From assembly GCF_000299395.1 (NCBI RefSeq), contig NC_018656.1, positions 930,001-994,000 of the forward strand: 64,000 nucleotides of DNA, in the 5' to 3' direction. The DNA is from Candidatus Nitrosopumilus sediminis (GTDB lineage Archaea; Thermoproteota; Nitrososphaeria; Nitrososphaerales; Nitrosopumilaceae). A model generated the notes under the pieces. The model was given only the letters and a program-made list of their open reading frames with translations, was not told where the DNA came from and ran no database searches. The position numbers and the translations under genes are program-made. Positions 1 to 64,000 of the stretch are shown piece by piece (the first letter of the stretch is position 1; the number at the start of each line of letters is the position of its first letter).

Positions 1-410
1 CCCAGACCCTAGTCAAAATTATCATGGATAAAGTTTCAGGAACAGCAAACAAGAAAAAAGTGCTAATATGCGTTCCATTAGGAGAAGAACATCATTTAGG
101 ATGCGACGTATTGGAAACATATCTTTCAATAAAACGATTCAAAGTTTACAATATTGGGACTTCTATCCCAACAGAATCAATCATAAGTTTTATTGAAAAT
201 AATAATCCCGACATAGTACTGATCTCAATAACATTACAAGATAATCTTTCTGCAGGTCAAAGACTAGTAAAAAAGATCAAAGAAAAACATAACATTCCAA
301 TTTTAATTGGAGGGTGTGCCATGCAATCTAAAAAAATCCCAAAAATTGATGCCAAAATAGTATTAGATGTAAAATTAGAAGAGATTCCAAAAATTATACG
401 AAGTGCATAA
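1..410 (+). CDS. Cobalamin (B12)-binding domain protein, 5' end cut by window
   Basis: The frame is open to the left edge of the window, so the visible ATG at 24 is probably internal and the protein is probably longer at its N-terminus. The visible part is a Rossmann-like B12-binding domain. It has the lower-ligand signature E-H-H-L-G near the start, an S-x-T-L segment in the middle and an I-G-G-C strand turn near the end, matching the DxHxxG/SxL/GG pattern. Similar domains occur in CarH/MerR-type light sensors and in corrinoid methyltransferases. The missing N-terminus would decide between regulator and enzyme. No C-terminal catalytic domain follows, which favours a sensor role (inference). 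Confidence 0.75.
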   Translation, partial: QTLVKIIMDKVSGTANKKKVLICVPLGEEHHLGCDVLETYLSIKRFKVYNIGTSIPTESIISFIENNNPDIVLISITLQDNLSAGQRLVKKIKEKHNIPILIGGCAMQSKKIPKIDAKIVLDVKLEEIPKIIRSA

Positions 411-418
411 TTAAGATT

Positions 419-778
419 TCAAGAGGTCAAATCCGATTCCAAATATTCTAACAAGTTTGTTTTTGAAATAGAAATATCAGGAAAGTGTTTTTTAATTTGA
501 TGGTAAATTTTTACTAAAGAAGATTTAACTGCATTTGTCTTAACAGGATCAGTCATCGGGAATAAGCGGATAGTAGTTTTTTTTAGAGTTGTAGATATCT
601 CAATTAAAAACTCTTGATGTTTTTCATCAATTATAACTGCAGGTAATAATGCGTTAAATCCATTTTTTTCCACATATATCGTCGAAATTTTTATCAGGGG
701 GGATTTTTCAAATACAGAAGAAAAAGATTTGGCAAAATCAAATAGATCAATTTTCCTATCTAAAGAAATGTGAGGCAT
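419..778 (-). CDS. Hypothetical protein, 119 aa
   Basis: An ATG-started frame convergent with the B12-binding gene, 8 bases from its stop. The protein is soluble, with no signal peptide or membrane segment. It mixes beta-prone stretches (I-S-T-I-Y-V-E, L-L-P-A-V-I-I-D-E) with a C-terminal helical half containing K-I-Y-H-Q-I-K-K. Amino-acid usage resembles its neighbours. I do not recognise the family and assign no function. Confidence 0.6.
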   Translation of the reverse strand: MPHISLDRKIDLFDFAKSFSSVFEKSPLIKISTIYVEKNGFNALLPAVIIDEKHQEFLIEISTTLKKTTIRLFPMTDPVKTNAVKSSLVKIYHQIKKHFPDISISKTNLLEYLESDLTS

Positions 779-927
779 TTACAATTTCATTTTTAATCCA
801 TTATATTTATCAAATACAAAAAAAATACTAGTGCCAACAATACCGTAACATCTCAAAAAAGTAGCCATAATTAGCACTAGATTTTAGAATGTTAGTTTCT
901 TAAATAATTTAAAATCAACATCATAGT

Positions 928-1848
928 ATGTTGGCGGAATTAATACATCAAAAAAATTGTAAAAAAAATAAAATAATTACTGATACATACACGGGGGAAA
1001 TAGCATGTAGTAATTGCGGGGTAGTTTCACTAGAAAAAGCAGTGGATACAAGTACAGAAGCAATAGGTCTCACCGGAGAAGAATATCAAACTAATTCCAG
1101 AGTAGGAATGAAAACATCATTGAAGATGGCAGATAGAGGATTATCTACAATAATGGAATCTCAAGATAAAGATGCGACAGGAAAATCACTATCAAATGAA
1201 AATAAAAGAATGTTTTATCGTTTGAGGATGTGGGATAGGAATAGTCGTTCGGCAATATCAATTAAATCATTTCAGAAAGCATTTACATTGCTAGATGGAA
1301 TTAGTTCAAAATTAGCATTACCTGAATCAGTAGTTGAGGAAACGGCTTATTTGTTTAGAAAAATTGCAGCAAAAAAAATACTAGCAGGAAGATCCACCGC
1401 ATCTATGTTATGTGCAACAGTTTACATCACATGTAGATTAACAGACACGCCAAGAACGTTACAGGATATAGCAAATGCAGGAAACATAAAGAAGAAAAAT
1501 TTGCAAAGAATTTACAGATTTCTTGTAAAAGAATTGGATTTGTATCCAGAAGCTTACAGTCCAATCGAATTTGTCAATAGGGTGTCCAAGGCAGTTCAAA
1601 TTTCAGAAAAAACTGAAAGATTGGCATTTAAAATATTGCATATATCCATGAAAGAAAAAGTATCTACAAGTAAAAATCCAATGGCAATGGTAGCGGCCGC
1701 CATTAATTTAGCATCATTGATGAATAAAGAAAAAGTCACTCAGTTGAAAATTGCAAAAATTTCTGGAATAAGTGCAGTTACAATCAGAAACATAACAAAT
1801 GAAATTAAAGAAAAAGTAGGAGGTGAAATTAATGGGAAGAACTTGTAG
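928..1848 (+). CDS. tfb: Transcription initiation factor B (TFB/TFIIB) paralog with altered zinc ribbon
   Basis: TFB recruits RNA polymerase to TBP-bound TATA promoters. The 306-aa protein has an N-terminal ribbon, a B-finger/linker (residues about 45-90, with the D-R-G-L-S-T-I motif) and two cyclin-fold repeats (about 105-200 and 205-300). Only three ribbon cysteines are present (C11, C27, C30): the second ligand of the usual CxxC is Asn14. The paralog at 7698 keeps all four. A T/A-rich TATA-like element lies about 25 bases upstream of the ATG, suggesting a leaderless mRNA. Its 3' end overlaps the next gene and carries that gene's Shine-Dalgarno site. Confidence 0.93.
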   Translation: MLAELIHQKNCKKNKIITDTYTGEIACSNCGVVSLEKAVDTSTEAIGLTGEEYQTNSRVGMKTSLKMADRGLSTIMESQDKDATGKSLSNENKRMFYRLRMWDRNSRSAISIKSFQKAFTLLDGISSKLALPESVVEETAYLFRKIAAKKILAGRSTASMLCATVYITCRLTDTPRTLQDIANAGNIKKKNLQRIYRFLVKELDLYPEAYSPIEFVNRVSKAVQISEKTERLAFKILHISMKEKVSTSKNPMAMVAAAINLASLMNKEKVTQLKIAKISGISAVTIRNITNEIKEKVGGEINGKNL

Positions 1849-2017
1849 AGGTATTTGTCAAATGCACAAAGCAGAGTCAGTGCCAAATAAGATCAGGTAT
1901 GAAATTGGGCAAAAAAGATGTACTTTTTGTGGTTTGTTTTTAAAAGTAGATGAAACACGCTGTATTTGCTGTAAAGCAGTACTAAGAACAAAACCGAGAA
2001 GTAAGAAACGAGAGTGA
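1832..2017 (+). CDS. Small zinc-ribbon protein (61 aa) translationally coupled to TFB
   Basis: The start is ATG 1832, because a perfect Shine-Dalgarno GGAGGTGA lies 7 bases upstream inside the TFB reading frame. The upstream GTG at 1823 would fall in that site. The protein has a C-R-G-I-C N-terminal pair, then C-T-F-C and C-I-C-C, ending in a basic K/R tail. It is the same family as the TTG-started ORF at 41862 (shared C-R-G-I-C, K-R-C-T-x-C, C-x-C-C and basic tail). Likely a nucleic-acid-binding or TFB-partner miniprotein (inference from coupling). Confidence 0.75.
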   Translation: MGRTCRGICQMHKAESVPNKIRYEIGQKRCTFCGLFLKVDETRCICCKAVLRTKPRSKKRE

Positions 2018-3229
2018 TTATTTTTTATTTGCACTGACTAGAGAAACCACATCTCTATCTCTTAGTTGATAATCAACAGGCAATCTCAAGTTATATCGCA
2101 AATCTTTACCATAAAGTAAGCCTTTTGTTAAATCAGAATGAATTTCATTAGCAAGATCATTGATAGTTGCACCATCTTTTAACAAAATAAGGTCAGGCAA
2201 TATTCTTCCTTTTTTATCAGCCATGTTCTTTTCATCAGCTACAGGATAGATAGAATTCATTTTTAACAGTTTGAACACTGCAACATTAAGAGCAAATTGA
2301 ACGCCTGTTCTCATGTATTCCCCCATAATCTCTTTTTTGATAAAATTAAGTGCGTTGATTTGTTTTTCATTTAATTCATCAGGTTTTAAAATTTCAAATG
2401 TTTCAGATCCTGGAGAATATTTAATTAATCCTTTTTGTTCGGCACGTCTCAGTACAAATTCACTATCACCACTAACAGGAATTACTATAGAGTCATTGTA
2501 TCGTTCTCTTAATCTTGCAAAGTTTTTGTCAGCACCAACAACATCAACTTTATTTGCAACAATCAAAGTAGGTTTTGAAATTTTGCGTAAATAAGATGCA
2601 AACTTTTTGCTATCAACCATGTCAAAATCATCAAAATCTTTTTCTTCAAGATTCGTTACATGAAAAGTGTCTTTTACGTGTGTTTTAGTAACTCCAATAC
2701 CACGATAAAGATCAGTGATAGCATCCAGAACATCAGTGCCGGTTTTAATTAATTTTGAAACTTTGTCCCGGTTTCCTTCTAAAATTTTATGATACCACAT
2801 GATTAATTCTTCCTCAATATCTGCAAAATCAGATATTGGATCTCCACTTCCAACTTCAGTTATTTTTCCAGCAGAGTCAATTCCACCAGAAGCATCAACA
2901 ACATGTAGTAATGCATCGGATTGTGCAGCAATAGACAAGAATTGATTTCCAAGACCTTTCCCTTTCCAAGCATCTTTTATCAGACCAGGCAAGTCAATTA
3001 GTTCTATAGGGATGTATCTCCAACCATCAAGACATTTTGAATTATTTGGGTTGTCTTGAATTTTGAATTCAGGATGAACACACAAAGTAATTGCATGTGC
3101 AACACCTGATACTGGAGATTTTGTAGTAAATGGATATGAAGATATTTCTTCAGAAGATAAAGTGGCAGAATTAAAGAAGGTAGTCTTTCCAGTGTTAGTT
3201 TTGCCAATTAATCCAATCCTGATAGGCAT
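2018..3229 (-). CDS. ychF: YchF/OLA1-family GTP-binding protein (Obg superfamily), archaeal type
   Basis: A 403-aa TRAFAC P-loop NTPase. The G1 loop G-K-T-N-T-G-K-T-T is at residues 9-17, G3 D-L-P-G at about 79-82 and G4 N-K-V-D at about residue 227. The C-terminus is a TGS-like beta-grasp domain ending in D-R-D-V-V-S-L. Members bind ribosomes or translation factors and hydrolyse ATP or GTP. The length agrees with archaeal members (about 390-400 aa). It starts at ATG 3229 and converges on the zinc-ribbon gene with no gap, so the two stop codons abut. Confidence 0.92.
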   Translation of the reverse strand: MPIRIGLIGKTNTGKTTFFNSATLSSEEISSYPFTTKSPVSGVAHAITLCVHPEFKIQDNPNNSKCLDGWRYIPIELIDLPGLIKDAWKGKGLGNQFLSIAAQSDALLHVVDASGGIDSAGKITEVGSGDPISDFADIEEELIMWYHKILEGNRDKVSKLIKTGTDVLDAITDLYRGIGVTKTHVKDTFHVTNLEEKDFDDFDMVDSKKFASYLRKISKPTLIVANKVDVVGADKNFARLRERYNDSIVIPVSGDSEFVLRRAEQKGLIKYSPGSETFEILKPDELNEKQINALNFIKKEIMGEYMRTGVQFALNVAVFKLLKMNSIYPVADEKNMADKKGRILPDLILLKDGATINDLANEIHSDLTKGLLYGKDLRYNLRLPVDYQLRDRDVVSLVSANKK

Positions 3230-3263
3230 GAGAAGATTACTAGTTCAGAATATTTATCTCTGC

Positions 3264-3629
3264 CTAGCAAGTGGAAGGTTTTTGTTTTTTAATTTTTTCC
3301 AATGTTTGATTCAATTCTTTGATGGCCCATTCAATATCAGAAATATCTTCTTCAGAAAGAGACGAGGTCCATTTTTCCAAAACACTATTTGTAATTTCGG
3401 AGCAATTGTAGATTAAGTTCCAAAAGGGATGATGTTCAGCGGTAGTATATGCAAGTTCGGTCACATCATTAAGACCATTTTGTGCTCTGGCCAAAGAAGA
3501 AATTTGTTCACCAAATATTTTGACAATATCATTTTCAAGATCCTTTTCTATTTTTAGAGGAATGTTTTGATCTTCATATTTTTTAACAAATTCCAATAAA
3601 TCATGATAAAAATTTTCAAAGTCAGTCAT
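3264..3629 (-). CDS. Hypothetical helical protein, 121 aa
   Basis: Almost entirely alpha-helical by composition and acidic, with no signal peptide. The ATG lies inside the 3' end of the upstream CoA-binding gene (4-base overlap), so the two are cotranscribed and probably translationally coupled. A conserved-looking central A-E-H-H-P-F-W segment may bind a metal or ligand, but no family is recognised. The operon link is the only functional hint. Confidence 0.6.
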   Translation of the reverse strand: MTDFENFYHDLLEFVKKYEDQNIPLKIEKDLENDIVKIFGEQISSLARAQNGLNDVTELAYTTAEHHPFWNLIYNCSEITNSVLEKWTSSLSEEDISDIEWAIKELNQTLEKIKKQKPSTC

Positions 3630-4048
3630 TTGGACAATCTCTGATGTTCAGCCAACATGCATCGATTAAAAACCACTTTGATGCCAGCTTTTTTTGCCAA
3701 ATCTTCAGCTTCAGAATTATGAATACCCTCTTGAAGCCAAATTACCTTAGGTTTTTTCTTTATTGCTTCTTGTACCACAGGCAATACCTGATCAGAGGGT
3801 CTAAAGATATCAACAACATCAATTTCTCCATCAATTTCAGAAAGTGAGCTATAGCATTTTTTCCCCAATATTTCATCGGCAGTTGGATTTACAGGAGTAA
3901 CATCATATCCATTATCAGACAGATATTTGGGCACATAGTGTGCGGCTTTTGAAGAATTTTTAGACATTCCAACTACTGCTATTTTGTTTAATGAAAGAAT
4001 TTCACGAATTTGTTCATCCGAAGAAGGATCTTGCTCCACAAAGATCAT
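3626..4048 (-). CDS. CoA-binding domain protein (YccU family)
   Basis: A 140-aa single Rossmann CoA-binding domain. The first strand and glycine loop read I-A-V-V-G-M-S-K-N; later features are V-N-P-T-A-D and the strand V-D-V-V-D-I-F-R-P-S. The end, with K-V-I-W-L-Q-E-G and N-R-C-M-L-A-E-H, is the family signature. Members bind CoA or acyl-CoA; the biological role is not settled. It is first in a two-gene operon with the helical protein at 3264. Confidence 0.88.
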   Translation of the reverse strand: MIFVEQDPSSDEQIREILSLNKIAVVGMSKNSSKAAHYVPKYLSDNGYDVTPVNPTADEILGKKCYSSLSEIDGEIDVVDIFRPSDQVLPVVQEAIKKKPKVIWLQEGIHNSEAEDLAKKAGIKVVFNRCMLAEHQRLSK

Positions 4049-4127
4049 TTAATCATCAAGAATATAATTTTTGAATTTTAGTCACTCAATCAAAGAATTT
4101 TTTTATCAGTGATTACAGTTAGTTGCT

Positions 4128-4634
4128 ATGGAATCAGAGCCAAAGGATCTCATAGTGTTAGGAGCAATAAAACATGGAATGAAAAAATTTGAAAAGATTC
4201 AAAAAATGACCAAGATTGAACCAGAGGAATTGAATTCAATTTTAGAGCAATTAGAAAAGAGGGGATTCATACAAGCCAAAGAAAAAAAAGGATGGTTTGG
4301 AACAAAAATAGAGATCACTACTACGGAAAAAGGCACCAAAGAATTAGATGAAAGAGTTCATGAATTGCAAACAAAATGGAATCAAATGTCATTATTATAC
4401 AAATCAGGAGACAAAGAGAAGCTAAAACAAGAGATGGAAAATAACAAATCATTCATCCCATCAATGATGTTTTTTGGGATAATGGATATGATGATGTTTT
4501 CGATGATGTTTAGCATGATGGGTATGGCAATGTCAGATTATGTTGCACCTGAAAATTTACCAGACACAGCAGATGGAGGCATGGATGATGGCGGAATGGA
4601 TGATGGCGGATTTGATTTTGATATAGGATTCTAG
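4128..4634 (+). CDS. Winged-helix (PadR/MarR-like) protein with Met-rich hydrophobic patch and acidic Gly tail
   Basis: Residues 1-75 form a winged helix with a helix-turn-helix around K-I-E-P-E-E-L-N-S-I-L and a wing at K-K-G-W-F-G-T-K. A helical linker leads to a strikingly Met-rich hydrophobic segment (residues about 112-135, with M-M-F, M-D-M-M-M-F and S-M-M-F). The protein ends in repeated D-G-G-M-D-D-G-G and F-D-F-D. The patch could insert in a membrane, dimerise or bind soft metals (inference). The gene contains an intact run of eight A's in its coding strand, useful as a control for the homopolymer frameshifts elsewhere. Confidence 0.7.
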   Translation: MESEPKDLIVLGAIKHGMKKFEKIQKMTKIEPEELNSILEQLEKRGFIQAKEKKGWFGTKIEITTTEKGTKELDERVHELQTKWNQMSLLYKSGDKEKLKQEMENNKSFIPSMMFFGIMDMMMFSMMFSMMGMAMSDYVAPENLPDTADGGMDDGGMDDGGFDFDIGF

Positions 4635-4670
4635 TTTGTGTTTTATACTTGAAACAAAAACAAACCATAG

Positions 4671-5678
4671 TTGATTTACAATTCATTTGATAATCCAGGA
4701 TTAGTCAAAGTATTGACATTTTTACAAACTCACAATACAGAATATCTCTCAGGGCAGGATTTGAGTGACGTGTTACGAATAAGCAGAGTGGCAGTATGGA
4801 AACATATCAAAAAAATTCAAGAGTTAGGATACGTTGTCGAATCAAAACAAAAATTAGGATACAAGTTAATTTCAAATTCAGAATTATTATTACCATGGGA
4901 AATCACTTCAAATTTAAAAACGAAGGTTATTGGGCAACAAGCATATTATTTTGATTCAATAGATTCAACTCAAAATCAGGCATTAAAGATGGCAAGCGAC
5001 CCTGCAAATGAAGGGGCAGTAATAGTTGCGTCAAAACAAACAGGGGGTCGTGGAAGATCTGGCAGGAAATGGATTTCGCCTAAAGGAGGAATATGGATTT
5101 CAATAATTTTTCAACCAAAATTTGATATTTCGATTACAACATTATTTCCAATAGCATCTGCACTTGCATTGTCAATTGCAATAGAAAAAACATTTTCAAT
5201 CAAGCCTGAATTAAAATGGCCTAATGATTTAACCATTAAAGGCAAAAAGGTGGCAGGGATGTTAGTAGATGCATCATTGGAATCAAACAAGATTGAAAAC
5301 TTGGTGTTAGGAGTTGGAATTAATTTTGGTGTCAATGTAAAACAAATTGAAAAAGTACTAAAAGAAACTCCCAATTTTTATGGAATAGCATCGTTGAACG
5401 GTCAAAAACAAAAAGTTAAGCCAGTGCAACTTGTTCAATCGTTTTTGTTAGAATTAGAAAAAATATACAAATTATTGAATTCAAAACAAACAAAGAAAAT
5501 TATTTCTGAATGGACAGTAAGATCATCAACCATAGGAAAAAATGTGGAGTTAGATACAATTGGTGGAAAAATCAAAGGTAAGGCAATCAAAATTGATGAA
5601 GACGGAGCGTTAATTATAGCAGAGAATGGCAAATCGCACAAAGTCATAGCAGGAGATATCACGCATGTATCAAAATAA
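4671..5678 (+). CDS. birA: Biotin operon repressor / biotin-[acetyl-CoA carboxylase] ligase
   Basis: A 335-aa bifunctional BirA. Residues about 10-70 form a helix-turn-helix (D-L-S-D-V-L-R-I-S-R-V-A-V-W). The catalytic domain has G-R-G-R-S-G-R-K-W (biotinyl-AMP loop), K-W-P-N-D and G-V-G-I-N-F-G. A short SH3-like C-terminal domain follows. It activates biotin to biotinyl-5'-AMP and attaches it to the carrier protein of the acyl-CoA carboxylase used in the archaeal 3-hydroxypropionate/4-hydroxybutyrate cycle (established for this group, not shown here). The start is TTG 4671; the frame places the HTH at the expected distance. Confidence 0.93.
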   Translation: MIYNSFDNPGLVKVLTFLQTHNTEYLSGQDLSDVLRISRVAVWKHIKKIQELGYVVESKQKLGYKLISNSELLLPWEITSNLKTKVIGQQAYYFDSIDSTQNQALKMASDPANEGAVIVASKQTGGRGRSGRKWISPKGGIWISIIFQPKFDISITTLFPIASALALSIAIEKTFSIKPELKWPNDLTIKGKKVAGMLVDASLESNKIENLVLGVGINFGVNVKQIEKVLKETPNFYGIASLNGQKQKVKPVQLVQSFLLELEKIYKLLNSKQTKKIISEWTVRSSTIGKNVELDTIGGKIKGKAIKIDEDGALIIAENGKSHKVIAGDITHVSK

Positions 5679-5680
5679 AA

Positions 5681-6022
5681 TTATTTTTTCTTTGTTTTTG
5701 TTTTAGATTTTGTGGCTTTTTTTGGGGAATCGGCAATTAGTGAAGATTGTTCTTTTAGAATTTCTTTGAGATCTTTTTGAATATCAAAAACAGATGAAAG
5801 TAATTCTTCAAGGGCTGCAGAATATTGCCCATATGCAATTATCAATTCAGATTTCTTTTCATTGGCTTTTGAAAGGTATTCATTTGAACGCAGTAAATTG
5901 GCAGACTGAATCATTTCAGGCATATCAGCAGAAGGGTCGCCCAATTGATCTAGGCTCATTTGTATCTCCTGAATCTTTTTTCGTAATTCGTAAATGATTT
6001 CCCCAGTACCAATATTTGTCAA
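5681..6022 (-). CDS. Hypothetical coiled-coil protein with Lys-rich tail, 113 aa
   Basis: A TTG-started frame (M/L-T-N-I-G-T-G-E-I-I); an internal Met about 20 codons later is the alternative start. The sequence is heptad-like through about residue 95, then ends in a basic tail (K-S-K-T-K-T-K-K-K). There is no signal peptide. It converges with birA, 2 bases apart. The tail suggests nucleic-acid binding. Family not recognised. Confidence 0.6.
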   Translation of the reverse strand: MTNIGTGEIIYELRKKIQEIQMSLDQLGDPSADMPEMIQSANLLRSNEYLSKANEKKSELIIAYGQYSAALEELLSSVFDIQKDLKEILKEQSSLIADSPKKATKSKTKTKKK

Positions 6023-6146
6023 TACAAAACCACGTAATCATTAATCAATTAAAGATTTTCTAATACGTGAACGATTCAAATATTTCATCTAAAAGTACGC
6101 ATTGGGATAGTACAAATTAGAAATAAAGTATAAACAAAATCAACAT

Positions 6147-7577
6147 ATGGAAAAATATAGAATGAAAATTTGTTTTTTGTTTCTGATTTTGTTTAGTGTG
6201 ATACTGCTTTCGCAAAATGCATTTGCTCAGAGTAATGAAAATCCAGAAACAATGTTTAATTCAGCAAAAGAACATTTTGTCAAAGGGGAATACAAAGAAG
6301 CAATTGCCATTTATGATGAAATATTAGAAATTATCCCAAACAACATCTCCACATTAAAAATGAAGGGGATTGCTCAAAGTAATCTTGATCAGCATACCAA
6401 TTCACTAAAACAATTCTTCAAAATATTACAACACAAACCAAATGATGTTATTTCTTTAACAGGTATGGGGGTGGGTTTTGGAAATTTGGGAGAATATCAT
6501 GAATCACTATCATATTTTGAAAAAGCATCTAAAGAAAAACCAAATAGTATTGTAATTAACAATTATAGAGATTTTATCAACAAAGTAATTTCAAAATATC
6601 CTTATACACCAACAGAAAAACCAAAACAGTTAGAAGAAATCACATCAATTCCAGAATGGGTAATGCCAATTGCCAAATGGTGGTCAGAAGGAAGTATAGA
6701 AGATTCAGAATTCAATTCAGCATTAATTTATTTAATCGAGAAGAAAATTATTCAAATTCCACCAGTAGAGGCGCAAAGTAAATCTGATGAAAAAATCCCG
6801 GAATGGGTAAAAAATAATGCAGGATGGTGGGCTGATGGCTCAATAGATGAAGGAGCATTTGTTTTAGGAATACAATACTTGATTCAAAATGGAATTATTT
6901 CAGTCAATATTGAAAACTATCCACAAAAATCTCAAGAAGAGTTAGATTATGAATTTTATTTATTTGAAAAATATCTAAGAGATATCTCAAATAACATTAT
7001 CAAAGAGAAAAGATACATAGAATATCCCAATCCTAGTCAGGATGTCATAAAAAAATTTCTCAGAGATTATGTAAAATGGAATTTTGAAGAAGAGGTCAAA
7101 AGAGCATCAGATAGATTTCCAGATCCAACTTATCATATAGAAAATGATGTTTACATTATTCATTACAAAGTATTTGTTAATGAGCAACCATCAGGATTAC
7201 CATTAGATCATATCAGCACATTAGAAGATTCTTTCAGATTTTGGGAACCTATAGGAGTACCACTAGAAAACAAAAAAACAATAGCTAAATTTGAAGTCAC
7301 AAACCAAAAACAGGAAGCTAATGTTTGGGTAACATGGGTTGTTCGCGACATAGGAGATGGAGTGTTAGGCCATGCACATCTTGGAAAAGGCGTAGTAGAA
7401 GTTGCATTGGGAGATTATAATTGTGATGGAAGATTTCAACTATATGATGTTAATAGTGTTGCAACTATAATGACACATGAATTAGGACATTCACTTGGTT
7501 GGAAACATAGCAATGATGAAAATAATATAATGTATTCATCATTCACTCCATCATATGCATACTGTTTACTAAATTAA
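6147..7577 (+). CDS. Secreted TPR / W-W-repeat protein with metzincin (matrixin-like) protease domain
   Basis: A 476-aa exported protein. A signal peptide spans residues 1-28 (hydrophobic core then N-A-F-A-Q). TPR repeats occupy about 32-145. Two thaumarchaeal W-W repeats lie at about 170-205 and 218-255, each with I-P-E-W-V, W-W and a Y-L-I-x-x-x-I-I end. The C-terminal domain carries the zinc site H444-E-x-x-H448-x-x-G-x-x-H454, followed by the Met-turn I-M-Y. This is a complete metzincin active site, so an active extracellular zinc protease is expected. Fusion of TPR, W-W repeats and metzincin is unusual. Confidence 0.85.
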   Translation: MEKYRMKICFLFLILFSVILLSQNAFAQSNENPETMFNSAKEHFVKGEYKEAIAIYDEILEIIPNNISTLKMKGIAQSNLDQHTNSLKQFFKILQHKPNDVISLTGMGVGFGNLGEYHESLSYFEKASKEKPNSIVINNYRDFINKVISKYPYTPTEKPKQLEEITSIPEWVMPIAKWWSEGSIEDSEFNSALIYLIEKKIIQIPPVEAQSKSDEKIPEWVKNNAGWWADGSIDEGAFVLGIQYLIQNGIISVNIENYPQKSQEELDYEFYLFEKYLRDISNNIIKEKRYIEYPNPSQDVIKKFLRDYVKWNFEEEVKRASDRFPDPTYHIENDVYIIHYKVFVNEQPSGLPLDHISTLEDSFRFWEPIGVPLENKKTIAKFEVTNQKQEANVWVTWVVRDIGDGVLGHAHLGKGVVEVALGDYNCDGRFQLYDVNSVATIMTHELGHSLGWKHSNDENNIMYSSFTPSYAYCLLN

Positions 7578-7697
7578 AATCAAAAAATCAATACATATTC
7601 TAAAACATTGGAATGAGGATTAGCTCAACCTACATACAATTAACCTGCAGATATTGTGTAAAATGGATAATAAGGCATTTTTGCAAATATTAGCATT

Positions 7698-8609
7698 ATG
7701 CTTAAAAATCAAATGATTGCAGGGCCAAAATGTCCATCCTGTGGAGATAAAAAAATGGTTACAGACCAAACCACGGGAGAACTATTCTGTAGTAAATGTG
7801 GATTGGTTGTAACAGACAAGATTGCAGATACAGGTGCCGAGTGGCGTTCCTTTTCAAATGAAGAAGGGAATAAAGCAAGAACAGGAGCTGGAACATCCCT
7901 TACAATGCATGACATGGGGCTATCTACAGTTATTGGTGCAGCAAACAAAGATGCAACTGGAAAACCCCTATCTGCAAGTGTAAAGAGTTCAATTGAAAGA
8001 TTAAGAACATGGGATAGTAGAAGTCAAGCACATTCTTCTGCAGATAGAAATTTGAGGCAAGCACTTAATGAAATGGACAAACTAAAAGACAAACTTGCTT
8101 TAACGGATGCAGTAATTGAGAAAGCAGCTTACATTTACAGAAAAGCTATGGAAAAAAAATTAGTCAGAGGTCGCTCAATTCAAGGATTGGTTGCAGCATG
8201 TCTTTATGCATCATGTAGAAATACAGAAACACCAAGAACATTGGACGATATTGCAAAGGGAATAAACATTAGAAGAAAAGATGTGGCAAGATGTTATAGA
8301 TTAATTTTTAGAGAATTAGAATTAAAGATGCCAGTTGTTGATCCTGTAAAAGGAGTATCAAGAATTGCAAGCATTGCAGAGCTAAGTGAAAAAAGCAAAC
8401 GTAAAGCAATAGCAATTCTTAATCAAGCAAAAGAGATAGGCATGGTTGCAGGAAAAGACCCAATGGGTATTGCAGCAGCTGCGCTTTATCTTGCATGTAT
8501 TAGTACAGGTGAAGTCAAATCACAAAAAGACATCTCAATTGCATCAGGAGTTACCGAAGTGACAATTAGGAATAGATGTTCAGGATTAAGAAAAATGCTC
8601 AATGACTAG
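7698..8609 (+). CDS. tfb: Transcription initiation factor B (TFB), canonical
   Basis: A 303-aa TFB with an intact zinc ribbon (C12-P-S-C15 and C31-S-K-C34), a B-finger with G-A-G-T-S-L-T and D-M-G-L-S-T-V, and two cyclin repeats, the second ending in an HTH (G-V-T-E-V-T-I-R-N-R). It bridges TBP/TATA and RNA polymerase. It is about 50% alike by eye to the paralog at 928, with a far better ribbon. It is monocistronic, with an A/T-rich upstream element and a probable leaderless start at ATG 7698. Confidence 0.95.
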   Translation: MLKNQMIAGPKCPSCGDKKMVTDQTTGELFCSKCGLVVTDKIADTGAEWRSFSNEEGNKARTGAGTSLTMHDMGLSTVIGAANKDATGKPLSASVKSSIERLRTWDSRSQAHSSADRNLRQALNEMDKLKDKLALTDAVIEKAAYIYRKAMEKKLVRGRSIQGLVAACLYASCRNTETPRTLDDIAKGINIRRKDVARCYRLIFRELELKMPVVDPVKGVSRIASIAELSEKSKRKAIAILNQAKEIGMVAGKDPMGIAAAALYLACISTGEVKSQKDISIASGVTEVTIRNRCSGLRKMLND

Positions 8610-8620
8610 GAGCATGAATA

Positions 8621-9028
8621 CTATTTTTTAGATCTGTGAAATTCTAATTTATCCCAAGGGAAAATAACATATGCATTGTTATTTGTTTTTTTAGCATAAA
8701 CAAGCTGTTTAGGATATTTTTTTCCACGTCTTGCAAATAAAGTAGCAAAAACTAATTTTGAAGAGTCATCTATCCTAGGCATAACTTCATTAAATGTATC
8801 TCCAGTATCAAATATATCATCAACAAACAAGGAGTTTGAAGAAATTTTCTTTTTATCAACATAAATTTTCTTTATGCCAAGATGGTCTGCAAGTAAGCGT
8901 GAAGGAACCAACCCGCCTCTGCTAAGAGTAGTTATACTAGAGAAAGTTCGGGGCAATTTTAAAACTTTTTTAGAAAGGATTTCAACAAGGGATTCAATTT
9001 CATTCCAACTTACATTTTGTGTAGACAT
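8621..9028 (-). CDS. Phosphoribosyltransferase (PRTase type I)
   Basis: A 135-aa minimal PRTase. It has the PRPP-binding motif F-V-D-D-I-F-D-T-G-D-T-F (residues about 66-77) and an N-terminal S-R-G-G-L-V-P-S-R loop. The hood is short. Similar small archaeal proteins are annotated as hypoxanthine or xanthine phosphoribosyltransferases; the substrate cannot be read from sequence. It converges with the TFB gene and is likely monocistronic. Confidence 0.85.
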   Translation of the reverse strand: MSTQNVSWNEIESLVEILSKKVLKLPRTFSSITTLSRGGLVPSRLLADHLGIKKIYVDKKKISSNSLFVDDIFDTGDTFNEVMPRIDDSSKLVFATLFARRGKKYPKQLVYAKKTNNNAYVIFPWDKLEFHRSKK

Positions 9029-9066
9029 GGTTGATTAACAGAATTGACAGAATTAAGTTGTTATGA

Positions 9067-9459
9067 TTAAAATGTCTTCGTAGGAGATTTTTTTAGAGGT
9101 TTGATTATTTTAAGAACTTTAAATGGTAATTTTCCAAAATCAATTTCTTTTTCACAAGATAACAACAAAACATCATCATTACTCAGAGGGAAGCTCATTA
9201 CAATTACTTTGTCTCGATAAGACATTGAAAAATGAACTTCTCCAAATTCAGCATCAAATTCATGTCTCATTCTAACTCGCAAGGCAAGTTCCATGAACAT
9301 CATTTCATCCTGTTTCTGGTCCTCTAATGAAAATACTCCATCTCTCATCCCACCTGCTGTAAGATGCCCTCTACTATTGATGAGCCTAGCTGAACGCATT
9401 TTTGGATCTAATTGAATAATTTTCTGGCATATTTTTTCAAGCTCATCAACATTATCCAT
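9067..9459 (-). CDS. Roadblock-like small thaumarchaeal protein (DUF6659-type), copy 1
   Basis: A 130-aa soluble protein with the pattern helix, then R-L-I-N-S-R-G-H-L-T-A-G-G, then M-S-Y-R-D-K-V-I-V-M-S-F-P and L-L-L-S-C. It matches the gene at 15007 in order and spacing of these motifs. The alternating pattern resembles a roadblock/longin or profilin-like fold, and I associate it with thaumarchaeal DUF6659 proteins (from memory, not searched). Function unknown. It is divergent from phaE. Confidence 0.7.
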   Translation of the reverse strand: MDNVDELEKICQKIIQLDPKMRSARLINSRGHLTAGGMRDGVFSLEDQKQDEMMFMELALRVRMRHEFDAEFGEVHFSMSYRDKVIVMSFPLSNDDVLLLSCEKEIDFGKLPFKVLKIIKPLKKSPTKTF

Positions 9460-9512
9460 TAGTCTAATTTAGTAATCGAACTATTTATTGCGATCTGTAA
9501 TTATAGATATCT

Positions 9513-10088
9513 GTGCAACCAAATTCACCAAAAGAAATTACAGATTATTACAAGCATTTGTCACTATTTTGGACAGATCTTATACATCTGATGTCAAGCA
9601 AACCACAAGCATTAGCATCAACAGGTCCAATGAGAGCATTTGCTGCAAATTCTAAAAAAATAACCACAGAACTAATTGAGATAAATGAAGATTTGATGGG
9701 ATTTAATCAATATCTTACAGAATATTATAAACAACTTGCAAGTGCATGGGAAGAGGCTCAAAAGAAAGTAAATCTAAAAGCCCCAGAAGTTCCACAGGAT
9801 GTCGAACAGATAGAAGCATTCAAGAGAATATGGATAGATATTTTTGATAACGATTTTACAGAATTGTTTGATTCCAAAAAATTCGGAGAAAACTATGGAA
9901 AACTTGTTTCAAAAGAATTGGAATTGACGAAACATTGGAATAACATTACAAATGTAGTTTTGCAATCAGTCAATCTTCCAAGTAAAGAAGAAATTGACGA
10001 AGTTTACAAAGAACTTCATTCTCTTAAAAAAAGAGTAGGCAAACTAGAATTACAATTAAAGAAAAAAGAGGTGAAAAAAAATGCATAA
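9513..10088 (+). CDS. phaE: Class III polyhydroxyalkanoate synthase subunit PhaE
   Basis: A 191-aa helical protein with a GTG start. The conserved middle reads Y-L-T-E-Y-Y-K-Q-L-A-S-A-W, then W-x-x-I-F-D-N-D-F, and the C-terminus is a coiled coil (E-V-Y-K-E-L-H-S-L-K-K-R-V). PhaE is the non-catalytic partner of PhaC in class III synthases. It is much shorter than bacterial PhaE (about 350 aa), as is usual in archaea. It overlaps phaC by 8 bases, and its 3' end holds phaC's Shine-Dalgarno site (GAGGTGA). Confidence 0.85.
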   Translation: MQPNSPKEITDYYKHLSLFWTDLIHLMSSKPQALASTGPMRAFAANSKKITTELIEINEDLMGFNQYLTEYYKQLASAWEEAQKKVNLKAPEVPQDVEQIEAFKRIWIDIFDNDFTELFDSKKFGENYGKLVSKELELTKHWNNITNVVLQSVNLPSKEEIDEVYKELHSLKKRVGKLELQLKKKEVKKNA

Positions 10089-11145
10089 TGAATCAAGAAT
10101 AGATCCAAAAATTATTGAAGAAGTTTTAAAATTCAGTAAAAATGTTATGGATGCACCTAAATTAGTTTCAGCACCAGATGAAATAACTTTAGAAGTGACA
10201 CCACACGATATAGTTCATGAGTTAGACAAAACAAGATTAATACGTTACAGACCACTTACAGAAAAACAACACAAAACACCTCTTCTAATATCATATGCAT
10301 TAATTAACAGATATCACATACTAGACATTCAACCAGAAAAAAGTTGGGTAAGAAATCTTCTTCAACAAGGTTTTGATGTATACATGTTAGACTGGGGAAC
10401 TCCAACCAGCATGGACAAATATCTTGATTTTGATGATTATGTTAACGGGTATTTGGATTCTGCTGTAGAATATATTAAAAATGAATCATCTAACGAAAAA
10501 ATTTCATTACAAGGTTATTGTACTGGAGCGACAATTGCAACTGCATATACAACATTACATCCAGAAAGTGTAAAAAATTACATTGCAACAGCTCCAGTAA
10601 TTGACGGATGGAGAGATACCACAGTAATCAGTAATCTTGCAAAACACATGGATGTTGATAAAATGGTTGAAACTATAGGGAACATGCCTCCAGAATTCAT
10701 GTATTATTGTTTTTCAGTTCTAAAACCATTCGAGCAAGGAATTGAAAAATATGTTAAATTTTTCAAAAATATTGATAACAAAAAATTTGTAGATAATTTC
10801 CTCAGAGTTGAGAAATGGTTAGGAGATACACCTCCAATACCAGGAGAATTATTCAAGCAGTGGATTAAAGACATCTATCAAGACAACTTGTTAATTCAAA
10901 ATAAGATGTATGTTGGTGGAGAGCACATAGATTTGAAGAAAATAGACATGCCTACATTTACACAAATTGCCGTAGGAGATCATCTAGTATCTCCAGAATG
11001 CAGTATGCCACTACATTACGCAATAGGAAGTGAAGATAAAACATTGCGAATGTATCCAACAGGACATGTTGGAATGATTGCCAGTTCTCTTTCACAGAAG
11101 AAAGTTTTACCTGAGCTAGGAAAATGGTTAGCTGAAAGATCATAA
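10081..11145 (+). CDS. phaC: Class III poly(R)-hydroxyalkanoate synthase subunit PhaC
   Basis: A 354-aa alpha/beta-hydrolase-fold synthase polymerising hydroxyacyl-CoA into PHA granules. The nucleophile box is G-Y-C-T-G, a Cys replacing the lipase Ser, with Cys147, Asp300 (A-V-G-D-H) and His329 (P-T-G-H-V-G) as the catalytic triad. Spacing and length match class III enzymes. It is cotranscribed with phaE, with ATG 10081 set by the upstream GAGGTGA. The complex would store carbon and reducing power in the cytoplasm. Confidence 0.95.
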   Translation: MHNESRIDPKIIEEVLKFSKNVMDAPKLVSAPDEITLEVTPHDIVHELDKTRLIRYRPLTEKQHKTPLLISYALINRYHILDIQPEKSWVRNLLQQGFDVYMLDWGTPTSMDKYLDFDDYVNGYLDSAVEYIKNESSNEKISLQGYCTGATIATAYTTLHPESVKNYIATAPVIDGWRDTTVISNLAKHMDVDKMVETIGNMPPEFMYYCFSVLKPFEQGIEKYVKFFKNIDNKKFVDNFLRVEKWLGDTPPIPGELFKQWIKDIYQDNLLIQNKMYVGGEHIDLKKIDMPTFTQIAVGDHLVSPECSMPLHYAIGSEDKTLRMYPTGHVGMIASSLSQKKVLPELGKWLAERS

Positions 11146-11174
11146 AAAAATAAAAAATAAAAAATGGTTATTCA

Positions 11175-11603
11175 CTAGTTTGTTTTTGTAGTGAATGAAG
11201 AAATCCAAGATTGTAGAATGTTTCTGTTAAGGTCAGCAAATGATTTTGCATTATCGTTGAACGTTTTAATATTTTGTTGTGTTGCATCAATAGTTGCAAG
11301 GGTCACTTGGTTTTGTATAGAAGCTGCCTTTACAAATTCTTCAGTTGTATCATTAATCATTTTTAATGTTGCTTCAGGAATATTTGCTGCAATACCTGCT
11401 TTCTTTACATATTCTTTTTGCAGCGAGATAGTTGAATCTACTACATTTTCATATGCTTGAAGGTATTCCTGTTGTACATTAGTGATTGACTGGTGATATT
11501 GTGGGACTGATTGTTTAATACCGTTGAAGAGTTTGTCAACGTTTTCTTGATATACAGAAAACACATCTTTTGGATTTGTTTGTGTTGTTTCGTTTTTACT
11601 CAT
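11175..11603 (-). CDS. Phasin-like PHA granule-associated protein
   Basis: A 142-aa, almost fully helical protein with amphipathic heptads (V-Y-Q-E-N-V-D-K-L-F, then Q-N-Q-V-T-L-A-T-I-D-A-T-Q-Q) and no cysteine, matching the phasin pattern. A very strong Shine-Dalgarno (AAGGAGGTGA) sits just before ATG 11603, and the gene follows the phasin-AbrB gene by 4 bases, so it is the second gene of an operon. It converges on phaC. A granule-coating role is inferred from fold and context. Confidence 0.75.
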   Translation of the reverse strand: MSKNETTQTNPKDVFSVYQENVDKLFNGIKQSVPQYHQSITNVQQEYLQAYENVVDSTISLQKEYVKKAGIAANIPEATLKMINDTTEEFVKAASIQNQVTLATIDATQQNIKTFNDNAKSFADLNRNILQSWISSFTTKTN

Positions 11604-11607
11604 TGTT

Positions 11608-12024
11608 TCACCTCCTTATTTTTGGTTTTTTGGCTATTGGTAAAATAATGACTTGAACTAAATCACCATCACCTAAACCGAGGGCATTACGTTCAGCTTC
11701 AGGAATTGAAATTCTGCCATTGCTACTGATAGTAGTTTTGTAAGCACCCCAATTCATGAAGGAAGGAAGCATTTGTCCGATGCTAAACATAGTATCCATG
11801 CTTTTACTTTGCATGGAAGACATGTTGTCCATCATATTAGATTGAGTTTGTCGTGCACTTTCAGAAACTCCTTTGAGGGTTTCCAAAGGATTGAATGTTT
11901 GGCCAGATTGGTTTGTCATTAAAGAACCAAAATTTTTGATAAATTCTGCTTGAGCGCGTCCGCTTTTTTGAATCCAAGATTTGAACATCTCAGAAGGGTC
12001 GTATAGGTTTTGATTACCACTCAT
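11608..12024 (-). CDS. Phasin-like helical domain fused to AbrB/SpoVT DNA-binding domain
   Basis: A 138-aa protein. Residues 1-85 are helical and phasin-like, with repeated Q-S-N-M-M-D-N and M-Q-S-K. Residues about 93-138 are a swapped-hairpin AbrB/MazE domain (T-T-I-S-S-N-G-R-I-S-I-P, then L-G-L-G-D-G-D-L-V). The layout suggests a regulator that binds granules with one half and DNA with the other (inference; compare bacterial PhaR/PhaM). A TATA-like TTTAAATA lies about 25-30 bases upstream (+ strand 12046-12056), consistent with a leaderless start. First gene of the phasin operon. Confidence 0.78.
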   Translation of the reverse strand: MSGNQNLYDPSEMFKSWIQKSGRAQAEFIKNFGSLMTNQSGQTFNPLETLKGVSESARQTQSNMMDNMSSMQSKSMDTMFSIGQMLPSFMNWGAYKTTISSNGRISIPEAERNALGLGDGDLVQVIILPIAKKPKIRR

Positions 12025-12059
12025 AGGTAATAGTTGGAATTATTAGTATTTAAATGGAT

Positions 12060-12890
12060 CTAAATGCCATTCAAAAATTCCAATGCTTTAGTAGCAAAAA
12101 TTTCAGGCTCTTGAACATAGGGAGTATGACCACAACCATCCATTCTAAAAAATCGACAATCTTGAATAGATGAAATAAAACTATCAGCATAATCAATAGG
12201 AATAACTGGATCTTCAGATCCCCAAATAATCAAAGTTGGAGTTTTAATTGAATCAAGTTTGGTAGTAATAGGTTTAGAATTTTTTAAACCCAAAATAGTA
12301 GACATGAATGCCAGTTTTGCATTGGGCAATTGCATTCGCTCAACAAAACCAGTAATAATTTCTTGGGGAACTTCTTCTCCAGAACCTTCCATTAATTCAA
12401 AAGCATTTTTAGCAGTTATTTCATTAGGGTATAGCGCAGCCATAACATATGCATCAAGAGCCGGAGTAGATTGCTGCATAGCTCCTGCAGGAGAAACAAG
12501 AATGAGTTTTTCAATTTCATCAGTATGTGTTGAAGTGTAGTTTGCTGCAATTTGACCACCTAATGAAGAGCCAATCAGATTAAGATGGGCAATTCCTATT
12601 TTTGCAAAGAATTTTTCTAAAAATTCTGAAAAGAGTTCAGGAGTATAATCAATGTGAGGTTTGTCACTCAATCCAAACCCTATCAAATCAGGAACAATCA
12701 CGTGATAGTTTTTTGAAAAATAAGGAAGTACATTCAGCCATCTTTCAGCTGATGCCCCCAATCCATGAAGTAGAACAACAGTCTTTTTTGAATGGCCCGA
12801 TTCTAAATATCGAATTTTGTTGCCATCGATTTTAAGGAATTTCTCTTCCACTATTTTAGCAACAATTACCATCACTAGATAAGTTTTCAT
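12060..12890 (-). CDS. Alpha/beta hydrolase, possibly linked to PHA turnover
   Basis: A 276-aa alpha/beta hydrolase with oxyanion strand V-L-L-H-G-L-G-A-S-A, nucleophile elbow G-S-S-L-G-G, acid W-G-S-E-D-P-V and His G-C-G-H-T-P-Y. Cytosolic. An internal Met at residue 7 is an alternative start. The location directly behind the PHA genes suggests a depolymerase or thioesterase, but general hydrolases look the same and substrate is unknown. Confidence 0.85.
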   Translation of the reverse strand: MKTYLVMVIVAKIVEEKFLKIDGNKIRYLESGHSKKTVVLLHGLGASAERWLNVLPYFSKNYHVIVPDLIGFGLSDKPHIDYTPELFSEFLEKFFAKIGIAHLNLIGSSLGGQIAANYTSTHTDEIEKLILVSPAGAMQQSTPALDAYVMAALYPNEITAKNAFELMEGSGEEVPQEIITGFVERMQLPNAKLAFMSTILGLKNSKPITTKLDSIKTPTLIIWGSEDPVIPIDYADSFISSIQDCRFFRMDGCGHTPYVQEPEIFATKALEFLNGI

Positions 12891-12973
12891 TAATTCGACG
12901 ATCAGTCACACAAAATACAACCAAGATTGAGGAGTCGAAGTATGTTTTTTAGGATCAACCTAAGAAGATAATT

Positions 12974-13405
12974 GTGATCAAAAAGAAGATTTCAAAAATA
13001 TTGGTGCCATTAGATGGATCTGAAAATTCCATCAGAGGGTTAGAAATGGCAATCACAATAGCTAGGAGTTGTGGGGCCACACTTACAGGAATTTACTCAA
13101 TTTATGCACCGCCACACTCAGAATTCAGAGGAGTAGGCTCAGTAGAAAAAAGTCTAAATGCCAAAGTCAAGAAATTCATGGAGGAGGCTAAAATTTTAGC
13201 TGCCAAAAACGGGATTGTTTTTAATGAAAAAATTGCCAGTGGAGAGATCGGATACAATATCATTAAATTGGCACAAGGCAAGGGCAATTTTGATATGATC
13301 GTAATGGGGTCTCGTGGAAGAAGTTCAGCAAAAGAGATGTTCTTTGGAAGCGTTTCAAATTATGTTATACATACATCAAAGATTCCAGTTGTAATTGTAA
13401 AGTAA
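12974..13405 (+). CDS. Universal stress protein (UspA family)
   Basis: A 143-aa single Usp domain. The N-terminus K-I-L-V-P-L-D-G-S-E-N-S is typical. The ATP-binding end motif is G-S-R-G-R-S-S-A-K-E with F-G-S-V-S following, the G-2x-G-9x-G-S pattern of ATP-binding members. The start is GTG 12974, which places the first strand at the correct position. Monocistronic; convergent with msrA. Confidence 0.9.
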   Translation: MIKKKISKILVPLDGSENSIRGLEMAITIARSCGATLTGIYSIYAPPHSEFRGVGSVEKSLNAKVKKFMEEAKILAAKNGIVFNEKIASGEIGYNIIKLAQGKGNFDMIVMGSRGRSSAKEMFFGSVSNYVIHTSKIPVVIVK

Positions 13406-13406
13406 T

Positions 13407-13862
13407 CTAAAAAAAGCCGTGTTTTTTGAAATATTTTTGGTGGTATTCTTCTGCCTTGTAAAATGTAGGAGCAGAAACTATTTCAGTGACAATAGGATCA
13501 TCATATTTTCCTGATTTTTCAAGAGATTGTTTTGAATTCTCAGCAATCTCTTTTTGTTTTTCATCATGATAAAAAATTGCAGAGCGATACTGATTTCCAA
13601 CATCAGGTCCTTGACGATTTAAAGTTGTAGGGTTATGATTGGACCAAAATACATCTAAAAGTTCTTCAAAAGAAATTTCATTAGGATCATATTCTACTTC
13701 TACAGCTTCGGCATGACCTGTTTTGTCAGTACATACTTCTTCGTAAGTAGGATTTGGAAGTTGGCCTCCAATATATCCCACAGCAGTAGATTTGACACCT
13801 TTTGTTTTGTTTAGTAAATCTTCAACATGCCAAAAACATCCAGCACCAAATGTAGCTTTCAT
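13407..13862 (-). CDS. msrA: Peptide methionine sulfoxide reductase A
   Basis: A 151-aa MsrA reducing methionine-S-sulfoxide. The catalytic motif G-A-G-C-F-W is at residues 6-11 (Cys9); the family's usual C-F-W-G has His at the last position here. Substrate-pocket residues occur in V-G-Y-I-G-G and E-V-E-Y-D-P, and [13 protein letters not shown] follows. It ends shortly after Y-H-Q-K-Y-F without an obvious resolving Cys tail, so it may rely on external thiols. Confidence 0.93.
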
Positions 13863-13901
13863 AAAATAAGTTATGTGTAACTAAATTAAAAGCATTCTAA
13901 G

Positions 13902-14960
13902 TTATTTAATTAAAATAATATCTTCTTGGATTAGATATTTAATTGAATTGATAAATTCTTGTTGGGATATCAATCCAGCAGCCCACCAATGAGATGTATT
14001 TCTAAACCATGATGGAATATTTTCAGTAGAAAAAGAAGAGGAATCAATATCTGAGATTACAATAATTTTATTCTGTATCATAAAATCCAATCCAATCATG
14101 AATTCATTATCAGAAATTTCCCCAATAGCCCAATTTCTTGCATAATCTTTGATCCAATCAGGAACATATGTAGAAAATCCTAAAATAGAATGTATCGTTT
14201 TTCCAGGAAATTGTGAATCAAACCAAGATTTGTATGATGGTTCATTATTGTATCGGTCAATATAATATTGTGGAGATTTATCAAAAGCAGGAAAATTTTC
14301 CACATGTGTCGATTGATAGCCTACAACTTGTTTAAGATCATACGAAGGGAATTGATTATCAAACCAAGATTTGTATGATGGTTCATTATTGTATCGGTCA
14401 ATATAATATTGTGGAGATTTATCAAAAGCAGGATACCCAAAAAGTATCATTTTAGGATTCTCAGTAAACGAGTCATTAATTTCTGTACTTGGTGTTGATG
14501 TACTTGGTGTTGATGTACTTGGTGTTGATGTACTTGGTGTTGATGTACTTGGTGTTGATGTACTTGGTGTTGATGTAGGAGGAACATATTCAGAAGATTT
14601 TTGATATTCTATAGATTTCTCCAAATTCCCACCATAGGAAAGTTTGATTGTATAGTATCCATTTTCAGACCATGTAGGACCACCAGCATTAATTATTTTT
14701 GTGAAAGTTCCATCATTGTTTGGAATAATACTATCAATATGAGCCAAACCAGATCCATCAGGAGTGATTATTTGGACAATTATAGAAAAAAGATCAGGAT
14801 CATAATCAACACTACCAGAAATAACTATAGAGTCATCAGTGTTGTATAATGTTTTATCGGTAGTAAAATTATCAATACTTGCAAAAGAAGTAACAAAAAA
14901 TGATGGCAATATACATAATAGGAAAATAAAGATAAAATGAACATTCATAATTAAAGACAA
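13902..14960 (-). CDS. Secreted W-W-repeat protein with Thr/Ser/Pro linker and duplicated motif
   Basis: A 352-aa exported protein with a signal peptide (F-I-F-L-L-C-I-L-P-S-F-F). Residues about 28-125 form an Ig/CARDB-like beta domain. A glycosylatable linker of six T-S-T-P-S units follows. Two near-identical copies of a motif containing F-P-A-F-D-K-S-P-Q-Y-Y come next (about 75-bp DNA repeat). Two C-terminal W-W repeats (V-P-D-W-I and I-P-S-W-F) end in the I-I-L-I-K type. Likely cell-surface; ligand unknown. Related repeats occur at 6147 and 15458. Confidence 0.8.
   Translation of the reverse strand: MSLIMNVHFIFIFLLCILPSFFVTSFASIDNFTTDKTLYNTDDSIVISGSVDYDPDLFSIIVQIITPDGSGLAHIDSIIPNNDGTFTKIINAGGPTWSENGYYTIKLSYGGNLEKSIEYQKSSEYVPPTSTPSTSTPSTSTPSTSTPSTSTPSTSTPSTEINDSFTENPKMILFGYPAFDKSPQYYIDRYNNEPSYKSWFDNQFPSYDLKQVVGYQSTHVENFPAFDKSPQYYIDRYNNEPSYKSWFDSQFPGKTIHSILGFSTYVPDWIKDYARNWAIGEISDNEFMIGLDFMIQNKIIVISDIDSSSFSTENIPSWFRNTSHWWAAGLISQQEFINSIKYLIQEDIILIK
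14218..14291. repeat. Direct repeat within secreted gene, copy 1 (partner 14359-14432)
   Basis: About 74 bases recur essentially unchanged 141 bases further along at 14359-14432. Both encode the motif around D-R-Y-N-N-E-P-S-Y-K-S-W-F. The near-perfect DNA identity points to recent duplication or gene conversion. Confidence 0.85.
14486..14575 (-). repeat. 15-bp tandem repeat, six units, coding T-S-T-P-S
   Basis: The + strand unit ACTTGGTGTTGATGT repeats six times without visible change inside the gene at 13902. It encodes the Thr/Ser/Pro linker. Sequence identity of the units suggests recent slippage expansion, so copy number may vary between strains. Confidence 0.9.
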
Positions 14961-15006
14961 TTTTTCAAGATATTATTAAACAATTCGCAAGATTGTTTAA
15001 AGATAC

Positions 15007-15384
15007 TTAGTTAACATCCGTAAAAATTTCTACAACCTTTTTTGCCAAACTTTCTATATTAGCAGAAGGTTCCGCAGAAATTAACAACAGAATTTGGGTG
15101 ATTGGGAAAGGAAAACTCACTAAAACGGCCTTATCTCTTCTAGCTGCAAGGTAGTTAATTGGGCCTAAACTTTCATCATATTCTTTTCTTATAGATGCCT
15201 TTGAAACAAATTCTAAAAAAGACTGTAAACGGGTTTCATCACCTTCATGAGGCACAAGACCTTCTTTGAATCCACCGGCTATTAGCTGACCATCTTTATC
15301 AACGATTCCTGCAAATCTAATCTCAGATTCATTGAGTAGTTGATTACATTTTTCACCATATAATTTCAAGGCAGCATCAGACAT
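15007..15384 (-). CDS. Roadblock-like small thaumarchaeal protein (DUF6659-type), copy 2
   Basis: A 125-aa paralog of the gene at 9067. It has the matching signatures R-F-A-G-I-V-D-K-D-G-Q-L-I-A-G-G, Y-L-A-A-R-R-D-K-A-V-L-V-S-F-P and I-L-L-L-I-S-A. Soluble, no catalytic motif evident. The family is frequent in this lineage; a profilin/roadblock-like regulatory role is a guess from the alternating secondary structure. Confidence 0.7.
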   Translation of the reverse strand: MSDAALKLYGEKCNQLLNESEIRFAGIVDKDGQLIAGGFKEGLVPHEGDETRLQSFLEFVSKASIRKEYDESLGPINYLAARRDKAVLVSFPFPITQILLLISAEPSANIESLAKKVVEIFTDVN

Positions 15385-15457
15385 AATGACTACATTTGAA
15401 ATATCAAAAATAAAAACCTAGTCAATTTCAGGAAGAAAATGAACAAAGATCAGAGGA

Positions 15458-16630
15458 ATGCATGATTCCAGTACAGTTCCAAATTGGTCACAGAATTTAA
15501 GAAATTTTCACATGGAATTAATAAGTAAAACACCAACCATAGAATTATTGAAAATCCTATGTTTTGGAATTATCGTAGTGGCATTAATCTCAAGTTTTAG
15601 TCTTCAAAACAGTTATGGACATGATCCAAATTTTCGAGTAAGCACTACAGAAGACATTTTAAAATTCTGTGAATTTTTTTATGAAGAATATCAACTTCTA
15701 GGAGTAGATAGTTTATCTCAGCAACATCCAAGTTTTCCCAATCTCAGAGCATGTGTAATTTTATACAATCACATAGCATGGAATAGCACACACCCTGCCA
15801 GAGAGATTGTATTGATATCAGAAATTGAAAAATATTTAGGAGATTCAAGCTATATCAAAGAAAGGCACTTGGAATATTCCAATGTCATACCCAACTGGAT
15901 TAAAAAAGAAGCTCAACTTTGGGTAGATAATGTAAATCAAGATACAGACTTTGCATACGGTGTTAGAACCATGATTAATGCAGGAGTTCTTCTTTCAGAA
16001 CCAACAGAAAGAGAATGTGAACAAGGCAAATTATGTTTTAATGAAGGGGATTTTATCAAATATTCTCATATTGACAAGTATAATGACGTTCTTACAATAG
16101 AGCATGAAGTATATTCAATTAGCGATGATGAAATAATTTTAAAAGTCATAGAGACTTCAAAAGATGGAACTGTCATAACACAGATGAATCTTGGTTGGGA
16201 CGGACTAATTAAGACAGAGAAATGTTGTAAATTTTATGAGTATGTCATACCAATGCCAATAAAATTAAACGACATCATTGCAAAAGACTTGAAAATCATA
16301 ACTGAAACCACATACACGATAGACAACAGGACAAAGCAATCATGGCTAGCTAGTGATGTTACAGGTCAAAATGTCAAAATCATAGATAAAGATACAGGGC
16401 TTGTTTATTTGTATGAATTTCACGAAACAGAAGTTCTGTCAGTCGGAGATAAAACAAAAATTACAGATACCAATTTCTTTGATACAAAATATAATGGTAA
16501 ATCATATCATACAGAAATTCCAAAATGGTGGAAAACAACTACAAAATGGCTATTAGAAGAAAAAATTTCAGATTCAGAATATTTGCGAGCTATGGAAAAT
16601 TTGATTTCACGAAACATACTAAGAGTATAA
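15458..16630 (+). CDS. Exported W-W-repeat protein
   Basis: A 390-aa protein with a late hydrophobic segment (residues about 28-48, G-I-I-V-V-A-L-I-S-S) that is a signal anchor or long signal peptide. An internal Met nearer the segment is a possible start. One W-W-type repeat is at about 148-185 (I-P-N-W-I, L-W-V-D) and one at the C-terminus (I-P-K-W-W, then N-L-I-S-R-N-I-L). The middle 200 residues are beta-rich with a C-C pair (E-K-C-C-K). Surface protein of unknown role. Confidence 0.75.
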   Translation: MHDSSTVPNWSQNLRNFHMELISKTPTIELLKILCFGIIVVALISSFSLQNSYGHDPNFRVSTTEDILKFCEFFYEEYQLLGVDSLSQQHPSFPNLRACVILYNHIAWNSTHPAREIVLISEIEKYLGDSSYIKERHLEYSNVIPNWIKKEAQLWVDNVNQDTDFAYGVRTMINAGVLLSEPTERECEQGKLCFNEGDFIKYSHIDKYNDVLTIEHEVYSISDDEIILKVIETSKDGTVITQMNLGWDGLIKTEKCCKFYEYVIPMPIKLNDIIAKDLKIITETTYTIDNRTKQSWLASDVTGQNVKIIDKDTGLVYLYEFHETEVLSVGDKTKITDTNFFDTKYNGKSYHTEIPKWWKTTTKWLLEEKISDSEYLRAMENLISRNILRV

Positions 16631-17464
16631 TCATAAATGACATTTTAACAGAGCATAATCAATTGTTTTAGATTCAGACGCTTTTTTCATTTTTTGTATT
16701 GACTTGAATAGAATTTTTTCAACATATGAAGGATAACTTTTCAAAATGGCATACCTAATTTTATTTCTATTTTTTAAATAATAATTTGCAAGAGGATCGT
16801 AAACGTTTGAACCAATTAATTTTTCTTCAGAGATGGAAAAACCATTAGATGAAATTAAATTTTTAAGATAATCCATACTGTAATGCTCAGAAGACCATGT
16901 AAATTTTAAAAGCCCCAAATCTCTGAACGAAGCATTTTTGGTGGTTATAGGGATAGCAATAACAAGCAATCCAGAAGGCTTCAGAATTCTTTTAGATTCT
17001 GTAATAAAGTCAGATAAAGGTTTGAAATGCTGTGCAGATTCTAATGCTAAAACTCGATCAGCAGAATGGTTTTGAAAAGGTAATTTGGTAGAAGTGGAAT
17101 TTAAAAATTCAATGTTTTTTTGAGATCCAGAAAAGACCAATTGTTTGAAATTAATATTTACATCATACAATTTAAGATCAGAATAAGAATCCCTCCACAA
17201 CTTAGATGGAGCAGACAGTCCACTGCCAACATCAACGATATCCATTCCTGGAGATAGTTCTGCTAGATCTGCAAAAACTTGGCAGAGATTTTTTTGTGCA
17301 GAAATTGGGTCAGGATGATCTTGTGACCAATATCCAAAATTAAGCATAGATCCTCCAGTAGCCAATTGCATGACGGGGGAAAGGGAGGTGTACAGATTCA
17401 CAACATCTTTTTCATTTCTACGAAATGTCCACAAAAATAAGTCTAGAGGATTAATAGATATCAA
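16631..17464 (-). CDS. Class I SAM-dependent methyltransferase
   Basis: A 277-aa protein. Motif I is V-D-V-G-S-G-L-S-A-P (about residues 87-96), followed by acidic motif D-L-K-L-Y-D-V-N, post-II A-D-R-V-L-A-L-E-S and I-L-K-P-S-G-L-L-V-I-A-I-P. The upstream G-Y-W-S segment and helical cap are typical of small-molecule O- or C-methyltransferases (UbiE/tocopherol-type). Substrate unknown. It ends one base from the neighbouring secreted gene, convergently. Confidence 0.85.
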   Translation of the reverse strand: MISINPLDLFLWTFRRNEKDVVNLYTSLSPVMQLATGGSMLNFGYWSQDHPDPISAQKNLCQVFADLAELSPGMDIVDVGSGLSAPSKLWRDSYSDLKLYDVNINFKQLVFSGSQKNIEFLNSTSTKLPFQNHSADRVLALESAQHFKPLSDFITESKRILKPSGLLVIAIPITTKNASFRDLGLLKFTWSSEHYSMDYLKNLISSNGFSISEEKLIGSNVYDPLANYYLKNRNKIRYAILKSYPSYVEKILFKSIQKMKKASESKTIDYALLKCHL

Positions 17465-17504
17465 AAATAATTCTAAATTATTTTAAAGATATGACTATTA
17501 ATTT

Positions 17505-17636
17505 CTAAGGTAATCCTTCTGAATCCTCAACACAGTGTTTGTGAACCCAATTTTCATCTCTATTCTTTGCAATCTCTTTTCCAGGTTGAATTTTATCACC
17601 ACAAGAGGTGCATGATGTTGCAAACTTTGCTTTCAT
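17505..17636 (-). CDS. Small zinc-finger protein, 43 aa
   Basis: A short ORF starting ATG 17636 (M-K-A-K-F-A-T-S), containing C-T-S-C-G near the N-terminus and H-K-H-C near the end, with a Trp just before (N-W-V-H). This is a C-x2-C plus H-x-x-C treble-clef or ribbon of the type found in many archaeal miniproteins. It fills the gap between the methyltransferase and RDD genes. Likely a nucleic-acid- or protein-binding zinc miniprotein (inference). Confidence 0.65.
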   Translation of the reverse strand: MKAKFATSCTSCGDKIQPGKEIAKNRDENWVHKHCVEDSEGLP

Positions 17637-17733
17637 ACATAGTTCTCACCAATAGAGAATAAATCAACTGCGTTGTAAATTGTGTCAACCAATGATTAAC
17701 ATGTTTTATTAATTTGAAATATCTAATCACCAT

Positions 17734-18219
17734 ATGAGTGATGAAAGGCAAGGATCAGATTCTAAAATTATACTTGCAAAATGGAGTGATCGATTTTTAG
17801 CATGGTTAATTGATTTTATAATAATTTCAAGCATATCTACAACAATAATTTTTTTATCATTTGGGTCAACGTATTATGAATTTGATGAAGATGGCCTATG
17901 GGCTGAAAATATACAGTATATTCCAACTAGCATCTTATTTTTCATTTATTGGGTAATTTTAGAATACAAGACAGGTCAAACAATTGGGAAAAAAATTCTC
18001 AATTTGAAAGTTGTGGATATCACAGGTGAAAAACCAAAATTAAAAGGGATTCTGATAAGTTGTTTTGGAAAATCATTTCTACTGCCATTTGATGTTATTT
18101 TGGGATGGATTTTGACAAATGAAAAAAGGCAGAGAATTTTCAACAAATTAGGAGACACTGTAACTGTAAAAATCAAAGATTATCCTGACCCATCAGATGT
18201 GAAATATGTAAAAGACTAA
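17734..18219 (+). CDS. RDD-family membrane protein
   Basis: A 161-aa integral membrane protein. The N-terminal helix contains R-F-L-A-W-L-I-D-F-I (the RDD Arg-Asp signature). A second helix is at about 66-80. The conserved Y-K-T-G-Q-T-I-G-K-K-I-L-N-L-K-V motif precedes a third hydrophobic stretch. The end D-T-V-T-V-K is usual for the family. Roles proposed for RDD proteins include ion exchange; none can be assigned here. Confidence 0.85.
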   Translation: MSDERQGSDSKIILAKWSDRFLAWLIDFIIISSISTTIIFLSFGSTYYEFDEDGLWAENIQYIPTSILFFIYWVILEYKTGQTIGKKILNLKVVDITGEKPKLKGILISCFGKSFLLPFDVILGWILTNEKRQRIFNKLGDTVTVKIKDYPDPSDVKYVKD

Positions 18220-18298
18220 GTTTTGTCATATTTTGTTGAATAATTACTTTGAAGAATTAAGCAATAGATCTATTAGCAACTTTAGATCATTTTGTCTG

Positions 18299-18373
18299 AT
18301 GTCTGAAAACCAAAATGAGTGGTGGATAGGATTACCAAAAGAACTTCAGAATGATATTGAATTAGAAGAATAG
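18299..18373 (+). CDS. Possible 24-aa miniprotein
   Basis: A short ORF (M-S-E-N-Q-N-E-W-W-I-G-L-P-K-E-L) between the RDD and kinase genes. The frame stays open upstream to TTG codons near 18233. The W-W-I-G-L-P-K-E-L segment looks protein-like rather than random, but length alone gives little support. Confidence 0.25.
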   Translation: MSENQNEWWIGLPKELQNDIELEE

Positions 18374-18393
18374 AATTTGTAATCCAAAGTCAT

Positions 18394-19107
18394 CTACAAT
18401 GGTAAAGTGACAGTGAATGTAGTGGGTTTGTTACTCACAGAAAGAGTGCCACCGTGTTGTTCAACTATACTTTTACAAATTACCAAGCCCAAGCCAGTTC
18501 CAGTGGTTTTAGTCGTAAACATAGGCTCGAAGATCTTTTCTAAGTTTTTCTCAGGAATTCCGGGACCAGAATCAGAAATTTTTATAATAAAAAATTTAGA
18601 ATCAACAGATGTAGTGACAGTAACTTCGCCTTGACCATCCAATGCTTGTACTGCATTATTAAGCAAATTTGATAATACCCCCTCTATTTTTCTAGCATCA
18701 CATCTTATAGTAAAATTTGTTTCAGGTAAATTGATAGCAACACCATAAGAGAACTTTACGTGATTCATAGCCAACTTTAGAATATTTTGAAAAGGGGTAG
18801 GTTTCTTTTTGATTTCAGTAGTTCTAGCAAAATCCAAAACATCTTCAATAATTCTTTCCATATCAAAAATAGAATTTTGCATTCTAAGCCATTTTTCTTT
18901 ATCTTTAGATTCGAGTTTTGCCAGAATTTCAGGAGTTAGCATTTCGGCATATGTGTGCATTATAGTTAGAGGATTTTTCAAATCATGTGCAATTCTACTT
19001 GCCATAGTTCCAATTGTAGCCAATCGTTCAGATTTGACCAAATCAGTGCTTTGACTTTCAACTTGAGAAAGTAAATTTTCATTTTGTTTAAGGAGTTTTT
19101 TCTCCAA
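18394..19107 (-). CDS. Histidine kinase domain (3' part of a frameshift-split PAS-kinase gene)
   Basis: 237 aa: a helical linker, then the H-box (I-A-H-D-L-K-N-P, phosphorylated His about residue 41), N-box (L-S-N-L-L-N-N-A-V-Q-A-L), G1 (S-D-S-G-P-G-I-P) and G2 (G-T-G-L-G-L-V-I-C-K). No membrane segment, so cytosolic. The frame continues upstream without a good start: seven more in-frame codons reach the PAS ORF's stop, where one extra A would join them into a 374-aa PAS-kinase. Partner response regulator not adjacent. Confidence 0.9.
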   Translation of the reverse strand: MEKKLLKQNENLLSQVESQSTDLVKSERLATIGTMASRIAHDLKNPLTIMHTYAEMLTPEILAKLESKDKEKWLRMQNSIFDMERIIEDVLDFARTTEIKKKPTPFQNILKLAMNHVKFSYGVAINLPETNFTIRCDARKIEGVLSNLLNNAVQALDGQGEVTVTTSVDSKFFIIKISDSGPGIPEKNLEKIFEPMFTTKTTGTGLGLVICKSIVEQHGGTLSVSNKPTTFTVTLPL

Positions 19108-19124
19108 TGCTAAAAGTTTGGATT

Positions 19125-19517
19125 CTACTTTTTTTCTTTAGTAATGTCGGTTCTAATTGCAACATAATTTTTAATATTTTTATCAGAATCAAAGACAGGA
19201 ATAATGGTTGTTTTTAGCCAATAGAATGAACCGTCTTTTGCGCGGTTTTTAATTTCACCATCCCAAATTTTACCAGATGAAATAGTATTCCACATATCAG
19301 CAAAGAACTCATCAGAATGTTCATCGGATTTTATGAGTCTGTGATTTTGTCCAATCAATTCTTCTTCTGAATATTTTGAAAGTTTACAGAATTTTTTGTT
19401 TGCATAAATAATCGTTCCTTCTAAATCAGTGATTGCAACAATAAAATGATCAAATAAGATTTCTTCAAAATCACTAAAATCAATATTTAGATTTTCAAAA
19501 GAAGTAGACATTATCAT
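19125..19517 (-). CDS. PAS domain (5' part of a frameshift-split PAS-kinase gene)
   Basis: A 130-aa single PAS/PAC domain with F-D-H-F-I-V-A-I-T-D-L-E-G-T-I near the start, then K-L-S-K-Y-S-E-E-E-L-I-G-Q and W-L-K-T-T-I-I-P-V. It ends with Y-V-A-I-R-T-D-I-T, the typical junction to a kinase coil. It then stops at TAG directly after A AAA AAG. It could sense redox or ligands. Start ATG 19517; ATG 19511 is also possible. Confidence 0.88.
   Translation of the reverse strand: MIMSTSFENLNIDFSDFEEILFDHFIVAITDLEGTIIYANKKFCKLSKYSEEELIGQNHRLIKSDEHSDEFFADMWNTISSGKIWDGEIKNRAKDGSFYWLKTTIIPVFDSDKNIKNYVAIRTDITKEKK
19128..19134 (-). other. A AAA AAG slippery heptamer at the PAS/kinase junction
   Basis: In the PAS frame the codons are GAA-AAA-AAG-TAG, giving a heptamer A AAA AAG in the correct register for -1 slippage, followed at once by the stop. 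A -1 slip resumes at GTA-GAA and fuses the PAS domain to the kinase. This is the heptamer used in bacterial dnaX. Only weak downstream hairpins are visible, so programmed frameshifting is unproven. Confidence 0.6.
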
Positions 19518-19650
19518 AGTTAAATTCTCATTCGATATAATAGAAGTGGTTGTATGTTATTCTCAATAACAGAGTAAATAGTCGTGCATAGTTTTCACTA
19601 GGTGGATTTCAAAAAATTATACTGCACAGCTTACGCTAGGAGTTAATTAT

Positions 19651-19688
19651 CAAATCAAAAATGAATAGCTTTCGCTATATATGATTTG
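19651..19688. repeat. Nested inverted repeat in the 23S rRNA 3' trailer
   Basis: CAAATCA (19651-19657) pairs with TGATTTG (19682-19688), and ATAGC (19665-19669) pairs with GCTAT (19674-19678). The element lies between the PAS gene and the end of 23S on the rRNA strand. It may act in termination or trailer processing. Confidence 0.5.
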
Positions 19689-19743
19689 AAATGAAATCAT
19701 CGTACAAGTCGTGTATTATGTAATCCACTTGATGATATGAAAT

Positions 19744-19779
19744 ATGATCATCGCGCATAGTCTCTATGTAAGTGGCTGA

Positions 19780-19780
<1 letters not shown>
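19744..19780 (-). other. 3' half of 23S rRNA processing stem
   Basis: The + strand bases 19744-19762 and 19772-19780 are inverted copies of 22792-22810 and 22774-22782, with G-U tolerant differences. They pair in the precursor to close 23S in a long helix, as usual for archaeal bulge-helix-bulge processing. The stem fixes the approximate ends of mature 23S. Confidence 0.7.
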
Positions 19781-22773
<2,993 letters not shown>

Positions 22774-22774
<1 letters not shown>

Positions 22775-22810
22775 TCAGCCACATATTACACGACTATGCA
22801 CGACGATCAT
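22774..22810 (-). other. 5' half of 23S rRNA processing stem
   Basis: Pairs with 19744-19780 (see that entry). It sits in the 16S-23S spacer. The spacer (about 22775-22922) contains no tRNA gene, unlike many euryarchaea. Confidence 0.7.
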
Positions 22811-22883
22811 TGCAAGCCACCGGTAAGTGGCCCACTACATCCTTCATACATCACTTTTGGTGATGCATTGCATCGATGATTTC

Positions 22884-22907
22884 AATGTGAAGATTATGTA
22901 CACCCGT
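22884..22907 (-). other. 3' half of 16S rRNA processing stem
   Basis: These 24 bases are the inverted copy of 24453-24476, differing at two positions that become G-U pairs in the RNA. The helix closes the 16S precursor and is the expected substrate of the archaeal splicing endonuclease. Confidence 0.8.
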
Positions 22908-22922
22908 ACACTTTTCCATGTC

Positions 22923-24395
<1,473 letters not shown>

Positions 24396-24452
24396 CTGAT
24401 TTATTTTTTGTATTTTGATTATTGAAGTACATTTGTACTTTAATTGGAATTG

Positions 24453-24476
24453 ACGGATGCACATAATCTTCACATT
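24453..24476 (-). other. 5' half of 16S rRNA processing stem
   Basis: Pairs with 22884-22907 over 24 bases, including two G-U pairs, enclosing 16S. Read directly from the sequence. Confidence 0.8.
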
Positions 24477-24616
24477 TCAGATATTGATCTTGCAATCAAA
24501 TCCTCATTCTTGTATGCGTAACTGGAGGCCCATGAATCACAAAGTGGCATCTTGCCATACTTCATCACGAGCGCCGCCTATTGCGTTACGTATGCAGAAG
24601 CCGAAGAATGCAGAAA

Positions 24617-24627
24617 CCATATAAACC
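24617..24627 (-). promoter_or_regulatory. Probable rRNA operon TATA box
   Basis: The minus strand reads GGTTTATATGG, a good archaeal box A. Transcription would start about 25 bases downstream, near 24590, giving a leader of roughly 195 nt before mature 16S that includes the processing stem. Purine-rich bases precede it as a possible BRE. Confidence 0.5.
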
Positions 24628-24752
24628 ATACGTGAAATTATGCCTGATCGGGCAAAAAAATGTAAAAATTACATGTTTTTTTGTGGTCAATTTCGTTCAA
24701 TGATGAAATAAGAATATGTCAATAGTTAAAATGACAGATCTTATTTTGAAAA

Positions 24753-26057
24753 TTGCTTTTGAGTAGCTATCTATCAGAATACAAAAAGAAGACAAAGAGA
24801 TCAGCAAAAATATTTGCAAAGTCATCAAAACTTCACGTAAATGGTGTTTCTCATAACATACGATTTTATGAACCATATCCATTTGTTGTAAAATCATCCA
24901 ATGGCACAAACCTCGTCGATGTAGATGACAACAAGTATACAGATTATTGGATGGGTCATTGGTCTTTGATATTAGGACATGGGCAAAAAAATGTCAAAGA
25001 GTCATTGAAAAAACAAATTGAAAAAAGTTGGATGTATGGAACTGTAAATGAGCAGACTGTGAAATTATCAGAAATGATTTCAAAAGCAGTTCCCGTTGCT
25101 GAAAAAATTCGTTATGTTACATCAGGTACAGAAGCTACGATGTATGCAGTCAGATTAGCTCGTTCAGTAACAGAGAAAAAAATTATTGCAAAGATTGATG
25201 GAGGATGGCACGGATATACATCAGATTTACTAAAAAGTGTGAATTGGCCATTTTCAGAATCTGAGAGCAGTGGAATTGTAAATGAAGAGAAAATTGTTTC
25301 AATCCCATACAATGATTTAGAAAATTCTCTAAAAATTTTAAAAAAACATTCTAAAGATTTAGCAGGTGTGATTATTGAACCAGTTCTTGGAGGAGGCGGA
25401 TGTATTCCAGCTACACAAGAATATCTTAAAGGAATTCAAGAATTTGTTCACAAGAATAATTCTTTATTTATTTTAGATGAGATTGTTACAGGATTCAGAT
25501 TCAGATATGGATGTCTTTATCCCACCATGAAACTAAATCCAGACATTGTAACGTTAGGGAAAATTGTAGGAGGAGGCATGGCCATAGGAGTAATGTGTGG
25601 GAAAAAAGAGATAATGGAACAAGCAGATACCACTGGAAAGAAAAAGTCAGAGAGAAGCTATGTCGGAGGAGGAACATTTTCTGCAAATCCTGCATCAATG
25701 ACCGCCGGGTTTGCTACACTCAATCTGTTAAAATCAAAAAAATCCACATATTCAAAAATAAACTCACTTGGAGAATATGCCAGAAAAGAAATTAACAAAG
25801 TATTTGATGGAAAAGTCACCATTACAGGAAAAGGCTCATTGTTTATGACACACTTTCTAAAAGATGGAATAACCAAAGTGACAAATTCTGCAGATGTAGC
25901 AAAATGTGACTCACAAATGCTTGCAAAGTATCATTTTAAGATGATTGCACATGATGGAATATTCTTTTTGCCAGGAAAACTAGGTGCAATTTCAGATGCA
26001 CATTCCAAAGAGGATATCAAAAAGATGATCAAAGCATCAGAAGATTTTAGATTTTAA
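24753..26057 (+). CDS. Class III PLP aminotransferase, glutamate-1-semialdehyde aminomutase-like
   Basis: A 434-aa fold-type I PLP enzyme. [12 protein letters not shown] is the phosphate-binding loop, D-E-I-V-T-G-F-R the Asp motif, and T-L-G-K-I-V-G-G-G holds the Schiff-base Lys. The order and the G-G-G-M-A-I-G segment resemble HemL. HemL makes 5-aminolevulinate for tetrapyrroles; other relatives transaminate amino acids or amines, so the reaction is not certain. Start is TTG (24753 or 24759). Its last 4 bases overlap the convergent gene at 26054. Confidence 0.85.
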
Positions 26058-26440
26058 GAATCATTTGGAAATACTCTATTTTTCCACGAGGTTAGTTCAG
26101 TAAAAACATCAACATAGTTTTCTGATTTTATTGTCACATGAACATGGGCCAATAAAGTACCAAATTGAGCCTCAAATATCAAAGTGCATTCTTTTTTGAA
26201 AAATGGCACTGTAATTCCAATTTTTTTAAGAGCAGTGAATTTGAAATTTTCAATTTGAATTGTATTTTCTTTAATTGTAACTTGTTTTTTATTTGGGTTT
26301 TTGTTAATAGAATCATCTAATTCTTTTTTCACAGAATCATCCCAAAGTGGGCCATCCATAGGCCATCTATGAACATGAATCTTTTCACAAAGGTAGCGAA
26401 TTTCATGATTAGACAATAAACAAATCAATTCTAAATACAA
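26054..26440 (-). CDS. Hypothetical protein, 128 aa
   Basis: Soluble, with an N-terminal segment rich in H, C and W ([12 protein letters not shown]) and a C-terminal beta-rich half ([12 protein letters not shown]). The H-x-H motifs might bind metal. Overlaps the aminotransferase stop by 4 bases in opposite orientation. No family recognised. Confidence 0.6.
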
Positions 26441-26493
26441 ATTAAGCGTATCTTAATAGATTAGTTTTTTAGAAATTAGTGTTCTAATAGAGC

Positions 26494-26613
26494 ATGGAAA
26501 AGAAAAAGGAAGAAAAGGAAGCATATGCAACAGATGACCCAACAAATACAACCGCAGAAGAGCAAGAAAACATGGCAAAAGAGGCAATAAAGAAATTCAA
26601 ATCACTAGGCTAA
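26494..26613 (+). CDS. Small acidic/basic helical protein, 39 aa
   Basis: ATG 26494 to TAA 26613: K-K-K-E-E-K-E-A-Y-A-T-D-D-P then A-E-E-Q-E-N-M-A-K-E-A. Highly charged and helical, without hydrophobic core. The clean start and biased composition make it a plausible small gene. Function unknown. Confidence 0.45.
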   Translation: MEKKKEEKEAYATDDPTNTTAEEQENMAKEAIKKFKSLG

Positions 26614-26670
26614 GCCAAACTTTCATTATGTCCGGTATTAAACTACTTCTAATGTCTAAAATTTAATCTA

Positions 26671-26693
26671 TAATTTAACATAGGAAATACTGA
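26671..26693. repeat. 23-nt repeat, copy 1 (partner 59817-59839)
   Basis: TAATTTAACATAGGAAATAC followed by TGA recurs with a single C/T change 33 kb away at 59817-59839. Both copies lie just downstream of a minus-strand gene's stop. Could be a 3'-UTR/terminator element or a promoter. Confidence 0.6.
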
Positions 26694-26740
26694 TTTTCTC
26701 TTTTAAAGACGGGCTTTGAGAGTAATGGAATTTTACATTA

Positions 26741-26968
26741 CTAAGAATTTGAAAAAGAGTATTTTTCACCACATTTTCCACATCTATCAATAAGACCTTT
26801 AGCAGGCTTTGTTAATCCACAAAGACCACAATATCTCATTAATCCATTTTTTACCAATTCAATATTGCATCGGCTTCTTTCTTCAGGATTATGTTGATCA
26901 GAGGGTTTGTTGCATATGGGACAAATTTCATCAAAAGACATATCATGCGAATTTGCGATCTGCATCAT
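26741..26968 (-). CDS. Small double zinc-ribbon protein, 75 aa
   Basis: Three Cys pairs are visible: C-P-I-C, C-G-L-C-G and C-G-K-C-G, plus a single Cys in R-S-R-C-N-I-E. This suggests two zinc-binding knuckles. ATG-rich start (two adjacent ATGs). It follows the secreted gene at 26978 by 9 bases, the spacing containing an M-K-T-like start remnant. Probably a nucleic-acid- or protein-binding adaptor (inference). Confidence 0.7.
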   Translation of the reverse strand: MMQIANSHDMSFDEICPICNKPSDQHNPEERSRCNIELVKNGLMRYCGLCGLTKPAKGLIDRCGKCGEKYSFSNS

Positions 26969-26977
26969 AATTAGTTT

Positions 26978-27409
26978 TCATTTTCTTGAAAATCCTGTTT
27001 CAACAATTTCATAATAGTTTTCATCTGGATGATACTTGAGGCCAAAAACTGCTTTCGTGTTTGGTTCAGGAATAAGTGTAGCATCATACACAAGTGCCGT
27101 GAATTGTTCTGTTCGTTGTCCATCAAACTTGATGTAAGAATTCACTTCAATCACACACTGAGAACGTTGAGGGTAGCCTTTATGTCCCATACAGATTTGA
27201 ATAGAACCTTCTATTACTGCATCGTATTTCTCAGGGAAAGAATCCTTTGGATCATTTGTAGGAGCAACTTCGATTCTTCTGTTTTCATCAACCAGTTCTC
27301 CAACTCTTTCTTTCCAATCTATTTGTCCACGGTATATCTCTGCCACAACAATAGTAGCTACAGAACCAACTACGATTAGTACAACAATTACCAAAAGTCT
27401 AGTTTTCAT
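26978..27409 (-). CDS. Exported/membrane-anchored protein of the M-K-T-R-L-L set, 143 aa
   Basis: An N-terminal signal anchor (M-K-T-R-L-L-V-I-V-V-L-I-V-V-G) is followed by an extracellular domain with two cysteines (I-Q-I-C and S-Q-C-V-I-E-V) likely disulfide-bonded, and ends F-S-R-K. Its start sequence ATGAAAACTAGACTTTTG is shared with genes at 56-58 kb. Its TGA lies in an ATGAAAACTA motif, the same stop/start arrangement as in that cluster. Function unknown. Confidence 0.7.
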   Translation of the reverse strand: MKTRLLVIVVLIVVGSVATIVVAEIYRGQIDWKERVGELVDENRRIEVAPTNDPKDSFPEKYDAVIEGSIQICMGHKGYPQRSQCVIEVNSYIKFDGQRTEQFTALVYDATLIPEPNTKAVFGLKYHPDENYYEIVETGFSRK

Positions 27410-27478
27410 TTTCTATTATCCAATAATTTTCCATCTTTAAGTTAATACAGTCAGCAATCAATTAAAGCAACTCAGAAT

Positions 27479-28351
27479 TCATCGCAATTGTCCCCATCCT
27501 CTCTCAATCAGCTTCTTTTGAGTGTCAAGAGTTACACAAGCTGGAACTTTGTTTCCTGAATCGTCCGTTGTTTTGAAAATCAAACGCAAGCCAGGTTTGC
27601 AGTCAATTGCAAAGACTCCTGCCTTGTGTTGCTTTAGTGGTGCAAAGTCTTCAGTTACATCAAGCAGTTTTCCAATGTTGATTGTTGGTTGGCCAGTAGC
27701 GGTGTTACCTTCTTGATTAATTGTAAATGGCCAATCCACTCGTATCACACATTCTTCGTTGCTTACCCAATTGGGTTTGGATGACTTGAGCAGCATTGCT
27801 CCAAAAGTATAGTTTCCAGGCGCATATGTTTGTCTGTCGTGTGTAATGTCCTGGGTGTTTCCAGTAAAGAATCGTTTATAGCTGTCATCAGACAAGGAAT
27901 TGATTTTTGTATCAGACTCTATTAGTACTGCAATATTTTCATAATCATGATAAAACTCTCCACGAAATTTTTTTGTGTCATTTCTTAGATCAAGAAGATA
28001 AGATGGGTATCCCGAACCAGAAGGCAACCCAATTTGCAAGTATTGGTATGATGTATCGTTATGATTTCCAATTACGGCAAAAAAATTATGTATAAACTCA
28101 TCTATGTTCAACGGGGTTTGCTCAGATGAATCTATAGAGATAATTGCATAGTTTGGTATGTTGAACATACATGGACCTCCATCTAATTCTCGGTACTCTA
28201 GAATCCCAGATCCAAAGGAATAATGATTGTCAGAAAGTATCTTCTCAGAATTACCAATTGTGATTGCATATGAGTTCAAAAAAAACCCATTACCAATTAA
28301 CAGCAGTGAAAAAACAATTGCAATGTATTTCAAGTTACAGTAAAACTCCAT
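27479..28351 (-). CDS. Secreted protein with C-terminal Cys/L-I-E-R-G-W module
   Basis: 290 aa with a signal peptide (residues 1-29, L-L-L-I-G-N-G-F-F-L-N-S-Y-A). The body is beta-rich with several N-x-S/T sites. The C-terminal 40 residues carry C-K-P-G, F-K-T-T-D-D-S, P-A-C-V-T and K-L-I-E-R-G-W. The same module lies inside the protein at 32623. The two Cys probably form a disulfide. Surface or secreted, role unknown. Confidence 0.75.
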   Translation of the reverse strand: MEFYCNLKYIAIVFSLLLIGNGFFLNSYAITIGNSEKILSDNHYSFGSGILEYRELDGGPCMFNIPNYAIISIDSSEQTPLNIDEFIHNFFAVIGNHNDTSYQYLQIGLPSGSGYPSYLLDLRNDTKKFRGEFYHDYENIAVLIESDTKINSLSDDSYKRFFTGNTQDITHDRQTYAPGNYTFGAMLLKSSKPNWVSNEECVIRVDWPFTINQEGNTATGQPTINIGKLLDVTEDFAPLKQHKAGVFAIDCKPGLRLIFKTTDDSGNKVPACVTLDTQKKLIERGWGQLR

Positions 28352-28513
28352 TGTAGTAATTCATCAGCCATACCCATTCTCAACCCATCGAGTTTTGTCT
28401 TTTAAGTATGTCGTATCAATCATACTATATGATTCACATAATTTGAAAAGTTTTCGATTATTTTACAAATCAAATACATTTGTTGTAAAGCAATTCCTAT
28501 TTTTTAGTTCTTT

Positions 28514-30328
28514 TTACGATACGAGTTTGGGAACAAAGATGTATGCAAGCAATATTATTTCTAGACGACCCAATATCATCAAAAACCCAACTAGAATCTT
28601 TGAAAACGCATCCAAATCAATGTCAATTATTCCAACCCCCAACCCCGCAGTTGTTATGGCGCCGACGGATTCAAAGTAAGAATCAGAAAAATCATACCCT
28701 TGGTTACTCAAATGATATGCTACAGGAATTGGCGCGGTAGGAAACAGCACCATTAGAATCAGAGCAACCCAAATCTCTTTTCTATCATGTGATGGGATTT
28801 TTTGCCATTTTGTTTTTTTGAAATATTTTCTAAACTGGTAAATTTGCTGGAGACGAAATATTTTGATTCCGCCAGCTGTTGAGAATCCACATCCTCCAAT
28901 AAGCATCAAAACTAGCAACAAGATCATCGGAGTAGAACCTATCCCTCCCAAGTCTATTATCTGAGTGCCTGCAGTTGTACTGGTGGCAACTACGGTAAAC
29001 ACAGAATCTATTTCACGTATGTCTGTGAGTACTATAAATAATAGAATTGAACCTGCCAGTATTGCAAAATAAATGCCTACTTCATGAGTTAATTTTATGG
29101 ACATGAATTTTTTCCTGACAAATGCATAATGAAGGCCAAATGGTAACGTCCCAAGAATCATTCCTCCCATCAATACAAAATACTCTGGCAAAGTCAGAGT
29201 TTCTAAAATCGCAGAATCTGGCATGAATCCTCCAGTGGATAAAACACTCATTGCAATGGAGAAATCATCTACGATGTTTCGTTCTCCAAAATAAAACATC
29301 AACATGGCAATGATTACGGCATATATGGAAAACACTATGGTAATTGTTGCAAATAACTCTCGCAGTTTTGGGATTTTTCCAGAGATAAATCCCCTCATTG
29401 TCACGAGTTTACTTTCTGGATAAAACGCAGTCATTATCAGATATATGAAACTCAAACCGCCTACAAACTGACTAAAACTTCGATAAAACGTAAAACTGTC
29501 TGGAAGATCCTCTGGTGTGGAAAAAAGTGTCACGCCAGCAGTAGTGAAGCTTGATGCACTGGAAAAGAAACTGTTTGCAAACAAATCTGCAAAACTGCTT
29601 TGACCATATGGTGAAACATACAGATACGGAATTGTACCAAACAACACCAAAATGAAAAAGCTTGCAAGCACCATTATTGCAGAACCTCGCAAATTCAGAG
29701 GATGTTTGTCACCGTAAGCATTTAAGAAAAACCCTGTGATCAAAAGCAGTGCTGACATTAAAAATACTCCCGTTGCAACCTCTGTCTCATTTAGAATTGT
29801 AGCAAGTATTGATGGAATAAGCATCAAAACCCCTGCAAACTGTGTTACAGTTCCAAGATTCCATAAAATTGCTCTAAGCGAATAGTTTGTAGACGATGTA
29901 GATGCTACTTTTTGTTGTATGAGACTTGTAATTGTACGGTGATAAATCATGCCAATGATTTTGTCATCTTGTCCTGTAACAACAAGTTTCTTCAAGTTGT
30001 TATTTCTCATAATATTCAATGCCTTTGACAATGTGTCATCATGTTTGACACCTACCAAAGGAAATGTCATGATATCTTCTAATCGGGTCTTGTTTGGATT
30101 TGCGTGAGCTTCCCCAATCTTTTGCAGTATGTCCTGATCTGTGACAATTCCTATTGGGGTGTCATTATTATTTACAACAATGATCTCGTCTTTATCATTT
30201 TTTTGCATTACACCACATGCAACAGTCATTAAAGTCGAATCCAAAAGTTTCAAAAATGTGGTATTCATATGCTGAGAAACATCTCTATCCAAAATACCTC
30301 TTATTGGATTCTGGTTTGCATGTGACAT
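28514..30328 (-). CDS. trkH: TrkH-family potassium uptake protein with N-terminal tandem CBS domains
   Basis: 604 aa. Residues about 10-145 form a Bateman (CBS pair) module with G-I-V-T-D-Q-D-I-L and D-K-I-I-G-M-I. Residues about 155-600 form the TrkH/KtrB channel: selectivity loops S-F-T-T-A-G-V-T, S-T-G-G-F, T-S-T-T-A-G-T-Q and I-T-T-A-G-L-G-V. Four pore repeats are visible. CBS pairs usually sense adenine nucleotides; fusion to TrkH replaces or supplements a TrkA partner, none of which is adjacent. Confidence 0.93.
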   Translation of the reverse strand: MSHANQNPIRGILDRDVSQHMNTTFLKLLDSTLMTVACGVMQKNDKDEIIVVNNNDTPIGIVTDQDILQKIGEAHANPNKTRLEDIMTFPLVGVKHDDTLSKALNIMRNNNLKKLVVTGQDDKIIGMIYHRTITSLIQQKVASTSSTNYSLRAILWNLGTVTQFAGVLMLIPSILATILNETEVATGVFLMSALLLITGFFLNAYGDKHPLNLRGSAIMVLASFFILVLFGTIPYLYVSPYGQSSFADLFANSFFSSASSFTTAGVTLFSTPEDLPDSFTFYRSFSQFVGGLSFIYLIMTAFYPESKLVTMRGFISGKIPKLRELFATITIVFSIYAVIIAMLMFYFGERNIVDDFSIAMSVLSTGGFMPDSAILETLTLPEYFVLMGGMILGTLPFGLHYAFVRKKFMSIKLTHEVGIYFAILAGSILLFIVLTDIREIDSVFTVVATSTTAGTQIIDLGGIGSTPMILLLVLMLIGGCGFSTAGGIKIFRLQQIYQFRKYFKKTKWQKIPSHDRKEIWVALILMVLFPTAPIPVAYHLSNQGYDFSDSYFESVGAITTAGLGVGIIDIDLDAFSKILVGFLMILGRLEIILLAYIFVPKLVS

Positions 30329-30460
30329 GCCTTGGTGGGTTTTGTTTGAATATTAAAATCATTTTTGAATAATGGCGTCTAATGTGTAATTTTTGGGATT
30401 AATTTTGTTATTTTGAGAAAAAGAAAACTAGCCTCTTACTCTTCACAAAATAAATGAGAT

Positions 30461-30688
30461 ATGGCTTTCAAGGTTCAGTATAGATTCAAAGAAGATGATA
30501 AGGTATACACTTGTTTTTTGACTTTTGAGCAATATATGAATTTCAAAAAATTGCCAATCATACAAGAATGTATTGTGCTGAAGAAAAATCAAAAAGCGGA
30601 CTATGAAGAGTATATGAAAGAGATGCAAAAGGCCATAAATCTATTGGCAAAAAATGATACTAGTCACATCCACAACTTGTCTGAGTAA
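30461..30688 (+). CDS. Stand-alone copy of a response-regulator effector domain, 75 aa
   Basis: V-Q-Y-R-F-K-E-D-D, F-E-Q-Y-M-N-F-K-K-L-P-I-I and E-M-Q-K-A-I align through their whole length with the C-terminal domain of the response regulator at 31348 (I-K-Y-K-F-K-D-D, Y-E-Q-Y-R-N-F-K-K-L-D-I-I, E-M-Q-K-A-L). It lacks the receiver. A competing or partner subunit is plausible (inference). Convergent with the wHTH gene at 30740. Confidence 0.7.
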   Translation: MAFKVQYRFKEDDKVYTCFLTFEQYMNFKKLPIIQECIVLKKNQKADYEEYMKEMQKAINLLAKNDTSHIHNLSE

Positions 30689-30739
30689 TTACAAACTCAT
30701 AATTTCCTACGTGATACCAAGTAAGATTATCTTGTAAAC

Positions 30740-31351
30740 TCATTTCCCATATATGGTCTGAAGAATGGAACTTTTCATGACAACTTCGGGTGTAAACTGG
30801 ACATTTACTGTGACTTTGTTGTTAAAGTCAATATTCACATTATCAAACAACGACTTGAACTTGTCAACACTTCGCCTGTTCTCAGTAAATGTCTGTCCTG
30901 CTTTTATCAGCAATCCCTCTGCAATCAATGCATTGATCTTTCTATACCCTGATGTCTTTGGAATGTCTAGTTTTTCCAAGATTTCTGCAATGGTCCAAGG
31001 TTCACCAATTGATGCATTGAGAATTTTTGACATCTCATCATCACTGAATGCCTTTAGAATTGATTGATTGATTGAAGGATTCAGTATTGTAAAGCGTTTT
31101 TCGGCCATGTCTTTTTTTGACTTTATGCTGCAAATACAGTCTAAGAATTTCTTTTCCAGACCTTTTGCGCCTGATCCAAAAAATTCAGTCAAAACAGAGT
31201 CTAGTTTTTCAAATTCTTTAATTGATTGTGTGATGGATATGCCGTATTTTTCAAACAGTCTATTTTGTATGCTGTGAAATGTGGTGTCACCAAGATTTTC
31301 TTGTATTGTTTTTTCAAGGGCTGCTGCAAACAGTTGATCAATTTCAGTCAT
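30740..31351 (-). CDS. Winged-helix regulator with N-terminal helical domain, 203 aa
   Basis: Residues 1-85 are helical (dimerisation or sensor). Residues about 95-165 form a winged helix with an ArsR-like recognition helix (I-P-K-T-S-G-Y-R-K-I-N-A-L-I). The C-terminal beta segment is V-T-V-N-V-Q-F. It overlaps the response regulator by 4 bases (ATGA), so the two are cotranslated. It presumably acts in the same signalling output. Confidence 0.75.
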   Translation of the reverse strand: MTEIDQLFAAALEKTIQENLGDTTFHSIQNRLFEKYGISITQSIKEFEKLDSVLTEFFGSGAKGLEKKFLDCICSIKSKKDMAEKRFTILNPSINQSILKAFSDDEMSKILNASIGEPWTIAEILEKLDIPKTSGYRKINALIAEGLLIKAGQTFTENRRSVDKFKSLFDNVNIDFNNKVTVNVQFTPEVVMKSSILQTIYGK

Positions 31352-31953
31352 GTGGTTACAACCTTCGATAAATCACGAATTTTGCTAGTGTTATTTTGTG
31401 ATGCCAAATCAAGTGCTTTTTGCATCTCATTATCTGATTGGATGTTTTTGTTATTACTGTTTATTATTTCACATTTTTCTATGATGTCCAGTTTTTTAAA
31501 ATTCCTATATTGCTCATAGTTTACTTTGCAAGAATAGGAATCATAATCATCTTTGAATTTGTATTTGATTTCAAATGATGCAGGCATTGAAATTTCTGTT
31601 TTGGAAACATCTTCAATGGTCTGCTTTAACACATTCATGCTAAAGGGCTTGGATATTACAGGTATGTTTATCAATTCAAAAAGATCCGTCTTGCAATCAT
31701 TTGAATTTGCCGTAACTACAATTATCTTGGCATTTGGATTTTTGTCTTTGATATTTTCTACTGCATATACCCCGTCATATTCAGGCATTGCCAAGTCTGT
31801 AAAAACAATATCTGGGGCATGTTTTTCATACAACTCTACTGCATCTTTGCCATTACTTCCTGTGGCAAGAACATCTATTTTGAGAACGTCTAGAAAATCA
31901 CAAAACATGCCAAGAATGTATTGATCATCATCTATCACAATACAATTAACCAT
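31348..31953 (-). CDS. Response regulator: receiver domain plus thaumarchaeal effector domain
   Basis: 201 aa. The receiver has the acidic pair near residues 8-10, phospho-acceptor Asp53 (V-F-T-D-L-A-M-P), the switch T/S in V-V-T-A-N-S and Lys in I-S-K-P-F. The C-terminal domain (about 125-195) matches the stand-alone protein at 30461. It is unlike common DNA-binding outputs, so its target is unclear. First gene of a two-gene operon with the winged helix at 30740. Confidence 0.88.
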   Translation of the reverse strand: MVNCIVIDDDQYILGMFCDFLDVLKIDVLATGSNGKDAVELYEKHAPDIVFTDLAMPEYDGVYAVENIKDKNPNAKIIVVTANSNDCKTDLFELINIPVISKPFSMNVLKQTIEDVSKTEISMPASFEIKYKFKDDYDSYSCKVNYEQYRNFKKLDIIEKCEIINSNNKNIQSDNEMQKALDLASQNNTSKIRDLSKVVTT

Positions 31954-32137
31954 TTAGATGCCCTCCAATTTATGATACATCTTCAACATTAATCATATAT
32001 TCATACTTTATATGATTATCGTAAACTAGGAAAACCCAGCATTTGGAATTGCTAAAAACAAGAATTGCATTGCACACATCAAAAGATAACGATGTTGATA
32101 AATTTTCAATAATAAAACAGAGACCTGAACATAAACA

Positions 32138-32293
32138 CTACATGTAATCTGTGTAATGGAAGTTATGTTTATTTTCCTCATACTCTATTATTGCCTGATG
32201 AATGTCTTTTAGTTCTTTTTCATTCATTTTATCTAATAGATGATTAATTTTCAGACCGAATTTCTCAATATTTTTAATTATTTCATCAGTCAT
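32138..32293 (-). CDS. Small charged helical protein, 51 aa
   Basis: ATG 32293; M-T-D-E-I-I-K-N-I-E-K-F-G-L-K-I then M-N-E-K-E-L-K-D-I-H-Q-A-I-I. Amphipathic helices and a His-rich end (N-K-H-N-F-H-Y). A believable small gene in the region upstream of the response regulator, with no recognised family. Confidence 0.5.
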   Translation of the reverse strand: MTDEIIKNIEKFGLKINHLLDKMNEKELKDIHQAIIEYEENKHNFHYTDYM

Positions 32294-32622
32294 AAAAAAT
32301 ATCCAAAAAATAATGCATTTAAGATTTATCTTATAATACGATCATCAGATTTTTTCATATCCCTGTTTTGGGAAATTCACTAGAGATATGGATGTAAAAA
32401 AATAGATAAAATCATTTGCAGACAACCCAGATAGTATGGAGATGGCAATATCTCAGATAAGAAGAATAAGAATGGTCAGTAGCCACACATTACCTGTTGT
32501 GTATGGTCAGGGCGGAACCATAGATAAAGAGGTTAACTGATTGATTTGCGGTAAAACACCCCTTAAGAGATTAAGACGGTTAGAGTTGTGGAACTATGAT
32601 GATGTGAACTAGTTTTCATTTT
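32294..32622. other. Region without a clear gene; possible decayed ORF remnants
   Basis: On the plus strand about 32400-32550, one frame reads N-P-D-S-M-E-M-A-I-S-Q-I then V-V-Y-G-Q-G-G-T-I and stops; the next reads G-K-T-P-L-K-R-L-R-R-L-E-L-W and stops. They look like coding remnants but have no start or recognised family. Near 32613 the minus strand holds an isolated ATGAAAACTAG, the start motif of the M-K-T gene set. Confidence 0.3.
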
Positions 32623-33993
32623 CTAATTCTCTACTACATAAAAATTCGTACTTGTTGTTGTTGGAAAATACTTGTTTGGTTGTTCAAATATCACAGTAAT
32701 AGTGTATGTCCCAGGGTTTTTTATCGTAATGTTTCCAAATAATTCTCCACGATCATAATAATTAGTTTTGAATTCATGCATTGGCACATTAGGATCACAT
32801 AGAGGCATTTGTGCCCATCCTTGTAGTTTACCATCCTCATCAGGATAACTTAGATTAATTCCTGCACACTCATGACCATAACCAGATATTACAAAATAAA
32901 AAGAATATTCTTCGCCCAACATGTATTCATCTTTGAGTCCAACTATCTCAAGGTTATATCGTTCTCGATATTTTTCTTCTATTGGATATGGTTTTGATGA
33001 ATCTTTTTCTAGTTTGTCAAAATCAATAAAATGTTTTGTGTTAAGATAAAAAAATCCTCCACTGTCATTTTCTACACAGTACAGAATAGAGTCACGAATT
33101 GTTTGTGATAGTTCATAAGGTATTGGCAAATCAAAAATCAAGAGATTTTCATTAAAGTTTCCAGTTGCATGCTCATCAAGCCATCGTCCAAACCCCACAC
33201 AGTCTTTCTCATCTAGAATCTTTTCAATGTCATATAGTATTTCCTTAGGCGTTAAAATTGCCCATCCGCGCTCAATCAGTTTCTCTTTTGTTTCAGGAGT
33301 TACACATGCAGGAGAGTTGTCAGACTTTTTGAATATCTGTACCAGTCCATCTTTGCATTGTATCTCATCAACTGGAATTCCAGACTGTAGTTGTTTTAAT
33401 GGAGAAGTTGAAGGGATTTCAACTACATGTCCCCAAATTCCTGTAGAATTAGTCTTTACTGTTTGTTCTGATACAACACAGATTCCATCTTGAAATGTTG
33501 TTCCAGGTTCGCAGTTCTCATTGATTACTCTACCTTTGTCTTGCTCGGGTTCTGGAACAAGTCTGTCTTTGATATTAAGTACCACTTGATCATTCCATGA
33601 GCTTTTTTGCAGTTCATCAGTTTGAAAATGATGCCCCACATATGAAATACTAAGAAAGATCTTGTCATGTTCAATATGCGGATCCACATTAAGGGTTATA
33701 GGAATTCTTTTGATCTGTCCTTGCGTGATGCCTATGGAATCAACGTCAACTTTAACAAATTGTCTTGCACTGAATGGGCTAACCTCAAGTACAGGTGCAA
33801 AATTTTCCATCGCATATGGTCCAGAGGTATACCAAAACCGAATATTCATGACAGATGATTGACCTGCTACGACTTCAGATATTGGAGGATCAACACTGGA
33901 ATATCCATTAAATGAATCCTCTGCAAAAGATTCAGGTACAGAAAAGATCAGGAGGAATCCAATTCCAGCAAGTATCATATGAATAGCATTCAA
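32623..33993 (-). CDS. Secreted multidomain protein with internal L-I-E-R-G-W module
   Basis: 456 aa. A signal peptide (A-G-I-G-F-L-L-I-F-S-V-P-E-S-F-A) leads to an N-terminal beta domain (about 25-150), then the Cys module (C-K-D-G, P-A-C-V-T-P-E-T, L-I-E-R-G-W) at about 210-250. The C-terminal beta domain is Ig/CARDB-like and ends in T-S-T-N-F-Y-V-V-E-N. No sorting tail or anchor is seen, so it may be released or held by partners. The final 130 residues resemble polysaccharide- or protein-binding Ig folds (inference). Confidence 0.75.
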   Translation of the reverse strand: MNAIHMILAGIGFLLIFSVPESFAEDSFNGYSSVDPPISEVVAGQSSVMNIRFWYTSGPYAMENFAPVLEVSPFSARQFVKVDVDSIGITQGQIKRIPITLNVDPHIEHDKIFLSISYVGHHFQTDELQKSSWNDQVVLNIKDRLVPEPEQDKGRVINENCEPGTTFQDGICVVSEQTVKTNSTGIWGHVVEIPSTSPLKQLQSGIPVDEIQCKDGLVQIFKKSDNSPACVTPETKEKLIERGWAILTPKEILYDIEKILDEKDCVGFGRWLDEHATGNFNENLLIFDLPIPYELSQTIRDSILYCVENDSGGFFYLNTKHFIDFDKLEKDSSKPYPIEEKYRERYNLEIVGLKDEYMLGEEYSFYFVISGYGHECAGINLSYPDEDGKLQGWAQMPLCDPNVPMHEFKTNYYDRGELFGNITIKNPGTYTITVIFEQPNKYFPTTTSTNFYVVEN

Positions 33994-34064
33994 TTAATCA
34001 AGCTGGAATTATGATATTCATAAGTACTTCGAACCTTTTACTCTCGCAGTCAAGAATAAAATAA

Positions 34065-34673
34065 TTAGCGAGACACACGGATTGAGTCTTGGTTATTTTC
34101 GGACATTTCAGGAATTATTGTGTCAGAGACTTGAACCGTTAGATAGGTTATATCGCCTTGGGAATTTGTTAAATCAAATGTAAATGAAGATGTTTGATCT
34201 GCATTTAATTCTCCAAAGGTACAATTACGCATAGAAAACGTCCATCCTAGTTCACAAAAATCAGGAACATCAGAAAAGTAAAACCCATTACTGTCAAAAG
34301 ATAGTAAAACTGTAACATCAGATACGTTTTCTGGTCCATTATTTGTAACAGAAACTGTATAAGTTCCTGTTTCACCTCGCAAGACTTTATCAGGACCATC
34401 AATAGATACTACTAGATCATATCCTGTAATACATTCTTCTGAAACTTGAAAATCAGAAACTTTAGCGAGAGATAATTGATTTTCACATGAAATAGCAGGT
34501 GGGTGATTGTTTTCTAGTGCAAAAACTCTATCTTGTAAATTATGAATAGCATCCCATATTGCTTCAAAAGGTTGTCCTTTTTGTTCCTCGGTAGCAAAGG
34601 CAATGCTGCCAGTTGCAATAGTTCCAGCAAAAAATGAAACAATAATAATTGCAATCAAAGAAGTTTTTCTCAA
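34065..34673 (-). CDS. Secreted CARDB/DUF11-like protein, 202 aa
   Basis: The N-terminus (L-I-A-I-I-I-V-S-F-F-A-G-T-I-A) is a signal peptide or anchor. One coiled segment (I-H-N-L-Q-D-R-V-F-A-L-E-N) is followed by one DUF11/CARDB beta-sandwich with Y-T-V-S-V-T-N-N-G-P and a C-E-L-G / R-N-C-T cysteine pair. Likely extracellular; ligand unknown. Confidence 0.75.
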   Translation of the reverse strand: MRKTSLIAIIIVSFFAGTIATGSIAFATEEQKGQPFEAIWDAIHNLQDRVFALENNHPPAISCENQLSLAKVSDFQVSEECITGYDLVVSIDGPDKVLRGETGTYTVSVTNNGPENVSDVTVLLSFDSNGFYFSDVPDFCELGWTFSMRNCTFGELNADQTSSFTFDLTNSQGDITYLTVQVSDTIIPEMSENNQDSIRVSR

Positions 34674-35081
34674 TAATAGATGTAAGAAATGGTTTTTTTA
34701 TAAACACTACTGAGTTGATTTTTAGAATAATTGACCACTTATGCCACTAAAGGTCAAATGTATCCTGTGATTACTTCCAAGTATCCATATATTTCAGGAT
34801 GCAACTTGGATGCAATATCTCATTTGTATAACGTAGGCGACTCCAGTCAGATTGTATGTGAAAAATAAATCATGTTTTACATGATTTGTCGCACTAAATC
34901 ATTACCGCTGCCCATTCGATTTGGAACAATCCTTGAGCGGGATTTACAAGATCAGTTTAACACTCTTTTCAATACCAATTCTAAGAATACTTGAGAAAAT
35001 ATTGTCCTAATTTTTACTTGATTTTAATTATATACTAAAAATATAACGTAGAATATTTAATAAAAAATAGAAAAAAAGAGT
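34674..35081. other. Intergenic stretch with one perfect hairpin and a doubtful 36-aa ORF
   Basis: A perfect inverted repeat (8-bp arms, AAATCATG / CATGATTT, five-base loop) lies at 34867-34887. It overlaps the stop of a plus-strand ORF at 34758-34868 (36 aa, M-Y-P-V-I-T-S-K-Y-P, no family). The right end is the A/T-rich 3' region of the PEFG gene, which is duplicated at 42975. Confidence 0.4.
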
Positions 35082-35171
35082 CTAAACTCTTATACTGATT
35101 TTGGATTTTGCAGTAATTGCAACTATACTTAGTATTGCAATAGACAATACCATCATAGCAACTGTACCAAA
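35022..35171. repeat. 150-bp cassette: PEFG-CTERM tail plus terminator, copy 1 (partner 42975-43124)
   Basis: Nearly identical over about 150 bases to 42975-43124, offset exactly 7,953 bases, with very few changes. It covers the coding sequence of the PEFG sorting helix, the stop codon, the terminator hairpin and A/T-rich downstream DNA. Identity falls sharply upstream of the PEFG motif. Confidence 0.9.
35071..35091 (-). terminator. Hairpin-plus-T-run terminator overlapping a stop codon
   Basis: On the minus strand AAGAGT-TTAG-ACTCTT forms a 6-bp hairpin whose loop contains the stop codon, followed by seven T's. It ends the PEFG gene at 35082 and occurs in identical form at 43024-43044. Confidence 0.65.
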
Positions 35172-36821
35172 CTCTGGAACAACTGTACCTATAGTATCCA
35201 TTTTTTCAAGAATTGCATCTACTTGTGCATTTATTTTGGAAGTAGGTTCTCCATTTTTAATCATGTTTCGAAGATCTTCTCTCAACATGACTTCTACTTC
35301 CTCCATGAGTTCTTTTTGATCCAACTCAATTAGAGGAGCTTCAAGAAATTCATAGTTATCAAGATATGCTTTTGTGGCAAGACTTAGTGCCATATCCTTA
35401 TCTCCATTACCATACTCTAGTTTTGTTTGTTCAAGTAATTCTTGAATATTTTCGACATATTCTAACAGATTATGCCCTTCATCTTCAACACCTAAAATTT
35501 CATCAATTTCGTGAATGATTCCACCTGTAAATGTTTCAACTTGTGACGGATCTGCTCTTGCGTCATAGGCTGCCCATAAATCGATGTATAACTCTTCAAT
35601 TTCTTCAGCCATATGTTGATCAATGTCAGATTCTATTTCGTTGAAAATCTGCTGGGATCTCCATACAAATGCAGAGCCGTCTTGAAATTCAGCCATTTCT
35701 CCGATGATACCATCAGATACTGCCTCGCCATATTCTGCTACAGATGTATCTAGTAAAACTTTCATCAAAACAAGTTTTGTGTTTATATCGTTACTAAGAT
35801 AATCTCCAACAACAGTTGAACGTGCTATTGCAACAACACCTTTTGCATCATCAATTGCTTGCTGAGCTTGTGCTCGAGATACCTTGGTGTTTGCTTTGTT
35901 CTGTAATTCCATCAATGTTTGTTGAACTTGGGCATCGAGGTTAGGATCTGATGCCTTTAGTACGGGTTTCATTGAATCATACAGTTCTGCAATAGGATGG
36001 GTTGCATGAATTAGTGCAAGCTCGGCATTTTTATCATCAAGATTTTGTTCTAATGCCCAAAAATGTCCCAGTGTTTCTTCAAGGGAAGAAGCAAATTCTA
36101 TTCTTGATTCATTAGTTTCATCAAGCTCGTGAAGTATGCCATTTACTATAATTGCTACTTGTGACGGATCTGCTCTTGCGTCATAGGCTGCCCATAAATC
36201 GATGTATAACTCTTCAATTTCTTCAGCCATATGTTGATCAATGTCAGATTCTATTTCGTTGAAAATCTGCTGGGATCTCCATACAAATGCAGAGCCGTCT
36301 TGAAATTCAGCCATTTCTCCGATGATACCATCAGATACTGCCTCGCCATATTCTGCTACAGATGTATCTAGTAAAACTTTGATTAATTCTACCTTAAAGG
36401 CAGTTTCATTACTTAATTCATCTCCAACAACAGTTGAACGTGCTATTGCAACAACACCTTTTGCATCATCAATTGCTTGCTGAGCTTGTGCTCGAGATAC
36501 CTTGGTGTTTGCTTTGTTCTGTAATTCCATCAATGTTTGTTGAACTTGGGCATCGAGGTTAGGATCTGATGCCTTTAGTACGGGTTTCATTGAATCATAC
36601 AGTTCTGCAATAGGATGGGTTGCATGAATTAGTGCAAGCTCGGCATTTTTATCATCAAGATTTTGTTCTAATGCCCAAAAATGTCCCAGTGTTTCTTCAA
36701 GGGAAGAAGCAAAATTGGCTTTGTCTTGGAAAGATTCTGCAGATGCCACTTGGGAAAATGTAAACGTTAGAAGAACAGATGTCATTAGAAGTGTCATTAT
36801 TGTAACTTTTGTCATTAGCAC
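35082..36821 (-). CDS. PEFG-CTERM surface protein with duplicated 200-aa repeat
   Basis: 579 aa with a signal peptide (about residues 1-28). Two nearly identical, all-helical repeats of about 190-206 aa follow, each containing E-E-T-L-G-H-F-W-A-L-E-Q and D-P-S-Q-V. Then comes an FTR1-ectodomain-like segment (K-A-Y-L-D-N-Y-E-F-L-E-A-P) and the C-terminal P-E-F-G sorting motif, hydrophobic helix and basic end. PEFG tails are recognised by archaeal sorting enzymes, so the product is expected on the cell surface. The repeats and iron-permease likeness suggest a metal-binding or adhesion function (inference). Confidence 0.85.
   Translation of the reverse strand: MLMTKVTIMTLLMTSVLLTFTFSQVASAESFQDKANFASSLEETLGHFWALEQNLDDKNAELALIHATHPIAELYDSMKPVLKASDPNLDAQVQQTLMELQNKANTKVSRAQAQQAIDDAKGVVAIARSTVVGDELSNETAFKVELIKVLLDTSVAEYGEAVSDGIIGEMAEFQDGSAFVWRSQQIFNEIESDIDQHMAEEIEELYIDLWAAYDARADPSQVAIIVNGILHELDETNESRIEFASSLEETLGHFWALEQNLDDKNAELALIHATHPIAELYDSMKPVLKASDPNLDAQVQQTLMELQNKANTKVSRAQAQQAIDDAKGVVAIARSTVVGDYLSNDINTKLVLMKVLLDTSVAEYGEAVSDGIIGEMAEFQDGSAFVWRSQQIFNEIESDIDQHMAEEIEELYIDLWAAYDARADPSQVETFTGGIIHEIDEILGVEDEGHNLLEYVENIQELLEQTKLEYGNGDKDMALSLATKAYLDNYEFLEAPLIELDQKELMEEVEVMLREDLRNMIKNGEPTSKINAQVDAILEKMDTIGTVVPEFGTVAMMVLSIAILSIVAITAKSKISIRV
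35540..36095. repeat. Long in-frame direct repeat, copy 1 (partner 36158-36713)
   Basis: About 556 bases are repeated with an offset of 618 bases inside the PEFG gene. They are almost identical apart from about 40 diverged bases near 35761-35805. The patchy pattern suggests gene conversion between copies. It is also a likely assembly-collapse or copy-number site. Confidence 0.9.
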
Positions 36822-36922
36822 GTTAATTCAAGAAAGATGATTTAAAGAGTATGTGAATTCTTGGAATCTATTCTAAAAACATAGAATCATGTAAGATGAA
36901 ATTTTATTTAAAGTTCTAAACT

Positions 36923-39040
36923 CTATAATTCAATTATTATTGACGCTCGCTCGTTTTCATCCAACTCTTGTCTGACTGCATTTAGTATTTGAGAAGAAGA
37001 AATCAAGCTAGAATAATCAATTAGTTTCAAATCATTAATCAAATAAACTTGCGGGGCAACATCATTATTTCTAGATTCCAGGAAATCATCTAATTCTTCA
37101 AGAATAGATATTTTTCCACCCTGAAAAATTTTTCCGTTTTTCAAATATTTTTTCATTTTGCCGAATCTATCAAGCACAAGTAGTGGATGACGATGTTTTT
37201 TGCTAAAAAGATGTTTTTCTGTAATATGTCCAGAAAATACCATATAATGATCAGATTCAAAACTAAGATCAGTTAATTCTTCTGAAATTTGGAGTATCTC
37301 ACTGGCTCTATTCTTTGCTTCTTGTAACGTAAAGAAATTTTTTGTAGATTCTGCACTATCAAGTTCTACATTTCCAATTGCTGTAACTCTTAAAATGGAT
37401 CTATCAGGAATGTACTGACTATCAATTGCAATCGATTCAGGAACTGCTCCTTTACCAATCATTATAGCATGAATTTTTTTATGAGCTTGATTAATCTGCT
37501 CAGGGGTAGGATCAATCAAAGTGTGCTCTATTTCTTCTTGTAGCATAGATGAAGCAACTCCAATAGAGGAAATTATTTCCGCATGTTTTGCTTTCTCATA
37601 TTGTAATTGTAGTTGCTTTGCAACAAATGGCACTAATACAGATGCACCTCCCCCACCACCGATAATTTTTGTGGTTTGAGGGGTCAGTTTGAATTCTTTT
37701 ATGATTTTACTAATAGTTTTCATAATCTCAAAGGAGGATGTTTGGATGATAGACTGAGCAATTTCAATAAATGTGATCCCAATCTCTTTGGCTAAGATTT
37801 CAATTGCTATTTTTGCAGATTCTTTGTTTGCAAATGCATAATCATTTTTATCAATCATACCTAAAGCGTTTGCAGCACATGTATTTGTGATAGCATAAAG
37901 CCCACTTTTGCACTCTATGGCTACATACTCATCATCATTTTCTTTAGGTCTTATCATGGTGATTTTTCCATTTTTCAATTCATCAGGGTCTGCAAAACAA
38001 GAGTACTTCAATCCAGCAATATGTGCACTTCTTGGACCAACCTTCCAAACGCGATTATCTTTGAGTTGAATCATACTACCACCGGCAACGCCCAAAATTC
38101 TTACATCCATTGAACGAACACATGTCGGATGATCTTTAATGGTCACATACTGAAATTCAGGTTTTCCATTTTTTATTATGCATATGTTGGTACTAGTTCC
38201 ACCGACTTCAACAAAAATACCATTAGTCACCTTGAGATGAAGAAGAGCACCCGCCACACTTGCTGCAGGGCCAGACAAGATAGTGAGAACAGGTCTTGTC
38301 TTAAAAGTATCCATGCTTGTAACCCCTCCATCTCCTTTCATAATCATCAGAGGTGCATTAATTCCTGCTTCACGAATTGCTTGTTCTACAAAATTTGCAA
38401 CTTGGAAAGTTTTTGGCAATACACTTGCATTTATTGCTCCAGTCAGAGTGCGAATTTCAAGACCATACGTTCCAGAAATTTCATGTGATGCAGTAGAAGG
38501 AATGTTTAGATCTGCAGCATTTTTCATAACAAATAATTCATTGGAAGGATCGTCTACTCCAAAAGATTCAGTTGCAACAATTACTTTAGCACCTTTGTTT
38601 TGTAGATTTTTAATTGTTGTTTTTACTTCTTCTTCAGAAATTAAATGCGAAGTATCTAAAAATGCATGACATGTACTGATGTCTTGATTAAAGTTAATTT
38701 TTGTATCTTGTAAATTGGTACGTTTGACTACGTCTTTTTTTTCAGGACCAACACCCATTGCAATTATTCCAACTTTAGAGGTGTCAGATTCTAAGAGAGC
38801 ATTGATTGCCTGAGTTGTACTATGGGAAATTAATTCAATGTTTTCCAATTCAATTTCAGAATCATTTAATATGTTTGAGATAGTTTGGACTATTCCTTCT
38901 GAAACGCCTTTTTCAGATGAATGGGTGGTAGGTACAGTAGATTTTGAGATAATGGATCCAGTTTTAACATCTATTGCAACAGCTTTTGTAAAAGTTCCTC
39001 CAACATCAATTCCTATTCTAACTCTTTGATCATTGGACAT
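36923..39040 (-). CDS. Hydantoinase/oxoprolinase-family ATPase (HyuA-like)
   Basis: 705 aa with an ASKHA fold: the phosphate-1 motif G-I-D-V-G-G-T-F-T-K-A-V at the start, S-H-S-T-T-Q-A-I-N-A-L, and the glycine-rich I-G-G-G-G-G-A-S-V-L-V near the middle. The family cleaves or carboxylates cyclic amides, oxoproline or ketones using ATP. The usual second subunit (HyuB) is not adjacent. It overlaps the FTR1 gene by 11 bases, so they are cotranscribed. Substrate unknown. Confidence 0.82.
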   Translation of the reverse strand: MSNDQRVRIGIDVGGTFTKAVAIDVKTGSIISKSTVPTTHSSEKGVSEGIVQTISNILNDSEIELENIELISHSTTQAINALLESDTSKVGIIAMGVGPEKKDVVKRTNLQDTKINFNQDISTCHAFLDTSHLISEEEVKTTIKNLQNKGAKVIVATESFGVDDPSNELFVMKNAADLNIPSTASHEISGTYGLEIRTLTGAINASVLPKTFQVANFVEQAIREAGINAPLMIMKGDGGVTSMDTFKTRPVLTILSGPAASVAGALLHLKVTNGIFVEVGGTSTNICIIKNGKPEFQYVTIKDHPTCVRSMDVRILGVAGGSMIQLKDNRVWKVGPRSAHIAGLKYSCFADPDELKNGKITMIRPKENDDEYVAIECKSGLYAITNTCAANALGMIDKNDYAFANKESAKIAIEILAKEIGITFIEIAQSIIQTSSFEIMKTISKIIKEFKLTPQTTKIIGGGGGASVLVPFVAKQLQLQYEKAKHAEIISSIGVASSMLQEEIEHTLIDPTPEQINQAHKKIHAIMIGKGAVPESIAIDSQYIPDRSILRVTAIGNVELDSAESTKNFFTLQEAKNRASEILQISEELTDLSFESDHYMVFSGHITEKHLFSKKHRHPLLVLDRFGKMKKYLKNGKIFQGGKISILEELDDFLESRNNDVAPQVYLINDLKLIDYSSLISSSQILNAVRQELDENERASIIIEL

Positions 39041-41240
39041 CTTTTACGCCTCTAGATTTTCTCATGGATGCCAGTTGCTTTTCCTTGTTTGGCCTCAATA
39101 CAAGTACATATGATGATGCAAGCAAATAAACTCCTAACAATATTGTCTGGGCAACTACCGTTTCTAGTGTAGGATAAATTCCAGTCATTGCTGCAAGATT
39201 GATATCTAATCTTGGAATTATTCCTATCATACTAGTGTATGGAACAATATCCAATATCTGAAGTTCACGTATTGCGTTCCCTAAAAATGCAATTGAGAGA
39301 TATGCTCCAACTCCCATCGTTAATCCAAATAATGCACGCAGTGGTAATCGCTTTCCAAGTTTTCTCATTACAAAGTATAATCCAAAAAGTGATAAGATAC
39401 CTAGAACAAAACCTAGACCAACATAAAATTCCATATATTTTGCAAATCCAGACATTGCTTGATAAAATAAAACAGTTTCAAATCCTTCTCTATACACAGT
39501 AAAAAATGACAACATTACAAAAACCATAACGCTGCCAGTTGTCGTAGCCTGCCAAACCTTGGCTTTTACAAACTCCATCCATTTTTTATGTTCAATTTTA
39601 TTTAGTACCCAAAAACTCACGTAAAATAAAACAGCAGTTGCAGACAATGCGGCTATTGCTTCTATTAATTCTCGATTAGCTCCTGAAATTTCAATTATAT
39701 ATGATGCAATTATCCAAGTTATTGCAGTTGCTGCAAAAGCTGCAATCACACCATAGTAAATGTATTTTTTTAATTGATTGTGTCTTGATGCCTCAAGATA
39801 AGTCATGATTGCCCCAAGAATTAATACAGATTCTAATCCTTCTCTGAAAATAATTGCAAATGATGAAGTAAAAGCAATTGAAGGTGCCAAAGAACCCGTC
39901 CCACTAACCAATCTTTCAGATTCATCTAGATTTCTATTTATTGCAATTACAACCTCTCTGACTTTTCCCAAGTCTTCTTTTTTATCAATAAGATTTCGAA
40001 GTTCTGCAAATTGATATTCTACCTCCAAAGTAAAATCGGGGGCTATTGTTCTCAGAGGAATTTCTACAAACTCATAACTATCAAGATATGCTGTTCTTGC
40101 AGTAGCATATGCTGACTGAAAATCACCATTTTCATAAAAAATCACCACATCATCTAAAGAATCACGAATGAAATCAACTTCATTTCGAACAATAGATTTT
40201 GCTTCATCGGTGGAATCCCCCATCTTTTTGAGACCATCATCATTTGTTATCTCATTTTTAGTTAGGAGCAAGGGATTTGATGATAAATGCTCAGACACTA
40301 ACGATTCAGATTTGTTAAGATCTGGAATGATTTTTTCTTCTAAAAATTGCTTTATTTCATCAGGAGATTTGTTGTTTTTTATCATATCTCGTAAATTTTC
40401 ACGCATATCTATTTCAAGAGTATAAAGTAATTCTTTGTCTACCTTTTCAATTGCAGGTTCTAGATATTCAAAATTATCAAGATACGCAACTATTGCTTTT
40501 TCTTCAGCCACAACATAATTTCCTGCATCAATAGATTCAACAAGTTCATCATATAGAACATAGATGTTTTGATACAATTCGGATTGATCAAATGCAACTG
40601 TTTCAGTTCCAAGTACATCTTTTTGTATAACAGTAATCAAATTACCAACTTTGACAAAGTCCTCTCTTTTCTCAGTAAGACTGTTAAGTTCATTGAAAAA
40701 AGATTTAATTTCAAGATCAAGCCTATCATCAAAATTAGTTTCAGATAACATAGTTTCAGCTTTTTGAATTAATTTTAGTGAATATTGGTACGAGATTTCA
40801 TCGTTGTTTTGAATTCCAGTCTGATATTTCTCATCAGCAATAGATAATAAATTAACAATCACATAATCGGGCAAAGATTGATCATAAGGAACTTCTAGAA
40901 GCAAATTTTGGATTTTGTCGATCTCAAATAAAACATCGGTATCAGTATCAATTTTTGAATTTAGATCAAGTAATGAAATATGAATTTCGTCTACATGTTC
41001 ATACCCAGTGGTCCTTAGAATTTGGACATATTTACCAAAGATTTCTGAAGATAATGTAGAGTATTTTTTTGCGTCATCTAAATTATTAGATTTCAAACTG
41101 TCTCGAATTTGTTCTAGACCCAAAAAAGTGGAGTCTACAGCAGTTCTGATTGATGCAGAATCTTGTTCAGCGTATAAATCATCAATACAAGTTATACATG
41201 CAACAAAAACCAAAAAAACTATAATTATTCTAATTTTCAT
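39030..41240 (-). CDS. FTR1-family iron permease with large extracytoplasmic domain
   Basis: The start at ATG 41240 gives a proper signal peptide (M-K-I-R-I-I-I-V-F-L-V-F) and lies about 30 bases below a TATA element (+ strand 41267-41279); the ATG at 41330 does not fit. The first about 440 residues are a helical ectodomain with A-Y-L-D-N-F-E-Y-L-E-P and A-Y-L-D-S-Y-E-F-V-E. The seven-helix FTR1 domain has both R-E-G-L-E and R-E-G-F-E iron motifs. Likely Fe(III) uptake across the cytoplasmic membrane. Ectodomain modules recur in the PEFG proteins at 35082 and 43035. Confidence 0.92.
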   Translation of the reverse strand: MKIRIIIVFLVFVACITCIDDLYAEQDSASIRTAVDSTFLGLEQIRDSLKSNNLDDAKKYSTLSSEIFGKYVQILRTTGYEHVDEIHISLLDLNSKIDTDTDVLFEIDKIQNLLLEVPYDQSLPDYVIVNLLSIADEKYQTGIQNNDEISYQYSLKLIQKAETMLSETNFDDRLDLEIKSFFNELNSLTEKREDFVKVGNLITVIQKDVLGTETVAFDQSELYQNIYVLYDELVESIDAGNYVVAEEKAIVAYLDNFEYLEPAIEKVDKELLYTLEIDMRENLRDMIKNNKSPDEIKQFLEEKIIPDLNKSESLVSEHLSSNPLLLTKNEITNDDGLKKMGDSTDEAKSIVRNEVDFIRDSLDDVVIFYENGDFQSAYATARTAYLDSYEFVEIPLRTIAPDFTLEVEYQFAELRNLIDKKEDLGKVREVVIAINRNLDESERLVSGTGSLAPSIAFTSSFAIIFREGLESVLILGAIMTYLEASRHNQLKKYIYYGVIAAFAATAITWIIASYIIEISGANRELIEAIAALSATAVLFYVSFWVLNKIEHKKWMEFVKAKVWQATTTGSVMVFVMLSFFTVYREGFETVLFYQAMSGFAKYMEFYVGLGFVLGILSLFGLYFVMRKLGKRLPLRALFGLTMGVGAYLSIAFLGNAIRELQILDIVPYTSMIGIIPRLDINLAAMTGIYPTLETVVAQTILLGVYLLASSYVLVLRPNKEKQLASMRKSRGVKDVQ

Positions 41241-41412
41241 AAAGAACAAATCGAAAATGTCATAGAAGATATTTAAATTTCTGATTGATTCTACAGTCAT
41301 AGAATGAAATTGCTCTAAAATTTCTAGCACTTACATTGGTTCTAAAAGATGATTCCATACATTTGAAATAACTGATTTTTTTATTACTTTGTTTACGAGA
41401 AGTTGTTTTGCG

Positions 41413-41754
41413 ATGAAAAAAATGAGTCCAATACATGCAACAAAATTTGACATTAATCATAAGATCTTACATCTATTTTCAGACTTGGAATCAAGACATA
41501 TTTTATTTTCAATTATTAATAAATCAAAAAGTGTTCAAGAAATAACAAAAGAATTGAAAACGCCACTTAGTTCAACATATAAGAAAATTCAATCACTTGA
41601 AGAAAATGCATTAATTTCATCTGAATTAATATTTACAAATAATAGACATAAAGTTAAACTATATCAAAGCAGAATTATAGATGTAAATATCATCATTTCC
41701 AAATTTAAGCCCACAATCACATTTAAAAAAAATCTTAAAAATCAAAATGTCTAG
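41413..41754 (+). CDS. Small winged-helix regulator, 113 aa (paralog of 56189)
   Basis: M-K-K-M-S-P start, then F-D-I-N-H-K-I-L-H-L-F-S-D-L-E-S-R, a helix-turn-helix (V-Q-E-I-T-K-E-L-K-T-P-L-S-S-T-Y-K-K) and a wing. It is divergent from the FTR1 gene, so iron regulation is possible. The same architecture and key residues recur at 56189. The upstream ATG at 41389 gives an unlikely N-terminus and is rejected. Confidence 0.75.
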   Translation: MKKMSPIHATKFDINHKILHLFSDLESRHILFSIINKSKSVQEITKELKTPLSSTYKKIQSLEENALISSELIFTNNRHKVKLYQSRIIDVNIIISKFKPTITFKKNLKNQNV

Positions 41755-41861
41755 TTTGATTTCAATTGAAATTTGTTTGTTATGTAGCAATATTTTAACA
41801 ATTTATCAAGCAACACACCATAAAGACAAATACCTAAAGGGAAATAGATTAATTCTTTAAA

Positions 41862-42020
41862 TTGGCATGTAGAGGAATTTGCGAGAGGTATCGCTCTGAG
41901 CGAAGAAGGTATAGTTCCATTACAAAGAGATGCACTTCTTGCGATGCATATCTAGAATTTGATGGAATACAATGTCCGTGCTGCAGAACACAGTTACGTG
42001 TAAAAAGAAAAAGTAAATGA
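41862..42020 (+). CDS. Zinc-ribbon miniprotein, 52 aa (paralog of 1832)
   Basis: A TTG-started frame coding A-C-R-G-I-C-E-R-Y, K-R-C-T-S-C, C-P-C-C-R-T-Q-L-R and a basic K/R/S tail. The Cys layout and flanks match the TFB-coupled protein at 1832. No ATG exists in frame, so the TTG start is inferred from that alignment. It lies 8 bases before the MFS remnant. Confidence 0.65.
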   Translation: MACRGICERYRSERRRYSSITKRCTSCDAYLEFDGIQCPCCRTQLRVKRKSK

Positions 42021-42027
42021 TTATCAG

Positions 42028-42249
42028 ATGACTATAACGTCTCAAAGAACAATGGTCTCCAGATATGTGCCTGAAGATATCAAAGGTGCTGTATTTGGAG
42101 TATACTATCTCTATGTAGGCACAACATTTCTTGTAACAAATCGGGCCCTTAGATTTTTGTGGGATTCATTTGATTCACAAGTAGCATTTGGGCATAGTAT
42201 ATTCACAACTGTAGTTGTGTTAATTTTACTAATCCCTATTTTTAGTTAA
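42028..42249 (+). pseudogene. C-terminal remnant of an MFS transporter
   Basis: 73 codons resembling the last two helices of a major facilitator protein: R-Y-V-P-E-D-I-K-G-A-V-F-G-V-Y-Y, then F-L-W-D-S-F-D-S-Q-V-A-F and a final hydrophobic helix. The ten preceding helices are absent; the zinc-ribbon gene sits there instead. A gene decayed by deletion is the simplest reading. Confidence 0.6.
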
Positions 42250-42655
42250 AATCAGAAAAGGAATCAAAATGGTGGAACCAGATATTTACATAGAAAGTAT
42301 TGTCATAGTTTTCTAATTGATTTTTAAGTTTTAAAAAAATAACCATTGAAACAACTGACTGTTGACCAAAAAGTGCCAATAGAAATACTTCCATGGTCGG
42401 GTAAGTATGAAGACTATTGCATGTCAGTTGTTCCAATGAGTCAGCCTTGAATGACTTGTGTGGAATGATAGATCAAATACAAGACCAAAGTAATTTTGGT
42501 TCTTTAATTATTATAGATGTCTGAAATTTTACAACACTATTTCAAAATCATAAATCAGGTTTAAGAGATTTTTCTACTTTCTATTGTACTATGTAATTAT
42601 AATAAGAACATATATTCATCATTATGTTTAATATCAAAAAAATATAATTAAAAAT
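42250..42655. other. Intergenic region, no supported gene
   Basis: About 400 A/T-rich bases. An 11-base inverted repeat (AACAACTGAC near 42347 and GTCAGTTGTT near 42424) brackets a 34-codon TTG-started ORF that I do not accept. The right side is the probable promoter of the gene at 42656. Confidence 0.35.
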
Positions 42656-42955
42656 ATGAAACAAGAAACAAAGAATTGGGTATTAGTAAGTAGCATACAA
42701 AAAGAAACCAAACCTATTGATCTTGAGATGATTTCTCCACAGATATCCATTCTAGTAGATGAATGGCAATCACAAGGAAGAATAATGTGGTCAGGCACAT
42801 TTGATAATCAGGTTTCATCCATGGCAGTTTTTGAAGCAACAGAACAAGAAGCAAAAGAGTTTTTTAAAAAATATGAAAAGATTTGTTCTGGAATACTGAC
42901 TTATGAAATGTATCAATGGGATGCAATGCCAATTTTATCAGTTTTATCAAATTGA
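42656..42955 (+). CDS. YCII/dimeric ferredoxin-like small protein, 99 aa
   Basis: A strand-helix-strand pattern (N-W-V-L-V-S-S-I; helix S-I-L-V-D-E-W-Q-S-Q-G-R; M-W-S-G-T-F; helix; C-S-G-I-L-T-Y-E-M-Y-Q-W-D) consistent with the alpha-beta barrel dimer superfamily that includes YCII proteins. Catalytic role not assigned. Confidence 0.55.
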   Translation: MKQETKNWVLVSSIQKETKPIDLEMISPQISILVDEWQSQGRIMWSGTFDNQVSSMAVFEATEQEAKEFFKKYEKICSGILTYEMYQWDAMPILSVLSN

Positions 42956-42974
42956 TTGGTGAGATTTCTAATTT

Positions 42975-43124
42975 TTTTAATTATATACTAAAAATATCAC
43001 GTAGAATATTTAATAAAAAATAGAAAAAAAGAGTCTAAACTCTTATACTGATTTTGGATTTTGCAGTAATTGCAACTATACTTAGTATTGCAATAGACAA
43101 TACCATCATCGCAACTGTACCAAA
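42975..43124. repeat. 150-bp PEFG-CTERM/terminator cassette, copy 2 (partner 35022-35171)
   Basis: See 35022. It contains the second identical hairpin terminator. The PEFG tail of the protein at 43035 is nearly identical in DNA and protein to that of 35082, while the remaining coding sequences differ. Confidence 0.9.
43024..43044 (-). terminator. Hairpin-plus-T-run terminator of the pilus operon
   Basis: Identical to the terminator at 35071-35091: a 6-bp hairpin with the stop codon in its loop, followed by a T run. It would end the operon running from 48611 to 43035. Confidence 0.65.
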
Positions 43125-43517
43125 TTCAGGCACGATTGCGGCAATATTTTGTAGATTTCCTTTAATCTCATCTATTTTTTCAGATACATCTGGTGCAGGT
43201 GCTTCATCTTTTATCATTCCACGTAACTCTTCACGCATAGCCCATTCGACTTCTTCTATGAGTTCTTCATTGTATTGTCCTAGTTCTGATTCAATGTATT
43301 CATAATGTTCAAGATAAGCAGTGGTCGCATACTTCATTGCAAGATCTTTATTTCCATTGGAATATTCTTCATCTGTTTGTTCAAGTAGTTCATTAATTGA
43401 ATCAATATGATTCAGAATAAATTCTACATATTCCTCATCAAATTCTTCTTGAGCATATACATTTGGAGTTGTGATAAGGATTAATGCAAACAAAATTAAA
43501 ATTGGTATGAAATTCAT
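43035..43517 (-). CDS. Small PEFG-CTERM protein with FTR1-ectodomain-like module, 160 aa
   Basis: A signal peptide (I-L-I-L-F-A-L-I-L-I-T-T-P-N-V-Y-A) is followed by one helical module (T-T-A-Y-L-E-H-Y-E-Y-I-E-S-E, then A-M-R-E-E-L-R-G-M-I) and the P-E-F-G sorting tail. The module matches segments of FTR1 (39030) and of 35082. It starts by an ATGA overlap with the 49-aa gene upstream, making it the last gene of the pilus-associated operon. Confidence 0.82.
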   Translation of the reverse strand: MNFIPILILFALILITTPNVYAQEEFDEEYVEFILNHIDSINELLEQTDEEYSNGNKDLAMKYATTAYLEHYEYIESELGQYNEELIEEVEWAMREELRGMIKDEAPAPDVSEKIDEIKGNLQNIAAIVPEFGTVAMMVLSIAILSIVAITAKSKISIRV

Positions 43518-43663
43518 TTCAAACAGTCTCTCTTCAAATCTAATTCATTATTAAGAATTGCCATTTTTGTTTGAATAGATTTTGCTTTACTTAATTGATT
43601 TAAGATTTCAGTATATGTAATATTAAGATTCGACAGGATTGTTCTTAAATTATCTTGTAACAT
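43514..43663 (-). CDS. Small helical protein, 49 aa, in pilus operon
   Basis: ATG 43663 to TGA 43514. One long amphipathic helix (L-S-N-L-N-I-T-Y-T-E-I-L-N-Q-L-S-K-A-K). It overlaps the upstream coiled-coil gene by 19 bases and the downstream PEFG gene by ATGA. The tight packing supports real translation. Function unknown. Confidence 0.6.
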   Translation of the reverse strand: MLQDNLRTILSNLNITYTEILNQLSKAKSIQTKMAILNNELDLKRDCLK

Positions 43664-44103
43664 ATTGTTTTTTCTTTTATTTGTTCCAGTTTTTCTGTTT
43701 CATTTGTAATGTTTGTTTCTTGGTAAAGTAAATCTGAATTTATTTCAATTTTTTTGATAATTTGTTCTAGTGTACTAAGTGACGTAATACATCCAGTAAT
43801 GGCATTTTCAAATTCTGGAATCCCACAATCTATTTTAAGATCCGGTGCTTTTATTTTTTGGTTTGAATTTTTGGAATGTTTAAAGCAATCAATTTCTTTT
43901 TTTAGGTATATTTTTTTTTCATCTGTGAGAGGTATATTTTCTGCAATGTCTATTTTAAGATCTTGTAGTTGGTCTTTTTTTTCTGGATTTTCTCTTTCAA
44001 TTCTATCAATTATTTGAAGTAAAATTTTGGTCTTGTTCTGTTTTTTCTCTTTTTTTGAAAAAAAATCCACTCTCTTTAATGATTTCAACCCCAGATCAAT
44101 CAT
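43645..44103 (-). CDS. Coiled-coil protein, 152 aa, in pilus operon
   Basis: Lys/Glu-rich helices (K-K-E-K-K-Q-N-K-T-K-I-L-L-Q-I-I) throughout, no signal peptide. A C-G-I-P-E-F-E segment and a second Cys occur near the middle. Starts by an ATGA overlap with the 22-aa ORF. Possibly a cytoplasmic assembly or cytoskeletal factor of the pilus system (context only). Confidence 0.65.
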   Translation of the reverse strand: MIDLGLKSLKRVDFFSKKEKKQNKTKILLQIIDRIERENPEKKDQLQDLKIDIAENIPLTDEKKIYLKKEIDCFKHSKNSNQKIKAPDLKIDCGIPEFENAITGCITSLSTLEQIIKKIEINSDLLYQETNITNETEKLEQIKEKTICYKII

Positions 44104-44168
44104 TCTTTTAACAACTCCAGCAGTGTATCTTCTTCAGAGTCTTCTTTCTTATCTTCGGGTTTGGTCAT
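44100..44168 (-). CDS. 22-aa acidic miniprotein with ATGA overlaps on both sides
   Basis: M-T-K-P-E-D-K-K-E-D-S-E-E-D then a Leu-rich end (T-L-L-E-L-L-K-E). Its ATG overlaps the TGA of the Ig-like gene and its TGA overlaps the ATG of the coiled-coil gene. It may act as a peptide or only as a translational bridge. Confidence 0.5.
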   Translation of the reverse strand: MTKPEDKKEDSEEDTLLELLKE

Positions 44169-46432
44169 TTTTTCTTTACTATCATAAAGGCCACACCACC
44201 TCCACCAGAGCCTGCAATCAACAACAACAATGAATAATCATCTTGATAAATTGGGCGGGTTTCAATATCATCATCAGCCTCAAATGTAACTGTTGAGTCT
44301 TTGTAAGGGAGATTTTCCCAACCTGCCAATTTCTTTTTGAATAATACAAAGTCATCTTTTGTTGCCGCTGCACTAATTGTTACTTCCTCATCTTCTTCGT
44401 ATTTTCCAGAACCCTCTCCATCATGAACTGTTATGTCATATGTGATAGTAGTTGGTTTTTGTTCCCCATCTCCAATAATTCGAGGGTTTACTGGAGCCCC
44501 TTTTACCGTAATGGTAGATTTTATAGGAATAGAGTTTTTGTCATAGAAAATAATATCATGAGTTCCTGTTTGATTAAAGTAAAACAAGCCATCAATAGTT
44601 CCCATATCAGTAACAGAAGAAACCTTTAGAGTGGATTTTCTAATGGGGTTTGAGTTAAGATCATCAATGTGATTCACTATTGGAAATACTTCTCCAGGAT
44701 ACACAGAATTCGGATGAAGTGAAACTAGTATCTTCCTGTCAGGATTGTAAATCTCCAAAGTATCTTGGGTTGTAAATGCATTTGATGAAACGTGTATTTT
44801 AGGTTCATCTTCTAGTGATTCTGAGATTTTCCCATGGACAGTGATTACCGATTCACTTTCACTCATCACTTCAAAATCAAATGATGGACGAGATGTAATG
44901 CTGATAAGATTTCCATCTTCTTTGGCATCAGTTATAATTTTTTCTTGTGAGGAGCTAATCAAAAACAAGTCCTGTTCTATGTTAAATATTATTGGAAGAG
45001 TAACAATACTTAGCTCAGGATCTTTTACATATTTTCCAGACGTTTCTATGTTAATTTCTTCGCTTTCAGCTTCATTTCTTTCAGCAAAAACTACTGCATC
45101 ACCAAAATCAACAACTCTTGCCTTTATGATTTCATAATTTTCTTCAGTCTTTATGATTCCAGAACTTTTTTCTAGTTGTAATTTATTGTCAGAAAATAGT
45201 GTGAATTTTTCATCATCATCTTCGATTACTGGACCATTATCAGAAAAACTCGATACAATAATCTCTAGATCTTTGTAGGCAGGATCTGGAAATGCGTAAA
45301 TTTTGGTCTCAGTTGTTAAATCATTTGTTGATTTTTCAGTACTTGTTGAAAAAATATTAGAAGATTTTATCGTCTCTTCATCTTCACTTGGAGATATACT
45401 TTCAGCCAGACCACTAATGTTGATATCTCCTGCAGAATCAAAGCTGGTATATGCTGTCAGTTTTCCATAATGCGATCCTCCTTTTATTGTGAATGTTTTT
45501 TGTGAATCATGTGAAAGTTGAACTTCTGTTCTTGTGATGATTTTTTGAGCATCTGTATTTGTTGTGCCTCTCTCAGCAGTGTTAGGCGTTAAAACAATTG
45601 CACCTCTCATTGCAGAGTCAAAAGAAAGGTTAGAACTCTTATCGATAGATATTGTAACTTTAACATCATGTGAAGGGATGTATGGTTTGCCATCTCGTTC
45701 CAACCAAAAATAAATCTCACCTGTAGAATCAGTAGGGATTGGATCAGGGCCAACTCCCATCATCAGTTCTATTTCATCTAAATCTTCAAGACTAATTGTT
45801 TCTTCATCTGGGAGTAAATTCTGTGCAGATGCTGAAATTGAGCCTTCACCCTGAGCCTTAAACTGAAATTTCACATAATGCTTTCCAGGTGTTATTGTGA
45901 TAGATTTTGTTACAAGTTCTATCTCCCCATTACTAGTCAAATCAACTAGAACATCTTGCTTTGCAGTTACGGGATTTTCAAAATTATTTAGTAAGAAGAC
46001 ATATCCCGTATGGATATTTTCATCAGCTAAAACATTGACTAGATCCGAGGGTAAAATGAGATCAATTTCTGCAGGCGTATCTGCAGATTCTACAACAGTT
46101 ACACTTTTTTCCAATAAAACGTCTTGAGATATTGCAAAAACTTTTGCATTGCCAGAACCGATTGTCTCAATTTGAATCAATCCATGATGTTTCCCTTTTG
46201 GCACCGTAATTGATTCTGTGATGATTTTTAGAACTTCTTCATTATCTGTAATAATATCAAACGTAACATCTTCGTTTGTTTTAGTATCTATGATGATTGT
46301 TCCTTGATATTTTTCCTTAAGCAATATCTCATCAGGAACCCATAACGTTGCTTGTAGTTCACCATTTACTGAGTTTGTAAATCCTACAATCACTAATGCC
46401 ACAAATAATGAAAGGATTATTTTTTTCAACAT
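44165..46432 (-). CDS. Large Ig-like repeat surface protein with C-terminal anchor
   Basis: 755 aa. A signal peptide (residues 1-25) precedes about six beta-sandwich domains, several sharing the pattern G-K-H-x-G/V, then K-F/V. The end is a hydrophobic helix after a Gly-rich turn (L-L-L-L-I-A-G-S-G-G-G-G) with a basic cytosolic stop (K-K-K). The protein is stalk-like and could be the tip, adhesin or periplasmic scaffold of the pilus encoded around it. It overlaps the pilin upstream by 7 bases. Confidence 0.82.
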   Translation of the reverse strand: MLKKIILSLFVALVIVGFTNSVNGELQATLWVPDEILLKEKYQGTIIIDTKTNEDVTFDIITDNEEVLKIITESITVPKGKHHGLIQIETIGSGNAKVFAISQDVLLEKSVTVVESADTPAEIDLILPSDLVNVLADENIHTGYVFLLNNFENPVTAKQDVLVDLTSNGEIELVTKSITITPGKHYVKFQFKAQGEGSISASAQNLLPDEETISLEDLDEIELMMGVGPDPIPTDSTGEIYFWLERDGKPYIPSHDVKVTISIDKSSNLSFDSAMRGAIVLTPNTAERGTTNTDAQKIITRTEVQLSHDSQKTFTIKGGSHYGKLTAYTSFDSAGDINISGLAESISPSEDEETIKSSNIFSTSTEKSTNDLTTETKIYAFPDPAYKDLEIIVSSFSDNGPVIEDDDEKFTLFSDNKLQLEKSSGIIKTEENYEIIKARVVDFGDAVVFAERNEAESEEINIETSGKYVKDPELSIVTLPIIFNIEQDLFLISSSQEKIITDAKEDGNLISITSRPSFDFEVMSESESVITVHGKISESLEDEPKIHVSSNAFTTQDTLEIYNPDRKILVSLHPNSVYPGEVFPIVNHIDDLNSNPIRKSTLKVSSVTDMGTIDGLFYFNQTGTHDIIFYDKNSIPIKSTITVKGAPVNPRIIGDGEQKPTTITYDITVHDGEGSGKYEEDEEVTISAAATKDDFVLFKKKLAGWENLPYKDSTVTFEADDDIETRPIYQDDYSLLLLIAGSGGGGVAFMIVKKK

Positions 46433-46875
46433 ATTCTATAACTCACATCCGCAGGTACAATGCATTTTTTCCCAAGATCAGTCACAATCATAATGATATC
46501 TGATGCTGGTTGTGTAGTAGCTGAATTTACCGTAATTGTTCTTTCATTTCCAGCATTTATTGAAGAATTAATTTCTCCTTTGTCAATTACTACATTATTT
46601 CTATTAATAATATAGGAATGAACAGTTGCAGTGTCACTTCCAATATTATCCAATGTCAAATCATAATGATCATTAGTGAACTCTACAATATTTGTAAAGT
46701 TTAATCTTGCATTATTTTTATCTGAAATTTTTTGATTCGCTTCAAGGGATTGATTTATGAGGTTTGTTTGAGATGAACTAATCTCCAAATATGCTACTGA
46801 TGAAATACCAAAAACCACAATTATCCCAATTAGCGAAATCAGCCCTCCCACTGCACGTCTTTTTTTAAGTTCCAT
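46426..46875 (-). CDS. Type IV pilin-like protein, 149 aa
   Basis: The N-terminus M-E-L-K-K-R-R-A-V-G-G-L-I-S-L-I-G-I is a class III signal peptide: basic, then a Gly cleavage site before a hydrophobic helix. The C-terminal half is beta-rich, with two cysteines (K-K-C and R-I-C) that may pair. It lies 2 bases after the platform-protein gene and overlaps the Ig-like gene. Confidence 0.8.
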   Translation of the reverse strand: MELKKRRAVGGLISLIGIIVVFGISSVAYLEISSSQTNLINQSLEANQKISDKNNARLNFTNIVEFTNDHYDLTLDNIGSDTATVHSYIINRNNVVIDKGEINSSINAGNERTITVNSATTQPASDIIMIVTDLGKKCIVPADVSYRIC

Positions 46876-46877
46876 CT

Positions 46878-48611
46878 CTATCCTGCTCCTCCAAAAATAT
46901 TGTCAAGGCTAAGACTGAGTCCAGAAAAACTATCCATCATGACTACAGAAGCAATGGCTATTATCCCAATTACTACTACTCTCCAGGTATTGTAAAATGA
47001 AAAATCAATTGCTTTTGAAATTACAAATGCGGACAGCATGCTACTAGTTATGATCAAGGTTTTTGTCATTTCCATAAATTCAGGAGTAATAGTAACAAGG
47101 TTGGTAAAGTCAGTATTCATTCCAGGAATGCTACCAAATTTGTTTTCAATATTGCCAGATGGTGCAAGTAATGGGGATGACTCAAATGAATCCATAATGC
47201 CTAAGATCATGGTTGCTGTAAAGGCCATGATTACAGGTGCTGCAAAAATCACTATTGCAAGCATGGAAATCGAAGACTTGCCTTCTTTTACGACTTGTTT
47301 TGCAGTGGTGATAAATCTATTTACGGTTTCCAGGGTTCTGGGATTCCCACCGCCAAATTCGGCCACATATCCTAACAAGTAAAACGAAATTTTTGTAAAC
47401 CAAGAACGGAATTGAACAGATTTTACACTAGTGATTGGAGATATCCCATTGTCTAAAAGAATACTCACCTCACCAATTCGTTTATTGAAAATAGAATTGT
47501 ATAGATTTTCTTTTGACAGATGAATAATTGCAAGAATGACATCATATCCAATCTTTTTGTATTCGGTCATATCTCTGAGAAATTGTGGGAGCGATTGCTC
47601 AGAACTGTTGATTTCTTTTGTTTGTTTTCCAGTAATTATCGCACTAATAATAGAGGGAATTAATATTCCAAGAGATATGGCAATCCATGTTTGATTAGTA
47701 GCATAATACGTAAGAGAGCCAGAAATAATTCCTATTACTGTAAGCAGTATTGTTGTCCTTGGATGCAAACCTAGCTTGTTAAAACTTGCAGGCTGCATTG
47801 AAGATATTGCAACGCCCATAACTATAGCAAAGATTGGAATTCCCACAGTTGCAAGAAGGGTTACTTGTTCCATCGAGCTTCCTGGAAGGACAAAAGATGA
47901 AACCATAATCATTATTGGTAAAATTATCAATAACGTTACTAGAACTTCTACAATTGTTCCCACACTGTTTGTATATGCTTGATATCTGTCTTTAAGATTT
48001 GTAAAAAATTCCTCAGCACGGGATTCCAGATATAGTGAAAGGTCTCCGCCACTTCTCCATATGCTAGTATATCCTAAAAGCAAGTTTTTGAATTGATCAC
48101 TTTTGTGGGTTCTGCCTAATTCTTCTAGTGCCTCCATTTGAGAAATTCCAAACTGATCAACATTTCTTTTTAGGAGTAATGCCTCTTTTCCAATTGATTT
48201 GAATAATCCAGTTTGACTAAACAATTGAAAACTATCATACAACCCAACTCCTACATTTTGTAGAACTGATGAAAAGATTACAAACGAAGGGAGCTCCTCT
48301 TCGACTTTTTTCTTTCTCTCTTTGCTTAAGCTTGATTGCTGAATCTTAGGATATGCAAAAATCAGGACAGATACCAAATTAAGTGCAAGAAAAATCGGAG
48401 AAAACATAACATAAAGAAATACGCTTACAGGAGCCATAATTATTGCAGAAATAATAATTGATTTTCTTATTCTTTCAAGAAAAACTAGAGTATCAAGAGG
48501 TTTTCCTGAAAATAGCACATCATTGTTAATATCCTCAAAGACCGAATTCCATGCAGACTTTATGTTTAATTTTGATGTTGATGTACTCTCTTCCTGAATT
48601 TTTTGACTCAT
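46878..48611 (-). CDS. Type IV pilus/T2SS platform protein (TadC/FlaJ-like)
   Basis: 577 aa, with two T2SSF-type units. Hydrophobic bundles lie at about 50-85, 215-325, 425-455 and 510-565. Conserved cores include L-P-S-F-V-I-F-S-S-V-L-Q and S-L-P-Q-F-L-R-D-M-T-E-Y. It anchors pilus assembly in the membrane and pairs with the ATPase at 50783. It is the first gene of the long minus-strand operon to 43035, and is divergent from the pilin at 48670. Confidence 0.88.
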   Translation of the reverse strand: MSQKIQEESTSTSKLNIKSAWNSVFEDINNDVLFSGKPLDTLVFLERIRKSIIISAIIMAPVSVFLYVMFSPIFLALNLVSVLIFAYPKIQQSSLSKERKKKVEEELPSFVIFSSVLQNVGVGLYDSFQLFSQTGLFKSIGKEALLLKRNVDQFGISQMEALEELGRTHKSDQFKNLLLGYTSIWRSGGDLSLYLESRAEEFFTNLKDRYQAYTNSVGTIVEVLVTLLIILPIMIMVSSFVLPGSSMEQVTLLATVGIPIFAIVMGVAISSMQPASFNKLGLHPRTTILLTVIGIISGSLTYYATNQTWIAISLGILIPSIISAIITGKQTKEINSSEQSLPQFLRDMTEYKKIGYDVILAIIHLSKENLYNSIFNKRIGEVSILLDNGISPITSVKSVQFRSWFTKISFYLLGYVAEFGGGNPRTLETVNRFITTAKQVVKEGKSSISMLAIVIFAAPVIMAFTATMILGIMDSFESSPLLAPSGNIENKFGSIPGMNTDFTNLVTITPEFMEMTKTLIITSSMLSAFVISKAIDFSFYNTWRVVVIGIIAIASVVMMDSFSGLSLSLDNIFGGAG

Positions 48612-48669
48612 TCAATATGTAGACTCTAAATTTTCCTTATAACGAAAATGTAGGGGTAATTAATCAATA

Positions 48670-49671
48670 ATGACAAACAACAAACAAAAAAAGACATTCG
48701 CACTCCAAAGACGTCGTGCCATTAGCCCTATTCTAGCAGTAGTAGTACTGCTTGGAATTACTGTTGTTGCAGGTGGAATTGTGTTTTCACTCTTCTCAAC
48801 TTCTGCAACTACTGCAAGTGGTGCTGATGTGATTGGAATTCAGAATGCTCAAGCTGTCAAGGGATCTAGTCATGCAGACATGACAATGACTGTGAAAAAT
48901 GCAGGATCTCAGCCATGGACATCAATAGAAATGACTGTTTCAAAATCTGAGCTTAGTGAGCCTATTCTCTATGAATCATTACATGAAAATGTAGTTGGAT
49001 GTAAAACCACTCCAGGAGTATCTTGGGATGGCAAATCATGTCCAGGGGTTGGAAATGGAGGAAGTGAAGGTGAGCCAGCTGGAAACAGAGATAATCCTCT
49101 GAGAGCACAATGGCTCATTTCACTAGATAAAAGCTCTTCAGGTGCAGGTAGTTCCAGAACTGATGGAGAGGCTGATAAAGGTGAAGGTGCCGCAGTTGGA
49201 AGAAAACTAGTCTTTCAAAGTAAAGACGATCTAAGAACAATTCAAGTTTTGAATGGTACAGCAGTTGCAACCTTATTTGGCGGAAAGAATCCTTCAAATA
49301 GTGCCACATATGGCGGAAATATTGATTCTGCAGATAAGTGTACTCCAGGAACTGGTTCATATGCAGATTGTTCAGCAACATTCAAAGCATTAGATCCAAG
49401 TACAAAGGGATTCATAAGTTGTAAAACAGTTCCAGATGATGACGATGTTGCAGCAGAATGCAAAGTGTTTACACATACAAACATCAAAGATTCCCCAATA
49501 GGTACAGGCCAATCAATATACTTCTATGCAGATGTATTGACACAGGAAATTCCTGGACTTGACAATCAAATTGTCAGAGTAGGAGATAACCTAGTTGTCA
49601 ATATATCAACAGAGAATGCTGATGGCGGTACTGCAAGAGTACAATCAGTCATAAAAGTAACGGGAATTTAA
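48670..49671 (+). CDS. Major type IV pilin/archaellin-like protein, 333 aa
   Basis: M-T-N-N-K-Q-K-K-T-F-A-L-Q-R-R-R-A-I-S-P is a class III leader; a hydrophobic helix rich in V, I and G follows. The ectodomain is Gly/Ser-rich and large, with six or more cysteines (for example G-C-K-T-T, K-C-T-P and S-C-K-T) that may form disulfides. Likely the main filament subunit. Downstream A/T-rich DNA leads into the gene at 49708. Confidence 0.82.
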   Translation: MTNNKQKKTFALQRRRAISPILAVVVLLGITVVAGGIVFSLFSTSATTASGADVIGIQNAQAVKGSSHADMTMTVKNAGSQPWTSIEMTVSKSELSEPILYESLHENVVGCKTTPGVSWDGKSCPGVGNGGSEGEPAGNRDNPLRAQWLISLDKSSSGAGSSRTDGEADKGEGAAVGRKLVFQSKDDLRTIQVLNGTAVATLFGGKNPSNSATYGGNIDSADKCTPGTGSYADCSATFKALDPSTKGFISCKTVPDDDDVAAECKVFTHTNIKDSPIGTGQSIYFYADVLTQEIPGLDNQIVRVGDNLVVNISTENADGGTARVQSVIKVTGI

Positions 49672-49707
49672 CCCGCATCTTTTTTTATTTTTTATTTTGA
49701 TAGTATC

Positions 49708-50832
49708 ATGAATCTAAAAATTCTCTTTATTCTCATAGGATTTTTTCTAATTCTACCCATCAATTTTGTTCATGCTGAAGTCATTCATGAGAATCTGGGA
49801 ATTATTAATGAGTTGTTGGTTTCAGAAGAGAAATCTGACTTGTATTTTTTTGAATTAGATCAAAACATTAGTTCACAAACTTGGATTCATGATACAAAAA
49901 TAATGTATGGCAATGAAAATACAATAAGCAAAATTTCTGATGATTTGTTTATTTTTCCAACAGAAATTAATGAGATAGGAGACTATCTTATATTTGCCAC
50001 ATTATCTGAAGAATGTGTAGGAAATACAATTTGTGATTTTCAAGATGTTATTAAAATGTCAAAAAAAGATGGGAGTTATCAGAAAATAATACATCAATTA
50101 AAGTCAGCTATCCACATTTCAGTGGAAGGTGAACAAATCTATCTAAGTGAATCAAATGGAAAAATTTGGAAATTCTTCAAAGATGGAAGTGACAAACAAC
50201 TAGTCTATCAAGGGAATAATATTATCATGGACATTACAGTACAAAATGATAAAGTCTATTGGATTGAAGAAATATCTGAGCAAAACAGCATCATAATGAT
50301 GCTAAAAGATGGAATAGTAACGAAAATAGCAGAAAACCTCCAAATTCCATATAATTTAGCACATGACGATGACTCTATTTTCTGGAATGAAATACGAATA
50401 GGAGCAAAAAGTGGAAAGGTAACAGAATTTACTAAATTTACTTTGTATAATGGAGATAAAATTAAAACAGTTTCTGAATATGATAACAAGACGCCTCTTT
50501 CTTCTTTTTCAAAGCCTGTTTACGGACCATACTCTTTCTTGGGAAATTTCCTTTTCATTGCAAACAATACCTCTGACAAATCTACAATTCATCTACTAGA
50601 CTATAAGACAGATCAAAATTTTGAACTTGAAACAATTTCCAACTATGATGTACGATATTTTAGAAACAGTTTTGATTCGTTGTATGTCCTTGGACAAAAC
50701 CAAGATGGTTTTTTGATAGAAAAACTGCCTTTACCCGTAACGGTTCCAGAATTCTCAACAGTTATGATATTCTTTTCAGTGACTACAGGTCTAAGTTTGA
50801 TAATTGCTTCTCAGAAACTTTTTCATTACTGA
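49708..50832 (+). CDS. Secreted beta-propeller-like protein with PEFS sorting-like tail
   Basis: 374 aa with a signal peptide (F-F-L-I-L-P-I-N-F-V-H-A). Repeated K-D-G and W/Y-containing blades (V-Y-W-I-E, I-F-W-N-E) indicate a beta-propeller. The C-terminus V-P-E-F-S-T-V-M-I-F-F resembles the PEFG-CTERM tail with Ser for Gly. Its last 50 bases overlap the convergent ATPase gene. Confidence 0.78.
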   Translation: MNLKILFILIGFFLILPINFVHAEVIHENLGIINELLVSEEKSDLYFFELDQNISSQTWIHDTKIMYGNENTISKISDDLFIFPTEINEIGDYLIFATLSEECVGNTICDFQDVIKMSKKDGSYQKIIHQLKSAIHISVEGEQIYLSESNGKIWKFFKDGSDKQLVYQGNNIIMDITVQNDKVYWIEEISEQNSIIMMLKDGIVTKIAENLQIPYNLAHDDDSIFWNEIRIGAKSGKVTEFTKFTLYNGDKIKTVSEYDNKTPLSSFSKPVYGPYSFLGNFLFIANNTSDKSTIHLLDYKTDQNFELETISNYDVRYFRNSFDSLYVLGQNQDGFLIEKLPLPVTVPEFSTVMIFFSVTTGLSLIIASQKLFHY

Positions 50833-52462
50833 ATTCACCCAAGGATTTTGTTGAAAGCACAGAAATATATCGTTCCAACGGATCATTATAGAACTTCTCT
50901 ATCTCTTGTTTAACTTTATCAAATTCAATGATGTCATTTTGTACCATTCTATTAAGAAAACACACTCTTGTGATTAATTGATTGACAAGTTCATTTTTTG
51001 TCCATCCATTTATCATGGAAATCTCTTTTAGTCTCTCAGATCTTTTTACAAGTTCTTCTACATCCTCAGGAAAAAACTGCATAGCTGCTGCATTCCACCC
51101 CATAACTGGTTTTAATTCTATTGTGTTTTCTTTTGGTATGATCTCAGTAATTTGAGTAACTTTTCTTACAATTTTTCCATCTGGTGAAACAAGTCTATTC
51201 TGTTGTAAAATACTAGAAATTAGCATCTGACCACTTAGATGAACATTCATCGGAGGGCTTTGCATTCTTACTAAAGTAGCACTTGCATCGGATGCATGAA
51301 AACTAGTCAATCCTCCGTGTCCCGTAGCCACTGCCTGAATAAGTGATGAGATTTCTTCACCCCTTACCTCTCCTACAACAATATAGTCAGGACGTGAACG
51401 TAATGACAGTCGTACTAGTTCATTCATAGAAACCTCATATTTATCAGAAAATATGCTAGAGCCCTTTCTTGTAATAAGACGCTGCCAGTGAACATGCCCC
51501 ATTCTCAATTCAGGAGTATCTTCGATTGTTGTTATTTTCATATGAGGATTAATCAACGAAGTCAATGCCCCAATAGTCGTGGTTTTTCCAGCAGCAGTAG
51601 ACCCAATTAGGAGGACAAAAGCTTTAGAATCTAGCAATGTCCATACATATGCTGCCATCAGTGGACTGATAGTTCCCATTTGCAATAGTTTTGTGATAGT
51701 AAGTGGTTTTTTGGTAAACTTTCGTATTGTGAAATTCGGTCCAGGAAGAGAAACTTCTTTTCCAAATGTAGCTGCAATTCTATGCCCTTCTTTTGTCATA
51801 CTGTCAATGTATGGGACTGCAGCAGTCATGCTTTTTCCAGTTTTTTGGACAAGTTTTTGGACAAAGGAATTCGTAGACTCTACAGAATCAAAAGTAATGT
51901 TAGTATCAAGAATATTATATTCACCAAATTTTTTGTGAATTATCCCAATTGGTTTGTCAAAACTCTCTTCTAGAATATCTTCTAAATTTTCATCTTTCAT
52001 CAATACGTCGATAATGCCATAACCAAATGCATCTCTCATCACATAGTATAACAGAGTATCAATAATTGGGATGACATGTTTTTCTAATTTCATCTTTTTC
52101 CCAATTTCTATGACTTTCTTTTTTAGATAGATTCTTGTGGATTGATCATTTTCAATTTCAGAAGGTAGCGAAATGTAAAGAAACCTCATAATTTTTGTAT
52201 ATAGTGCCTTTCCCACATTATCTATTTGTGGTTCATCAATCAGATAATGCATCTTACCTTTCTTGTCTTTGCATATGTAGATCTTACATGCACCTACATC
52301 ATAATTTGCAAAAATTTCATAATCAGAAATATTTGGCACTGAAAGATTGAATAGTTGAAAGACAAATTTTGACTTTGATTTAGGATCTTCAGAAGGGGCA
52401 AAAAATGATGAAATTTTTTCAAAGATAGAGTTTCCACTCTCGTTAAAATTTGATTTTCCCAT
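50783..52462 (-). CDS. Type IV pilus/archaellum secretion ATPase (VirB11/FlaI/TadA family)
   Basis: 559 aa. Walker A is G-S-T-A-A-G-K-T-T-T, Walker B I-V-V-G-E-V-R-G-E-E and the His box G-H-G-G-L-T-S-F-H-A. The N-terminal about 200 residues are the usual accessory domain. It powers pilin extrusion with the platform at 46878. It overlaps the propeller gene convergently by 50 bases. Confidence 0.93.
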   Translation of the reverse strand: MGKSNFNESGNSIFEKISSFFAPSEDPKSKSKFVFQLFNLSVPNISDYEIFANYDVGACKIYICKDKKGKMHYLIDEPQIDNVGKALYTKIMRFLYISLPSEIENDQSTRIYLKKKVIEIGKKMKLEKHVIPIIDTLLYYVMRDAFGYGIIDVLMKDENLEDILEESFDKPIGIIHKKFGEYNILDTNITFDSVESTNSFVQKLVQKTGKSMTAAVPYIDSMTKEGHRIAATFGKEVSLPGPNFTIRKFTKKPLTITKLLQMGTISPLMAAYVWTLLDSKAFVLLIGSTAAGKTTTIGALTSLINPHMKITTIEDTPELRMGHVHWQRLITRKGSSIFSDKYEVSMNELVRLSLRSRPDYIVVGEVRGEEISSLIQAVATGHGGLTSFHASDASATLVRMQSPPMNVHLSGQMLISSILQQNRLVSPDGKIVRKVTQITEIIPKENTIELKPVMGWNAAAMQFFPEDVEELVKRSERLKEISMINGWTKNELVNQLITRVCFLNRMVQNDIIEFDKVKQEIEKFYNDPLERYISVLSTKSLGEFSNEKVSEKQLSNLDL

Positions 52463-52524
52463 CTTTTCTCAACTAGAACAGTTTTCTTTTACTTATATGC
52501 AAAATTTTTAGGTTTAATAGGTTG

Positions 52525-52989
52525 ATGAGGACTAGACGAGCAATTTCTCCAATACTCGCAGTGATAATTCTAATGACTATTGCAACTATGGGGGGAGGGA
52601 TTTTGTTTGGAATTCAGAATCAGATTCTTGTAACTGGCCTATCTAAAATTGATCTTAGAGTGGTTGATTTGAGACTAGAAAAGGATATGAGCGGTTCGTG
52701 TTATCTTCAAACTGCATTTTATAATTCAGGGACTGAATTGATACAGAAAATTCATCTCAAAACAACATTAGATGATGGTGAAGACTTTGTTAGAGAGATT
52801 GATAATTTTGGAGGAATATTAGTACCTGGAGATACTGCTGAAAGTTTTGAAATGATTGAGTTTTCAGATTTCCAGTGTGGAAATTTTACTACATCAAAAA
52901 CATATTCTGTATTTGTAAATGCATCATCAAATGATTCAAAATTTAGCACACTTCAAACTATGAAAGTGGAGAATGTAACAAAGACATGA
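52525..52989 (+). CDS. Minor pilin, 154 aa
   Basis: M-R-T-R-R-A-I-S-P-I-L-A-V-I-I-L is a class III leader. ATG 52525 is preferred over the TTG at 52522. The short ectodomain has C-Y-L-Q and Q-C-G-N cysteines. Its TGA overlaps the ATG of the next pilin (ATGA). Divergent from the ATPase gene. Confidence 0.8.
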   Translation: MRTRRAISPILAVIILMTIATMGGGILFGIQNQILVTGLSKIDLRVVDLRLEKDMSGSCYLQTAFYNSGTELIQKIHLKTTLDDGEDFVREIDNFGGILVPGDTAESFEMIEFSDFQCGNFTTSKTYSVFVNASSNDSKFSTLQTMKVENVTKT

Positions 52990-53462
52990 ACAGGCGAGCA
53001 GTGAGTGAGATTATTAGTGCTGTAATAGTCATTACAGTTGTTGTAGCAGGACTTGGAATCTATACTGGCCTTTCTCAACAAAGAATTTTAGGCGATACTC
53101 TTTCTGTAAAAGAAACAATTGAACAGCAAAATAATAGAATTTCAGAAATGCTTGAGCATTTAGATATGTTTGTGTATAATATAGCAGATGAAGAGGTAGG
53201 AATTTTTGTACATAACTCTGGGTTCAAAAATATTACAATGTCTCAGCTAATTGTTAATGGAACCGTTGCAGAAAGTCCAAGTAATTTTTATGTTCGAGAC
53301 CTTTCAGGCTTGGACATAGCTCCTGACAATAAAACAATCCCAGTAAGAAAAACAAGTGAAATTGTATTAGATTATGATGGAACTAGTATTACCAATATTG
53401 CCAATATTGTAATCAGAACAGAATCAGGTAAAATCATTCAGATTACAAATAACACTGATTGA
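52986..53462 (+). CDS. Minor pilin, 158 aa
   Basis: M-N-R-R-A-V-S-E-I-I-S-A-V-I-V-I-T-V is a class III leader with the pilin Glu at position +5 after the likely cleavage. The C-terminal domain is beta-rich, cysteine-free. Translationally coupled to the pilin at 52525. Confidence 0.82.
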   Translation: MNRRAVSEIISAVIVITVVVAGLGIYTGLSQQRILGDTLSVKETIEQQNNRISEMLEHLDMFVYNIADEEVGIFVHNSGFKNITMSQLIVNGTVAESPSNFYVRDLSGLDIAPDNKTIPVRKTSEIVLDYDGTSITNIANIVIRTESGKIIQITNNTD

Positions 53463-53546
53463 GACTTTCTTCCAGACTATTTTCAAGTATCATGAATGGA
53501 CATATTTTTTAAAATACATTAAAACATGATATCATGTTATCTCGTT

Positions 53547-54149
53547 CTATACTTTTAGATTGTATTCTTGAATTTTCTCTTCAGGTTCTTTTAGCAACAA
53601 ATCTATCTGATCTCTATTTTCTATACGATTTTCGTTAATTTCCAGCCACAATTTCCCATGATCAGTCAAAACACAGTATTTTGGATGATATTTTCTTCCA
53701 GATGAATTGACCCTCTTAATTCTAGAATGATAGCTTATGAGCATATTTTTTTCCTCCAATCTTTGCAAAATTGCGTAGATATTTTTGGGAGGTTTTTGGA
53801 AAAACGTACTCAAAAACTGCAATGAAGACTTTTCAGTTTTTCCTAAAACATAGATAATGGATTTTCCAAGTTTTCCGAGCTTTATTTCATCCATCTCTTT
53901 TAGAATTTTTACATATTCTTTGCTGATGTTAATTTTAGGCAAATCGATATTTTTTATTGCATGTTTTTCCACTGAGAAATCTTTGCTATTGGACATCAAG
54001 CCTTTTATTTTAAGTGAATGAGTGATTGTATCTATTCTTCCTTTCTTTTTGGTAATAATTGTAAATATATCGTTGAGTTGTTTATCATTAATTTTTGGAT
54101 ATTTTTTTAGAATGGCAAGTACTGTTTTTTCACTATCCCCCAATTTCAT
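53547..54149 (-). CDS. Tandem winged-helix regulator (PadR-like), 200 aa
   Basis: Two winged-helix units: residues about 1-55, and about 95-180 with K-N-I-Y-A-I-L-Q-R-L-E-E-K-N-M as recognition helix and V-L-T-D-H-G-K-L-W wing, the PadR end pattern. It overlaps the ParB-like gene by 17 bases. It may regulate the convergent pilus genes just beside it (inference). Confidence 0.75.
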   Translation of the reverse strand: MKLGDSEKTVLAILKKYPKINDKQLNDIFTIITKKKGRIDTITHSLKIKGLMSNSKDFSVEKHAIKNIDLPKINISKEYVKILKEMDEIKLGKLGKSIIYVLGKTEKSSLQFLSTFFQKPPKNIYAILQRLEEKNMLISYHSRIKRVNSSGRKYHPKYCVLTDHGKLWLEINENRIENRDQIDLLLKEPEEKIQEYNLKV

Positions 54150-55095
54150 CAGGAATTGCCTCTGTTAAAACTACATTTACTTCTAATTTTGCATCTCTGA
54201 TCAATCTAACTAGTTCTTCTTTTGAATAGAATTTTGAAGAAAATACATGGGAATTATTATTGTTTTCAAATTTTTTCTTAATGATTATGTTATTTTGTTC
54301 AATGTATTCATATGCAGTATTATTTTTTGTGTTGATATCAAACTTTAAACCACATCTGCAGGTTAATGGGAATTCTTTCACTTTTGTATGAGGGGATCTT
54401 TTTTTGTATGTCTTTTTTTGTTTTGTTTCTGAAATCTTTTCGATTTCCTCTAACACTTCCACTACACTTGGAATGGAAACTAATGTTTCATCAGCAGGAC
54501 CATACATGATATCTCTAAAAATCCAGTCTACCACTCGTGTTTGTTTTTCTGAAGAAAGATCTGAAATATTAGCAAGATGTTCAGGTGTTATTTGGTTTAG
54601 AATGAATTGATATTTTTTTTTAGAATTTTCCAATATTTTGCTTATGACTGATTTTGTATCATCATGCAAATTTCTAATTTTTAACAAAGTTGAAACATAT
54701 TTTTTGTTGACCCCATATTCCAGTGCTATTTCATCAACGTCAGAGCCTGACTGTATCTCTTCATAGAACATGTCTGAAAGTAAGAGAGGGTTGGAGTAAC
54801 CTTCTTTATTCATTTTAAAAGAGGCAATCCTCAGATCATGGAGATTTTGAATATTTGTCAATAATTGACAGGTGATGTGTTTTTCCCCTGTTTTCTTTGC
54901 AGCCCGAATACGAGAATGCCCGTCTATTATGTAGAATTTTTTCTTAATCTGTGCAATTATTGGGCAAGGTATTGATTCAACCCCATTATTTTTTATTGAT
55001 TCGGCAAGGGACTCAAAATCTCGCTGATACATCAATCTAAAATGCCATGGATTTTCATGGAGTCTGTGGATGTCTAGTTTTTTCATTGATTTCAT
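54133..55095 (-). CDS. ParB/sulfiredoxin-like domain protein with HTH, 320 aa
   Basis: The N-terminal ParB-N domain (about 10-100) has I-D-G-H-S-R-I-R-A-A-K-K-T-G, the nucleotide (CTP)-loop position. A KorB/ParB-type helix-turn-helix follows (I-A-L-E-Y-G-V-N-K-K-Y-V-S). The C-terminus has a lone C-R-C-G pair. Such proteins bind DNA sites and slide as CTP clamps, or act as transcription cofactors. No ParA partner is seen. Overlaps the TFB-like gene by 4 bases (ATGA). Confidence 0.8.
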   Translation of the reverse strand: MKSMKKLDIHRLHENPWHFRLMYQRDFESLAESIKNNGVESIPCPIIAQIKKKFYIIDGHSRIRAAKKTGEKHITCQLLTNIQNLHDLRIASFKMNKEGYSNPLLLSDMFYEEIQSGSDVDEIALEYGVNKKYVSTLLKIRNLHDDTKSVISKILENSKKKYQFILNQITPEHLANISDLSSEKQTRVVDWIFRDIMYGPADETLVSIPSVVEVLEEIEKISETKQKKTYKKRSPHTKVKEFPLTCRCGLKFDINTKNNTAYEYIEQNNIIIKKKFENNNNSHVFSSKFYSKEELVRLIRDAKLEVNVVLTEAIPDEIGG

Positions 55096-55754
55096 GCCAA
55101 AATTTCCCTAATCTTTGGTTTCATGATGCTCGTAGTACTGTTGAGAATTGCTTCTTTTGCAGATGAACTGGCATCGGTATGAATATTACGTAACAGTTTA
55201 TGCGAGCGTGTTCTAATGGTTTCAAAATACTCATCTCCAGCTTCTTGGGTTATGACGTTTTGAATTTTAGCTAGATAAGCTTGGTGATAATGATATTTGT
55301 TTAATGATGAAATTGAAAATTTTTCTTCGTTAATTTTTTTTGAAATCTTGTTCAATGATCTTAGTAATGATTTTTCGGATCGTCTTACTTTTTTGCCAGA
55401 ACTATTTTCTAATTCTAAAAAAATATCTTCTAAAAGTCGAGGTATTTCATGTATTCTACATGCATATATGGTTGCAAAAAGCATGGCATGTTTTTTTGAA
55501 ATATTTTTTTTACGTAGTTTAATTGATGTTTGAATAATTGTTTGAATTGCAAATTGTGGGAGGTTTAGATTTTTTGCCATTTTTGATGCAATAAAGTAAT
55601 ACTCTGAAAAGCCAAACATTCCGATATTGTGACTATTTTTGTCATTTATGCTTGCGACTTCATTGTAACCTAAAACTCGTCCACAGTCTTTACAGACTTG
55701 CTCACCTTCAATTTCAGTAATCTTGTGTTTGCATGTGGCAATAGTTAGTGACAT
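55092..55754 (-). CDS. Shortened TFB-like protein, 220 aa
   Basis: The zinc ribbon has C-K-H and C-K-D-C-G; the His may replace a Cys. It is followed by a single well-preserved cyclin-like unit (about 50-150, A-M-L-F-A-T-I-Y-A-C-R-I-H) and a divergent second. It is far shorter than the 300-aa TFBs at 928 and 7698 and lacks their B-finger motif, so it may bind DNA/TBP without supporting normal initiation. First gene of a TFB-ParB-wHTH operon. Confidence 0.82.
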   Translation of the reverse strand: MSLTIATCKHKITEIEGEQVCKDCGRVLGYNEVASINDKNSHNIGMFGFSEYYFIASKMAKNLNLPQFAIQTIIQTSIKLRKKNISKKHAMLFATIYACRIHEIPRLLEDIFLELENSSGKKVRRSEKSLLRSLNKISKKINEEKFSISSLNKYHYHQAYLAKIQNVITQEAGDEYFETIRTRSHKLLRNIHTDASSSAKEAILNSTTSIMKPKIREILA

Positions 55755-55755
55755 T

Positions 55756-55771
55756 ATTAGGTATACCTAAT
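55756..55771. promoter_or_regulatory. 16-bp perfect palindrome at the start of the TFB-ParB-wHTH operon
   Basis: ATTAGGTATACCTAAT is self-complementary and sits 1 base before the ATG at 55752-55754. A TATA-like TTTTAAAT (minus strand, near 55780-55788) places the transcription start inside the palindrome. A protein bound there would block initiation, so it is a likely operator, perhaps autoregulatory. Confidence 0.6.
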
Positions 55772-56188
55772 GCTGATTAATTTAAAACAAGAGTAAATTC
55801 TTCATTCTTATTTTATTTTTTAATTATATGGGTTGATTTTATGTTTATAATACAACTAAAAATGATTTTTTGATTATTTGTTTCGTATAAAAAAATTTGG
55901 TAAAATAAAATTTTTTGAGTTTATCTTTTTTAATTTTTTACAATATTGTATTATGATTCTAGAACATATTGTGATAATCAAAAATTAAAATTATCACCAT
56001 CTATTATAATAAGAGATTCAAACATAGTTTATTGAAAGAATACACTAATTTACATATGGTGAACCATTTTTCATCAAAAAATATTCTAGAAATGCTTCTT
56101 ACCCCATCAATCTGATGATGAGGATGGTTCAATCTTTCAATTATTTATTTTACTCAATTTCAACTAAAAACAAACGGATTGAATTTGA
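55772..56188. other. A/T-rich intergenic region without supported genes
   Basis: About 417 bases of very low G+C between the divergent TFB-like operon and the regulator at 56189. Only a 19-codon ORF (near 56056) and promoter-like A/T runs are visible. Confidence 0.4.
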
Positions 56189-56518
56189 ATGAAAAAATTA
56201 AGTCATTCTCAAATTAAAAGATACGATATTAATCAAAAATTAATTCAAGAGTTAACAGATTTACAGTCCAGATTGATAATATTTTCAATTATAACTCATG
56301 CTCAATCTATTGCATATATTTCAAGAATTACTAAAATACCATTAAGCACCGTGTATCAAAAATTAAAAAATCTTGAAGAGATATCTTTGGTTTTTGTTGA
56401 AAAAAATGTGCTTGAGGAAGGCCACAAAATAAAATATTATAAAAGTAGAGTAAAAGGAATTGAAATTTCTATTTCAAAACATGAACCCAAAATAATTTTA
56501 ATCAAAAACAAGATCTAA
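56189..56518 (+). CDS. Small winged-helix regulator, 109 aa (paralog of 41413)
   Basis: M-K-K-L-S-H, Y-D-I-N-Q-K-L-I-Q-E-L-T-D-L-Q-S-R and a helix-turn-helix (I-P-L-S-T-V-Y-Q-K-L-K-N-L-E-E). The match to 41413 covers the whole length, including K-Y-Y-K-S-R versus L-Y-Q-S-R. It lies between the TFB operon and the M-K-T gene chain. Target unknown. Confidence 0.75.
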   Translation: MKKLSHSQIKRYDINQKLIQELTDLQSRLIIFSIITHAQSIAYISRITKIPLSTVYQKLKNLEEISLVFVEKNVLEEGHKIKYYKSRVKGIEISISKHEPKIILIKNKI

Positions 56519-56599
56519 ATCATTTGGTATTTTTCTAGATATTGATTCTACAAATACTTTAGAAGATATTGTCGCAAGTTTGGAAAACTAATTTCTAAT

Positions 56600-56767
56600 T
56601 TAGGAGGTCTCTTTGGTTGTATTCTCATCAAACAAGTTAGAGTATTCTTGCAGATGTGCTACTACTGCATTGTTGCAAACCATTCCATATTCAGACCATA
56701 ATACAACACTGGTTGAAATTACAAAGAGTGTAGAAATTCCAACAATTCCCAAAAGCCTAGTTTTCAT
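56600..56767 (-). CDS. Small membrane-anchored protein of the M-K-T-R-L-L chain, 55 aa
   Basis: M-K-T-R-L-L-G-I-V-G-I-S-T-L-F-V-I-S is a signal anchor; a short tail has one Cys (M-V-C-N-N-A) and ends D-E-N-T-T-K-E-T-S. Its ATG overlaps the TGA of 56764 (ATGA). It is the last gene of a chain beginning at 59770. Confidence 0.65.
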   Translation of the reverse strand: MKTRLLGIVGISTLFVISTSVVLWSEYGMVCNNAVVAHLQEYSNLFDENTTKETS

Positions 56768-57030
56768 TTTCTAATTCCCCATAATACCAATGTTCCAATA
56801 GAAGTAAACGACACTCCGAATAGAAAGAATCCAAGCGGTTTTTCTTGATGATCATCAAAAAGATTTGTATCTACAGGCATTCCAAAAAAGTTAATCCCCG
56901 AAACATATGACAAATCATTACCACAATCAGACAATATTTCACATACACTCCAAATTATGTGTGGAGTCTGAGGCACAATTGCAACAAATACTAGAACTAC
57001 AATAATTGGAATTTTGTATCTAGTCTTCAT
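56764..57030 (-). CDS. Small double-spanning membrane protein, 88 aa
   Basis: M-K-T-R-Y-K-I-P-I-I-V-V-L-V start helix, a short outer loop with two cysteines (V-C-E-I and D-C-G-N), a second helix near the end, then the basic cytosolic R-K end. Stop/start coupled to 56600. Confidence 0.68.
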   Translation of the reverse strand: MKTRYKIPIIVVLVFVAIVPQTPHIIWSVCEILSDCGNDLSYVSGINFFGMPVDTNLFDDHQEKPLGFFLFGVSFTSIGTLVLWGIRK

Positions 57031-57033
57031 TTT

Positions 57034-57714
57034 CTACAACTCTCCAAAATCATGATTCAAGCTGTGCTGGATTATTTCTGGATACTTGCACTGGAATCTG
57101 TCTTCTGGCTCTATCACAGCATGCCATGTCAAAAAGTAATCCACACCGTCAATTGTCGTAGTTCCAAGATATTGCACTATGGTTGCACCAGTGCCATCAA
57201 AGTTTCCGCAATGCGTGATAAACGAATCATATTTTTCAACAATTACATCAAATTCAAAGTTCTCTGTAATCTCATATGTTGTTCTGTCCTTGTTTCCTAT
57301 GCGATAGTCCTTGTCTGCAAACGTAAACAGTGCGGTATTTTCATCAATGAGTTTCATGTTCTTTATTGTAAATATTCCTCCTTCAAGACCCACTCTATCA
57401 AAGTGAAGCTCGCCGTTAATCCCGTTATTTCCAGTGATAAATGAACTCAGGTGGTCTCTGTTTTGTGGGTCATGTATCTTTGGTTTTTTGTAGCAATACT
57501 GGTTCATTGACGGAGTGGTATAACATGTGGAATCTTTTTTGTCATGTATCTCTTGGAACTCATTTTGCTGTATAGGGAAGTTTGGAACTATTTTGGCTTT
57601 GTTTAATGGAACAGAATAGGTGTAAAAGTCAGATATTGCAGAATAGTTTATGGATATTAGAATAAAACCAACTACAAAAACAGAAATTACAAGTAAAATA
57701 TTGCTAGTTTTCAT
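57034..57714 (-). CDS. Exported protein of the M-K-T chain, 226 aa
   Basis: A signal anchor (M-K-T-S-N-I-L-L-V-I-S-V-F-V-V-G) is followed by an ectodomain with four or more cysteines (S-T-C-Y, Y-C-Y-K, H-C-G-N, F-Q-C-K) and beta-prone stretches. It begins by ATGA overlap with 57711. It has no C-terminal helix. Function unknown. Confidence 0.68.
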   Translation of the reverse strand: MKTSNILLVISVFVVGFILISINYSAISDFYTYSVPLNKAKIVPNFPIQQNEFQEIHDKKDSTCYTTPSMNQYCYKKPKIHDPQNRDHLSSFITGNNGINGELHFDRVGLEGGIFTIKNMKLIDENTALFTFADKDYRIGNKDRTTYEITENFEFDVIVEKYDSFITHCGNFDGTGATIVQYLGTTTIDGVDYFLTWHAVIEPEDRFQCKYPEIIQHSLNHDFGEL

Positions 57715-57938
57715 TTTTTTCTCCAGAGAATAATTCCTGCAAGAGTTACAAAGATTCCAATTATTCCACTAAACAAAAATGCCTGTTTATACATAAACAA
57801 AACATAGTCCATTCCATCTATTGGTCGCATCATTGGCGGTTCTGTTGGCGGAAACATCACAAATGATGAATAGATAACAGATGAAAATCCTTCAATCATC
57901 AATGCGATTCCAATAATTACCAAAAGCCTGGTTTTCAT
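57711..57938 (-). CDS. Small double-spanning membrane protein, 75 aa
   Basis: Start ATG 57938 (M-K-T-R-L-L-V-I-I-G-I-A-L-M) is chosen because it overlaps the upstream TGA as ATGA, like its neighbours; the ATG five codons earlier is possible. Two helices and a terminal W-R-K-K. Chain member, unknown role. Confidence 0.68.
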   Translation of the reverse strand: MKTRLLVIIGIALMIEGFSSVIYSSFVMFPPTEPPMMRPIDGMDYVLFMYKQAFLFSGIIGIFVTLAGIILWRKK

Positions 57939-58429
57939 TTTCTTTTCTTCCATAGAATAAAAGTGATCACTACCGCAATACTTGTCACCCCAGCTAGCAT
58001 CAGTGAAAAATTGATGTATGTGTGATTGCCTAATGGAAACTGATTATTGTTTAGATTCTGTTTCATATCTGAGAAAAACATGTCTTGTTTTACCTGATCA
58101 ATGAATTTACCTTCAAGGTTTGGGATTTCTCCTGCATAAAAATAATAATTAAACACATTATAGTGTGCACGGCTAGGATCTGTGTTGAGCCAATCCTCAA
58201 TAGTTCCATTGTTTATTGACAACAGCATCTCTTGTTTTTTTAATTCCATCCATTCTGATCCCTTGTAGTTATAGTATTCAGACCATCTCTGTTTCATAAA
58301 ATCCAGAGAGCATCCTGCCGGACAGTAAGGGGCCCTTGACCATTCATTTGGACCAGGAGGAGCAAAAATTTCAGTAATGGGAAATAGTATTGAAAATGCA
58401 AATAGGAGCATCAAAAGTCTAGTTTTCAT
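57935..58429 (-). CDS. Exported protein with C-terminal anchor, 164 aa
   Basis: A signal peptide (M-K-T-R-L-L-M-L-L-F-A-F-S) leads to an ectodomain with Y-C-P-A-G-C and W-S-E-Y-Y-N-Y. A C-terminal helix ends in W-K-K-R-K. Preceded by a short spacer after 58448. Unknown function. Confidence 0.7.
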   Translation of the reverse strand: MKTRLLMLLFAFSILFPITEIFAPPGPNEWSRAPYCPAGCSLDFMKQRWSEYYNYKGSEWMELKKQEMLLSINNGTIEDWLNTDPSRAHYNVFNYYFYAGEIPNLEGKFIDQVKQDMFFSDMKQNLNNNQFPLGNHTYINFSLMLAGVTSIAVVITFILWKKRK

Positions 58430-58447
58430 TTTCTATTCCCAAAAAAT

Positions 58448-59770
58448 CTAATAGTCATCTACGGGAGCATATCCATCCCATTCATCATCAGAATGATCAG
58501 AGTCAGGTACATAGTTTTCTATAAATAAAATCACATTAAACATTGATGATTTTGCAGGAAATTTGAATATGTAATCAGTAAAGTACTGCGGATAGGGCGC
58601 ATCAGGTGCTTGTACATAGAGCTGTTCTTTGTAGGGCACCTCTATTCCATCAACTAAGATGGCCACACTTGTTAAATCCCCTTTGTTCCATTCGTTAGGA
58701 CCATAACTCATGTAATAGTTCCCACCATTTTGCGGAATTCTGATCTTCACAAACGTGTCGTTCTGAGAGGGTTCAAGTTCAAAGATGGTGTTGCTGTCAT
58801 TTGGATGATAGCTGATAAAATCCACATTCAGTGATGTCGAGTATTCCATAATCATGTTGTGTGCAGGTTTGACCATCATGTAGTTTCTTTCCAAGAGTTT
58901 TTCAACGGAATGGGGTTTAAGATAAACAGTCTCCATCCTGTTGTTCTTCCATCTTTCTAATCCCGGTTCAGGCTCTCCGCTTGAAAACGATACAGAAAAT
59001 ATTTTGGCATCTTTGTTTATTGCACATAACGGAGACATACTGCTTTCCAGATGAAAGTCATCTAAGATGCTATTTTGCATCGCACCGCCAAAGAAGTTAA
59101 GACCATGCCCGAAAGGATTCTGAAATTCTCCGCAAAAAGCCAATACATCTTCACCATAATCAAAGTTAAACTTGCCTACCTTAAACTCCTGATTTCCTAG
59201 ACTTGGATTGCCTCGTAACTCATGTTTTATTGCAGCAGCTATGATCGATTCCTCTTCTTGTGTAAGATATGATTTATCTTCAAGAAATATTGCAGATACT
59301 TTTTCTTTTAGCGGACCAAAACACCAGCCCAAGTTCCATTCTTCTATAATTCCAGGAGGTCCGTTTGGTGCTGGTGTTTCAGTGAAAATCTTTGCGTATT
59401 GAATGTGTGTGCTATTAATGGCAGCCTCTAGCCAGTAAACCTGTCTGTCTGTATAATCAACAACGTAACCACAGTTGTAGCTTGATGGCTGATATATTGA
59501 GAGTTGAGGTCCACGACTAAGGACGATGTCTTTTCTTGCAACATCGACTCCCATAGCCAAAAGTTTTTCCTCAAAGATTTCAGGCATTATTTTTGCAATA
59601 AGCAAGTCATAGTCAATTTTTCCATCGGAAGTAAATCGAACATTATAATTTTCGGTGTACGGTACCAAGGTTTTTTCAGAGGGGACTAGATCTTCTTGTT
59701 GGCCGAAAGTACTTCCAAACGAAGTAATGGCAAAACAGATCAAAATTAGAAAAATTACAAAATATTTCAT
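58448..59770 (-). CDS. Secreted multidomain protein, first gene of the M-K-T chain, 440 aa
   Basis: A signal peptide (M-K-Y-F-V-I-F-L-I-L-I-C-F-A-I-T-S) is followed by about 420 residues of beta-rich sequence with paired Cys (N-C-G-Y, W-C-F-G, F-C-G-E). A L-K-P-H-S-V-E-K-L-L-E-R-N-Y segment resembles the L-I-E-R-G-W module of 27479 and 32623. It may be a scaffold for the membrane proteins encoded after it. Confidence 0.7.
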   Translation of the reverse strand: MKYFVIFLILICFAITSFGSTFGQQEDLVPSEKTLVPYTENYNVRFTSDGKIDYDLLIAKIMPEIFEEKLLAMGVDVARKDIVLSRGPQLSIYQPSSYNCGYVVDYTDRQVYWLEAAINSTHIQYAKIFTETPAPNGPPGIIEEWNLGWCFGPLKEKVSAIFLEDKSYLTQEEESIIAAAIKHELRGNPSLGNQEFKVGKFNFDYGEDVLAFCGEFQNPFGHGLNFFGGAMQNSILDDFHLESSMSPLCAINKDAKIFSVSFSSGEPEPGLERWKNNRMETVYLKPHSVEKLLERNYMMVKPAHNMIMEYSTSLNVDFISYHPNDSNTIFELEPSQNDTFVKIRIPQNGGNYYMSYGPNEWNKGDLTSVAILVDGIEVPYKEQLYVQAPDAPYPQYFTDYIFKFPAKSSMFNVILFIENYVPDSDHSDDEWDGYAPVDDY

Positions 59771-59816
59771 AATATGACTAGCAAAACAATACGAAGTTCA
59801 TAAAGTGTTCTATCTT

Positions 59817-59839
59817 TAATTTAACATAGGAAATATTGA
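59817..59839. repeat. 23-nt repeat, copy 2 (partner 26671-26693)
   Basis: See 26671. Here it lies between the HEPN stop and the start of the gene at 58448, in the same relation to the upstream stop as copy 1. Confidence 0.6.
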
Positions 59840-59844
59840 CTTTT

Positions 59845-60465
59845 TCAATTTTGGTCTACAACAATAACACTACACATAAGAAATTGATTGATAGTTCCAA
59901 CAAAATTTCTTATTTCAGAGTAATCAAAAACATATTGTTTGTTATTATGAACAATATCATGTCTTATGTCAAATATTTTTAAAAAAACATCCCAATTTTT
60001 GTGAAATGGATTTGTGTATTTTATGTGAGCATACTCATAAGAATAACCATCAGCATATTGAACAGATTCATCCTTTATTTCTGCCAAATAATCATCTACA
60101 CCCAACAATACAGAAAAAACAGTATTCACATCATCCAAGTTCATAAAACTGAATGAAGATATTATTTGATCAGATATAGTTGCATTAGTTTGGATTTGTG
60201 AGAATAACTGCCTAGATTTTCGATTTCTTTTAGATTTTCTATAAGCTTGATTTAAAAGAAAAGTTTCAAACATAGATACTGCTTTAACAATAAGATGATT
60301 AGAAAGGGCAATTCTAACTTTATCATTTTTTTTACGTGATTTGATTTCTTCTAAAATCGGAATGACTTCTTTTTCAGTGTATATTCTTAAACGGGGATAT
60401 AATTTTTCATTAAAAAGGGCATTTTTCTTTCGTTTAGAAAATGTACCGCGTCTTTTGTCTACCAT
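59845..60465 (-). CDS. HEPN-domain protein, probable RNase
   Basis: 206 aa, all-helical. The motif R168-H-D-I-V-H173-N fits the Rx4-6H active site of HEPN ribonucleases; A-V-S-M-F-E-T-F-L is the typical first helix. Such proteins cleave RNA in toxin, CRISPR and abortive-infection systems. It overlaps the nuclease-like gene by 7 bases, so the two are coupled. No MNT antitoxin neighbour is seen; control would come from the upstream GTPase/GAP1 genes (inference). Confidence 0.78.
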   Translation of the reverse strand: MVDKRRGTFSKRKKNALFNEKLYPRLRIYTEKEVIPILEEIKSRKKNDKVRIALSNHLIVKAVSMFETFLLNQAYRKSKRNRKSRQLFSQIQTNATISDQIISSFSFMNLDDVNTVFSVLLGVDDYLAEIKDESVQYADGYSYEYAHIKYTNPFHKNWDVFLKIFDIRHDIVHNNKQYVFDYSEIRNFVGTINQFLMCSVIVVDQN

Positions 60466-61100
60466 ATCACGATATTTTTCCTTCTTGTATTAGTTGAACC
60501 CCAAATATCAGTAGTTTTCTTTTTTCTATGGGATTTTTTCTTTGTAATTTTTCTTTGGTTAGTTTTCTTTTTAGTTTTTGTAGAACCGAAGATTGAATCC
60601 ATAGAACTGTTAGAACCCCATATACTATCAGATTTCTTTTTAGTAGATTTCTTTTTTGTAATAGATTTTTTCTTAGTTTTCTTTTTTGCTTCAAAATCAT
60701 CACTCCAAAAACTAACATTTCCAAATCCAAGAGAACTTGAACGGTCTTTTTTCTTTCTTTTCTTGGACTTGTCAGACTCTCGATTGTTTGACACTAATCC
60801 TAAAAGGGTAGGCTCAAGACGTTCTACCACATATTTTTTACCTAAGTAACCTCGTTTTTTCTTTTGAAGTTTAGATAGTTTTGAATTTCCAGTTTTAACT
60901 TCAATGTATTTCGTTTCTTTTTTCCCAGTCAACCAATCTTTTTTTTCTGCCTTTAGATCATGACCTTTTCCGGTTCGTTTTACTTTGTAGCCTGAAAATT
61001 CGTACTCTTCTTTGATTCTTCTTTCTCCTATTTTTCCTTGTTCTTGATTTTCTCGGTTTACTTGTTTTCTACTTTTTTTGAATGTGTCAAAGAATCCCAA
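60459..61100 (-). CDS. PD-(D/E)xK nuclease-like protein with Lys-rich motif tail
   Basis: 213 aa. The N-terminal 85 residues have the restriction-endonuclease core: G-E-R (E26), G-H-D48-L, then I-E67-V-K69-T-G-N-S and L-Q-K. The C-terminal 100 residues are disordered and Lys-rich, with repeated D-S-I-W-G-S / D-S-I-F-G-S / D-I-W-G-S peptides that may bind a partner. Fits a DNA-cutting effector of a conflict operon. Coupled to the HEPN gene. Confidence 0.78.
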   Translation of the reverse strand: MGFFDTFKKSRKQVNRENQEQGKIGERRIKEEYEFSGYKVKRTGKGHDLKAEKKDWLTGKKETKYIEVKTGNSKLSKLQKKKRGYLGKKYVVERLEPTLLGLVSNNRESDKSKKRKKKDRSSSLGFGNVSFWSDDFEAKKKTKKKSITKKKSTKKKSDSIWGSNSSMDSIFGSTKTKKKTNQRKITKKKSHRKKKTTDIWGSTNTRRKNIVIW

Positions 61101-61104
61101 TAAA

Positions 61105-61218
61105 TTATCTATATGAGTATGAACTTAAGCATATTGATTGTTTTGCCACGTCGCCTTTTACTCTACCAATCAACCTTTCAACTTCCTTGTCAGAAAATAT
61201 TACAAATTGATTTTCCAA
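61105..61218 (-). CDS. Possible 37-aa ORF between GAP1-like and nuclease genes
   Basis: TTG-started; V-I-F-S-D-K-E-V-E-R-L-I-G-R-V-K-G-D-V reads like protein, and the strand matches the operon. No ATG is available, so start and reality are uncertain; it may be the eroded end of a larger gene. Confidence 0.25.
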   Translation of the reverse strand: MENQFVIFSDKEVERLIGRVKGDVAKQSICLSSYSYR

Positions 61219-61279
61219 ATAGGAATTAATGTCATCTAATTAGTAAAAATATTCTAATTAAATCAAAATTTCATTGGTT

Positions 61280-63088
61280 TTAAGACCATGGCCACCACAA
61301 TTTAAAGGGATTAAATACAATATTTGGTTCAGATTCTTTTTTATTCGTTTTTTTAGTCATTTTGATTGATTGTAGTTTTTTCATAAGAGATTTTCGTTCT
61401 AAAAGAATTGTAGAGTATTTTTTCTTAAGACTGGGAGTGAATTCAGTTGTTCTATATTCTTTAACATATCCTAAACAATGTAGAAGGTTAGTCAACATAT
61501 CATTAGAATATGTTTTAAATTTAGAAAAATTTTCAGAGGATGTCCACTCAAGACTTTTATTTTTTGATGCTCGTGTATTTTTCATTATGTGATTTTTTAT
61601 TTCTAAAATTAAATTTTCTGTAAATGAAAGAAGTGTTTTTGGAGGTACATTATTCCTAAATTCATGATTGTTTAAGGAACTATGAAGAATATTTTTAGTC
61701 TTTTCAATCTCATCGATTGAATCAAATTTGATTTTGAAATTAAGTAATGCATCATTTAAGAAAATTGGATCGACCCCTGAAGAATTAGATAAAATTTTTT
61801 CAATAATATTTGATAGCAGTTTTTTCTTCCAATATGGAGGATTTTTGATAAAAATAAGTAAAAGAGATTTCAGATTTTTATATTGAAAGAAAGATTTGAT
61901 GAATTCATCAGCATAGTCTGAATCATTAATATCTTCTAGAAAATCATAAAAGTTATTCTTTATTTCTTTATTTTTCAATTTCACTATTTTATTAATGAAA
62001 GTTTTTTTGAGTTCATATTCATCAGTTCGTTTTAATGCATTTTCAATTAGTTTAACATTTAGTGGGGATTCAATGATTTCTTGTAGAATTTCACCTGTTT
62101 CTATTTGATCTAATAGATTTTTATTATTTGATTTCATACAATACTGTTTAGCTTTTTTAAGATAATCTAATGTTAAAGAAGAATCTATTTTTTTAGTTGT
62201 TTTTGCACATTCTAATAAATAAATAGAAATTTTTTCTGGGTCAGTTGTATTTTGAGATAAATTTTCATAGTTAATCAATTTCATTGCTTCATAGGTAGAT
62301 AGCTCATGCATATTCATTATTTTTTCATGAAATTGTTTTATTCCAGATTCATTTTTTTCTATAACTAAATTTGCAATATATTGAAAATCCAATATTGGAA
62401 AATTCAATTTTTTCTTATATCCAATGATATTTTTTATTGGTATTATTGTCCATTTTTTGCTAAATTCAATATCAGGTGGGGATTGAATTATGTCATATTC
62501 ATTCTGACGTTTAGGTTCAAATACATGAGAAGAAAAAGAAACTAATCGTAAAGATTCAGGCAAAACCATCAAAATATTCTGAATTAAATCATAGTGATCA
62601 AATCCGATTATTGCTGTTTTTTTTGCTTGTGTAATTGAATTCAACAGATGAGATAAAATATTTTCATCAAGATTACTAAAGACATCGAAATTAATTTTTT
62701 TAGAACTTGGTTTAAGTTGAATTTTATCTAAAATTCCATGTGATTTTACATTTAAAGTAAAATAATCATCTAAATTTCTTGAATCAAATCCTAATTTTTC
62801 AAATTCATCTTGATTTAAAATAAATGTATGATTATAGAGAGTTCCTCGTCTTCCATCATAACCAACTCCTATATTCTTTACGATACTATACGCAATTTTG
62901 TGATTATCAAGTAATACTAAGCTTCTAGATTCTTCAAATTTTTCAATATTCGTACCTATTGGATAAAGATAGCCAGCTAGTTGAGAAACTATTTGTGGTG
63001 TTATACCTTCACTTTGTGCAATTATTTGATAGCCTTCTTTTTCAGGCGTCTTAGCTGCAGTGTAGATAAATTGTTCACATTCTAACAA
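61280..63088 (-). CDS. GAP1-like GTPase-associated protein, 602 aa
   Basis: The N-terminal about 150 residues have the pattern E-Q-F-I-Y, G-Y-Q-I-I-A-Q-S-E-G, R-S-L-V-L-L and D-G-R-R-G-T-L-Y-N-H-T, matching (from memory) the GTPase-associated protein 1 family of predicted NTP-dependent conflict systems. The remaining 450 residues are helical repeats. It starts 3 bases after the GTPase stop, as in other GAP1/double-GTPase operons. Probably couples GTPase state to effectors (inference). Confidence 0.72.
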   Translation of the reverse strand: MLECEQFIYTAAKTPEKEGYQIIAQSEGITPQIVSQLAGYLYPIGTNIEKFEESRSLVLLDNHKIAYSIVKNIGVGYDGRRGTLYNHTFILNQDEFEKLGFDSRNLDDYFTLNVKSHGILDKIQLKPSSKKINFDVFSNLDENILSHLLNSITQAKKTAIIGFDHYDLIQNILMVLPESLRLVSFSSHVFEPKRQNEYDIIQSPPDIEFSKKWTIIPIKNIIGYKKKLNFPILDFQYIANLVIEKNESGIKQFHEKIMNMHELSTYEAMKLINYENLSQNTTDPEKISIYLLECAKTTKKIDSSLTLDYLKKAKQYCMKSNNKNLLDQIETGEILQEIIESPLNVKLIENALKRTDEYELKKTFINKIVKLKNKEIKNNFYDFLEDINDSDYADEFIKSFFQYKNLKSLLLIFIKNPPYWKKKLLSNIIEKILSNSSGVDPIFLNDALLNFKIKFDSIDEIEKTKNILHSSLNNHEFRNNVPPKTLLSFTENLILEIKNHIMKNTRASKNKSLEWTSSENFSKFKTYSNDMLTNLLHCLGYVKEYRTTEFTPSLKKKYSTILLERKSLMKKLQSIKMTKKTNKKESEPNIVFNPFKLWWPWS

Positions 63089-63091
63089 GAG

Positions 63092-63880
63092 TTACTCTTT
63101 TAATTTTTGATCTAACCAAGAAATAAAGTTAACATATTCATCCTCACTATACGATAATGGGACTTTAACTTGGAATGTTTTTTGTATATCAGTAGTTGTA
63201 GTTTCTGATGTAGTTTTTGGTGTAGCTTCTGGTGTAGCTTCTGGTGTAGCTTCTGGTGTAGCTTCTGGTGTAGCTTCTAAATTTGAGGAATTTGGTTCTA
63301 TAGTAATTTCTACTGGTTTGTTATCTGCTCCTCGTTCAACATCAAGAAATACTTTGAAATATGCTATGTTGCCAGAAATGGATTTTATTTGACTGTGTAA
63401 AGCAGGCATGTGTTCATTTAATAATTCTTCAGGGTTTTTAACACGATTACTTTCATCTAATAAATCACATTTTGTAAACATGATTGAAATTGGATTTGTA
63501 ATTTTGTTATTATTTGCTTCACCTGTTAATTCTTTAAGTTTCAGTAAATTATTTAGAAGTTGCATGTAATCAAATGATAATTCTTCCCAATTTTTAAAAT
63601 CTTCACAATCAATTAGTATTGCATAGGCTTTTGAAAAAATCAGAAAGCTAAACGGCCCATACAGATAACCTTTTTGTTTTTCATGATTTAATATTCTATC
63701 TCTTAATCCATCAGAGGATAATTCTTTTGATAACAAATATTTTTGTAATTCTCCAGATATGTCATTAAATTTTAATGAAATTGTACCACCACTTGGTTGT
63801 TGGGTGAGTAACATTTCCACACGATCAATATCGGATTCTTCAGTTCTAGAAGGAAATTTACCATTTTTTAATGAAAGCAT
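63092..63880 (-). CDS. P-loop GTPase (DO-GTPase2-like), C-terminal part after a frameshift
   Basis: 262 aa containing the G3-like D-I-S-G-E (Asp40-Gly43), G4-like F-T-K-C-D-L-L, and an E-A-T-P repeat linker before the last strand. It lacks the P-loop, which is in the overlapping frame at 63868-64000. Adding one A to the seven-A run at 63882-63888 would restore one protein continuing through M-K-K-N-M-L-S-L. The ATG at 63880 is therefore probably internal. Confidence 0.78.
   Translation of the reverse strand: MLSLKNGKFPSRTEESDIDRVEMLLTQQPSGGTISLKFNDISGELQKYLLSKELSSDGLRDRILNHEKQKGYLYGPFSFLIFSKAYAILIDCEDFKNWEELSFDYMQLLNNLLKLKELTGEANNNKITNPISIMFTKCDLLDESNRVKNPEELLNEHMPALHSQIKSISGNIAYFKVFLDVERGADNKPVEITIEPNSSNLEATPEATPEATPEATPEATPKTTSETTTTDIQKTFQVKVPLSYSEDEYVNFISWLDQKLKE
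63219..63278 (-). repeat. 12-bp tandem repeat coding E-A-T-P, five units
   Basis: The + strand unit GGTGTAGCTTCT repeats five times, flanked by partial units. It encodes a flexible linker between the GTPase core and its C-terminal segment. A likely copy-number-variable site. Confidence 0.9.
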
Positions 63881-64000
63881 ATTTTTTTCATAAATTGAAT
63901 GCCTTTGTTTACTCTAAATTCATAATCCTTATGCTCTGGAAGAAACTTGTTAACTAATGCTTCCAATAATAATGATGCAACCACTGTTTTTCCTGAACCT
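63868..64000 (-). CDS. P-loop GTPase N-terminal part, cut by window and frameshifted
   Basis: The frame enters from the right edge with the Walker A loop G-S-G-K-T-V-V, continues L-L-L-E-A-L-V-N-K-F and stops at TAA 63868. The other 5' sequence lies outside the window. Together with 63092-63880 it forms a GTPase once one A is restored. Real pseudogene, slippage-controlled gene and base-calling error are all open. Confidence 0.75.
   Translation of the reverse strand, partial: GSGKTVVASLLLEALVNKFLPEHKDYEFRVNKGIQFMKKICFH

Follow-up and report, generated by a model that had tools for sequence, protein, structure and literature searches.

Introduction

Among the regulators predicted in archaeal pilus loci, TFIIB homologs are the most frequent (Makarova et al. 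2016, PMC4858521). In thaumarchaeal integrative-conjugative elements, a TFIIB homolog lies directly upstream of a ParB-like gene, and the available part of the account by Krupovic et al. (2019, PMC6563490) considers this coupling element-specific. TFB3 of Sulfolobus, which binds polymerase and is without a DNA-binding domain, is proposed to help drive the ups pili, and its recruitment to the ups pilus promoters by another regulator has also been proposed (PMC5817253, PMC7289017, in the parts available). KorB, a ParB-fold clamp, acts with the helix-turn-helix protein KorA on the conjugative plasmid RK2 (PMC11790492), the ParB protein of NAH7 activates transfer genes (PMC12421886), and AspA-ParB-ParA of pNOB8 pairs a small DNA-binding partner with an upstream palindrome (PMC5120986). 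A 2025 survey of the ParB fold makes no mention of TFB or TFIIB (PMC12704722).

Here, we describe a TFB-ParB-winged-helix operon beside a type IV pilus locus in a window of 64,000 nucleotides (the whole stretch of DNA that was analysed), part of a 1.69-Mb single-contig genome. Its three overlapping genes are conserved together and are co-inherited with the adjacent pilus.

Organization of the locus

An earlier note on this DNA described three overlapping genes behind a palindrome, and both the open reading frames and the palindrome were found where it had placed them (Table 1). The overlaps taken from the list of open reading frames are exact, with 4 bases between the TFB-like and ParB-like genes and 17 bases between the ParB-like and winged-helix genes. 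The coupling of a TFB relative to a ParB-type protein suggested in that note is borne out, as translational coupling to a ParB-fold protein.

Table 1. Features of the operon and the neighbouring pilus locus, in positions of the window.
Feature	Coordinates	Strand	Remarks
Pilus platform protein (T2SSF, PilC/TadC-like)	46878..48611	-	
Pilin-like gene 1	48670..49671	+	weak Pilin_N match
Pilus ATPase (T2SSE, PilB-like)	50783..52462	-	
Pilin-like gene 2	52522..52989	+	type IV pilus locus
Pilin-like gene 3	52986..53462	+	adjacent type IV pilus locus
3' palindrome AACATGATATCATGTT	53523..53538	.	after winged-helix gene, between convergent genes
Tandem winged-helix gene	53547..54149	-	200 aa; PadR-like below threshold
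ParB-fold gene	54133..55095	-	320 aa; ParB_N + helix-turn-helix region ~residues 1-225, C-terminal beta region
TFB-like gene	55092..55754	-	220 aa; CxH...CxxC zinc ribbon, 39-residue linker, second cyclin-like lobe shortened
5' palindrome ATTAGGTATACCTAAT	55756..55771	.	perfect, 16 bp, two bases before TFB start codon
Small TrmB-like winged-helix gene	56189..56518	+	divergent from TFB operon

The TFB-like protein

By sequence, the TFB-like protein was weakly matched (zinc ribbon at E = 0.012 in Pfam, PRK00423 at E = 0.001). The best PDB matches of its model in the fold search were TFIIB in initiation complexes, and hhalign tied it to longer relatives. The model covers the TFIIB core (1vol, TM 0.59, 3.6 Å) with a short second lobe, and PF00382 gave no match. 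A full loss of the second cyclin repeat, read from an alignment, was withdrawn because the fold search matched both TFIIB lobes.

Relatives of the operon were classified into types, of which type A is that of the window. The zinc ribbon (Cys-His...CxxC, a weak Pfam match) is present in six of the seven type A TFB-like proteins; the copy in G091 has no zinc-ribbon histidine. From the ribbon to the first cyclin fold there are 39 residues in type A, 52-62 in most other types, or 85, and the gap is shortened in the module TFBs of every type measured, to a varying extent. The window genome encodes about ten canonical TFBs, in which the same stretch spans 98-100 residues, measured in this genome where the motif could be placed. 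So short a stretch means that the B-reader/B-linker is missing from the module TFBs, a feature that appears to be described nowhere before. Without a B-reader, the TFB-like protein would therefore be unable to replace TFB. The shortened TFB of the earlier note is thus upheld, by a weak sequence match but also by a TFIIB-like model, the hhalign links and the 39-residue linker.

Loss of the B-reader in the module TFBs would also suit a decoy, that is, a TFB that occupies TBP and promoters or the polymerase dock, cannot open DNA, and together with the ParB clamp and the winged-helix protein silences pilus and conjugation genes. We regard this as unlikely. Most members retain the zinc ribbon, a general-factor fold is not obviously needed by a repressor, and TFB3, the best-studied truncated TFB, is an activator in the available parts of its description.

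The ParB-fold protein

ParB_N scored above the Pfam cut-off in the second protein (27.8 vs. 26.3 bits). Its model, of moderate confidence (pLDDT 62), matched Spo0J, KorB, Noc and ParB in Foldseek, with the helix-turn-helix region included, and the profile of its family matched Noc at E = 3e-19 as well as ParB, and KorB more weakly. Profile and fold searches thus agree on the ParB-N/HTH assignment made earlier. The fold and gene context of the module appear to fit the KorB-KorA pattern, and the RK2 precedent (PMC11790492), with KorB among the Foldseek matches, is a further point in favor of silencing by a decoy. The C-terminus of the protein carries a remnant zinc-knuckle (CRCG); that of the type E ParB (L036/L035) has two CxxC knuckles and is zinc ribbon-like. 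Diverse ParB proteins gave an alignment too variable to use.

The ENxxR motif of ParB (P-motif) handles CTP/Mg. Examination of the CTP residues showed that GxxR (C-motif) is kept in the window protein (DGHSR, G59 and R62) but ENxxR is lost (aligned residues KMNKE), which makes ordinary CTP hydrolysis unlikely and leaves the label "CTP-clamp-type", given to the protein earlier, in doubt.

The ParA-type Walker motif KGGxGKT was absent from the window, its right flank and every compared module locus, in agreement with the earlier claim of a ParB without ParA. This argues against the operon being a remnant of a mobile element that stayed next to the pilus locus, a partition or maintenance module of ParB and accessory DNA-binding proteins with the palindromes as centromere-like sites. 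We consider that origin improbable, notwithstanding pNOB8 AspA-ParB-ParA, whose DNA-binding partner is likewise small and which has a palindrome upstream (PMC5120986). A ParB search of viral contigs returned no relative of the type A ParB. We know of no role of a TFB in partition, a further point against such a module.

The third protein

Aligned by hhalign, one half of the third protein matches the other as a winged helix (probability 92%), so that its earlier description as a tandem winged-helix protein stands; its placement in the PadR family does not, with a match below the Pfam gathering score (21.3 vs. 27 bits). The third genes of types C, H and I are mutually homologous, and those of types B, D and J more weakly so (hhalign). 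Between the type A third gene and those of other types, hhalign gave only a weak winged-helix match, and homology was not demonstrable. By this comparison, the type A gene is predicted to be a winged helix separate from the third genes of other types.

Distribution of the trio

ParB relatives were collected from the window's order (Nitrososphaerales). In 33 of 33 typed loci, the gene immediately upstream of ParB is TFB-like; this sample is biased by having been found via the ParB protein itself. The third gene follows in most of these loci, typically with a 4-base overlap; a further locus (L097) has a TFB-ParB pair without it. All three genes reappear in this order, as a rule overlapping, across families of Nitrososphaerales and in further families within the phylum, and because they do so in many genomes the operon is more than a chance arrangement. 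The TFB and ParB genes were linked in all relatives found, as the conserved linkage proposed earlier would have it. By hhalign, the TFBs and ParBs are homologous across nearly all types, with the weakest links for type J and type G TFBs. The generic ParB-like genes that these searches also returned mostly have no TFB neighbor; for one of them (L049), a canonical TFB is 155 bp away.

Beyond the order, other families of the phylum yielded eleven TFB-ParB pairs, ten of them analysed with a third gene and several in one genome. The TFBs of these outgroup trios have linkers of 57-63 residues. In L189-L201, two small conserved membrane proteins are encoded after the trio, one of them VirB2/CedA1-like by eye, and in some of these loci an integrase follows; they are probably conjugative elements. 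Another module type, in L040:8241-12425 and L041:1347-5525, has a prepilin peptidase gene and an actin-like (MreB/ALP) gene after the trio.

The contexts of the module include VirB4 (type D, 3/3), prepilin peptidase (C, H), actin-like genes (C, I), pilin-like genes (G), archaellum-like genes (F, by eye) and integrases (outgroup loci). The conjugative-type contexts among them would suit a partition module, as would a tyrosine recombinase ~12 kb beyond the operon. Between the two, adjoining the operon, is a stretch with GAP1-N2, DO-GTPase1 and a weak HEPN match; together with the recombinase (59848-63880 in the window, and L103:4030-5217) it is likely a defence or integration island.

Linkage to the type IV pilus

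Type A occurs in seven genomes, from the window's own genus, Nitrosotenuis and one other family. PilB, PilC and pilin-like genes stand beside it in all seven, in the same arrangement and with the operon convergent with the pilin genes, and this linkage is held across two families down to ~40% protein identity. No VirB4 was found in the seven type A loci, nor in the window and 20 kb to its right, and the reading of the window locus as a conjugative element is disfavored on that ground. The absence of VirB4 and the tracking of the pilus in 7/7 genomes also count against a partition module. A PilB search of 400 genomes returned, below E = 1e-160, only the seven type A genomes and G263, which has a related pilus (51% PilB) and no module nearby.

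Pairwise identities of PilB, PilC and pilin covary with those of TFB, ParB and the winged-helix protein (r 0.89-0.99, computed without an independent control gene and partly reflecting shared ancestry). The window PilB is 65% identical to that of Nitrosotenuis and 59% to that of the same-genus genome G034, and for all pilus and module proteins the window locus is at least as near to Nitrosotenuis as to G034. The pilus and module therefore appear to have moved together as one block. The earlier suggestion of a tie to the adjacent pilus locus is strengthened by the presence of type A beside pilus genes in every one of its genomes and by their co-divergence.

The operon could also have hitch-hiked, controlling only itself or unrelated genes and being carried along with the pilus locus in one transferred block. 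The related pilus of G263, which does without the module, is in keeping with this. Hitch-hiking nevertheless seems very unlikely given a fixed convergent arrangement with the pilin genes in 7/7 genomes of two families, to ~40% protein identity, and given that other module types also stand beside filament or secretion genes.

Several further genes surround the pilus locus. Its neighbors at 35085-41330 include imelysin (M75), hydantoinase A and FTR1 iron permease-like genes, and genes similar to this set flank the pilus locus in Nitrosotenuis G160 (L088). Two paralogous small winged-helix genes (41389-41754 and the weakly TrmB-like gene at 56189-56518) bracket the pilus region, with copies near the locus in G013, G034 and G160; the TrmB-like gene adjoins the operon in G013 and is ~3 kb off in G034.

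Palindromes and candidate operators

Six of the seven type A loci carry a TTAG-N4-5-CCTAA element (N5 in the window core) no more than ~20 nt from the TFB start; the same-genus locus of G034 has no such operator at the start site. Exact TTAGGNNNNCCTAA occurs once in the whole 1.69-Mb genome, and in ~122 kb of own-genome DNA the sole match to the operator pattern was the TFB-start site, read on both strands. A single exact occurrence favors local autoregulation over segregation, and the palindrome at 55756-55771 is a candidate autoregulatory operator. It spans the operon's start region, where a repressor would be expected to bind, which is in line with the decoy. Palindromes near the TFB starts of other module types showed no consistent occurrence.

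The 3' palindrome is also single-copy in the genome. It shares 17 identical nt with the Nitrosotenuis locus, and shuffling both intergenic regions 3000 times never gave more than 14. Repeated parS-like sites were thus not found in a test covering these two palindromes, and their single copies argue for local control and not for a chromosomal centromere, a further difficulty for a partition module.

A genome-wide TTAGG regulon was rejected, as there was one exact match and one-mismatch matches were fewer than with the reversed-pattern control. The TTAGG operator was not found at the pilin promoters, and the case for control of the pilin genes therefore rests on linkage and co-inheritance. Its confinement to the operon's own start also fits an operon that merely travels with the pilus. 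The two pilin promoters themselves (48637 and 52493, + strand) share a TATA-like TTATAW-N2-3-AAAT element, of which most of the seven type A loci have a similar form, and three of the five hits to this pattern in ~122 kb of own DNA fall at the pilin promoters.

A proposed transcription switch

We propose that the trio is a dedicated, autoregulated transcription switch for the neighboring type IV pilus, a reading based on sequence and analogy to which we give about an even chance. The winged-helix protein, possibly with the ParB protein, would bind the palindrome at the operon start and shut the operon down. The ParB-fold protein would hold the complex on DNA near the locus in a KorB-like manner, probably without normal CTP hydrolysis. 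The TFB-like protein, with its polymerase-docking zinc ribbon and cyclin core kept, may act in trans as a polymerase-tethering partner, a role modeled on that of TFB3 proposed for Sulfolobus pilus genes. DNA specificity would come from the ParB and winged-helix proteins and polymerase contact from the TFB-like protein, and the net effect would be local switching of the pilus genes. Between the two directions of control, we tentatively prefer activation to repression. The local switch is favored because its composition resembles the mechanisms of TFB3 and KorB/KorA, and of the NAH7 ParB.

A wider and more tentative version, in which we place distinctly less than even confidence, is that a TFB without B-reader forms the polymerase-contacting subunit of a stable TFB-ParB-winged-helix complex, a Thermoproteota-wide switch for filament and DNA-transfer loci. 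If true, a DNA-clamp regulator built around a basal factor would be an archaeal regulatory principle not seen before. How promoters are chosen with many TFB paralogs in archaea is an old open question. A B-reader-less TFB, a ParB-fold protein, a winged helix and a unique conserved operator together make a small testable system, one that would bring basal factors together with ParB-type clamps and with surface filaments or DNA transfer.

Comparison with known systems

The likeness to AspA-ParB-ParA of Sulfolobus pNOB8 lies in a small DNA-binding protein with ParB, overlapping genes and an upstream palindrome; pNOB8 differs in having ParA, no TFB, another gene order and a partition function. RK2 KorB-KorA likewise joins a ParB-fold protein and an HTH partner in regulating conjugative-plasmid genes, and the window ParB fold matches KorB. 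However, that system is bacterial, its KorB is an active CTPase and it includes no general factor, whereas the window protein is without ENxxR. Sulfolobus TFB3, likened here by its description, is a reduced TFB paralog linked to pilus (ups) activation in trans, but in the parts available it has no DNA-binding domain, is damage-induced and has no ParB partner described. The TFIIB homologs of archaeal pilus loci, single-cyclin ones in Thermoproteales included, share with the window TFB a place as predicted regulators at a pilus (PMC4858521); unlike at the window locus, "ParB" is absent from the main text of that study.

The thaumarchaeal TFIIB-ParB pairs resemble the window operon in having TFB upstream of ParB, likely in an operon, near pilus or secretion genes (PMC6563490, in the part available). 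They make the earlier statement that no system of this composition had been described too strong. No description of the TFB-ParB-winged-helix trio was found in the literature outside subscription papers. As described there, those pairs are confined to conjugative elements, whereas the window locus is without VirB4 and lies in a type IV pilus locus. The available part of the Krupovic account makes no mention of a winged-helix third gene, a lineage with a non-conjugative pilus, a wider range, B-reader loss or operators. The module extends TFIIB-ParB coupling beyond conjugative elements and beyond Nitrososphaerales. What appears new is that a third gene is regularly present, that one lineage goes with a non-conjugative pilus, that the module occurs outside the order, that the B-reader is missing and that the candidate operators are conserved.
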